Part shown: positions 1 to 64,000 of the stretch, in pieces | Position numbering within the stretch: position 1 is the first letter of the stretch | Layout of the letters: the number at the start of each line of letters is the position of its first letter | Source: Patagioenas fasciata | Lineage: Eukaryota > Chordata > Aves > Columbiformes > Columbidae | Assembly: GCF_037038585.1 (NCBI RefSeq) | Contig: NC_092560.1 | Span: forward strand, 84,723,549 to 84,787,548 | Reading direction: 5' to 3' | DNA length: 64,000 nt | The notes under the pieces: generated by a model | Told to the model about the DNA's origin: nothing | The model's database searches: none | What the model saw: only the letters and a program-made list of their open reading frames with translations | Program-made: the position numbers and the translations under genes

Positions 1-1340
1 CTGCTTACTCCTGACTAAATAGGTCCTCTCACAATATTCGCTATTTGAAAACGAAATAAATATTGTGTCGGGTCTAACCAACCACTAATTTGAATTAATT
101 AAATAGGAACCGAAGCTTGGAATCTGTTCCTTTAGTTTCATACGTACAGAAGAGCTTGTGAACCAAAGAGCTTGTCGTGTTATTTTGCCCCCCATAAATC
201 ATTTGTTCCAACAAAATGCTCTCCCTATAAAACTTGCTTCACTGTAATTAAAACGAGGGGTGGTTATTGGCAGGGTTTGTGTGCTCTGTCAGTACTAAAT
301 TATCCTACCAAACTTTATTTGCCGTTCTCAGTAGCCCTGTATAATTATTCAGTTTATATCGAAATTGGTTGATGCTGTTTATCGAGTGGAGATGAACCAA
401 CTAATCAAGTTACACCGGGCATGGAGATCCCCTAAAAACAGGGATTAGCGACTGTATTTACACCAAGAAAATGTAAAGGAGTCAGGAAGAACCTGATGTG
501 GACCACTATGGTTACGTTTACACCCGGCTGCTATAAAATTAGTGCTAATTTTCTGCCCGTAGTGATGAGGAAAGCGAGGTCTGGAAATGGTGACTCACTG
601 TTTCCACCCTGCTGCGCCCTATGGACCAGGAAAGCTCAGACACCGTGGTTTTTTTGATCGTCATATGCGATTGCTCTTAGAAAATCACTATTTTCACGGT
701 CTGATGCTGAAGAAGAAGGTGCAAGACACACATTTTCCTGCCCGTGTCAACACTCGGGATGATAAATGAGTCGGTGATGTTCTCTTACCTGCTAACAAAT
801 GAAGCTGTCTTCTTCCATTCTGGGTTGAAAGTCATGGTTTTCTCATCCTCCAGACCTCAAGAACATGATGGAGTACATAGAAATACACATCTTCTTGGAT
901 TTGCATCGCGTGGTGTTATCCTCAGCTGCAGGAAATACAGGAAATACTTGAATTTGCTTTCACAGCCTTGGGTCGCATCACCTGTAGCAAGACACGTCAG
1001 CCCAGAAGAGCATCAGGTAACCAGACCCCATCACTTTGCAACCTGGAGGAAGCCACAGCCTCAACCTTTGTGCACAGAGTTACCGTGGAGTAAATGAGTT
1101 GTAACGCGTGGGTTTGACCCCAATACAACACAAGACTTAGGGGACGCTGCCTGTGAGTTTATACCCCATTTATGTCGCCTTCTGGAGGTGCTTCCAGCTG
1201 GCCCTGGCCCAGCAGATATGCCCAAGGAGCTCTTGTGGGTGAGATAAACAGGGCAGGGCCTGATCCTGATGTGCTGATGGAGCTGGGACATGACTGGGAG
1301 GTCTGGTGGGGCAGGAGCAGCCACATGCTCAGCAGCAACT
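1..1340. other. Intergenic, no gene seen
   Basis: Unique, moderately AT-rich sequence. Reading frames are short and overlapping, with no recognisable protein, splice-consistent exon or RNA gene. Confidence 0.6.
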
Positions 1341-1351
1341 TCCCCATGGAG

Positions 1352-1722
1352 ATGGGCTGAGAGACCTGGGGTTGTCCAGCCTGGAGAGGAGAGAGCTCCA
1401 GAGACCTTAGAGCAGCCCCCAGTACCTAAAGGGACCTACAAGAAAGCTGGAGAGGGACTTGGGACAAGTGCGTGTCGTGATGGGACAAGGGTGATGGCTT
1501 TAAACTGAAAGAGGGGAGATTGAGGTGGGATCTAAGGAAGGAATTCCTCACCATGAGGGTGGTGAGACACTGGAACAGCTGCCCAGAGAAGCTGTGGATG
1601 CCCCATCCCTGGAGGGTCCAAGGGCAGGTTGGACGGGGCTTGGAGCAGCCTGGTCTAGTAGAAAATGTCCTTACACATGGGCCTTGATGAGCTTTGGAGG
1701 TCCATTCCAACCCAAACTGCTT
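1352..1722 (+). mobile_element. CR1 LINE 3' fragment
   Basis: Contains the standard CR1 landmarks in order on the plus strand: GTCCAGCCTGGAGAGGAG, GGCTTTAAACTGAAAGAGG, GGGTGGTGAGACACTGGAAC, GTGGATGCCCCATCCCTGG and a degraded tail GGTCCATTCCAACCC. It is 5'-truncated, as is normal for avian CR1, and carries no functional ORF. Confidence 0.92.
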
Positions 1723-1729
1723 TACAACT

Positions 1730-3750
1730 CTAGAATACAATTGACCTGGAGATCTACCAGGAGAAATGTCTGGGCTTACTCAACCGAGGATACACATTGA
1801 CACTTGGTTTCTTAAAGCAGCACTTAGATGGGACACCTAATTCTTTTCGTAGCTTTGGCTTTGAGGCGTTTTCCTGCCTCACAGGGTAGGAAAACATCTC
1901 ATTTACTTGAGCATTAATCATGTGCCTGAAGAGCGTGCCCAGGAGTGGTTCGGGAGCCGGCGGCTGCGAGGGTGATGATGTGGGGTAGACCTGGCAGATC
2001 CAGGTGTGGGAAGGTGAAATCATCGTAACAACCCAGAGCAACTCGCTGCAGCAGGGATGAGTCAGTCACATCTTCTAGAGACTTATCTCAGACATCTACA
2101 GTCTCCCAGCACCATCCCCTATCATATTATCTCCCTGGGACCAGGACAGTAGATCGACACGAATCCCTGTTGCACTTTTTCACCCTATCACTCATGTTTT
2201 TCCAAGCTATTATATCATCAAATATCCAACTGTAAAACCCAGCACGACTACAACACAGATCTGCGCCCTTACTCACCACCTCCGTAGTCCATACGTTGGG
2301 AATCACTGCATTGAAACTCCATTACTGATGTTGTTTCCTGGGTGGTCCTTTGTATATCCGCATCTTTTCGCTGCTTGGAACTCATTTGCCTTCATCCCTT
2401 GGCATTATGTTCCGAGTCCTCATGCCAGGAAATGCGGTGCCAGCAAATGTCAGATGGAAAATGAGAAAACTGCTCAAAAAAACGTGCAGAAACGCAGTTA
2501 GAAAGCTGTTTAAAAATATAATTTCTGTGTGTTTTTATAGTACTTACATTTATTTTGATAGGCTTGCCACATAGGGTGGAAATGAGATGTATATGAACGA
2601 CGTGGCGTTTTCACCATCTAGACACGAGGGTGAGAATAAACTTCAAAAATTGAAGATCTCTCCATGCAAAGCCTTTTGCTCCCAGCAAAGGGTTAAAAAT
2701 CACCAGTCGGGGGGCACTTTGGTATCAGTGGGGCTGGGTTTTGGCTGTTGATTTACTGCCACAAGCAATGGTCCAGGGGCTGGGGCATCATTGGGTGGGT
2801 GCAGAGCACCGTGGGCTTCAGGATCCTCCACGCACCTGCACACGTGCAGGTAATTGGGATTTTAATGAACCCACGATGATCTGAGTGATCAGGCTGGCGA
2901 TGCACTTGTCTTGGTGTCCTAGCAGGAATTCTTGAATCTTAAAATAAAACCAGGCCTGGCAAATTGGATTCTGCCAAGTCCATTGTAGGCTGAGTTCCTA
3001 CCCAAAGGTGTCTCTTCTTGCCGCGCAATAAATACGCGCGAATAATGAGTTCTCCAAACCCAGCCGCTCGGTGCCGCCTTGCTTGAGCGGGCTCGGTGAA
3101 TCGATCACTTGTGTTTGGAGATAAGTCATTAAATTGCCGTCTGTTGGGCTCCTTCCCCCAGGACTGGTCCATCATCCGCGTCAATCTCCGTCTCCCCATC
3201 CCACAGCTGCTGCTCTGGGTCTGCGTTTTGATAAACAATCTGTTAACTGAAAATGGAGCCCCAAGTTACTGCAGCTAAATTATAATGATTCTCCTCATCA
3301 GAAAAGCGAGGCTTCCAAAGAAACATATTGAAAAATGACAGACAGTGATAAATTTGGGGTTTCTGTTCTAACAGTTTTGAAAATGTGCCACTTCCATCCG
3401 AGAAGCGATAGCGCTGCTCACGGCTCTTTGCGCCGCACCAGATTTTATCTCCTAGGCATGGCACGGCAGAAGTGATGTGATAAAATCCTCCCGGCCTCTC
3501 ACTGGAAGATAAAAGCCCCGATGTCTCAGCGGTGAAGCCCCAGCAGCGTTCGATGAGTCAACCCTTGCTCGGTCCCAGCCCACATCCTGACGTGTCACGG
3601 TGCAGGGCGGATGCTCAGCTCACCCCAAGGCGTTTCGCTGGCTGAATCACCCCTCTTCTGCAAACCCAATTTCCCCTCACAAAGCCTAAGGACCTGAGAT
3701 GTGCTGTTATTCACTTTAAAACTTCTTTAAAAGACACATCGATGAGGTTC
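1730..3750. other. Intergenic, no gene seen
   Basis: Mixed-composition unique sequence, with AT-rich stretches at 2470-2560 and 2580-2700. No coding or RNA gene recognised. Confidence 0.55.
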
Positions 3751-3753
3751 TTG

Positions 3754-3832
3754 GGGATGCGGGGTAGTGCCAGTGTTGGGTTAATGGTTGGTCTCAATGA
3801 TCTTGAGGGTCTTTTCCAACCAAATGTGATTC
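3754..3832 (+). mobile_element. CR1 LINE 3'-end remnant
   Basis: About 80 bp matching the CR1 tail: GGGTTAATGGTTGGTCTCAA, TGATCTTGAGGGTC and TTTTCCAACC. Only the last part of the element is present. Confidence 0.85.
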
Positions 3833-3839
3833 CGTATTC

Positions 3840-5395
3840 TTCTTTAATACAATAAATAAGGAAGGAGATGACAAGGTGAAACGCTTGGAACCAAAGATGT
3901 TGCAGCACCTGGGGTTTTTGTTGATTTTTGCTCGTTAATCAGGAATATAAGGATTGGACCCCCATGAACTGGAGATGAGGTTATTGATTCGTGCGCATGA
4001 CACGAAAATTTGGTAAGGAACAGGGTCAATCGCTGTTCTCCTCTCGCCAAGGCCGAGCAAGACGCTGTAAACAGCTGACAAATGGCCCCGTTTCCACCGG
4101 TGTTTTCAGAGCTCTGAGCTGGGTTGCTCTTGGAGCGCCGATGAGGTCAATGTGACACCCATCGTTGGGGAGCCACAGCGATTGCTCACGTCCCAGCCTC
4201 GCCACGGAGGCGCGTGGGAGAAGGATGGACGGGCCCTGCAATTAGTGAGGAGTTTCCCTCCGGGAGGTGACGCCATTGTCACCGGAGCACGGGGCAGGAG
4301 GAGGTGACAGGGTGGCACCTGCCATTCCTGGAGATCTTCATCTCCTCCTTTTAACACCCTGGTGAAAGGCTAAAGGTGCAAGGGAGGAGATGTGACCGAG
4401 GTCCCGGTGGGTGCTGGGTGCCCAACTCATCCCACGCTGCTCCATTTCTGAATCCAGATTGGGAAAAGAACCAAAGAATCCCAAAAAATAACTGGTAGAA
4501 CTAAAGGGCTTCAAGGGACTTTTGACCAAACCCTTAGGGGGGTTGTTGCCGTAACATTTATAGAATTATTTAAGCCTTGACTATTTAACTTGGGAGGTTA
4601 CACAATAGTATTGCTGTTGTCATCCTAGTTAAAACATTTAATTAGTTTTTAATTAATGCACTTGAACACCGTCCCCTCGGGCTGGGGATGCTGTGCTCCC
4701 CACACACTCGAGCATCTTCATGACTCAACCAACGGGAGCGCTCGCCCGCATTTCGCAGCCATAAAGGGAGCACATGTGTCGGGTTTTTCTGGGTCGGGGC
4801 CCATGCTCATTACTTCATTGCTATTTTTACCTCCTTTTTAGGCAAAAGTAGAGTAAGTCTTTGCCTGGTCTCCATATTTTAGCTCAAATAATTACATTGA
4901 GCTGCCAGATGAAACATTTCATTCATCTTTTTTCCCCTACACAAAGGCCTTATTCTGTGAATACTCATTTTCAAGGCTCTTTTATTCCTTAAATTCAACC
5001 AGAGACGTTAATTATTCTTTTAAGTTTCTCCATTTGTCAAAAGGGCACAAAACCCCAAGAAACTAAGGGAGCTTTTCAGAACTGAAGAAACGCATCCATA
5101 CCTGAAAAAGACAAAGCTGACCAGGATGTTCCCGCGTCAGATGTTCTGCAAATCAAAGCATTTTGGTTTACAGATTCCCAACAAGGAAACAAGCTAATAA
5201 AAGCTCCATTTTCTCATTCTTCCTCCATGGTTTGTTTGTAAAGACAAGAGGAGCTGAAGAACAGATGCCCTTTCTGAAAGATGAGAACCATGGTGTAATA
5301 CGCGATAGGCAACAATTTCATTACACATATTGCTCAGTTTGAGCAGGAGACTCCAAAACGTGCTGGAATTGTGGAAGGGACAGTGGGTGTCTGTC
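3840..5395. other. Intergenic, no gene seen
   Basis: Unique sequence. It holds AT-rich stretches at 4550-4660 and 4850-5050 and a GC-richer patch at 4100-4440. No recognisable gene. Confidence 0.55.
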
Positions 5396-5566
5396 ACTCC
5401 CATCTCTGCTCATTCACCTGCACCCACCACTTGTGCCATTACCCCCATCTCTGCTCATTCACCTGCACCCACCACTTGTGCCATTACCCCCATCTCTGCT
5501 CATTCACCTGCACCCACCACTTGTGCCATTACCCCCAGCTCTGCTCATTCACCTGCACCCACCAAG
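5396..5566. repeat. 45-bp minisatellite, about 3.8 copies
   Basis: The segment beginning CATCTCTGCTCATTCACC and continuing TGCACCCACCACTTGTGCC then ATTACCCC recurs at 5401, 5446, 5491 and 5536. Copies are almost identical (CATCT to CAGCT in the last), so the array is young. Because 45 is a multiple of three, the overlapping reading frames are repeat artefacts. Confidence 0.95.
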
Positions 5567-5569
5567 CAG

Positions 5570-7765
5570 GATTTGGGTGCTCTGCATCCATTCATGGGTC
5601 AACGACTCAAAGCAAACACCCCTCAGATCCAAAAGACGCCCAAAGTGTGACCTGGGGCTGGAACACGTGGCTCACGGACCATGTTGACATGTTGGAATTC
5701 CTCTCCAGCACAACGGTCTGAAGTTGAGTGGTGTCACTGGGTTCAGCAACTCGCTCCTGGTGCGGAGGGATGGGGCAATGGCAGGAATTGATTTGATGCT
5801 CACTGCTTGTGGGACCTATAGAAATGTGTGTTGTCACACTCAGGTGGCTTCTGCGGGTGGCGCGAAGGATACGGTTGAGATGGGGTCAACCCTCTCCGGA
5901 GCGTAACGCCGTGTTTATTTATACGCTTGCACGTGGGCTGAAAATCTGGCACAAAAACATAAAGCCTATTATAGATTTGGCATATGGAAAGCCAATAAAA
6001 CGAATAGAGATGATGCGAGTTCAGGCTCATTTTCGCTGGTGCGTTTCTGGAGTAAACACATCGATCTCCACAAACTTTGTGGGTATTTAAATCATTGTAA
6101 TCAAGAAACTAGGTCAAGTTTCGCAGCGTGGATCAGAAACTGCTGTGGAGGGAAGGTGCTTGCTCTCGGGGACCTCCCGCCCTCGACACTTTCACCGCAT
6201 TAATTTGTCCCTAATTTGAAAACATCCCACTTTGATTACCTCTTTTTTTCTTCTTCTTCTTCTCTTTTCAACTTAATGATACTGCAAGTTTCTCCATTAG
6301 CGAAATCTCGGAGGGTAGACGGTCTTTTCTTCGTTCTACATCGCATCCCCCGAAAGGCAGCTCTCTCTTATTTGTATTTGTAACAGATGAGAGATCAGTA
6401 AAGTAGCCTTGAAAAAGACCTAAATAAAGCAGGGAAGAGTAATAACGTTGCTCCTTTCCACTCTGGATTTCAGCAAATCGTCCTCCCCTCCGCCGCGCGA
6501 ACCTCGCGTGCGTATCTGCCACAATTTGTAAGGAAGACGATGCTACCTTAATATCAGAAGCGAAGCTGGAGCCTCAGCGGGGGTAAATGAGTTTCCTGCA
6601 GGTTTGGCAAGATTTCTCGGATCCAAAGTGGGGTGCTTGAGCAGTTCGGATAATGAAATGAAATGAATTTTCAACTGCTATAGAAATGCTGTGCAGCGGA
6701 CCCAAGCGCGGATCACAATTGCCGCTCGCTGGGTGACATTAGTCTGCTCACAGATGCTCCTTTCTGCACAACCTCTTATTTTAAACTCCCCATTCCTTCT
6801 ATTTTAAACCTCCCATCCCTTTTCTTTCTAAGGACCTGGTGCTCCGTGAGCGCCGTATGCGAGTTGCACATTGGGAGATGCTAAAGCAGCTTTAAGCATT
6901 CGGATATTTCCTTCCCGAGGAGACACGGGAAACTTTGTGTGGCATCAGGTCCCCCAAATCACATCACCATTCCCCCTGAAAATACACGGGAAATTAGCAG
7001 TAATTATTTGTATGCTTCCTTTTTCTCATCAAAAAAGCATCACTGGGTTCTACGTGCGCAAGGCAACGTTGATGGAAGAGAAAAACCCAGACGCAATCAG
7101 CGCTTCCCTTCAAGGACCAGCCCAGATTGTCCATTAATTGGTTTAATTTGTCTCATGCGGCTTCGCATCAGATCTATTGAAATCCCACGGAGGTAATTGA
7201 GGATAACGGGCTCCATCGCTCGCTCTCCCTTGGCCAAGGTGCTGTGGTCCCATGATATTTGGGGCTCAGGGTCCACGACGGGGGGTCCAATGGGGGAAGC
7301 CCCCAGGACCTGACCCAGCAGCCTTTGACTTTCCCAAATCCCTTCCTTTAAAATCAAAAGAGCCCAAGCGACGTTTTGTTCAGTTGAGTTCAATTAAAGA
7401 TTATGTGCAAATATATATACTCATATGTATAAAGTTTCCATATAATTTCATGAAATAATTATTGTAATTAGCATCTCCATTTGAATTTAGAAGTCGTTTC
7501 CTTCCCTTCAACCCTTTTTTTCTTTTTCTTTTTGAACAACTAGATTAATTCCTTGGGAAACCAAGGAGAAGTTTTCAAACTAGAAACAAATGTCTGTAAT
7601 AAATCAAGAGAGAAGGGAACAGACAGAGATTATTCCGCAATTAAAGTTTACAGAATTAATTCCACTTAAAATCCATAGAGTTTAGTGCGATCAAGTCCGT
7701 ATATTCTGTTTTCTTTTGGAAAGGAGCCTCTTGTAAATTTGGGAGGAAGAAGAGCTGGGTGGCAG
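5570..7765. other. Intergenic, no gene seen
   Basis: Unique sequence with a pyrimidine run at 6240-6270 (TCTTCTTCTTCTTCTC). No gene recognised. Confidence 0.55.
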
Positions 7766-7770
7766 CAGGA

Positions 7771-7806
7771 CCAGTAATCACCAGTAATCACCAGTAATCA
7801 CCAGTC
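7771..7806. repeat. 10-bp tandem repeat, about 3.5 copies
   Basis: CCAGTAATCA repeated three times and followed by a partial copy ending CCAGTCCCC. Confidence 0.9.
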
Positions 7807-7809
7807 CCC

Positions 7810-10014
7810 AACCATTAACAAAGAGGTTTCAACACTCAAAACCATAAATCAACATAAGGCGCAACAAACATTGGCAAGTTGATTGGAAATTTGGACAGGT
7901 GATTGCAAGGCGAATGTGGATATTTGGGTTTTTACCCAAATGAATGTAAATTTCATTAGTTGATAATTAAAAGGAAATTATACAGACATTACAATTACTG
8001 CCAATGGCATAAATTATGAAGCTATATGGCGAAACAATTTAGGAATTCACATTGCAGTTCTTATTGTCAATTTGGTTACCAAAGAAACCAAGAATAAATA
8101 ATATACTCGGCGACTATGCAAATGAAGCCTTGATGCGTTGCTAGGCTGTTAAAGCTAATGTCATTGTATAAAACAATAATGTTAAACATTATTAGTTTTT
8201 TAATTATGTCAGTTAATTAGAATTGTTCCCGTTAATTGCCTATGATTCATCTCCAGAAGAAAAATGTACAGCTAGCAGCTTTGGGGGGGTGTTCCTCAAC
8301 ATCACCTCTCTCTGCATCCCACTCTGTATCTATAGAATGAATGATAACGCTCTCTGCATCGATGAATTGCCCGTGTCCAGCCTGCCCAAAGGGCTGCACC
8401 TTTTTGAGAAATGAGAAGTGATATTTTTGCCATTTCTACCAGGGGCTCCTGATGGCACCTTGGAAACAGGCAGCAAAAATACTTGGGGTCGCTGTTTGGT
8501 GTCGGCCCATTCCCCAAGAAATGATTCAAATGCTCCCACACACAAAGGGCAGGGGTGATTTATAGATAAAGTGTTGTCGCTCACATTCCTTACCTAGGGA
8601 GACGTCTTCATCCACTTAAGTAGGGAGATGTCTTTGGCCGGTGATGGAAGAGCTTTGCTCATCTGGTCTCATCTTGCACTCGGTACCCTCAGCATCGCCC
8701 AACATCTCCAAGTGTGTTGCTGTCAACAAAAGCATTTTTGAAGCGGAGTTTAAATTAGCAATAAAAACTAAGCCTTAACAAACCAAGAAAACTGTAGGTC
8801 ATTGATATCGCTTGCATTTAAGTTTAAATTTTAGCATGCCCTCAGAGAGCAGCTCTCATGATTTTAGCACTCGTCACTGCAAGTTAGATGGATATTTGCA
8901 TTAGGGTTTGCAAGCTCGGGCCCTTCTCCTTTCCTAATTATTGTTTTAAGGACTTCTTTTTTAATGATTTTGCTCATTGTTATTTCGCTCATTGTTATTT
9001 TACCCTATGAATGGTTCCTGTAAGAATCCCTGGTTCTGCCAGCATCTCTATCCACTGACACCCACCTCCCGTCTCCAGCTCTGCTCCATGACAACTTCCA
9101 TCCCTAATAATAAATACATGATAATAAATACACAATAATAAATACAGTCATTATTCTCTCTCCACATATACGTTTGAATTGGCCTATGATGGAAAATACA
9201 TACATATTTTTGTCCCAGCTCTGGGCTCCAAACCCATCACACACAGATAAACTCCACCCGTCAAACTCAGGTTGCAGATGCATCCTCATTGCTTAAACCA
9301 AGAACGTAAACGTGTTGTATGGAAACAGGATCCAATGAGTATCTCACATTTGCTTTCTTAACACCAGGAACCAAGGGTTTAATAAGTCTGTCAAATTATA
9401 GCCCCATCTTCCTGCTTTGTAATGTGGGATCTGGCTCTTCAATATTGTGTTCCCCTCCCAACAGCACTGGATCCGCAATTTCCCTCTTTTTCTCCCAGTC
9501 TTTATACCTTTCAGCCGAAATACAAACAGCAACAAAGATCCTAATTATGATCCAAACTCATTATCCTCTGAAGAAGTTCCCGGTAATCAAATTTTAAAGA
9601 AAAATATATTTAACGAGCTTTTTACAGTTTCATCCAAGCGATATGCATTCAAGTAGACAGTGATTAGGATGAAACAGCTCTAATTTGAATGACTTGATAA
9701 AAGCTCCTACTTCACTACTATGTTTTTAATAATTGTGTAATTACATAGAGAAGTGTTCCTGTAAATACCACTTGTTTTGCACAGAATGGGCGACATCAAC
9801 GTGCGAGAGGTTTATCTCAATTAGCAGTGCTTTGAAGTGGTATTTTCTTCTGTCAGCTAAAAAGTTAATACGTGTATCTTAACATTAAGAATATAGAATA
9901 GCATAGAGGCCTGTGTGTCTATTTTAGGTCTCATAATTTAAAAAAATAACGATAATTTCCACTTTTGGAAATCTCTCCACACTGCTTTGCCTTATCGTGG
10001 CTTCATAGAGCCAA
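7810..10014. other. AT-rich intergenic block, candidate conserved non-coding DNA
   Basis: Strongly AT-rich and unique, with many TAATTA/ATTAAT-type motifs (for example around 7940-8220 and 8750-8830). It contains a 14-bp triplicate (ATAATAAATACA type, 9105-9147) and a 17-bp direct duplicate (GCTCATTGTTATTT at about 8971-8998). No gene is visible. The composition resembles conserved non-coding elements of developmental-gene deserts, but conservation cannot be judged here. Confidence 0.4.
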
Positions 10015-10118
10015 GTGGGTTTACTTGGTTTCTTATTGTGGTTGGTTGGGGTTTTTTGTTTGGTTTTTTCCTTGGTTTTGGTTTTGTTGGTGGTTTTGTT
10101 GGTTGGTTGGTTTTGCTT
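10015..10118. repeat. T/G-rich low-complexity tract
   Basis: Runs of GGTTTT, GGTTGG and TTTTGTTGG make a simple T+G strand of about 100 bp directly before the 16-bp minisatellite; its last part is also reused as a spacer inside that array. Confidence 0.85.
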
Positions 10119-10155
10119 TTTCATAGCTCCATGTTGGCTGAACTTGTGCCTGTGT

Positions 10156-10914
10156 GTCCCCATCCCTATGCATCCCTATCCCTATGCATCCCCATCCTTA
10201 TGCATCCCCATCCCTATGCATCCCCATCCCTACGCGTCCCCATCCCTGGTTGGTTTTGTTTCTTTCGTAGCTCCATGTTGGCTGAACTTGTGCCTGTGTG
10301 TCCCCATCCCTATGCATCCCTATCCCTATGCATCCCCATCCTTATGCATCTCCATCCCTACGCATCCCCATCCCTACGCGTCCCCATCCCTACGCGTCCC
10401 CATCCCTGGTTGGTTTTGTTTCTTTCGTAGCTCTATGTTGGCTGAAATTGTGTCTGTGTGTCCCCATCCCTATGCGGCCCCATCCCTATGCGGCCCCATC
10501 CCTACGTGTTCCCATCCCTACGTGTTCCCATCCCTACGTGTTCCCATCCCTGTGCGTCCCCATCCCTTTGCATCCCCATCCCTACATGTCCCCATCCCTG
10601 TGCATCCCCATCCCTACACATCCCATCCCTACACGTCCCCATCCCTACGCATCCCATCCTTACGCGCCCCCATCCCTACGTGTCCCCATCCCTGTGCGTC
10701 CCCATCCCTTCGCATCCCCATCCCTTCGCATTCCCATCCCTGTGCATCCCCATCCCTACGCGTCCCATCCCTACGCGTCCCCATCCCTACGTGTCCCAAT
10801 CCCTACGCATCCCAATCCTATGCGTCCCCATCCCTACGCGTCCCCATCCCTACGTGTCCTATCTCTATGCATCCCCATCCCTACGCATCCCCATCCCTAC
10901 ACATCCCCATCCCT
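10156..10914. repeat. 16-bp minisatellite (TCCCCATCCCTACGCG) with higher-order spacer
   Basis: About 40 copies of a 16-bp unit whose last six bases vary as TACGCG, TATGCA, TACGTG, TGTGCG, TACGCA and TACACA. A spacer of about 55 bp containing GCTCCATGTTGGCTGAAC recurs at about 10126, 10270 and 10430, that is at 144- and 160-bp steps (9 and 10 units), so the left third is a higher-order repeat. The 200-320 aa reading frames across it are repeat-generated Pro/Ser/His/Ile strings, not genes. Confidence 0.96.
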
Positions 10915-10919
10915 GGGAA

Positions 10920-13405
10920 GAGAGAGCAACATCATTTCCCATACCATTCTTTGCATCCTTTGGGCAAGAACCCTGCAAGATGAGACCCCTCTGGCCTTGG
11001 GTAGAAAACACAATCATGACCTTGGTATGGTTTTCAAACCCAACTTTGCGGAGCGATGCTTAAAGGAAAAAGCAATTCCTAAAGCAGCGTCAATTTGGAT
11101 TCACTCATTTATCTATATCATAAAGTTACTTCAGCTCATTTTCCAAAAAAAGCAGCAAACCTCTCCAGTTCTGCTCCGAGCACGTGTTTGAGCCTCCAAG
11201 TGGTAGTTTGCACTGATTGAGTTGCCTAAGTAGGTTTTAATAATAGTGGCGCAACTAATTTGCTCAGATATGAAACTCAATCAAAGCGATATTACCCGCA
11301 AGATAATTAAATAGGAAAAATTTTAATGGAACTCTGATTTTTCAATCAAGGCTGCAGGTGACTCCCTAAACATCTCTTTTTTCCCTCTGTATGGTTATCG
11401 TGTTTAGCAACTCCCTGACCGCCCTTTCCCCGTACATTGCTCTTCTTTGACATCATTCTCGTGTGTGGTGATTTGAATTCATTGAGGTTTGAAATAAACC
11501 CATATCCTGGTGGAAAAGATTCATCTCTCGTGAAATCCATAAGCGCCTGGTCAGACATTTCAAAGCATAGGCTTCATCCATAGATATTGAGCTAATTCTC
11601 TGCCTGTACATTCTGTGTCTGCCCGCGTTCCTGTTGGTTTTCCTACCCAGCCTCATGACCCTTATCCTGGAATAGATGCCTCAAATTTCCTTGACTCAGG
11701 ACATCTTCCAAGCTCTGGTTGAACTAATAGTTTATATCTAATTCCTTTAGAGTAATTGGCTTTACTCCCAACAAGTTCTGAAAAATTGTCGCCATCCCAG
11801 CAAGAAGGTTCCGTTGTTCCTGCAAAGGTGCCCATGTGCACCATTTTCACCACACGCATCCAGAAACGGGACGTTCCTTCCGTTCCCCCACCGCCCCACG
11901 TGTGCTCCCATCCCTCTAATCCCAAGCGAAGGCTTTTCATCCTGCACCAAAGCCAATTTTCTTCCTGGTTTAATGGCTTATTCAGCTGTAGAGACAAATG
12001 GTTCCCGAGCCGGAGAGAGAGACCGTGATAACTCTACATGAAATATTTCTTTTTGGTATTGCAAATGTGCTGCTCTGCTAAGACCTCTGCAGACAACACT
12101 GAAATCCAAAGCAGATGTGAGACATTAGGGTGAATACGATATCAGATTTAAATGCCTGATATCCCTGTGGTTTTTGCACCTCTGCGTTTGCACAACAAGG
12201 CATTTGGAGGTGGATTGAGCTGCCAGCCAAAGGCAGAATCCGCTTGTTCCGGGCTTAATACAACAGCCAAAGCAGCCGAGTGGGAGCCCAGGTGAGGTTT
12301 CTTGCCCAGCTCGGGAAGCATTTACTGGTTCAAGGGTGGGTGTTTCACAGAGCTTGGGCACCTTATATCAGTGCAAACCCACCCATGTGCCCCGTGTCCC
12401 TCTCTGCTCCACAGGATCTTCGTTTCCAACCCCCAAACGCGATTTAACATAGAGCTGGGGCAAAGTGATGCGTTGTGCTCCAGTTCACCTAAAACATAAG
12501 ATTTCATATAAAAAATACCATGGCTTTATCGGGTGAAAAACCACAACCGGGACTCGGAAGAACATTTTCACCCCAGCATCATCCCCGATGCCTGTAAACC
12601 CAGAATCAATTGTTGTGAACAGAGAATTGCGCTTTAGTTTTTCATTAAATCACCATAAACCACCACTGGCCTATGGTCTCCTGCGAGACCACTTGGGCTG
12701 ATTTATGTATTCATTTTTGGCTTGACAGCCAGCTGGGAGAGCAGGCACCGCTGCTCTAATAGATACACATACACGCCATTCGCCTGCTTGCTGGAAAAGC
12801 AAAGGAAAAGCAACCAAAAGAAGTCAATCCGTGTATCCCACCCGGCTCCATGCGCCGGAGAATTCCCCTCCAGCTTCCGTGGGGCAGACACGAGCACATC
12901 AGCGAGTGATGGGTGACTTGGCTGTTGCTGCAGTTTGGAGAACGGGTGTTTGGGATGCTGCAGCACCCAAATTAACAAAGTTCGTTAAGCTGGTGATGCT
13001 GGGGGCGGCTCTGCTGGTGCCGTGGCCACCGCCGGGCTGGGACGCGGTGCTCAAGAGCTCCGTGCTGATTTAAAGCATTAGCCAAACCCAAACCAGATTT
13101 TTAAGCTAATTCAAAACAAACACAAACCAGATTTCTAAATGGACTAAAAATACATTTCCTCTCTTTTCTCAGCCACTTGTGATGTCTTTTCCCCTACTTT
13201 CCCGGGGCTTATTGCTCAGATTTCTCTGTCCCCTGGGCCCAGGCTGGTGTGCTGATCCCCAAGGAACCAGCTTTTCCTTAACCCCCCTCACTTTCTCACC
13301 TGTAGTTTTGTTTTCCGCCTTCCTGCTCTCTTCTAACAAAGTGAGAGGTTTTGTGTCAGTTTGCTTTGTTTAACACCAAGCTTTACCATTTCCCCAGGGC
13401 GGTGC
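10920..13405. other. Intergenic, no gene seen
   Basis: Unique sequence of mixed composition; nothing resembling an exon or RNA gene was recognised. Confidence 0.55.
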
Positions 13406-13410
13406 TTACT

Positions 13411-14073
13411 GGTGATGCTGGGATGCAGGGGGGTGATACTGGGATGCAGTGGGGGGCGATGCTGAGATGCAGAGGGGGTGCGATGCTGAGATGCAGAGGG
13501 GTGCGATGCTGGGATGCAGTGGGGAGTGACGCTGGGATGCAGGGGAATGTGATGCTGGGATGCAGAAGGGTGCGATGCTGGGATGCAGAGGGGGGTGATG
13601 CTGGGATGCAGGGGGGTGATATTGGGATGCAGGGGGGGTGCGATGCTGGGATGCAGAAGGGGAAACGCTGGGATGCAGGGGGGTGAGGCTGGGATGCAGA
13701 GGCGGTGAGGTTGGGATGCAGGGGGGAGTGATGCTGGGATGCAGGGGGGTGCAATGCTGGGATGCAGGGGGGTGCGACGCTGGGATGCAGGGGGGTGATA
13801 CCGGGATGCAGTGGGGGTGCGATTCTGGGATGCAGGGGGGGTGCGATGCTGGGATACAGGGGGGTGCGATGCCGGGATGCAGGGGGGAGTGATGCTGGAA
13901 TACAGGGGGGAGTGATGCTGGGATGCAGGACGGTGTGATGCTGGGATGCAGAGGGGGCAACGCTGGGATGCAGGGGGGTGAGGCTGGGATGCAGAGGGGG
14001 TGAGGTTGGGATGCAGCGGGGAGTGATGCTGGGATGCAGGGGGTGCGATGCTGAGATGCAGGGGGGTGCATCA
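13411..14073. repeat. G-rich 20-23-bp minisatellite (GCTGGGATGCAGGGGGGTG)
   Basis: About 30 imperfect copies of GCTGGGATGCAGGGGGGTG plus a few bases (CGAT, ATAC or AGGC). The number of Gs varies between units. The plus strand is G-rich throughout, with G3-N5-G6 patterns. Reading frames across it (up to 291 aa) are repeat artefacts. Confidence 0.96.
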
Positions 14074-14079
14074 ACTGGG

Positions 14080-15120
14080 TGCCTTGTGGGGCCAGAGCCG
14101 GGTGAGCGTGTCCTGTGGGACCCCAGAATAGATGTGTCCCAGGACGTGTCCCTTGAGGGGACCTCACACCGTGCAGCTCCCCGGGGTCGCGGGGATGAGC
14201 CAACCCAGCGCTGACACGGGCTGAGTTAATGGGGGGATAACGGGTAGAATAAAACCTTTGCAACCTGCTGAGTGAACCCAAACTTGCCGAACTACTAGAA
14301 CATTAATGAGGGAGAGATCTTAATTAAATTGTTTGTAATTAGCTTTCCCAGGAGTGAAAACAAAACAAAACCAAACCAAAAAACAAATGCAAAAGTAGTG
14401 AACGCAGAATAACCTGTAGCACTCACCCCAGAGCTGCTCCTGCAAACGCTGCTTCTCTGTGCAGGGATGAGCTGGAAACCAGCAGGATGGACTTTGTGGT
14501 TATTTCTTTGCTCTTTTACAGCTATTTCTTTGCTATTTCACAGTGTGTAGGTGCCACTGTCACAGGTCAGAGGACTCAGGGGCCTCTGAGCAGGATTTTT
14601 GGCTGGAGGTAACTGGTGGAGCAGTTGAGGTAGAAGTTTTCCCCTTGCCTGAAGGGTGGGGAGCAGCTCCATTCTGCAGAGATTTTTAAGGAAATAACAC
14701 ATTCCCACTGCTGGGTTAGCTGTCTTGGGTAGGAACTTTGCGAAAAGAACTCCCATTTTTCATTCTAGATGCTCAGAGCACCTTTTAAGTGAATCAAAGC
14801 CAGCTTTTGTCATCAGCTTGCTGCATCAGATGGGGACGGGACACCCTCTAGAAACAGGTTCTGCTAATAAAGCCATTAGGCAGGTTCTGTTTCTAGTAAA
14901 GGAGCTGGCCTGGCATTAACTCCTCTAACAAACCAGGTGAGCAGATGGCTTAACCCCGAAAATAGCCACGCTATTTTTGCTAAATAGATTGGAGCAGAAG
15001 TAGTCAGGGGCCTTTAGTTTGCTAAACGCTGTTTTTCTGGCTGGGGCCGTGATTCAGCGCTTGGAATTTGGCGTCTGAATGGGTGGCTGGGACCACAGTT
15101 TGCTGGGATGGAGCAGGGCA
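14080..15120. other. Intergenic, no gene seen
   Basis: Unique sequence; an A/C-rich tract (AAAACAAAACAAAACC) lies near 14358. No gene recognised. Confidence 0.55.
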
Positions 15121-15124
15121 GGCG

Positions 15125-15162
15125 GCAGACAGACGGACAGACAGACAGACAGACAGACGGCC
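15125..15162. repeat. (GACA)n microsatellite
   Basis: GACAGACGGACAGACAGACA and onwards, about nine tetranucleotide units with two GACG interruptions. Confidence 0.95.
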
Positions 15163-15164
15163 CC

Positions 15165-15650
15165 GGCTGCCACACGGACGCTTGATTCAATTTATAGGGG
15201 ACAGACAAGAAAATGATTGGCAATGCCTTCTCTTCCCCAGAAACCCTTGTATTAATCTCTTTAAAAAGTGTCTTTGAGTTTGTTCTCGGGTTAAGAGTAA
15301 TGAAGGTAATTACGGACGGACCCTGAGCTCTGACAAGGACCAAAAGCCAGTTGGTGATTACATGGTGCTGTTCCCATCTTTTTGTTCCACATATCCCTTT
15401 GCCTAACACGCTTATCAGAAGCCGAGTTCACAGGATTCGAGCACAGCCAAAGCAAACAAGCCAAGAATTTGGAAAGTCATTCATCTCAATCCAAAAAAAG
15501 GGCGATAATCCACTCTCTTGGATGTGAACGCTTTGAATTTTGCAGGCTAAATGGGGCAGTGTAGTGGTGTCTGGCTGAAGGAGAAGGGGCAAAGCAACCC
15601 CCCGTACTGTGGATCGGACCCACGTCTCTGTAGGACCCATGGGCACCCCA
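15165..15650. other. Intergenic, no gene seen
   Basis: Unique sequence between two repeats, without a recognisable gene. Confidence 0.55.
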
Positions 15651-15654
15651 GGAT

Positions 15655-16700
15655 CAGCATCGCCCATGCAGATTTGCATCATGCACGGAATTTTGCATCA
15701 TTCTTGCAGGTTTGCAGCGCCCACGTGTGTCTGAATTGCACACGGGAGTTTGCATTGCCCATGCAGGTTTGCATTGCCTACAGGGATTTGCATCCCGCGC
15801 ATGGGTTTGCATCACTCACATGGGTATGCAACACTCACATCTGCGTCACCCATATGAGTTTGAATTGCCCATGCAGGTTTGCGTTGCCTGCATGGATTTG
15901 CATCACCCACATGGGTCTGCATCACTCAGGTTTGCATCCCCCATGTGCATTTGCATCACCCGTGCAGGTTTGCAACACCCACATGCACCTGCATCACCCA
16001 TGCAGCTTTGCATTGCCTGCACAGATTTGAGTCACCCACCTGGGTTTGCATCCCCCATTCAGGTTTGCATCCCCCATTCAGGTTTGCATCCCCCACAGAG
16101 TTTTGCACCAACCACGTGCATCTGCATCACCCACGTGAGTTTGTACCACCCATGCAGGTTTGCATTGCCTGCACAGATTTGCATCACCCACATGGGTCTG
16201 CATCACCCATGCAGGTTTGCATGCCCCACATGCGTTTACATCACCCACATGCATTTGCATCATCTGTGCAGTTTTGCATCACCCACGCAGGTTTGCATCG
16301 CGCATATGAATCTGCATCACCCACATGAGCTTGCATTGCCTGCGGGGATTTGCATCCCCCACACGGGTCTGCATCGCTCAGGTTTGCATCCTCCCCATGC
16401 ATTTGCATTGCCCATGCAGGTTTGCATTGCCTGCATGGATTTGCATCCCCCACACGGGTCTGCATCGCTCAGGTTTGCATCCTCCCCATGCATTTGCATT
16501 GCCCATGCAGGTTTGCATTGCCTGCATGGATTTGCATCCCCCACACGGGTCTGCATCGCTCAGGTTTGCATCCTCCCTGTGCATTTGCATCACTCATGCA
16601 GGTTTGCGTTGCCTGCGCAGATTCGTGTCCCCCATGTGGGTCTGCATCACTCACGGAGTCTTGCATCACCCACTAGGGTTCGCATTGCCCACGCACTGCA
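15655..16700. repeat. 19-bp minisatellite rich in POU octamers, with 91-bp higher-order repeat
   Basis: More than 50 diverged copies of a 19-bp unit of the form TTTGCATCACCCATGCAGG. When the preceding base is A the junction makes the exact octamer ATTTGCAT; this occurs 12 times (15672, 15786, 15896, 15949, 16177, 16253, 16348, 16401, 16439, 16492, 16530, 16583). From about 16381 a 91-bp block recurs (GGTTTGCATCCTCC at 16381, 16472 and 16563). The 347-aa and similar frames are repeat artefacts: three 19-bp units make a 57-bp frame cycle. Confidence 0.96.
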
Positions 16701-16704
16701 CTCT

Positions 16705-18360
16705 CAGCTCTACGTGCCCCATCCTCCTCACCTGTGCGTGCCCCGTGGTGATTGAACTCACGGCTGCCCAAGGACAAGCAGGGCCAACAGCCACACGTGT
16801 GACACGGGTCACCCATGGGAACAACCCCAAAGCGCAGCCCATCGGGAGGGAGCGCGTGTCACAGCCAGCGCTGGCACGGGGAAGCTGCGGAACAGATAGA
16901 GCAGCTGATAAAGTGGTAGGTAAACAAATCCCCGAGTATTAAAGTTTAGAATCTAGTAATTAGCAGAGAAGTACAGGATAATAAGCACAGTGGGATGTTC
17001 CTCAAGGTACTTTAGGCTCCTACTGTGTTTATTATGCAGTATCAGTATGGAAATATATGCCTGACTACGCTTATGGTGGCATTTTGAAGTTTAAAGCAGA
17101 CTCTGGTGCTCAGGAAGAGGGGACCCGATGACTCGCCCTCCCAGGTTGCCAGGGGGTGTGCTGGCTCCCCCGGGGGGCTGAGGTGGCCTGGGGACACTGG
17201 AAGGCTTTGTCCCCATGGAACTGGGGAGCATAGGGCAGAGCATCCTCCCCTCCCTCCCATCGCACTCCGTGCAGCAAACGGGGACGCAAGAGCATCTACC
17301 CCCTGCAAACCCGGGCTCTGGGCCCGAATTCATCAGCGCTGTCCCCACCCACGGGTGGCTGCACACTCATGGACCAGTTCATCCCCATCCCCATCCCCAT
17401 CGCTCCGCTCCCCCGCAGCGCTGGGTCGCGGGGGCTGGACCGCGCTAGATGGCACTGTGGGATGCAGGAGTCGCCGTTGGTTTGCGGACACATCTCTGAT
17501 TCCCCCGGCTGCATCGCTGATGGAGAGCGGTCCTGGGCTTCCTCGGGGCTCCCTGCTGGACCTTGGGTGCTTTACACTGAGCAAGGGGATCAATATATAT
17601 ATTGAAAGAAGCTATTCTTAATCTAGCTTGAGTTATCTGCATCTCTGCCTTTCACATAGAAGTTTTGCTGGATGGATCTGGTTGTACATCCCCTCAGCAT
17701 CGTTTCAAGCCTGCTTTGTGCTGCCAGATTTCCCTCCCCACCCCTTTCTGAAATGCTCAGGTAACGCACACAGAGCCTGTTCTTTCCAAGAAGGGTTTGG
17801 CAGTAACCTGAGATTATTCCCTGCTAGGGAAAATGCAATGAGAAAAAATCAAAAAGGCAAGGAAAAGGCTGCTACGAGAGCCACAGTGAGGGTGGGATAT
17901 AGGAATAAACAGGATTCCTGCAAAAAACACAGTGTGAGAACTTGATTTAGAGAGAAAAAGCGCAGATCTCAGCCCCAGGCTCCTATGTTGGTCACAGGTC
18001 GTAAATCACGGTGATAACGCTGCGTGCCGGGAGGCAAAGGAGCATCCTCTGCATCCGCAGGGCATGCTCAGGGTTTCCAAGGGCAACCACGGCAACAAAT
18101 ACAATCAAAAGATTGCGAGTTATGTCGGAGTCAACGACCCATCGGTAATTGTTTTCTTATTGTGTTTGATCGCGGCGGAGACGGGAGGAAGGACTCATCG
18201 CTCCATATACTTAATACCTTTTATTTGTTTGGGGGACAAGGTAAAAAGATAGATCTGTGGGAAGAGGGAATAGAGACATTTTAACTGCAATGAAGCAGCA
18301 GAACAAATGTATTTCCCCTGCTCCTCTCTTAATTTTATTTGTGTCAGTCTATTTGCCATG
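16705..18360. other. Intergenic, no gene seen
   Basis: Unique, GC-richer sequence with a short (TCCCCA)n run at about 17380-17402. The 171-aa plus-strand frame at 17106-17621 resembles no protein I know. No gene supported. Confidence 0.5.
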
Positions 18361-18540
18361 GGAAGTCTGCCTGAATCCCAAATTATTTTAGTTAGTTAAT
18401 CTGCTCAGCGCCAGTTTATTCTGCAAACAGTCTCCGTAAATCCCAAATAATTGTAGTTAATCTGGTCAGCGCCAGCCTATGCCGTGGGCAGCCCACGTAA
18501 ATCCAGAGATCCATCCGTTAAATTAGGTCAGCGCCTTTTA
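18361..18540. repeat. Degenerate 61-bp tandem repeat, 3 copies
   Basis: The block AATCCCAAATTATTTTAG, then GTTAATCTGCTCAGCGCC, recurs with decay. TCAGCGCC falls at 18405, 18466 and 18528 (61- and 62-bp steps). The third copy is the most diverged. It is older than the other arrays and AT-rich apart from the GCGCC core. Confidence 0.85.
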
Positions 18541-18544
18541 ATAA

Positions 18545-21500
18545 GAGTATAGAGGTCAGGCTGTGCCGCGGCGGACCTGGCCGGGGAAGCTGATGGCATT
18601 TTGGGGGTAAAGGAGGAAAAACGACACCTTTTTGCCCTGGTTATCAGTGGAAATCGGGGATGGGATGCTCTTTGGTGCACCTGCATCCATCACCCCGCAG
18701 CAGCATCCCCTCTGCTGCAAAGCATCACTTCCTTGGCCTATTTCTGTATTTCTTTTTCTGCGTGTCCAGCTGTGGGTGCTGCCACGGGCAGGGTGCGGAT
18801 GGACCCTCCGTGTGACCCTGCACGGCCGCTTTCGGGATGAATCCACGCGGCTCCATCCCCGCGAGCCCTCCTGGGTACCCGGGAGCTGGGTGCTCTGCGC
18901 CTTCTGCCTGAATTTTCGCCAGCCCCTGCGCTGCAGATTGAAGAGGGCATAGAAAAGGATAAATCCAGGAAAAAAACAGAATAAATCCAGTAAAACAAAT
19001 GCAAGCTTTAAGATTTTTGGCATAGATTAAACGAGCATTTACGCTCAAGAAATCCGCAAGTTCCTGTAACGCACTGAAGTTTCTTGTTCGGATGCAGAAT
19101 TCTCTCGCTGGGTGTTGCACCAGAGCTTTGACCAGCGACAGCGTCGCTTTTCCATGCCCCAGATGACACACAGACTCACTAGAAATGAGATCAGACAAGC
19201 CACACGCTGTCCCCAGCCTGAGCGCGGTACCGATGCCCACAGGACACCCTCTGCTGCACACCAGGCTGGAAATACCCCATAATACCCACGATCTTCCCCA
19301 CTGCATCACGTTTAAGCCAGGATATTTAATCCCGGAGCTGGGACTATGGCCGTGCTCGCAGGCAGAGCCTTCGGGCGGCTCCGAAAGGAGGGAGAACTAA
19401 ACCAAGCGGCAGCATGTGCAAAACCGACTTGGCAATTGGCGTCAATCCTGGCGTCTCCGCGGCCACGACGAGCCCTCGCGACTTGGCCGCCGTGCTGTTT
19501 ACTTGCCACGAAGCCAGTCGGCCTGAAATATTGCGGGGCTGGAGAGGGAACAGGCCAAATCCAGCCCCAGCAATTAGTAATTAAGCGTTTGGTGCTGGTC
19601 TCTGCATAGGTCTGCGCTGGAAAAACACACATGTCCTCGCCCCGGCCCATCTGCAGGGTAATTAAGGTACAAGAAGAGATGCTGCGGGGATTCTCGCACG
19701 CAGGAAAGCAAACGAATCAATGGGGTTTTTTGTTTCTGGGGGGAAAGGGGAGGCGGATGGAAGGGGGCAGCGAGCCAGGGCCGGCGCAGGAAGGAAACGG
19801 GAGGAGAAAAGCAGAATATTCGGAAGCAGGAGGGGAAATGGAGGCCGAGGGGGTTCAGCCGAGTCAGGGCAGCTTGAACCCGGCCCAAGATAAATTCGCA
19901 TGGTGCTTCACTGCAGCTGCTCCCAGCTCCAAACCTTGTGCTTGCAGAGCCGTTAAATAAAATACACCACAACGCTACAGGAGTCGCTCCGGCTATAAAT
20001 CACAGCTTAATTCAAGAGCTAGCTAAGGTGGCCGAGATTTCCATCGCAAACCCAAACCACAGAGCTCTGCTGGCACAACAAATTCATCCAGACCTTCCTG
20101 GGAAATACTTTATAATGTCCAAAATCTTCTGTTGTAACCCAGAGAACTGTCTGATTTTTGAGACTTGGAACACGCTTTTCAAGCCCAAACTTCAGCAACT
20201 TTATCTGTGCCTCATCGCAAACTTATCTTTTGCTTTTTGGTTGTTAAAAATGCCATGGTAAGCTGGAATTCTCTATCCTGATGCAAACCGGAGGAAAAGA
20301 TGCAGGTAGGACTAAGCCCAGGTCCAGCAGAACGAACAAACCTTGTTTTGGTTCATTTTCACCTTTGGCAAAAATCCCGGCACACAATTATTAACTCATT
20401 AGTGCTTATGAACCATCTCAGTGGTGAAAGGGGCTCATCAGGGGATTTATTCCGTATTCGCCACCATCGCGTTTGTTGTTTCCATCCTGCTGCTATTTGC
20501 AGACTATTAAACCACTATGGTTTAATTCGACTTTTAAGCCATGATTAAGTGATTCCGTACTTCTCGCTTCACCAAAATGCAAAAGAAGAATCAAATCGGT
20601 GCTGATGGGCTATGTGAGAGCTCCACTGAACTAACACAATAATCTCCTGGTTCCCCGGCCCTGGATCAGAGCAAATTACCCCGAAAACGCCCGGTGTTTG
20701 CTCCATCCACCCACTGCCCCTTTGCTGTGTCTTCTCTCCATCCCCAATAGAAGATTTTGCAGCTGTACAAGGCAAAAAAGGTTGGTTCGCTGCATTTAAG
20801 TGTGAAGAACAGGAAGAGTTAAGGCAGAACAATCAGAATCCAATAATAAAGGCAGAAGGGCTGCAGCTTCTGCTTCCTCGTTCTGCCAAGGAAAACATGA
20901 TTAGTTATTATTGTTTTAATTGTATTTAGACGCCAGGCTGGCTCAGAGTGTCACAGTGTGACACTGGGGGGCAAGAGTGACTTGAACCCCAACATGGACC
21001 CAGCACCCAGGTGGCTCCGGCGTGGCCACCGAGTTATTCCCTTATTTATCTCTTTGTTTATTCCCCTCCAGCTTCAGCGAGACCTCCCCTCCATACCTAT
21101 AAGGAATTATCGAATAAAACACACTTCACATTAAATCACAGGAACATTTCAACGGCCAGATTTAATAACGCGAAATAAAGTCTTGTGGAAACCCACACAC
21201 AGCTGTGGAAACCCCCAAATAAATCAGTTTTCAAGTGGCTGTACAGGAGCCAGGGAGCAATTTTTTCAAATTGCTTTTCTTATTTCTCTAATCTAACAAA
21301 GTCCTGCCCAAGGTTGTGCAGCAAATGGGAAAAGAACACGCTCATTTTCTTATCAATACGCTACTGTAAAGAAGAATAACCAGCCACTCCAATGTCACCA
21401 TCATGCTTTTCACATCTATTCTTCTGCTCCCCCGAAGTAGAAGGCAAGTGGAAGAATTAATTAACACAAGATTGGATTAGGGCGCCTTGATTTACAATGT

Positions 21501-22130
21501 ATTTCAGACAAGGGTGTGTGATCGGAGCAGATGAACAGATTATAAATAAAAGTCGGGATGTGTCATTAAGGCATCTGATTTGCTTCTGAAGCTTTATAAA
21601 TTAACGCTGTGCAGGCAGAGGGGGGGAAGACGGAATGAGCCGCATCCAGAGGGATGTGGGACCCTGGGGGGACTTGGTCGTCCTCTTGGAGAACCTTGGT
21701 CATCCTCTTGGAGAACTTGAGTCCTAAGGACTGGAGAGATCCCCAAACCAGGATTTCTATCCTTAAAATAGATTAAAAAAGGAAGAGCGGAGATATTATG
21801 GAGTCGTCAGCTCAGCATCAAGTCATGGAAAAGTACTAGGGTGATGAATCAAGGAATTCTGAATTCTATGGAACAAGGAGATGAGTAACAACTAATTGGG
21901 ATGTGCCAGGAATAAATCATGTCAAAATCATGTCATTGCATCCCCCAGCAGGGCAACAGGACAAGCCGTGGATGTCAGATGTGCGTGCTATGGAGAGGTT
22001 CTTGAGCCCAGCCTAACAAGGGAGCCCAGCCTGGGGAAAGGAAAATGCTGCGGAGCATGTGGAGGCTACAGAACCATCCCAGGAGTGGATTTGAAGACAG
22101 GCAAAATGGGAATGTGTATCCAGCAAGGTT
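18545..22130. other. Intergenic, no gene seen
   Basis: Unique sequence. It includes a GC-richer, CpG-containing area at about 19330-19660 and AT-rich parts at 20000-20560 and 21050-21600. A small direct duplication (TCCTCTTGGAGAACCTTGG and TCCTCTTGGAGAACTTGAG) lies at about 21682-21720. Frames of 130-195 aa here match no protein family I recognise. Confidence 0.5.
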
Positions 22131-22136
22131 CCCAAC

Positions 22137-22200
22137 CATAGAATCATGTTGGTTGGACGAGTCCCTCAAGATGGTTGAGCCCAGCTGTGGAGGACCATGG
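22137..22200 (-). mobile_element. Possible CR1 3'-end remnant
   Basis: ATAGAATCATGTTGGTTGG followed by ACGAGTCCCTCAAGATGG resembles the reverse complement of the CR1 tail. It is short and diverged. Confidence 0.55.
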
Positions 22201-22546
22201 TATAGTGCAAGAGGCCCAGAGCACGAGATGTCTGGGAACCACAAGCCAAGACATCAGGGTCAGAACTCAAAACAGCTTCCCAAGGTTGGAGACCTGGTCT
22301 GGCCAATGCGGGCTGGTATCGAGCACGAGGGACGTGGGGATGGGACCAGGAGCATCTGGTGAAGCTGTGGTGGTGCAGGGGTGGGAACGGGGCTCCTCGG
22401 ACCTTGTGCTGAGCACACGGCCCAGTGTTGCTCTCCAGGGGACAAGGGACACCCCAACAAGCTGTACCCAGAGCCAGGCTGCTCCTAAAGCTCAGGAATA
22501 AATCCTTCCTCTGCCCTGGGGGCTGGAGGATGGTGGCTGCTTGCAT

Positions 22547-22712
22547 AGAATCATAGACAGGTTTGGGTTGAAGGGACCTTCAAAGCCCATCTAGTCAGAC
22601 TCCATCCAGCCTGGCCTGGGAGGTCTCAGGGATGGTTCATCCACCACCTCTGGGTACCTGGGCCAGACTCTCATCACCCTCAGGGCCAACAATTCCTTCC
22701 TGCACCTCAGGA
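22547..22712 (-). mobile_element. CR1 LINE 3' fragment, antisense
   Basis: Begins ATAGAATCATAGACAGG, then GTTTGGGTTGAAGGGACC, the reverse complement of the CR1 3' end (ATTCTATGATTCTAT type). It continues with CATCCAGCCTGGCCTGGGAG, GGGATGGTTCATCCACC and AACAATTCCTTCCTG, all standard CR1 landmarks. Confidence 0.93.
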
Positions 22713-22714
22713 AG

Positions 22715-25700
22715 GTGTGGAGCAGCTGGAAGGAATCCAGAAGAACACAGCAACCCGCGGCATGTAAGACATGACCTGCAAGGACAGATCACGTCAGCAC
22801 CAAGCAGAGCCTAAAGGAGACTCGATGTTTGCTTTCCAATCATAAAAAGACCAAAGGAAAAAGACAACTTTGTCTCCCTTCCTAATTTATGTATTTATTT
22901 TACACTGTTTTCCCCACCATATTTTCTCCTCTTGCTTCTTTCAGCACCCATTGTCTGGCTGGAGCAGTCAATTTTGTGTTGGGCAACCAGGCTGTTCCAC
23001 AGAAATGCAGGGAGCCTGACCCGGGTCTCTGGGAACAGGCTGTGGGGAAGAGCCCTATGGAGATCAATTCATGGCCATAGTTATATTTTAAGGTTATATT
23101 TGCTTGTTATTTCTCCTGGGACTGTGCTGAGGATGCTCTCCTGGAGCCGGTGATGCCAGGTCCAGCAGCCACCCCGGCGGGCAAGGCACTACCTAATGCT
23201 TTGCATGTGTTCATGCTCTTGCAAAGAGAAGAAACGAAAAATACAGAAGAAAAATAGATTGCAAAGAGCTTCATTTCCCCCTCCTCACGCTCCCCACCCC
23301 TGGAATTTGTGGTTTCTTGAACCGGGTCTTTTTTCTCCACACATCCCACATGGCCGCCAGTGCTGTGATACATCTGTATGGGAATGTGTTAGTCATATTC
23401 AGCTTTTAATTACATGATATGGTATAACGCTATTCATATCCCGAGAGAGCTGTTCTTTCTACTATAAATATAGTCTCTTACATGTTTCATTTATGAAGCA
23501 GTTTCTGGAGTAAAACAGTTCGAAATATCCTTACTCATCCTATGTTTTTATGTCTACAAAGTGATGGCAGGAGCGTCGATGCCTCATGTCAAATAATCCT
23601 GATAAATCACTTGAAGGAGGATACCGGGCTTTTTCACAAAAACCGACACGAACAGGCTGCAGGAACCTTCTCCATCCCAGCTTCTCCATCTCCATCCCAC
23701 CTTCTCCATCTCCATCCCACCTTCTCCATCTCCATCCTTCCCCAGACCCACTGACCAAGCTCAATATGAGTTTCTATGTCACCTCCCCACTGAAATCAAG
23801 GCATTTGTCTCTGCAGACCAAGGATTTCACATTCTAATCCAGTACCTGCTGAGAAGTGCTTCTAGTCTGGAGTCAGCCAGCAGGTTCAAATCCTAATGAA
23901 AATTAATTTCTACGCATATATGTATATAAAAATTAAAAACATGTATTTCTAAATATCCTAAATATCCTCTAAATAGCCTAACAAGCAATTGGCTGTTTTT
24001 ACCTGACCCTGGCAAGTCTCTGGCTGCAAAGGTGGGTTGTGATTTCGCCCCGTGTGCCCACCCTCGGCTGGGGACACCGAGTGGTCCCCATGTGGCTCCT
24101 TGGGGACAGACACCCCAGGGAACGCTGCTCAGCCTCCCACTTGCACTGTACGTGCTCTAAATGGGGAAGAAAAGAGGCAGCTATACCCAGAGATACACTT
24201 TTGAGGGATGCAATGCTGTTGTTTCATAGATTCTGAGCTTTGCCTGGTACCACAGGTGCCCATGGTCCCGCTGGTCACCAAGGCCACAGCCCCAGGCAGA
24301 GCCACCCAACTGCTCCGAGAGCCCGGGCCCAGCAAAGCCAGACATTAAACAGCTTCACCAGTCACTTGTGCGAACACAAAAGGTGCTGAGCAAGGCTGGA
24401 TTCTTCCCCCATCCTGGTGATGCTCTTTGTGTGCTGGTATCACACATTGAGCCACCGGAAACCCCCACTAATTAGTACCAGCCCATGATGGCCGGGACTG
24501 ATATATCCGAGTCCTGTCCTTTATTCCTCGTGCCCTCGCTGTTTGGTGGGACCAGCACCATCCCATCCTCATCCCTAAACCAAGCCCTAAACTGGACAAA
24601 TCCCACAGCTCTACCAACAAAGACCAGATTGAGATCAAATAGGAACAAGCTGGGACGCAGAGCTAGGAGTTAAGACAACTGTAAGACAAACCCTTTGAAT
24701 CCAATCCCGACTTCCTCGTAAAGCTCCCGCTGAAATCAATGGCTGGTTTGGACAGAGCATTTGTTTCTCGTTAAGCTTTAATTGTTGTTGATGTTTCTGT
24801 GCTCCTCGAAGCCAGGAAGGATGAGACCGGGATGCTAACGGGGCTGTGCATCCTGCAGCCCGTTCGGGGTCCATCACCAGCCCCCATCAGGAGTGAGGAT
24901 ACGGACACCTGGGGCCATGCACATCACACCTCTCCCTCTCTGCTTTACATCAACCTACCCCGGGGGCTTTTTTGGGTCCTTTTTTAAAAGCGAGGCTGAC
25001 AAAATTAAGCATTTGGGATCGTGGATGAAAGAAATCTGGGGAGAGTTGCAAACAGACTCACCTCTGGGGTTGGGAGATGTGCTCTTTGAACTGGAGATGA
25101 ACTATTTGGTATTAGCGGTGTATCCCAGGAGCTATTTTTAATCTGATTTAAGCCCAGGGCCCCCCATTTTATTCTGGGGTAACTCTTGGCTTTGCAGAAC
25201 CCAACTCTGCCATTCACGACTGCATTTGGCCCTTAAACAAGGAGTTTGGAAGATTTGCTTTGAAACTTCCTCTAGATCAGCAGGATGTAACTAAAGGGCA
25301 TTTTCGGTTGTTGTTCTTCTTGTGGGAATCATGACAGTCAGCTGAAGGATGGCCAAATAACTCCAGATATTTCGCTTCCCTTGTGAGCGAGAAGTGGTTT
25401 GATTTGCACAAAAAAAAAGACTGAAAAATGGTTCTTAACTTGCCATACAAGCACAATACGAAACCACTACCCAAGGCTGCCAAACAGCGCCCGAGGTGGA
25501 CGGGTGCCCTTGCAGAACTGGTGGAGGAGCGATGCTTTCCATAACACCGCCTTGCGAGGATTTTGGGGATATTTCCTGGCTTTCTGCTCATTCTGCAGCA
25601 TCACCAGCTCCATCCCTTTTCTACTTCCCATTTCTCCCCTTTCGCTCTGTTTTCAGCCGTTTCCCCACCACCCTTTCCTTTTCTTTCCAACTCTTGGCCT
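22715..25700. other. Intergenic, no gene seen
   Basis: Unique sequence with one short array (separate entry). No exon or RNA gene recognised. Confidence 0.5.
23670..23738. repeat. 19-bp tandem repeat, about 3.5 copies
   Basis: CTTCTCCATCTCCATCCCA repeated with little change; a pyrimidine-rich plus strand with the CATCC core found in several larger arrays of the window. Confidence 0.92.
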
Positions 25701-25704
25701 TTCT

Positions 25705-25812
25705 AGGAGCAGAGAGGTGGTGGATGAACCATCCCTGAGACACCCCAGGCCAGGCTGGATGGGCTCTGAGCACCCTGAGCTGGTGACGATGTCCCTGCTC
25801 ATGGCAGGGGGG
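25705..25812 (+). mobile_element. CR1 LINE fragment
   Basis: GGTGGTGGATGAACCATCCC, CCAGGCCAGGCTGGATGGG, GAGCACCCTGAGCTGGTGA and GTCCCTGCTCATGGCAGGGG follow the CR1 3' region in order. The terminal tail is lost. Confidence 0.85.
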
Positions 25813-25814
25813 GC

Positions 25815-26568
25815 ACTGGGGACATTCGAGGGTCCCCTCCTTCCCAAATCCTCCTGCCTGACCCACATCCCCCCCAAGCTGCCAACCACATCCAAGGCTC
25901 ATCTGGCTGAGCACAGCCCTTCCTCCCCATGCAAACCTCCGAATAAGTGGCAATCTGATGTCCTCCCTAGTTTTTCATTTCCTGAGCTGTTTTAAGAACT
26001 TGCACCTGTGTAATAACCAAATACCAGGTTAAAATTGATACCAGCCTTCCAGGAGGTTGCTTGACCCACCCTGGCTTTAAACGCAATCTGTGAATGGATA
26101 AATTTTAATCCTTCACACATATTTTCTCCCTTGGAAATGCGCTACGTGTTGCTGGCGTGTAGGAGAAAACGGAACAAAAATGAATAAGAAACCCGTGCTA
26201 TCAGACTTCCTTAAATGAGTATTTTCTAATAAGAAACTGAACAAGGAGATGGAGAGAGTGAAGGAGCACAGAGGAATAACAACACCCTGCACACCCACAA
26301 ACCTCAAATCCACCTCCACCCCGAGTCCCACTGGCCAGGACCCCGATATCCCCACAGGGAGGCAGATGAACAAACTTCTTCCTTTTGCACTTCTTCCCTT
26401 TTTTAATCCCAGCAAAGTGTTTCTGTAAAGAACAAATCCTGACGGGTGTGTTGCCGGAGCCGGCCGGCCCCAACCAGCACAGACAATACCCGGGGCTGTG
26501 GGAACCGCGGCGCAGGAAGGAGCCGGGACCAGCAACAGCTGCAGCGTCTGCTTCTGCTCCACCAAAAC
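25815..26568. other. Intergenic, no gene seen
   Basis: Unique sequence; no gene recognised. Confidence 0.5.
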
Positions 26569-26569
26569 C

Positions 26570-27505
26570 ATCGCCCTGCAAAGCATCACCCTGAAACCCA
26601 GCACCCTGCAGAACATCATCCTGAAACCCAGCACCCTGCAGAACATCACCCTGCAGAACATCACCCTGAAACCCGGCACCCTGCAAACCCATCACCCTGC
26701 CAAACATCACCCTGAAACTCGGCACCCTGCCAAACATCACCCTGCAGAACATCACCCTGTAAACACATCACCCTGCAGAACATCACCCTGTAAACCCATC
26801 ACCCTGCAGAACATCATCCTGAAACCCGGCACCCTGCCAAACATCACCCTGAAACCTGGCACTCTGCAGAACATCACCCTGCAAACCCAGCACCCTGCCA
26901 AACATCACCCTGAAACCTGGCACAATGCAGAACATCACCCTGAAACACGTCACCCTGCAAACCCATCACCCTGCAGAACATCACCCTGAAATCCATCACC
27001 CTGCAAAGCATCACCCTGAAACCTGGCACCCTGCAAACCCATCACCCTGCAGAACATCACCCTGAAATCCATCACCCTGCAAAGCATCACCCTGAAACCT
27101 GGCACCCTGCAAACCCATCACCCTGCAGAACATCACCCTGCAACCCGTCACCCTGCAAACCCATCACCCTGCAGAACATCACCCTGAAACCTGGCACAAT
27201 GCAGAACATCACCCTGCAACCCGTCACCCTGAAACCCATCACCCTGCAAAGCTCACCCTGAAACCCGTCACCCTGCAAACCCATCACCCTGCAGAACAGC
27301 ACCCTGCAAACCCATCACCCTGCAGAACATCACCCTGAAACCCAGCACCCTGCAAACCCAGCACCTTGCAGAACATCACCCTGAAACCCAGCACCCTGCA
27401 AGCCATCACCCTGAAACCCGGCACCCTGCAAACCTGGCACCCTGCAGAACATCACCCTGAAACCCATCACCCTGCAAACCCATCACCCTGCAAACCCACC
27501 ACCAG
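26570..27505. repeat. 15-bp minisatellite (CATCACCCTGCAGAA / CATCACCCTGAAACC)
   Basis: About 60 units of roughly 15 bp with a constant CACCCTG core and alternating endings CAGAA, CAAAC and GAAAC. Some units have GGCACCCTG or AGCACCCTG in place of CATCACCCTG. The minus-strand frames rich in FCRVMGLQG are repeat artefacts. Confidence 0.96.
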
Positions 27506-27509
27506 CACG

Positions 27510-30500
27510 GAGGGGCTGACGCGATGCTGAGGGGCATCGCATCTGAGGAACGACAGGGGAGCACCCGCTGCTGTTCCACATCATGCAGCAGCAGAACCAA
27601 TGCACCCAAATTAACTCAGAAAGGCATCGCCTGCAAAATTTGCAGCCGCCCGAATGGAGTAGATGATTTCTGGCCTTCTCCAAAGCAGGGCTGGGGAAGC
27701 TGGCATAAAGGGATGTGTCTAGGAGATGCGTCGCCCTCCACTGAGTATCTGCTCAATTTATACCGAGTCCCCACTGCTCATAACGCACCAGCACCAAGCC
27801 CTGGCAGTAGGGCTCCAGATTTTTGGCTCCCCTCCATCCCGAAGCCCCGGCATCGATTGGATAAACCTATTTAAAAAAAAACCGATCTAGAATGACTAAA
27901 CACAAATTAGAAGTCGGATGATATAATTTCTCCTGCTAACAGCGCATCAGAGGGATGCGGGAAGACGCTTGCTCAACACACAGGAAGGAATGCCGATGAG
28001 AAATGAGTCAGCAGCGGCAGCAGGATGAATCCACAGTTGTCTCAATCAAAGCCGACTGCTTATTTACCCATCTGGGATGAATTTCTGTGCTTTGTGCGAG
28101 GAGCGAGCAGCAAGGGGCTGATGGGAGCCTGCATTCCTGCGCAACGTGGCTAATTCGGCTTGCTGGAGTAATTTGCACTCGCGGGCTGAGAAGGGGCTTG
28201 GAGGTAGAGCCACTGCAAAGCGGCAGCGAGTTTCCGATGAAAATTCGAGGAATGGAGTGAAAAAGAAAGGTTTTAATGGGGGGAATCAATGGTGATGTGT
28301 TCCACGAGGGGCTGGCACGTGGTGAGGTACAAGGACATGGCACTTGGTGAGGGACACGTGTGTCCTGGGGCAGGTCCAGCCGGGAGAAAAGATAAAGATC
28401 AATGCCCACAGTTCTGAGCAGACAAGATGAAGTACCTGTTCCTTTCCTCGGGGGATCCCCATGCCCAAAAGCATCACTGAAAAGCCAGGAATTCACTAAT
28501 CCGCAGCTCAATAGAGAGAAGAAAGGCTGGAGAAGTCAGGAGGGTCTTGGGCTTTGTTTATATGTTGTATAAGTTCCTCTAACAGAGAGATTTCACAGGA
28601 AGAGTGGATGAGTTATCTGGAAATACAGATGGTGCTATTGGAAACGCTCAGTTTTTTAAACGCCCTAAAGAACCCAGTAAGGCTTTCATTTCAAAACAAA
28701 ACAAAGAAAACTTGTCTATAAGCAAATAAACGCATCACTTTCCATCTTTACAAACATGTCAATTTACTGCTCACCCATCCTGGGGTGAGTTCTCAGCATC
28801 CACATCTCCAGCCTGTAACCCACCCAGGGGACGCTGCATGGTTGGCCCCATCGAGGAGTAATTTCCCCCCCCATCTGATTTTCACCCTCTTGGCCCAGGT
28901 AACCATTGAGGACCCGTTTGCTGGACACCGGAGCGAGGCGGGTGGTCAGTGCTGGGGCCATAAGGATGGATAACGGGCTGGAACAAGGCGCCGGGTGCCG
29001 GCGGCTCCTCAGCTGGCGCCCGTTATCATTTCGTACCTCCAGCCACTTCAAACAGCAGCCACTTCAAGAGAGCCACGAGCACTCACAGCCACGGCGGGTC
29101 TGCCTCTAATTACGCCGGCTCTGATGTGTAACATCCTGAGCATCCCCCGGCCCCACCGACTTCCCACCAACAGCATCAAAGGGGGACGGGGCCGGCAGCC
29201 CCGGGATGGGCTGGGGGTACCTGGGATGAGCATGAAGAACATTTGGCCAAACCCACCCTGAAACCCTCTCCATTTCCTCCCACACCAGCACCAAACCCAG
29301 CTCATTCCCACCACGTTTCAAAAGCAATATTGATTTTTTTTTTAAGAGCATAACTCTTTTAATCCGAACCACATTTTCGCAAATGAGCCGCTAAATATTT
29401 GCTGTGTCTTTCTTTTTTTCCCCCCCGAAATAAATCCTGCGCGCCAGATCCTCTTTGGACGTAACTCATTGCAGCTTAAAACGAATTAACTCCGTTCACA
29501 CCAGCCTTTTGTTTCACAAGCCCCTGCTCCCCTCCCTGAGGAAGAAACGCGTGTTTTGCTGATGAACAGAGCTTTTCCAAGTATTATCGTTATTCCTGTG
29601 ACACAGATAAATCACTCTTTGCATTTATTAACTCCTCATCCTCGTGCTATGGGATGGGGCGGGGGGTCCCTACCCTGGGTACCACCTGCCTGTGGGGACA
29701 TCAAACTGTCCCCATCATGGGGAGGTGACCAAAGGGCTGGGAGCACTTGCCGGGATCTCTAGAGGTTTAAGAGCGCTTGCTTATCCTTATCACGATGCTC
29801 CAAATCTGATAGTCTTATTTCTCAGCCACAATAAGTTCAATTGCCAGCAGATAAGACTGGCTCAGCAGTCTTGCGTTTTCGTTAATCTCCGATTAATTTT
29901 AATGATCTTTCAGCCCCTTTTATTCCACATTACTCAGGACTTTCACATAATCTTCGTGTCTAAGCGCGGCTCCGCTGCCTTTAATCCACGCCGATATTTC
30001 TGCCTCCCCTTGGCGCTCCTCCGCGTGCCACCAAAGCTGCTGGTGTCACCTGCTCATTCCACGGGGCTTCTCACCTTCTTTATTAATTATTGTATTGGCG
30101 CTGCAACCACGTTAACAGACAGCAGGAATTTACGACGCTCATAGAAACCAAAGGCAAAGCAACCACAGCCTGGCTCCACGGGACCTTCCGTCTCCCTCTA
30201 ACAGCACTCATTTTTAGGGAAAAAAGGTCAAATGGGGTGTCCTAGGCTTTGAACACTCGGGGTCCAGCTGCCCATCTGCAGAGGATGCTGGAGCTGGTGG
30301 GCAGCCCAGCGCCCCGGGGCCGCCTGGGTCCCACTGATAAGGGCCCATCAGTCGCGGGTGCCGCTGCCAGGAGGGACGAGCGATGCCAACGCCGCCTTAA
30401 CCGAACAGACACCAAACTCGGGGCACCGCTGCCTCGTGCCAGCCTGAGACACCCCAGTGATGCTCCTCAGGTACCGAGGAAGGCGCTCTGCAAGCCCAAG

Positions 30501-33045
30501 GGACACAGCATCACCCCCAAAATTACCCCCGGTGGGTCCCGTATGCAGCTTCACAATTACTGCGGCATCCAAGGCGCAGCTTTGATTCCTGCACATCTCC
30601 CCAAGCGACGCTCACGCCACCCCGAGTCCCTCAGAAAAACCCCATTAGAAGCATCACCAGCCCTCGGCCAAGCAGGAAAATCCTGCGAACACCCAGCCAA
30701 AGCCTCTGTGCATGGAAACGCCAGCGTGGCCCAGGGGCTTTTGCACTGATCCTCTCTCAGCTCCCAAACACGCTCCAGCTCCTTGTGATCCACACACAGG
30801 GATGGAGCGGGGGGCCAACCACACACCTGGGATGCCCGAGGAATCACATTCACACTGCGTGGAACAGTCCCAACACTCTGCAAGTCTTTTCCCACATCAG
30901 TATGGGCAAAACTAAGGGTCTATCTTGATTAATCACCAGTATTTTCTGTCGCCTTTTAGTCTGGAGTGCTGAGGATATTAATTCTGCCATCCAGGACTCC
31001 TATTTGCCATCACCACCCACTCGACCCAGCTGCTTGCTGGGTGCAGGGTCACGGTGATGCCAGCCATGCACCGGGCTCGAATCTGACCAAAAAGACAATG
31101 ACAATTCAGGGGACGATGGCAAGCAGCGCTATGGGGGTGCTGCACCCCCAGCCTGGATGTAAAGACACAACTAAATCACACAGAGCCCCCCTGTCGCAGC
31201 TGCAGCCACAGCCCAACAGCTTGCGGGCTGCAATGCAATAGTTATTTCCCCCACCCCCTCTCTTTTTTACAAATGCGATTTTTCTCTGTGGATTAGAGCA
31301 TCATTAAGCCCCCCAGACCCGCGTGTCCTACATCACCGGCCCTCACCCCCCGGCTCCAGCACCGGGATGGCAACCACTGCTCCCACCACGGGGATAGCAG
31401 GAGCATCCCAGCATCTCCTGCCCAATATAAACCAAACCCCAACCAACCAAACCCCGGCGACAGTAGCGATAAAGTAGTTTTGGCCTATTTCCGATGATTT
31501 AATCCTCTTTAGACTTCTTTGACTCTCAGGCTTACAGTTATTTAGCGCATTTCGGTAAGTATCTGAGCACACATCTGCACCCAGGTTCGCTTCGGGCGGA
31601 TTTGAGCATGGGGGTGCTTTGCTCCTCCCAGAGGGACGTTGCAATTCGATTTACAGCCATTCTTTCCCAATACGACTTTATTTTGTCTGACAGAACCAAA
31701 TACTCGACCACAAAAAGTTGTTTCTAGCAATATTACGCTTTTATATGGTACTATTAAAAGCAATAAATAGTACTAAAATAAGATTCTGGCTGTTTTTGGA
31801 GTAGAGATGCATTTGCGAGCATCTTTGTGCTGTCCCTCCCCAGGGAAGGTTTTCAGCACCCACAGAACCACGAGCACATCCCGGCTGTGCTGGGGAGGGA
31901 TTGAGAAGGCGGCCGCAGGATTCCTCTTCTAAAGAACAATATTGGCTTAGCGCGGTAAAGAAGATCAATGAGTCCTAGCTAAGGATCTACCCCAGGCATT
32001 TAGCGCTTCCGGAGGGATGCTCTGGGTACCAAACTCAACCTGAGGGATGCTCAGCACCTTCAGCATCGCAGCCCCTCACGGAGGTACAACCCGAACCCCC
32101 TCTTTTTGCTGACAAAGCGGTCCTGTATCAATCCCACCCAGGTTTAAGCCACCCCGCAGCATCGCGGGAGTGTTTCCCGGTCCCATCCCAGCGACAGCCG
32201 ACTACAATCTGATTAACGCTAGATTACAACAGGGTGGGTTTTTAAGAGCTTAAAAGCAGCTCAGGCTACAGAAATCTAGCTGATCGTATCAGCAGCATTT
32301 GAGAAAATCGCCACATAGAAGGGAACGGCAAATTTTGGGCGGTTCTTGCCAAAGGGGCCATTTACTGATAGAGAAACTTTCCAGCCCATTTTGTTCGGTG
32401 TCAGTTTGTATCTGCAGAGACTCCCATGGACCCCCTGCATCGCTCTCCCGGGCAGATCCCTGGCTTGTTTAGGGGCTATTTTGCTGTAATATTTTCATTT
32501 TTCACCAAAAAAGCTTCCAAGTTTGCCCTATGGGGAATGGGAAGACACTGGCAGCTTTACAACACTGCTGATAATTGCACTGGATGGGAAATAAATCAGT
32601 TTTCCAGGGAAGGACGCAGTCCTAACCAGCAATGGGCAGGAATAACCCCCAGAAAGCCCTTTTACCCAGGGAAGCATCTGTTTGCTCTTCTCAGAGGTGC
32701 CTCAAATGGGCGTTCACCCCAAAACTTCCAGTAACGTTGGTATAAGCAGAAAAGAGAGGGAGAAACTGCTAAAGTGATATTAAGAGCACGTAGCGAGTGG
32801 TAGTTGGTAAAGACAAGCAGTTGAAAGAAAAACCAGCACAAGGAAACATTACTGACCTGGGTGGGCGCTACCAGTGCCTGGTCCCTTTGTCCCTTTGTCC
32901 CCTTGTCCCCAGGTGTCCCAGGGCCACCGCGCTGCCGGGCAAACACCAGCAGGTCCTGCAGCAGCCCAGCCCGCACCTGCTGCCAACAGGGCTTTGTTCT
33001 CCAAAACCCGGGCCACACGCTTCCCTACCTTCCCAAGATGCAACT
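27510..33045. other. Intergenic, no gene seen
   Basis: The longest repeat-poor stretch (5.5 kb) left of TCF4. Mixed composition, with AT-rich islands at 28540-28760 and 29330-29620 and a near-perfect 17-bp inverted repeat GGGGGTGCTGCACCCCC at 31133-31149. The plus-strand frames at 29644-30144 and 30249-30749 (166 aa each) resemble no known protein and have no supporting splice context. CCTTTGTCCCCTTGTCCCC-type runs lie at about 32883-32911. Confidence 0.5.
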
Positions 33046-33053
33046 GACCTTTC

Positions 33054-33611
33054 CCATCATCCCCATCATCATCCTCCTCAACATCACCCCCATCATCATC
33101 CCCATCATCATCCCCATCATCACCCCCATCATCATCCCCATCCCCATCATCATCATCCCCATCATCATCATCGTCATCATCCCCATCCCCATCATCATCA
33201 TCCCCATTATTCCCATCATCCCCATCCCCATCTTACCCACCATACCCATCACCCCCATCATCCCCATCATCATCCTCATCCCCATCATCATCATCTTCAT
33301 CCCCATTATCATCATCACCCCCATCCCCATCATCCCCATCTTACCCACCATCGCCATCATCCCCATCATCATCATCATCCCCATTCCCATGATCCCCATC
33401 ATCCCCATCCCCATCTTGCCCACCATCCCCGTCACCCCCATCATCACCATAACCATCCCCAACATCCCCACCATCTCCATCATCCCCATCATCATCATCA
33501 TCCCCATTCCCATGATCCCCATGATCCCCATCCCCATCCTGCCCACCATCCCCGTCACCCCCATCATCACCATAACCATCCCCACCATCCCCACCATCTC
33601 CATCATCCCCA
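33054..33611. repeat. (CCCCATCATC)n minisatellite with 123-bp higher-order repeat
   Basis: Built from ATC and CCCATC units, all in multiples of three. Each frame therefore stays open over hundreds of bases (His/Pro, Ile/Pro and Met/Gly strings on the two strands). In the right half a 123-bp block recurs (ATTCCCATGATCCCC at 33383 and 33506). Confidence 0.95.
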
Positions 33612-33614
33612 GGC

Positions 33615-34914
33615 CCAGGTGTCCACCCTGGGCAGAGCTTTGGGCACTGCTCTGTTTTTCAGCAGAAATACATTAAACCCCCGTCTCTGGACGCAGGACC
33701 CGCAGCTGCTCATCCACCCTCCGGCACTGGCCCGTACACAACAACTATTGGCAAACCCAAAAAGCTGTTTTCACGAGCAGCTGAGAGAGCCGGGCACGAG
33801 ATGTAGTTTTGGGGGGACATCCTGAGGTCGGTGGGTCTTAAACATCACGTACTGTGCTCACACCTCAGAGATTTACAAGCTCCAGACACGCGGGATGGAT
33901 TTACCGGCTCCCTAAAGAATCGATTGAGATGGAGCCAAGTTTCCCCGAGCCATCGGCCACGGGACGGGGCGGGATGATTCCAAACTCTATCTATAAAGAA
34001 TGAAACGCGTTCTCCCACCCTTCAGCTCTTCTATTCTGTTGGAGCCCTGTTGCTCCGTCAGAGATGCTGGTTGACTCTTCATTTGTTTAAAATGACCTAC
34101 TGTCCTGGTCGGGAAGAAAATGGCCGTTAAACACACATAATTTCATTTGCAACAGTCAAACTGCATGGTTCAGTAGCAACAGGTTGTGGTTAGAAGGGTT
34201 AAACGGCAACAAGAAAACTCCTTTCGTTGGCAAAACTAAAGGCGTTATCATTCAATATTCCCCACATTCCGCAACCACCGGCCCCTGTGAGAACGTAGGT
34301 ATCAATAACAACCGAAAATACCCCAAAGACACTGCGTGGATCAATAAATCCTCAGCGCAAAGCTGTGGGAGCTGCGTAAATGTTGTATGAACCTGCCCTC
34401 CCCATCGTTTCTCCAACACCGACCCGAGGCCGTTCCATCAAAATCTCAGCTTGTATGGTCCCACCACCGCAATTTGCACAACTTCGCTATTGAGATGTGA
34501 GGCAAGGAGTTTGTATCGGTCTGAATTCGGTGTTCAGGTCCAACGGTGCCCACCAGAAGAGAACAATCATCATAAAACAAGAACCACGAGGTAGGTTGGG
34601 AAACAAGGCTGGTGGGTTGGGTTTGTGCATCCCCGCTCGCTCCCGCAGGCGCTTTGTGCTCTTCCAAAGGCGTGAAATACAGATTTTGAACTATAGAACA
34701 GAGGAAAACCCAGAGGAGAATGAGAATGAAAATAATCTTGCCTTTTTACAGCACTTTCGGATGCGAACGCGGAGAAAACGCGGCGGTGGGAAGCACAAAG
34801 CACCACCGGGGCACCGCGCACAAACCCCAATGGTTGATATCCCCAAAATGCGCTCTTATTCTAAAAAAAGGCCCCCAAAAGCAGGCAGGGGAAATGAAAG
34901 GCGAGTGTCGGGAA
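33615..34914. other. Intergenic sequence just downstream of TCF4, no gene seen
   Basis: Unique sequence between the (CCCCATCATC)n array and the probable TCF4 cleavage site. A 155-aa plus-strand frame at 34497-34964 overlaps the antisense UTR end and resembles no known protein. Confidence 0.5.
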
Positions 34915-34934
34915 GGGTTTATAAAAATGGCACA

Positions 34935-34940
34935 TTTATT
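34935..34940 (-). terminator. TCF4: Probable distal TCF4 poly(A) signal AATAAA
   Basis: The complement reads CTGTAGCAATAAATGTGCC, at the low-coordinate end of the AT-rich UTR-like block; the character of the sequence changes beyond it. Cleavage would be expected around 34910-34920. No transcript evidence is available here. Confidence 0.55.
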
Positions 34941-36640
34941 GCTACAGAACGGTCATGTACATGACGGCATCGAGTAACTACAGATGAGAAACAGGTACCG
35001 GCCCAACAAGCTGCCCGGGGCGGCTCTGGCTGCGGGAACAACTCCAGCGCGCAACCTGTTCGGCCACTTCTACAAATCAGAAATACACCAAAAAACATGA
35101 AAAAATCGAGGCACTCAGCCACACATTGAAAACAAGGTGTAACTGTTCATTTTTTTTTTCTTTTGTGTGTGTTTTTCCCTTTTTTTCTCTATTTTTTCCC
35201 CCGTTTTTACTGCCGCGCCTACGTGTACAGTCGCAAAAAACGGCCCCGTTGCGACCTACAACTAAAAGGAAAAGCTACCGTACAGTTTCATCTCCATAAC
35301 ACATGGTAAAATAACGTCTTTTAAATAGTAAAATAAAGTAACAAACTTTTACTCAGAATGATTCCAAAAATCTACAAAGAAGAAATATTCAGAATCTGAC
35401 CATTTTTTTTCTTTTTCCGTAATATTCCTGGTATAAAAGGATTGCTCCTGTGAAAAATAAGCCAAATATAGGTCTTTTTATTTTTAAATTTAGTTTTTTT
35501 TTTCTTTTTTTCTCCTACTAGGGTGTACTACAGTCTATTTTATAGCAAAAAGAGCACTAGACAAACGAAGCTTTATAACAAAAAGCCAGGCACTGATACA
35601 TGGTAAATCTCTGCTTGTTTGTTCTCTTATCGTCACTTAATTGCATCACAAGTAACAAGAATGAAAAAGGCCACAGTTCATATATCTTCACCATTACATA
35701 AGTCTATAATACTTGAAATGAGTATGGTCAAACCAGCACTGCACGAATATGGATCAAGTCCCATGAGAAAGAACATCGTTCTGTTTGAAGAAAAACGAAA
35801 AATAACCAATGAACAGAACAAAAAGCCAAAGGAAAAGCTCGGGCCCCCCGGGCCCTGTGCCCCGCTGTGTTGGAATCCATATTCCATATGAATTCATTCC
35901 ATATTCCACCTCTGTGGGTTTTTTTTCCAGTCAACCAGTGGACTAATTCTTACTATTAATCTATTCTTTCCCTTTTTAACGAATATTTTAGCGTTATTCT
36001 CGATTTGTGCTTGTTTCTGCCGCCGTCTCGCCATTCGTGGCTCGGGCGGCGTTGGGACGCGGGTCGCACTCTGCCTGCGGGATGCAAAGGTGAACCCCCC
36101 CGGCCCTGCCCCGGCGCCTTCCCCACCGCCCCCACCCCAAAACACCCTAAAAAAACCCCCCCAAAACCTCGGAAGACTGAATCAGTACAAGTTGCATCAC
36201 TGGTAGGACTGACAGTTGTCGAAACGTTAGTGTTCCTCGCAGCTACACAGAAGACAAATGGTAAAAAAGTTCTAGATGAACAGATTCCCTATTCAGCATA
36301 TTCATAAATTACTTGAATGTGGAGGTGGATCAGTTCGGAAAAAGCTGCTAATTGCGGATTTTGCTTTCTGTCAGAGTTTCTGAGCCCGCTTTCCTCACCG
36401 CAGGGCACGGCTTCGCTAAGGAACCTTCATCACTTTGCTGAGCACCGCCAGCCCCGTCCCCTCGCACGGAGCAGCTGGAGCCGCACGCCTTACCTGGGCT
36501 GGGGAGCACGGGGAGCTCCCACTCACACACTGGGGGTGCCCCTGGAGATCCTGGGCAGCTGGAGCGGAGCTGCGGTGCTGAACGCCGGGATGGACCAGGG
36601 CGCGTCCTGCGGGCAGGCGGGGCCGCGAGCTCGGAGGGGG

Positions 36641-37842
36641 TGGCAGCATCCGTCCCACGGGCAGCATCAGCATCCTGCTGGCATCATCCCACCGGATCCA
36701 TCCTGATGGATCCATCCCGCCGGCAGCATCATCATCCTGCTGGCATCATCCCGCTGGATCCATCCTGCTCGATCCATCCCACTGATAGCATCATCATCCT
36801 GCTGGCATCATCCCGCCGGATCCATCCTGATGGATCCATCCCGCTGGCAGCATCATCATCCTGCTGGCATCATCCCGCCGGATCCATCCTGCTGGATCCA
36901 TCCCGCCGGCAGCATCAGCATCCTGCTGGCATCATCCCGCCGGATCCATCCTGCTGGATCCATCCCGCCGGCAGCATCATCATCCCGCTGGATCCATCCT
37001 GTTGGCATCATCCCACCGGATCCATCCTGCTGGCATCATCCTGCTGGATCCATCCCGCCGGCAGTAGCATCATCCCACTGGATCCATCCTGCTGGCATCA
37101 TCCCACCGGATCCATCCCACTGGCGGCATCAACCATCCCGTTGGATCCATCATCCATCCCACTGGATCCATCCTGCTGGCATCATCATCATCCCACTGGA
37201 TCCATCCTGCTGGCATCATCCCACCGGATCCATCCCACTGGCGGCATCAACCATCCTGCTGGATCCATCATCCATCCCACTGGATCCATCCTGCTGGCAT
37301 CATCATCCCCCCACTGGATCCATCCTGCTGGCATCATCCTGTTGGATCCATCCCGCCGGATCCATCCTGCTGGCAGCATCCTGCCAGATCCATCCCGCTG
37401 GATCCATCCTGCCGGCAGCATCATCATCCTGTTGGCATCATCCGACCAGATCCATCCTGCTGGATCCATCCTGCTGGCATCATCCTGCCAGATCCATCCC
37501 GCTGGATCCATCCTGCTGGATCCGTCCTGCCAGCAGCATCATCATCCTGCTGGCATCATCCGACCGGATCCATCCTGCTGGCATCATCATCATCCTGCTG
37601 GATCTATCCTGCTGGCATCATCTGACCAGATCCATCCTGCTGGATCCATCCTGCTGGATCCATCCTGTTGGCATCATCCTGCCAGATCCATCCTGCTGGA
37701 TCCATCCCGCCGGCAGCATCATCATCCCACCGGATCCATCCCGCCGGCAGCAGCATCATCCTGCTCGCATCATCCCACCGGATCTATCCTGCTGGCACCA
37801 TCCCGCCGGATCCACCCCGCCGCCATCCGTCCCCCGGCGCCG
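36641..37842. repeat. 14-bp BamHI-rich minisatellite with 62-bp higher-order repeat, inside the presumed TCF4 3'UTR
   Basis: Units GGATCCATCCTGCT (14 bp), GGCATCATCCCGCC (14 bp) and GGCAGCATCATCATCCTGCT (20 bp) are combined; 14+14+14+20 gives a 62-bp higher-order unit, clear at 36800-36990. Dozens of palindromic GGATCC sites are present. The 373- and 401-aa frames (Ile/Leu/Asp/Pro/Ser/Cys/His strings) are artefacts. Confidence 0.96.
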
Positions 37843-39149
37843 TGAGCATCACCCCGAGCTGCTCCTCGACTTCAGCGCCAGACCTTTTCTAATTTCAGTT
37901 CCAGAAGCTAAACCTGTCATTTATTTTCTGTCCACGGATGGCTGCAAATAATCACGAGGTTGGTGGTCTCACTCCGTTTGGTGTTTCGCACGGGCAGCGC
38001 GGTCCCGAGCGTCTCAGGGATGGTCCCGGCGGGACGCACCGGCTCGGTGCTCTCCTGGAGAACACATCTATGGCTTGTTGGCGGGCATCCGGAGGAGAAG
38101 CCGCGCGGCGCGGAGCGGAGCGGCAGAGCCGGGCTCAAGCTTTGTTAATCCCCCTCTCAGCTAAACCTGCTCCGAGTGCCCCGGCGGGCCAATCCACCTC
38201 CACATTTGAGAAACTTATCGACAAATCAAAGCACTGCGAAAGTTTCCTCGCTACTGGACATATTTACAGTTCTCAGCACGCACACAGCTAATCCGAATGG
38301 GATGGGGATGTCGGAGGTGAGCACGTGGTACCTATCGGATTTGTTCTTCACGTTTTTTTCAGAAACAAACATAAACTTCAGATTCTTGTATCTCACTATT
38401 TCATTTCAATGAGACTTTTGTTCTGTTTTCAACCACACAGATTTTTATAAACAAAAGAACCGATACAATGTATTAAAACACATAATAACAAGAGTCTACA
38501 TGTAAAAATATAACTTTTACATACACAATTTCAAAATAATGATACGTTTGCCATTTGTTGCATAAAATTTACAAATGTCTTTTCATTACTATATAACTGG
38601 CAAAACAGGAGAACAGATGGAACATTTAGACCGTCCGATGGATTTATGGCATTTATTCAGTGTCTATTGATAGGTGGGAAGAAAAACCTACTCCGTTTTA
38701 TTTCCAATACATGCCAGGTTGGTGTGGCTGTAAAAATAGAGACTGGAACTCGAGACAAAAGGATGCTGACAAATACTTCACTAGGAGCACTATCTGGTAA
38801 TCGTACTGTACACCAAAGTCCAGCGTTAATCCGGATTCACTACGGAAGTTGGTTCGGTTGTGCCCAGACTTCAAAGCCAGTTCTCTGATGAGCTGCTGTG
38901 CCACGTATGTCGCTATTAAACACGTTAAGTAAAAACTTCATTCGTACTGGCCAGAGAAAATACTGCTCTACCACCCCTCCTGGACAAAGTGCAACTTAAT
39001 GCTTTAGGACTCATAAGGCTTGTTAGAATAATGCTGCATGATGACCAAAAATTGGCATTTCACAAAGAAAGGAGGAGGCAGCGAGTGGTCTACACTTAAA
39101 TAATCCACTTAAAAACGCAACGCAACAACGGAAAAAGGAAACCGACCGG

Positions 39150-39445
39150 ATCTAGCACGCTACTTGCGATCCCCCCCGCCCCGCCACGGTCCCCCCGGCC
39201 CCCCGGTCTGAGCGCGGACTCAGGCGGGGGACGCGGCACCCGCCGCGGGCTCGCGGCCACTTCCAGCATGTCATGGGTTTGTGGTTTTTATTGGTTTGTG
39301 TGGTTTTTCCCGATGATAGAAACATTGGAAGGCACAGTGGTAACGATTTGTAGCATTCTAACCTTGTACCTCTGAAAATCCCAGAACAAAAGGGGGGAGT
39401 GGAGCGGCCGGGGGGGGGCGCTCCCGCCGTCCCCTCCGCCCCACG
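39150..39445. other. GC-rich patches within the TCF4 3'UTR
   Basis: Two short C/G-rich patches (about 39167-39255 and 39395-39445, for example CCCCCCCGCCCCGCCACGG and GGCCGGGGGGGGGCGCTCCC) interrupt otherwise AT-rich UTR sequence. They could be lineage-specific expansions. Confidence 0.6.
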
Positions 39446-39726
39446 GCCCCAAGGAACGACTTTCTACTCTTAATTATGAATGAGAAGCAACGTCAGGGTC
39501 AGCGTTCCGTCCTGCACTGCCCCTCCAGAGACAGAGTTGGCACCGCAGGTCACAATAACCGAAAGAACCCAAAAGAAAACCAAGGGGAGAGGGACAGAAA
39601 TCAGACCAAAAAACCCTTATTTACAGTAAAATCTTCTTCTTAAAAAAGTTAATCAGTACTATTTTTTTACAGGAGCAAAAAAGTCTGAAACGAATGAACA
39701 AAAGCTTACCATAGTCACTAAATTTT

Positions 39727-39768
39727 TAATATATATTTATATATATATTTATATATATATATATTTGT
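39727..39768. repeat. (TA)n-rich microsatellite in the TCF4 3'UTR
   Basis: TATATTTATATATATATTTA and onwards: alternating TA with TTTA interruptions. Confidence 0.95.
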
Positions 39769-40418
39769 CATAGGTCTATAAGATCCATCTGTTCCTCCTA
39801 CCCTAAGGAATGGCTAATGTCATCGCTTCCGTTTTCATTAGGACGTTTGCTGGTTTTGTAAAGATCTGGGCAGCAAAGCTTCCCTTTGAATATCCAGTAA
39901 GTAGAAACACTAGCTGTCTAGCACACCAACAAAAGCGCTCGTTTTGCTTTCCTTCAGAAGTACACTTTTTCATTATTGCAAGTTTACAATTTTAAATTAA
40001 ATAGTTTTTTTTTCTTCTTCAGACTTACAAATTAATTATATCTTTTTTTTTTTTTTTTTCTTTCTTTTCCAAAAGAAGTTTAGGCACAAATGCATTGTCC
40101 CACAGTGTGGAGAAGATTGCCATTCAGTCTCTAGGCTGCGCACGGACAGCTCGGAACATACTGCGTTAGACATTCTGCGTGATATGTTAAAGAGAGGCGG
40201 CCCTCAAGTTGCACTTGGTTGTTCGCTCGTTTGTCTCTTTCCTCTCGCTTTTAATACTCGGGAATGCTGAAATCTCTTGCGTCTGCGATTCTTAACTACT
40301 CAGACTTGTCTTATATTACAAAAAAGGGGTTAAGGAGAAGTGTTTATGTGGGTTTAAGATAATACAGCTGTTAAGGAAGTGGTCTCTTGCTTAAATGAAG
40401 AAATGTGGCAACTTGGAC

Positions 40419-40570
40419 CTGCGGAAGAAATGAAACAAGTTCTCCTTAGTCGAGGAGCCTTGAGTGCGTGGCCCTGCACCCTCCACTCCGACACCGCCGT
40501 GGAAACGGAGGTGACCCAAACCCGTTCCTAAGGGAAACGCGCTGACCAGACTCGCCCGCCCCGAACCTGC
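40419..40570 (-). other. TCF4: Intron in the TCF4 3'UTR, just after the stop
   Basis: After the stop the complement reads AAACAGGCAGGTTCGG. About 150 bases further on, a clear acceptor CATTTCTTCCGCAG precedes GTCCAAGTTGCC, which I recognise as the start of the long TCF4 3'UTR exon (human exon 20). Human TCF4 also has a non-coding last exon. The donor is uncertain: either a GC donor CAG|GCAGGT (intron 40419-40570) or a GT donor GCAG|GTTCGG (intron 40419-40566). The exon junction would lie 6-10 nt after the stop, too close to trigger nonsense-mediated decay under the 50-55 nt rule. Confidence 0.75.
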
Positions 40571-40576
40571 CTGTTT

Positions 40577-40747
<171 letters not shown>

Positions 40748-40844
40748 TCACTTTCCGGAGCGGAACGGCACAAACGTTCAAAATCATTAATGGTCAGTGC
40801 TCTGCTCCAGTCCCGGAGGCTGCGGCCGGGCCGGTCAAGCGCTG

Positions 40845-41107
40845 GAACACCCCGTGTGCTCTGCAGACACCCCGTGTGCTCTGCAGACACCCCGTGTGCT
40901 CTGCAAACACCCCGTGTGCTCTGCAGACACCCCGTGTGCTCTGCAAACACCCCGTGTGCTCTGCAAACACCCCGTGTGCTCTGCAGACACCCCGTGTGCT
41001 CTGCAGACACCCCGTGTGCTCTGCAAACACCCCGTGTGCTCTGCAGACACCCCGTGTGCTCTGCAAACACCCCGTGTGCTCTGCAGACACCCCGTGTGCT
41101 CTGCAGA
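40845..41107. repeat. 20-bp minisatellite CTGCAGACACCCCGTGTGCT, about 13 copies, in the last coding intron
   Basis: Perfectly phased 20-bp units from 40861, differing only as CTGCAGACACC or CTGCAAACACC. The order of G/A states from 40861 is G G A G A A G G A G A G. It begins about 130 bp upstream of the last coding exon acceptor, in TCF4 orientation. The frames with repeated CRAHGV or CALQTPRVL are artefacts. Confidence 0.97.
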
Positions 41108-41342
41108 GGAGCAGCCCAGCTTAGCACTGAGTTTGGGTCTTGCTACAGAACATAAAACATGTCCAGGCCCTTCCCCAGCGCCCCAGTGCTATCGGGGAAC
41201 ACAAGCACTGGGGGTGCTCGAGGTGCCCGGCCCGCTCTGGGTGACCAGGGTCGGGCATCCCTGGCTGCGCTCCCCCCAGCCAAAAACCGTGTGAAACTCA
41301 TGAAGGATCTAAGGGATTCGCGGAAAGGAGGTTCTTGGAGAC

Positions 41343-41412
41343 ATGGTTTAGTGACAACCTTGGGTTAATGGTTGGACTCAATGACCTTGAGAGCCTCTTC
41401 CAACCAAAATGG
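41343..41412 (+). mobile_element. CR1 LINE 3'-end remnant in the last coding intron
   Basis: ATGGTTTAGTGACAACC, TTGGGTTAATGGTTGGACTC and CTTCCAACCAAAATGG match the CR1 tail. It lies antisense to TCF4. Confidence 0.88.
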
Positions 41413-41429
41413 TTGTGGGCATCCTGGGG

Positions 41430-41888
41430 TGGGTTAGAAGGAGGTGGTCAGTAGGTCAGAGAGGTTCTCCTGCCCCTCTGCTCTGGAATATTGTGTCCAG
41501 TTGTGGCCCCTCAGTTCCAGAAGGACAGGGAACTGCTGCAGAGAGTCCAGCGCAGCCACCAAGATGCTGAAGGGAGTGGAGCATCTCCCGGGTGAGGAAA
41601 GGCTGAGGGAGCTGGGGCCCTGGAGCTGGGCAAGAGGAGACTGAGGGGGGACTCATTCATGGGGATCAATATGGAAAGGGGGAGTGTCAGGAGGATGAGC
41701 CAGGCTCTTCTGGGTGACAACCAGTGACAGGACAAGGGGCAATGGGTGCGAACTGGAACACAGGAGGTTCCACTTAAATATGAGAAGAAACTTGTTTGGG
41801 GTGAGGGTGTCAGAGCCTGGCCCAGGCTGCCCAGGGAGGTTGTGGAGTCTCCTTCTCTGCAGACATTCAAACCCGCCTGGACACCTTT
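41430..41888 (+). mobile_element. CR1 LINE fragment abutting the TCF4 bHLH exon donor
   Basis: Typical CR1 order on the plus strand: TGTGTCCAGTTGTGGCCCC, CAGAAGGACAGGGAACTGC, AAAGGCTGAGGGAGCTGGGG, GACAGGACAAGGGGCAATGG, CAGAGCCTGGCCCAGGCTGC and GACATTCAAACCCGCCTGG. It then stops at about 41888, before the CR1 3' tail, and the bHLH exon begins at 41901. It is antisense to TCF4. Loss of the 3' end is unusual for CR1, which normally loses its 5' end. Confidence 0.94.
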
Positions 41889-41900
41889 GAGGACACTGAC

Positions 41901-42130
41901 CTCGGACCTGCTGCTCTAAGCTGAGGATGACGGCCACAGCCTGGTGTAAGATCAGGAGCTTGGTCTGGGGCTTGTCGCTCTTGAGGTGGAGCTGCACCAT
42001 GCGGCCCAGCTCCTTGAACGCCTCGTTGATGTCGCGGACGCGCAGGCGCTCCCGGGCGTTGTTGGCCATTCTCCTCTCCTTCTCCCGCTCGGCTTTCTGC
42101 TCCGGTGTCAGGTCTTCGTCGTCGTTATTG
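41901..42130 (-). CDS. TCF4: TCF4 bHLH-domain exon (human exon 18 equivalent)
   Basis: 230 bp encoding the DNA-binding and dimerisation domain: [17 protein letters not shown], basic region [20 protein letters not shown], helix 1 [14 protein letters not shown], loop DKPQTK, helix 2 [19 protein letters not shown]. The basic region has the E-protein signature [16 protein letters not shown], with the Glu of NARER expected to contact the CA of CANNTG. The acceptor is CTCCCAG|CAATAAC (AG at 42131-42132); the donor is GTCCGAG|GTCAGT (GT at 41899-41900). The exon starts in phase 2 and ends in phase 1, matching both neighbours. CR1 sequence ends only about 12 bp beyond the donor, on the intron side. 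In humans this exon is a hot spot for Pitt-Hopkins mutations. No residue of the domain appears altered. Confidence 0.98.
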
Positions 42131-44049
<1,919 letters not shown>

Positions 44050-44147
44050 TCAGGGCTGCGGCAACGGACACAGCCGGACAGGGAGACAGCGAGGGACAGC
44101 GAGACGGGGCGCGGGGACGTGTTTCACTAGAGGGCGCAGACGGCCTG

Positions 44148-45362
44148 TACAGCCGCACCACGCACAGCTGTACCATGCACACCGTGCACAGCCGAACCGT
44201 GCACACTGTGCACACCATGCACAACTGTACCATGCACACCATGTACACCATGCACAGCTGTACCATGCACACCGTGCACATCTGTACTGTACATGCCATG
44301 CACAGCTGTAGCATGCACGCTGTGCACAAGTTGCACAGTCATACCGTGCACACCATGTACGCCATGCACAGCTGTACCATGCACACCACACACACCTTGC
44401 ACAGTCGTACCGTGCACACCATGTACGCCAGACACAGCTGTACCATGTACACCATACATACCCTGCACAGCTGTACTGCACACACCGTGCACAGCTGTAC
44501 CATCCACACTGTGCACAGTCATACCACGCACACCGTATATGCCATGCACAGCTGTAGCATGCACACCATGCACACCTTGCACAGCCGTATCGTGCACATC
44601 ATGCACACCTTGCACAGACACACCATGCACACCGTGCACAGCCATACCATGCACAGTTGTAGCATGCACACCGTGCATGCCATCCAGAGCTGTACTGCAC
44701 ACACCATGCACAATGTGTACAGCTGTACCATGCACACTGTGCACACCCTCCCGTGCATACTGTGTACACCATGCACAGTTGTACCCTGCATACTGTGCAC
44801 ACTGTGCATGCCATGCACAGCTGTATGGCACACACCATACGCACCTTGCACAGCCGTACTGTGCACACCCTGCAGAGCTGTACCATGCACACCATGCACA
44901 ACTGTACTGTGCACACCACGCACAGCTGTACCGTGCACGCTGCGCACACTGCGCACAGCCACACTGCGTACAGTTGTACCGCATGCACCATGCACACCAT
45001 GCACAACTGTACTGCACACACTGTGCATGGCACACACAGCTGTACCATGCACACCGCACACAGCTGTACCATGTACACCGTGCACATCTGTACTGCACAC
45101 ACCCCGCACACCACGCACAGCCGTACCGTGCACACTGTGCACACCACGCACAGTTGTATAACATAAACCACGCACACCGCGCACAGCCGCACCGCACACA
45201 CCACACACAGTTGTACCACATAAGCTGCGCACACTGTACATCACACACACCGTACCTCCAGGTGTCCCACGCACACCCTACACCTGTACAGCTGCAGTGT
45301 GCACACTGTGCACACCCGCAGCGCACACACAGTACAGCCGTACCGCGCACACCGCGCACAGC
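44148..45362. repeat. 33-bp (15+18) minisatellite rich in CAGCTG E-boxes, in TCF4 intron
   Basis: Alternating modules CACAGCTGTACCATG (15 bp) and CACACCATGTACGCCATG (18 bp) with many variants. At least a dozen exact CAGCTG E-boxes are present (for example 44165-44170, 44255-44260, 44303-44308, 44369-44374), plus CAGTTG/CAACTG variants. Long alternating purine-pyrimidine runs (TGCACAC, GTGCAC) occur throughout. A 33-bp period is divisible by three, which explains frames of 250-418 aa on both strands. Confidence 0.95.
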
Positions 45363-45384
45363 GCCGGGAGGACGCGGCGCCACA

Positions 45385-48300
45385 CGCCCGGTGACAAAGC
45401 CGGCGGAGCAGCTCAGGCAGGTAAAACGTCAAACCGCCTCCCAGGGCGCCGGCGCCGAGCGCACCGAGTCCTGCCCATCTGTCTTCTATCATGTCCGCCA
45501 ACAGAGCTGACAATTATCTTAATGCCCATATGCTTAATTGTGAGCTCCTCCATTCCCCCGCTGCCGTCGGAAATCCTGCAGGAATTTCAATTTGGCATTT
45601 GGGGCGATGGGATTGGCGGCCCTGCCGGTTTCTCCCCGGCAATGCCGGCGAAGCCTCTGACAGCGGGAGCCCCCAGACGTCACCGCGTGTCACCTGCCTT
45701 TCCGAAAGACGAGAGGCCTCGTCCAAATGAGCGCTCGCTGTATTTCATTAACCACCCGGTCCCAAACTCCGCATGACGCAGCAATGAAGGGTTTATTAAA
45801 CACTTGGAAAGGCGGCGTCCCCCCCTCGCCGCGGCTCGGGGTCGCTCCTTCGTTACATTAAGGAGACCGTCGAGGAAAGCAAAGCATCCAAAGAGCAAAA
45901 CTGTAGGGACTTGCAGGAGGATTTAATATAAAAGCACCTGGAGCGGTAAGAGCAGCGCTGCTCAGAGCTGTGGGTACGGACAGACGTCCGGAGGGACGGA
46001 CAGACAGAACGTCCCTGTGCGCTCCCACCAGAGCACTGGAAATCGCTCTTTATTCTCAAAAAAGTAAGTACTGGGGCAGATTAAAAGATGGAGGGATGTT
46101 TCTAATCAGACTTACAAGATAATATAGGATAATTGTTACCAGCAAGTCGAGACCGCAGGCAGAAAGATAAAAGGGAACCCTGCCAAGGGGAACTTGAGAA
46201 AATCTTTTACTACGAGACCAAATGCAAATCACCGAAAGCAAGTGCAAAATGCAGAGACAAAAACCCTCTCTTTGCTGAGACGGTTGTGTTTGCAAACCAT
46301 GAGACGCTTTACCACGGACATACAAAGTTTTCTTCATATTTAAAACAAAGATGTCCTGACGGTTCTTCTCCTGCAGGTTCTCAAGAGATGGGGCAGGTAA
46401 CCCTATGTGACATCTCACAAGCGACTGATAACGACGATCAATTCTCTTTCACCACCCGCCCTGCGATCAGTGTTGCTTGCTGAGGTTTGCAGCTTGTTTC
46501 CTGCCAACCGGTGAATTTCATGGCCAACCCGTGGCCATCCCTACAGGAAAAAGGACCATTTCTCCCCGCTGTGACTAAGTGAGCTCATTTTCCCCCGTGT
46601 CCAGATGGGACGGTGTATTTTCCGAGACTGACTCCACTTGGGCTGCAAACATCCGTGTGTATGTGAATGTACCTACAGGAACAGACCCGAACCAACCAGG
46701 AGCAAAGACTCTGAGGGCTGACTCTGCCACCGCATCTCCCCTGCCCACGGGATGCTCCGTCCGGTGCGAATACCCAAAACCCCACTTTTACAACAAATGT
46801 GAGGCCTCAGATGTCCCCTAAAACGGGCTGGCCATTTCCCGCTCTCTTTAACCATCATTTTCGTTCCTCCTTTAAACATTTAAACGTTTCCACCCAAGCA
46901 GCCCGGCACCTTCTCAAGGGCATCACCACGCACCAAAGGTGTCTCAGAGCCACCGCCTGCCAGGGGACGCGACTTATTTCAATAAAGCCCGTCCTATGCG
47001 AGGCGTTAGCGCCTAAAATCGAGATCTGGCTGTGGGCAGCTCCCGGCATCACTGGGGACACAAAAGATGCTGCATTTTGCGCACCCCCCTCCCTCAGCAG
47101 CCATTGGAGCCACTGGTTTGTCTGTTACACAAACAACAGCTCTGCCCCGAGGCGGAGCCAAGATCCGAATCGTTCCCCCCAGCCGGGGAGTGGGGATGAG
47201 AAATAATACTTATCTTTGGAGAATCAAACTCGCTTTGAAGTTGTATTAATATTTGATTTAGCCCCATCTCTTTAAAGAGTCTCCTAGTGCAGCGCTCAGC
47301 AGATTGGAGCCAAAACCACCAACCTGACAAAGAACGCATCCTAAAACGATACGGGAGGTGTGAGCGGGCTCTGCTCTTGATGTGCAAATCTCTGCCTCGC
47401 ATTCGCGTCTCGGGCACACGAGCACGCTGGGGTGTGAAGTACAACCCGCTCCATAACCCAGCCCAAGGGAAAAGCCCACGAGAAGCCCCAGTTTGCTGGT
47501 TGGGTGGCTCTTCAAGTTAAAAAAGTAGCGGTACAGAGAAGGCTGGGATGGAAATCAGAGGATGAGAATCGTCCCACGGCACCAAAACCCGGCCAGACGG
47601 TGCCTGAACCGCACTTGCGTTAGGCTTTTATGGCATTTCAAGCTTCAGTAGCTACGTCTTGTCTTCTCTTACCTTTGCGTTTTCACTTTTCTATATGGTG
47701 ACAGGCATCGGTGCCCATGTCAGGTTTTACTGGTTACGCAAGTGTGTGCATCCCAGATTACCTGTGCTATCTGTACATTCATCAGGGACGGGAAGCCGCT
47801 TCAAGAAAATAGGTGGGAATTAATTCTTGGATACTCAGCATTTCACGACGGAGATGTTTTCCTGATAAAGAACATGATGTTGGAAGAAAACTCACAGTTT
47901 CATCCTCATCCCACAAAGTGCACTTTAAATAAAACCCCAACTACTGTGCTGTGTCTAAGCTGCTGGTTTCATCAATGGTGCTGCTGCACGTCCCAGCGGC
48001 ACCTGCCTGCCTGGATTTTGCTTGGAATTACCTCGGATTCCGTGTGTCGTGTATATGATGATGGAAACGCCATCCTCCAGAGCAAGGAAACCCCTTCCTG
48101 CCCCAGAAGTGCATCCTGAGCAGCAAGAAATGGTCCTAGAGACATTGGTCCTAGAGATAGATGGGCATCTGAAGTTTGGGCATGGGAAGGAGCTGTAAGA
48201 AGTTGGGGGTGTTGCACCCCTTTCCTTACACTTAACCCTTCTCGTGCTGAGAGGTGAATTCCATACCATTAACTGTTGAAATACAAAAGAAAACTATCAC

Positions 48301-49310
48301 CTCCAGCCTCTAAGCTCCGCTTAGGAAGAGATTATTCCTAACTCGCCGCTATCACGAGCAAACGCAACGAGCAACACGCTTGGTCCTTCTAAACCCCATG
48401 ACCTTGTGTTATCCACTTAGATAAATAAAAGCAGGCGGCGGGCGAGTTGTAAGGTGCTGCATGTTAACATGTGTTCAATATTGTCCGAATTTATAAGGCT
48501 GACAGAAAGCAGATTTGTGCAAAGCCCTTAGAAACCTCCAGCGCTATATTAAAAAGGGAACAGCGCAGGGCACGCCGACACAAACGGCCTCGCGCTGTAT
48601 GTGCGGATTATTGGTCCAAATTATTCACTCTTATTTAACTGCACCAAAGTCTTTCATCTCCACGCTATACAATAATAGTTTCCATATGACCGGTGGCTCA
48701 GCTATAAATAAGATCAAAAGGAAAAGAAAGGATTTAATAAAAATAAAGAAAAAAAAAGGAGACATTAAGAGTGGCATTAAATCAGGCAAAAAGCCAAGTT
48801 CACATTTCTTCCTACAGCAAGAAGTAGCGCAGAGTCCCGAGCAGCTCGCCAAACCTCTTATGAAAGCGCTGCTGGCGAGCCACTTGTGTGCAAACGCCGC
48901 TGAATCCGAGCCCAAAGTGGCCAAGCCGGGCTTTGCCGTTCAAAGGAGGGGGAAGATGATGCCCAAGGACAAAAAAGGCGCAAGCGCCACGTCCACGGGA
49001 GCCGCCCCCCAGCACTAATTCACCCCCACTTTCCCACCGCTGGAGATAATTAAAGGGAAACCAACCGGTCGCGACCTATTCTGGAGAAGGGGCTGCCACG
49101 GCTGGCGGAGGAAGTCACTGCAATAATCCCTGCGATTTCCTTCCAACAGAGACGATTATTCATGGAAGTATTGGCTAAATCCGGAGATAGAAAGGGTCCT
49201 AAAGTGCAGGATTAGGAAAATTAAGTCTTCTTCACCGAACGGCCGGGGAGGGAGGGGAGGAAATGATGCTGCGAGCAAGTCTGCACGCCCGGATGCTTGA
49301 TTTTGGTACC
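45385..49310 (-). other. TCF4: TCF4 large intron, unique part
   Basis: Nearly 4 kb of unique intron sequence. Short GACA/GGAC-rich runs occur at 45975-46010. Plus-strand frames at 47742-48119 (125 aa) and 48515-49018 (167 aa, Lys-rich) resemble no protein family I know. Confidence 0.6.
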
Positions 49311-49316
49311 CAGGCC

Positions 49317-50470
49317 AGAGCATCCTCATTGTCACTGCTGCCTTCATCCCGAGCATCCTCACCCTCGCTGCTGCCTTCATCCCCAGCATCCTCACCCTCA
49401 CTGCTGCCTTCACCCTGAGCATCCTCACCCTCGCTGCTGCCTCCATCCCCAGCATCCTCATCCTCGCTGCTGCCTTCATCCTGAGCATCCTCCCCCTCAC
49501 TGCTGTCTTCATCCCCAGCATCCTCACCCTCGCTGCTGCCTCCATCCCCAGCATCCTCACCCTTGCTGCTGCCTTCATCCCCAGCATCCTCCCCCTCACT
49601 GCTGCCTTCATCCCCAGCATCCTCACCCTGGCTGCTGCCTTCATCCTGAGCATCCTCACCCTCACTGCTGCCTCCATCCCCACCATCCTCACCCTCACTG
49701 CTGCCTTCATCCTGAGCATCCTCCCCCTCACTGCTGCCTTCATCCCCAGCATCCTCACCCTCACTGCTGCCTTCATCCTGAGCATCCTCACCCTCACTGC
49801 TGCCTCCATCCCCAACATCCTCACCCTCACTGCTGCCTTCATCCTGAGCATCCTCACCCTCACTGCTGCCTTCATCCCCAGCATCCTCACCCTGGCTGCT
49901 GCCTTCATCCCCAGCATCCTCACCCTGGCTGATGCCTTCATGCCGAGCATCCTCACCCTCACTGCTGCCTTCATCCCCAGCCTCCCGTCACTGCTGCCTT
50001 CATCCCCAGCATCCTCACCCTCACTGCTGCCTTCATCCCCAGCATCCTCACCCTCACTGCTGCCTTCATCCCCAGCATCCTCACCCTCACTGCTGCCTTC
50101 ATCCCCAGCATCCTCCCCCTCACTGCTGCCTTCATCCCCAGCATCCTCACCCTCACTGCTGCCTTCATCCCCAGCATCCTCACCCTCACTGCTGCCTTCA
50201 TCCTGAGCATCCTCACCCTCACTGCTGCCTCCATCCCCAGCATCCTCACCCTCGCTGCTGCCTTCATCCCGAGCATCCTCACCCTCACTGCTGCCTTCAT
50301 CCCCCGCATCCTCACCCTCACTGCTGCCTTCATCCCCAGCATCCTCATCCTCACTGCTGCCTTCATCCCCAGCATCCTCACCCTCACTGCTGCCTTCATC
50401 CCCAGCATCCTCATCCTCACTGCTGCCTTCATCCCCAGCATCCTCATCCTCACTGCTGCCTTCATCCCCG
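49317..50470. repeat. 33-bp minisatellite, about 35 copies, in TCF4 intron
   Basis: The unit reads AGCATCCTCACCCTCACTGC then TGCCTTCATCCCC. Units vary mainly at CTCACT/CTCGCT, TTCATC/TCCATC and CCCC/CTGA. All frames stay open because 33 is a multiple of three, giving repeat proteins of 195-272 aa on both strands (MLGMKAAVRVR and CCLHPQHPHPH types) that I regard as artefacts. Confidence 0.97.
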
Positions 50471-50474
50471 TCCC

Positions 50475-51655
50475 GCTTGGCTCCTCCAGTTCACCATATT
50501 GCACCAAAAAGCAGTTTAAGGAGCAGGCGGCTGTGGAGCCCAAGCCCGGGAAACCAAATACGACGGGTTTAACCACAGCCCTAATTAGCTGCTTTAGTAA
50601 TGAAAGGAGCCATTGTGCGAGGACAACGCTTTCCAGCAAAGGTGCCATTTAAATAGTGCTCCGTGGTTTTTCTCCCGGTCAAAACGAAGTTTATAGCTAT
50701 GAAATAATTTAAAAAGATGACAGTGGCTGTAATTGCGCAGCATTAGGAATGTCAACCAATTAGGCAGAAAACGGTGCTATATAAAACCTGCACCGGTGCC
50801 TGTTCTGCCAGACTTCATTCCAATAAGGTCATTCTGTCCAGTTTTTTTAAGATGTATTATACCTGCTGACTAAAAACCACAGACAAGCAAACCCAAACCA
50901 CAGATGCAGCAGCTACAACCGTGCTAAAGCTTCAGAACACAAAAGACAGCGCAACAAACCAGCAAAAGCCACACTTTGCCTTTTAAATAACGCCAAGCCG
51001 CTTGACTTTTTGTTTATGTAGGGATGACATAACCGAATTACTTCATGAGCTGCTACTTTAACTCCTAGGAGTGGAAAATTCCATACGTTCGTGTAATGTG
51101 GATGTAAAACGCAGCGATGCACGGGCCTGGGCTGTGTTGCTATGGGTCGTGTGTGAAGTGTGAGCGCTGGTCCTGGGCTTCCCAGCACTAGCTTAGAAAT
51201 AATACAGCCCAGTTTGTGGGTTATGATGATTTTAATCGATGCATTTGTGCGCTGCCACAGCATAACCGTGTTTTCTAAGAGCAGTGTGACACAACCCCCA
51301 TGTTGTGCTCGTTTCTGACTCTTTCCAGAAGTTTCTTTGTGGGTGTGGGGTGGTTTGGTCCCAGCGTTACGAGCCCACCTCGCTGTTCGTGACCGTGTTT
51401 TCGGCCCCGCAAACGCTGCTTAACGTCAACGTCAGGGATGGTCCCCGGGGGACCACGCGTGTTTGAGCAAGCTGGGTGTGCACGGGGTGGGAAAGCTGAA
51501 CCTCCCCTGCCCCGCGAGCCCCAGACCCCTGCAAAGGGCCCAGCTTTGGGGGGTGCTGGGGGTCCCGGTGCCCTCCAGCCCGCGAGGGCTTTTCACCCTG
51601 AGCTGGGATTTCAGAGACAGCCTCATTGTGAGACTTTCCTGATGGGACTGTGACT
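50475..51655 (-). other. TCF4: TCF4 large intron, unique part
   Basis: About 1.2 kb of unique sequence, AT-rich at 50580-50960, between two minisatellites. No exon recognised. Confidence 0.65.
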
Positions 51656-51658
51656 GAG

Positions 51659-52566
51659 GAGCAGGCAGGAGCGGGCAGGAGCACACAGGGTGCAGGCAGG
51701 AGCAGGCAGGAGCACACAGGGTGCAGGCAGGAGCAGGCAGGAGCACACAGGGTGCAGGCAGGAGCACAGGCAGGAGCAGGTAGGGTGCGGGCAGGGTGCA
51801 GGCAGGAGCACACAGGGTGCAGGCAGGAGCACAGAGGGTGCAGGCAGGAGCACACAGGGTGCAGGCAGGAGCACAGAGGGTGCAGGCAGGAGCACAGGCA
51901 GGAGCACACAGGGTGCAGGCAGGAGCAGGCAGGAGCACACAGGGTGCAGGCAGGAGCACAGGCAGGAGCACAGGCAGGAGCACAGAGGGTGCAGGCAGGA
52001 GCACAGAGGGTGCAGGCAGGGTGCAGGCAGGAGCACACAGGGTGCAGGCAGGGTGCAGGCAGGAGCAGGCAGGGTGCAGGCAGGAGCACACAGGGTGCAG
52101 GCAGGAGCAGAGGCAGGAGCACACAGGGTGCAGGCAGGAGCACACAGGGTGCAGGCAGGAGCACAGGCAGGAGCACACAGGGTGCAGGCAGGAGCACACA
52201 GGGTGCAGGCAGGAGCAGGCAGGGTGCAGGCAGGAGCAGGCAGGGTGCAGGCAGGAGCATACAGGGTGCAGGCAGCGTGCAGGCAGCATGCAGGCAGGAG
52301 CAGGCAGGGTGCAGGCAGGAGCAGGCAGGGTGCAGGCAGGAGCACACAGGGTGCAGGCAGGAGCACACAGGGTGCAGGCAGGAGCAGGCAGGGTGCAGGC
52401 AGGAGCACACAGGGTGCAGGCAGGAGCACACAGGGTGCAGGCAGGAGCATACAGGGTGCAGGCAGCGTGCAGGCAGCATGCAGGCAGGAGCAGGCAGGGT
52501 GCAGGCAGGAGCAGGCAGGGTGCAGGCAGGAGCAGGCAGGGTGCAGGCAGGAGCAGGCAGGGTGCA
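51659..52566. repeat. 21-bp minisatellite (CAGGCAGGAGCACACAGGG + TG), in TCF4 intron
   Basis: More than 40 units built from CAGGCAGGAGCACACAGGG plus TG, with frequent alternatives CAGGAGCAGGCAGGGTG and AGGAGCACAGGCAGG. A longer block ending CAGCGTGCAGGCAGCATG occurs twice (about 52270 and 52460), so larger segments were also duplicated. Frames of 290-409 aa on both strands (GAGRSTQGAGRS; APACTLCAPAC) are artefacts. Confidence 0.96.
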
Positions 52567-52569
52567 CGG

Positions 52570-54290
52570 CGGGCACAGCCGCTCTCTCCAAGTTTCCGGC
52601 CCGTACCTCCCACTGCTACTTTATTTACTGCAGCTGGCCGGCCTTTTATAGCCTGTTTCATGTATTAAAATTCAAATGTGGAAAACATTACCAGTATCCT
52701 CCTTGATTTTTTTCTCTTTTTTAAATTCCCCCCCCCCTCAACTTCCTTTTGAGCGTGGAATGTATCAAATGGTCAAAGGCGAACTTCAGCCTGACTCGAC
52801 TCCCAAACTATTTCCTTTGTTCTGATGTTTTCCCTTCCAAATTCAGACCAGTTTTCCAAAAGAAACCATCGGGCCCGACTCCTTTCGCCCGAGCGGCGGT
52901 TGCAGACAGTGAGTAATGCTGCAGACTTGGGGTTTTCAGTGAAACGGCCTCATTTCGCTCACAAAGCACCCGAATTCCCAGCCACCTTGCCACTTATTTA
53001 GCAGAGCCCAAACAAAACCGGTCCGACCCCATCAAGCGTCTCCGCATCCCTAAAAACGCGAAGGAATCGCCGGATGCGTCGCTCGTTGTCGCTGCTTTTC
53101 GTTGTCTCAATCTACCCTCACCTACATCTGGTAGTGAAGTGGGGAGCACAGATTTACGGAAGGAGCCGTCTCTGAAGCGATGCCCCGGGTGCGTGGTGCA
53201 GCGGTTTCACATATGCAAAGCCAACAAAGCTAGAAAAATTAAGCTCTTTTCTCTTGATTGAGAGCAGATATGCAGGAACGCTTGTAAGTCACAGATCCGC
53301 CTTTTAATAAAGCCAGATTTCTTCATTAAAAGAAGTATTGTCTAAACACTGGAGGAAAAAATAGCTTTGTACCCCCGAAAATCTTAGATTATATGCATCC
53401 CAAGTGTATTTAACATATTACCTGAGGCCAAGCTGAATTACAATCTCGACTTTCCTTTTGTGAATTCTCAGCGACTGCCACAGAGAGCAAAACGACGTCT
53501 GCTTCGTGCTCATTTCTTGGGAAGGGGAGAGGAGATGGACTGAACGGAGCTGCTGAAAAAGCACCTTTTACCCTTCACAGACCATTCGCAGTTAACATTT
53601 TGTGTTCTTTTTAACCCACAAATGGCGCAGGCAAAGTCACAGCTTTTAATGCTATTTTACCCGCGATGGGAGTTGCTTTTAGTGACATTTAATTTAACGA
53701 GAACCTGCCACAAAGCTATCAAAAAGAAACAAAACCCTCCTTGTTTTCCTTTCTCAGGTGCTGCGTTCAACAACCGACGTTACATATTAATAACCTGAAG
53801 TAACAGGAATTACGGGCATTGTATGCGGTCAAGTTGAAGGGGAGAACTGTGTGGTCAAGGGGAGCTGGGTAAGGACACCTGAAAATCAACCTGGGCAAGC
53901 AGGAGACAGCTGGATGTTTTAATAAAGGCCAATGTGGGTTGGGAGAGCTCTGGGGTTACACATAAAACCCTAGAGATGGAGAATTCTGAGGTCCCCAGCA
54001 TCCCACGCGGCTCGGGACGGCCCTGCTGAATAAACCCCTGCTCTCCCAAACGCTGGGCGCTCATTATTGTATAATCACCTAACCCACCGTCCCCAGCAAG
54101 CAGCGGGGACGTGGTAATTATCGAATAATTGGCCACCGGGAGAAGCTCCTTCCTTCCTCACACTCGGCCATCAAAGTTTGCCTTTCTTTTTCTCCTTCCC
54201 TTGCCGAAAGAGAAAAGGAGGAATCCCGCCTGAATCCCATCAAATCAAACTCGAAATGTTTGCATTTTCCAGATGATGTCTAATCCTATT
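52570..54290 (-). other. TCF4: TCF4 large intron, unique part
   Basis: 1.7 kb of unique sequence; no exon, RNA gene or clear repeat recognised. Confidence 0.65.
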
Positions 54291-54294
54291 TGGA

Positions 54295-54540
54295 ATGCTT
54301 CTGAACATTTGGCCTTGATTACATCGTGGAGCAACGAATTTCACAGGTCATTGTGTGTTGAAGAAAAAGTATTTCTTTTTGTCAGGTTCACTGAATGTCC
54401 CCTTGTTCTTTAATTATAAGGCGGGATGAATAGGAGAGCTAGATTTACCTTCTCTATGCCGCCCATTATCCTATGCACCTCTATTATGTCTCCTCTTATT
54501 CATCTCCTTTCTAAACAGCATCAGCGCAATCTGTTCGGGC
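54295..54540 (-). mobile_element. Old CR1/L3-type LINE remnant, antisense on this strand
   Basis: GAATTTCACAGGTCATTGTG, GAAGAAAAAGTATTTCTTTT, GAATGTCCCCTTGTTCTT, GCCGCCCATTATCCTATGC, CTCTATTATGTCTCC and CTTTCTAAACAGCATCAGCG follow, in order, the reverse complement of old CR1/L3 elements. It is strongly diverged, so older than the other CR1 copies here. Confidence 0.75.
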
Positions 54541-54854
54541 TCCCTTCACACGAAAACCCGGCCACGCTCGCAACCGTTCCCGCTGCTCGGCCCCAAACTC
54601 ATTCCGCTACGCTTTGAGACGGGAAAACCAAACCGCAACACAGGGAACGTACATACATGTGTGTATACGTAATTATACACCCACGGCATATACCATCACT
54701 CCATCATTTGGGTGCGCCCTTTCAATTCAATGGGCTTTTGGGCTTGTTTTTCGGGACTCCTGCACAGCGAGGAGCAGCTTCCAGGCGGCTCCAGCAGAGG
54801 CGCACGCTCTCCTCCCCAGATGTGGTTGCTTAATTGGAATTCCTGCTCCTAATC

Positions 54855-55362
54855 TGCCCTGCCCTGCCCTTAGGTCGCGGGATGAGCCAGGATCAAGCCC
54901 AGTTCTCCCCGTCCTACCCTTAGGCTGCAGGATGAGCCAGGATCAAGCGCAGTCCTCCCCGCCCTACCCTTAGGCCGCGGGATGAGCCGGGATCAAGCCC
55001 AGTCCTCCCTGCCCTGCCCTTAGGCTGCAGGATGAGCCGGGATCAAGCCCAGTTCTCCCCGTTCTACCCTTAGGCTGCAGGATGAGCCAGGATCAAGCCC
55101 AGTTCTCCCCGTCCTACCCTTAGGCCGCGGGATGAGCCGGGATCAAGTCCAGTTCTCCCCGTCCTACCCTTAGGCCGCGGGCTGAGCCGGGATCAAGCCC
55201 AGTCCTTCCTGCCCTGCCCTTAGGCTGCAGGATGAGCCGGGATCAAGCCCAGTTCTCCCCGTCCTACCCTTAGGCCGCGGGATGAGCCGAGATCAAGCCC
55301 AGTCCTCCCTGCCCTGCCCTTAGGCTGCAGGATGAGCCGGGATCAAGCCCAGTCCTCCCAGC
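54855..55362. repeat. 50-bp minisatellite, 10 copies, in TCF4 intron
   Basis: Units start TAGGYYGCRGGATGAGCC at 54871, 54921, 54971, 55021, 55071, 55121, 55171, 55221, 55271 and 55321, exactly 50 bp apart, and continue GGGATCAAGCCCAGTCCTCC. Units carry either CTGCAG or CCGCGG (TCGCGG in the first). Confidence 0.97.
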
Positions 55363-55364
55363 AC

Positions 55365-56295
55365 CCCACAGCAGCGACCTGCCCACCGATCTGTCCGGTC
55401 CCTTTCTCTTCCCGCGTTATTTTCCCCTCGTTTTAATTAACCTAAATAGCCTCAACCATCTGAAAATCCCGCCAGACAACCCCTCGTTCCCTCCCTGCGC
55501 TCCGCGTGCGAGCAAGCAGCTCCGTTTCTGGGAGGAAATCTGAAGTATAAAAGCGAACGCCTGTGAATCCTGCTGGAGATCGCACTGATCCAGTTCAGCC
55601 CCGGGTGTGCACAACTTCACCGCTTCCTAACCGAGAACTGCTGCAGAACCCTTGTTTTTCATTAACTTCTGCTTTACGATTTCTGTGGACTCATACGCAT
55701 TATGTAAGCTACTTTTCCTTATTATTTTTGTGCCATTAAAGAAGACTGAAGAGACAAGCTTTTCCTTTGCAAGAGAGAAAGCAACGGCAAAATATTTCCT
55801 CCGCAAAGTGCAAGATGTCTGTCCTGGAGACCTGAGCGGTGCACGAAGAGCAAATTACAGCCCTAAGCCCACGGGTTTTGTGGCACGTCACCCCGGCAGG
55901 CAGCAGTGACCGACCAGGGGACACGAGCTTGTGAGCCCGAGGAGGGTCAGCAAAGCCCGGCTTTGTGCACCGCTTAGTTTGCGCTGGAGAAGGGCTCTGT
56001 AATCCTGAGCGAAACACAACCCACAGCGAGCTCTAACTTCCCTCTTCTCGCCCTGGCTTTAAGCACATGTTTAAAACAGATTAGCTACCAGCCCCGCATG
56101 CCAAAGCTGAGCCTTACAGTAAAAACCGCACCCAGCTTCCCAAGCCAGAGGTGGGTCCTGAGTAAAATGCAACACTGGTGACATCGTTTTGAAAGCAAAA
56201 AGGGACAAGTGTTTCAGGAGCCCTCAGCCAACCCAGGCTCCGTTAGCACGGACGGTTAACGAGCAGCTGGGGACCAGTGACAGCAACCGCGGCAG
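55365..56295 (-). other. TCF4: TCF4 large intron, unique part
   Basis: About 0.9 kb of unique sequence with no exon recognised. Confidence 0.65.
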
Positions 56296-56299
56296 CCAC

Positions 56300-56371
56300 T
56301 GGGGACAAACAGCAATGGGGACAAACAGCAATGGGGACAAACAGCAATGGGAACAAACAGCAATGGGGACA
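56300..56371. repeat. 16-bp tandem repeat GGGGACAAACAGCAAT, about 4.5 copies
   Basis: Consecutive copies of GGGGACAAACAGCAAT, one with GGGAACAAAC. Confidence 0.95.
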
Positions 56372-56400
56372 CTCGCTGGCATCTCATGCACATACACACA

Positions 56401-64000
<7,600 letters not shown>

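Follow-up and report, generated by a model that had tools for sequence, protein, structure and literature searches.

A GGATCC-rich minisatellite in the putative TCF4 terminal exon of Patagioenas fasciata, in a region that behaves as the shared end of the Z and W chromosomes

TCF4 is a dosage-sensitive neural gene, and its putative 3'UTR in Patagioenas fasciata is interrupted by a tandem array of 1.2 kb. Does this array really belong to the terminal exon of TCF4, and would it then matter for the mRNA? We approached these questions by sequence comparison in a window of 64,000 nucleotides (the whole stretch of DNA that was analysed) and in related loci of the same genome. Our preferred reading, to which we give a probability of roughly three in four, is that the array is a pseudoautosomal minisatellite in the TCF4 terminal exon, which is transcribed with the mRNA using the distal poly(A) site and is most likely tolerated with little or mild effect. 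A deeply conserved 3'UTR would then have taken in a fast-changing repeat while the flanking DNA stayed little diverged, and the array would serve as a natural experiment on whether a large, structured UTR repeat matters.

The original prediction of a 14-bp/62-bp, GGATCC-rich array at 36641-37842 was borne out by TRF, which reported a 14-bp period over 36685-37822, a 62-bp period over 36648-37747 and higher-order periods, and by the GGATCC counts, since 33 of the window's 40 copies fall within the array. In 100 dinucleotide shuffles of the whole window, GGATCC occurred 19.9 times on average and 31 times at most. The units run head to tail and are in the range of about 10-100 bp (14 and 62), with higher-order periods of 118 and 124; likewise, self-comparison of the array gave strong offsets at 62, 118 and 124. 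Its G-rich strand is the TCF4 sense (minus) strand. A long pure CTG/CAG run was sought in the array units and was absent, CTGCTG or CAGCAG being the most that they contain. A second GGATCC-rich stretch is present on a different contig (L005, C10:40427164; 39 GGATCC in 3.3 kb), so this type of unit is not unique to TCF4.

The window belongs to an 85.9-Mb contig, C48, and lies about 1.1 Mb before its end; a colinear copy of the window (from 4268 on, as fetched) is found about 1.1 Mb after the start of the 70.5-Mb contig C47. C48 at 84.0 Mb and C47 at 1.88 Mb are 99.1% identical over 3000 bases, whereas the best C47 match of C48 at 83.0 Mb, among the top candidates scored for this repeat-rich query, is at 64.8 Mb with 84-88%. 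Both contigs have the CHD1 C-terminal family, in unlike positions, and the two loci are 69-71% identical in DNA. Thus, two otherwise diverged chromosomes have near-identical colinear ends, and C48 and C47 behave as a Z and a W chromosome with a shared pseudoautosomal end would; we call them Z and W hereafter. On Z, the pseudoautosomal boundary would fall between 83.0 and 84.0 Mb. DCC-type (Neogenin_C) exons occur in the shared end on both Z and W. In earlier reports, DCC is on Z in birds having DCC and was lost in galliforms and passerines (PMC5327424), and a chromosome rearrangement near the lost DCC locus is described for these two groups (PMC5327406, PMC5327424). We rejected such a rearrangement as the cause of the present setting, because DCC-type exons are present on Z and W.

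The late TCF4 exons are carried by the minus strand of the window (Table 1). The human peptide for read-through past the stop codon into the terminal exon, as given in a 2024 case report (PMC11457474), matches the window at 28 of 35 positions from 40417, and its next-best place on the minus strand of 34.9-42.2 kb reaches 8 of 35. Because of this match and the AG acceptor preceding 40418, the first base after TTCTTCCGCAG, we place the start of the terminal exon at 40418. A mouse Tcf4 primer listed in another article (PMC7681249) also matches at 40267-40289 (22/23). The position 40418, proposed earlier as the start of the UTR, is therefore the first base of the terminal exon, but the stop codon is one exon earlier and the first few bases of the 3'UTR belong to the penultimate exon.

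Table 1. Coordinates of the features in the window (dot, no strand assigned)
Feature	Position	Strand	Basis
TCF4 exon	56793-56990	-	sequence
TCF4 coding stretch	43894-44028	-	sequence
TCF4 coding stretch	43635-43790	-	sequence
bHLH exon of TCF4, limits approximate	41896-42133	-	HLH domain in frame, E 6.8e-12
Penultimate exon, stop codon TAA at 40580-40578, upper limit approximate	40578-40718	-	sequence
Putative TCF4 terminal exon, starting at 40418 and reaching the distal poly(A) signal; 5484 bp, or 4282 excluding the array	34935-40418	-	peptide, acceptor, paralogs, divergence
Proximal UTR block, Z vs W 3 differences in 2114 aligned; W partly N gap	38201-40418	-	haplotype alignment
Candidate proximal AATAAA (others 37920, 38697, 39287)	38652-38657	-	motif
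Inverted-repeat arm bracketing array, modest support	38192-38218	-	pairs with 36304-36330
14/62-bp GGATCC-rich minisatellite, 33 GGATCC	36641-37842	.	TRF, counts, unit layout
118 bp missing from W copy	37068-37185	.	per-indel-event alignments
Place of 124-bp (2 x 62) gain in W (C47) copy	36753-36754	.	per-indel-event alignments
Inverted-repeat arm bracketing array, modest support	36304-36330	-	pairs with 38192-38218
Distal UTR block, Z vs W 2 differences in 1395	34935-36330	-	haplotype alignment
Distal UTR core	35325-35484	-	homology to TCF12 3' region
Poly(A) module	34917-34962	-	homology to TCF12 3' region
Distal AATAAA within 15 bases invariant in TCF4, TCF12 and TCF3 (TGTAGCAATAAATGT)	34935-34940	-	motif and paralog alignment

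The distal end of the exon was examined with the paralogs. The bHLH exon as a query in the same genome detected TCF4 on Z and W, a locus on another contig (C16:12363127, 93%) and two exons on C34 (85% and 75%); judging from protein family and exon arrangement, the C16 locus would be TCF12 and the C34 locus TCF3. Matches between the TCF4 window and the TCF12 locus share order and strand, starting with the bHLH exon. They include the stop-codon surroundings (40565-40629, E 5e-5), the distal core (71% over 168 columns, E 8e-19) and the poly(A) module (83% over 47 columns, E 2e-5); outside this order are a CR1-like stretch at 41369-41414 (E 5e-5) and some weak matches (E 0.13-0.35). As a control, 17 other 5.5-kb stretches of the window were compared on both strands with the TCF12 3' region and gave at most 31.1 bits. 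The poly(A) module also matches the TCF3 locus (81%, E 2.5e-5), a match between TCF12 and TCF3 is likewise found at this place (87%, E 6e-7), and the distal core has just a weak TCF3 match beside the module (E 0.025). The aligned module loci are TCF4 34917-34962, L037:7162-7252 and L040:8243-8332, and the three-way alignment contains 15 successive invariant columns, TGTAGCAATAAATGT. The AATAAA claimed for 34935-34940 is indeed present on the TCF4 (minus) strand, and the supposed homology of 34.9-36.3 kb to such a UTR holds in the bird's own paralogs, where TCF12 matches and the poly(A) module also matches TCF3. Because of this homology, the distal AATAAA is very likely an old end of E-protein messages, which would put the array inside the terminal exon of TCF4. 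Moreover, the long UTR ends of TCF3, TCF4 and TCF12 seem to trace to a common ancestor, since the distal poly(A) site is homologous among them with 15 invariant bases. As a useful by-product, this common site anchors where the long UTRs of E-proteins end.

The difference between Z and W marks out the same interval. In non-array DNA, 7 of 4177 bases differ in 34935-40418, as against 255 of 45246 elsewhere in the window (Fisher p 2e-4, for linked sites in one haplotype pair). The divergence changes at the distal signal: it is 2/1395 in the distal block vs 14/1323 in the 1.3 kb directly below the poly(A) signal (p 0.002), and at the other end, 158 aligned bases of the little intron above 40418 include 4 differences. 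Differences between Z and W in the UTR were located at 36068, 36162, 38637, 39400 and 39503. When the distal block alone was compared with all other sequence, p was 0.04, and 12 of 199 overlapping 1.4-kb windows outside the UTR have divergence as low as that of the block. The two blocks also carry a strand signature. Six of the eight T-runs of at least 8 in the 64 kb are in the non-array terminal exon (two proximal, four distal), as against none of the seven A-runs; for runs of at least 7, T vs A is 4 to 0 in the proximal and 6 to 1 in the distal block, and the bias is weak for runs of at least 6 (4 to 4 and 7 to 5). UGUA is found more often in sense than in antisense (14 to 4 distal, 16 to 8 proximal), and ATTTA has no common direction in the two blocks. 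Paralog homology, low haplotype divergence and strand signature, all of them read from sequence, thus support the assignment of 34935-40418 to the TCF4 terminal exon and back the predicted location of the array in the TCF4 3'UTR.

Within this putative exon the array differs in structure between Z and W, and one bird possesses two differently built copies in its sex-chromosome region. When the alignment charges per indel event, the W array can be derived from the Z array by a gain of 124 bp near 36753 and a loss of 118 bp at 37068, so that the units vary within one bird (n=2 haplotypes). On Z, 37068-37221 and the sequence at an offset of 118 bp downstream in the window are 97% alike. By the same costs, 5 of 1084 aligned bases are substituted, while under heavier gap-extension costs the substitutions rise from 5 to 29-32 and the indels, then small, from 2 to 6-8. 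Substitutions in the array are like those in the remainder of the window (p 0.84) and weakly above those of the UTR (p 0.08), and the Z/W comparison gave no sign of sequence constraint in the array. The suspected length variation is thus found in the units, but the net difference is 6 bp (1202 bp in Z vs 1208 bp in W, with 33 vs 32 GGATCC). Among 15 arrays compared between Z and W, others differ more in length and four have no length difference. The largest difference is that of a 33-bp array in a TCF4 intron (49319-50469; 1151 bp in Z vs 2269 bp in W). In the intron that precedes the stop-codon exon, an array of 20-bp units (40847-41107) differs by exactly six units (261 vs 141 bp), with 0 substitutions.

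Such arrays are dense in this region. Tandem repeats make up about 15% of the window in 17 stretches (14.9% by TRF, period at least 9), and by the same TRF rule at most 0.6% of each of three 10-kb pieces of C16 and 0% of 9.6 kb on C34. It was 0% in 3-kb Z pieces at 30, 60, 75, 82, 83 and 83.5 Mb and in 10-kb W pieces at 2.0 and 3.0 Mb, and 15, 0, 21, 0, 15 and 57% in six Z pieces taken from 84.0 Mb onwards as far as the tip, a small sample in which the Z piece at 80 Mb and the W tip piece were all N. For chicken, a minisatellite coverage of 1.27% by other criteria has been reported (PMC4992247). When a 4.3-kb stretch is placed in the window, 654 of 1195 placements meet at least 400 bp of another large array; hence, an array within the TCF4 UTR needs no special cause. 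The array may have originated and turned over through recombination typical of the shared Z/W end. Messages ending at the distal site would include it as a spacer that is G-rich, strongly folded and free of sequence constraint, and most likely it would be tolerated and affect these mRNAs little or mildly. On sequence grounds, then, it is probably a structured, transcribed and tolerated spacer between two constrained UTR segments. As a side observation, third-position GC is 96-97% in the TCF4 exons 56793-56990 and 43894-44028, as may be expected with GC-biased conversion in a region of high recombination.

A different role, which we regard as unlikely, is that the folded G-rich RNA alters how stable the mRNA is or which of the poly(A) sites, proximal or distal, is used, and that the unit number tunes the TCF4 level. 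The array indeed sits between the proximal and distal signals, and the predicted folding energy of its sense-strand RNA is -534 kcal/mol (z -4.5, 30 shuffles; W allele -542). The folding foreseen for the array RNA is thus predicted to be strong, but other arrays fold strongly too: six other arrays of the window gave z from +1.7 to -11.7 (12 shuffles each), all six reached -2.4 or lower on at least one strand and three -7.6 or lower, and four of the six fold more strongly than the TCF4 array on at least one strand. The substitutions like those of other window DNA also argue against a function. An inverted repeat of 27 nt (15 exact; local duplex -46.3 kcal/mol) brackets the array and would favour one, but this is modest against shuffles, of which 1/300 and 4/400 reached it, and against other 76-mers of the window, of which at least 5/423 pair better with one arm. 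With GC-weighted scoring a different pair was best, which was reached by 11/500 shuffles.

It is quite unlikely, in our view, that TCF4 transcripts stop before the array, at 38652 or 37920 for instance, which would make the array effectively downstream DNA. Four AATAAA (39287, 38697, 38652 and 37920) and two ATTAAA lie between the stop codon and the array, and in our preferred reading, too, the four AATAAA could end many transcripts before the array and give shorter messages without it. Against a general upstream end, the distal signal is common to TCF12 and TCF3, the Z/W divergence changes there, and no domain above cut-off was found in the scanned parts of 1-35000. The Pfam scan covered six frames of 1-5000, 10001-15000 and 20001-35000 and the minus frames of 15001-20000, and gave no family above cut-off. 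On this basis the 34.9-36.3-kb region as the 3'UTR of another gene was rejected. A keratin-type hit slightly under its Pfam cut-off was located inside the 26.5-27.5-kb array.

We consider it very doubtful that in ZW females the differently built arrays set allele-specific distal poly(A) use or mRNA decay, with recombination in the shared end generating TCF4 regulatory alleles continually. Splicing of the array as a 3'UTR intron is highly improbable; it is conceivable on general grounds, but against it, exon 21 is described as the sole terminal 3' exon in human (PMC3137626). An assembly artefact is hardly credible: assemblies often err in tandem arrays, and three short N gaps occur in the 70 kb fetched of the W copy, but the array was seen on each of two contigs, with flanks that match and a unit structure that differs, and neither copy contains N inside the array.

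The preferred reading of a tolerated UTR minisatellite can be set beside known repeats. The 3'UTR of SLC6A3 contains a VNTR of a 40-bp repeat. VNTRs of this type resemble the TCF4 array in having tandem units of tens of bp and polymorphic copy number in a terminal exon, whereas the unit sequence and gene differ, and the TCF4 array is in a shared region of bird sex chromosomes and is known from sequence. Human PAR1 is a minisatellite-rich pseudoautosomal region; this shared sex-chromosome end is likewise dense in GC-rich arrays that turn over fast, whereas the chromosomes here are Z and W and the array overlaps a conserved UTR. The CTG repeat in intron 3 of human TCF4, associated with Fuchs dystrophy (PMC7595208), has the gene, an unstable repeat and a possible RNA effect in common with the bird array. 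On the other hand, the human repeat is an intronic triplet run, while the bird array is a minisatellite of 14/62-bp units that lies in the terminal exon and has no long CTG run.

Several smaller observations concern other repeats of the window. An element at 41330-41895, which we take to be CR1-like, ends about 20 bp or less from the splice donor of the bHLH exon, and part of it matches elsewhere on C16. Another array (15665-16653) holds 12 of the window's 17 ATTTGCAT octamers on both strands, a POU-type motif. Finally, an array in a TCF4 intron (44162-45209) contains 13 of the window's 45 CAGCTG sites, a kind of E-box bound by E-proteins such as TCF4.
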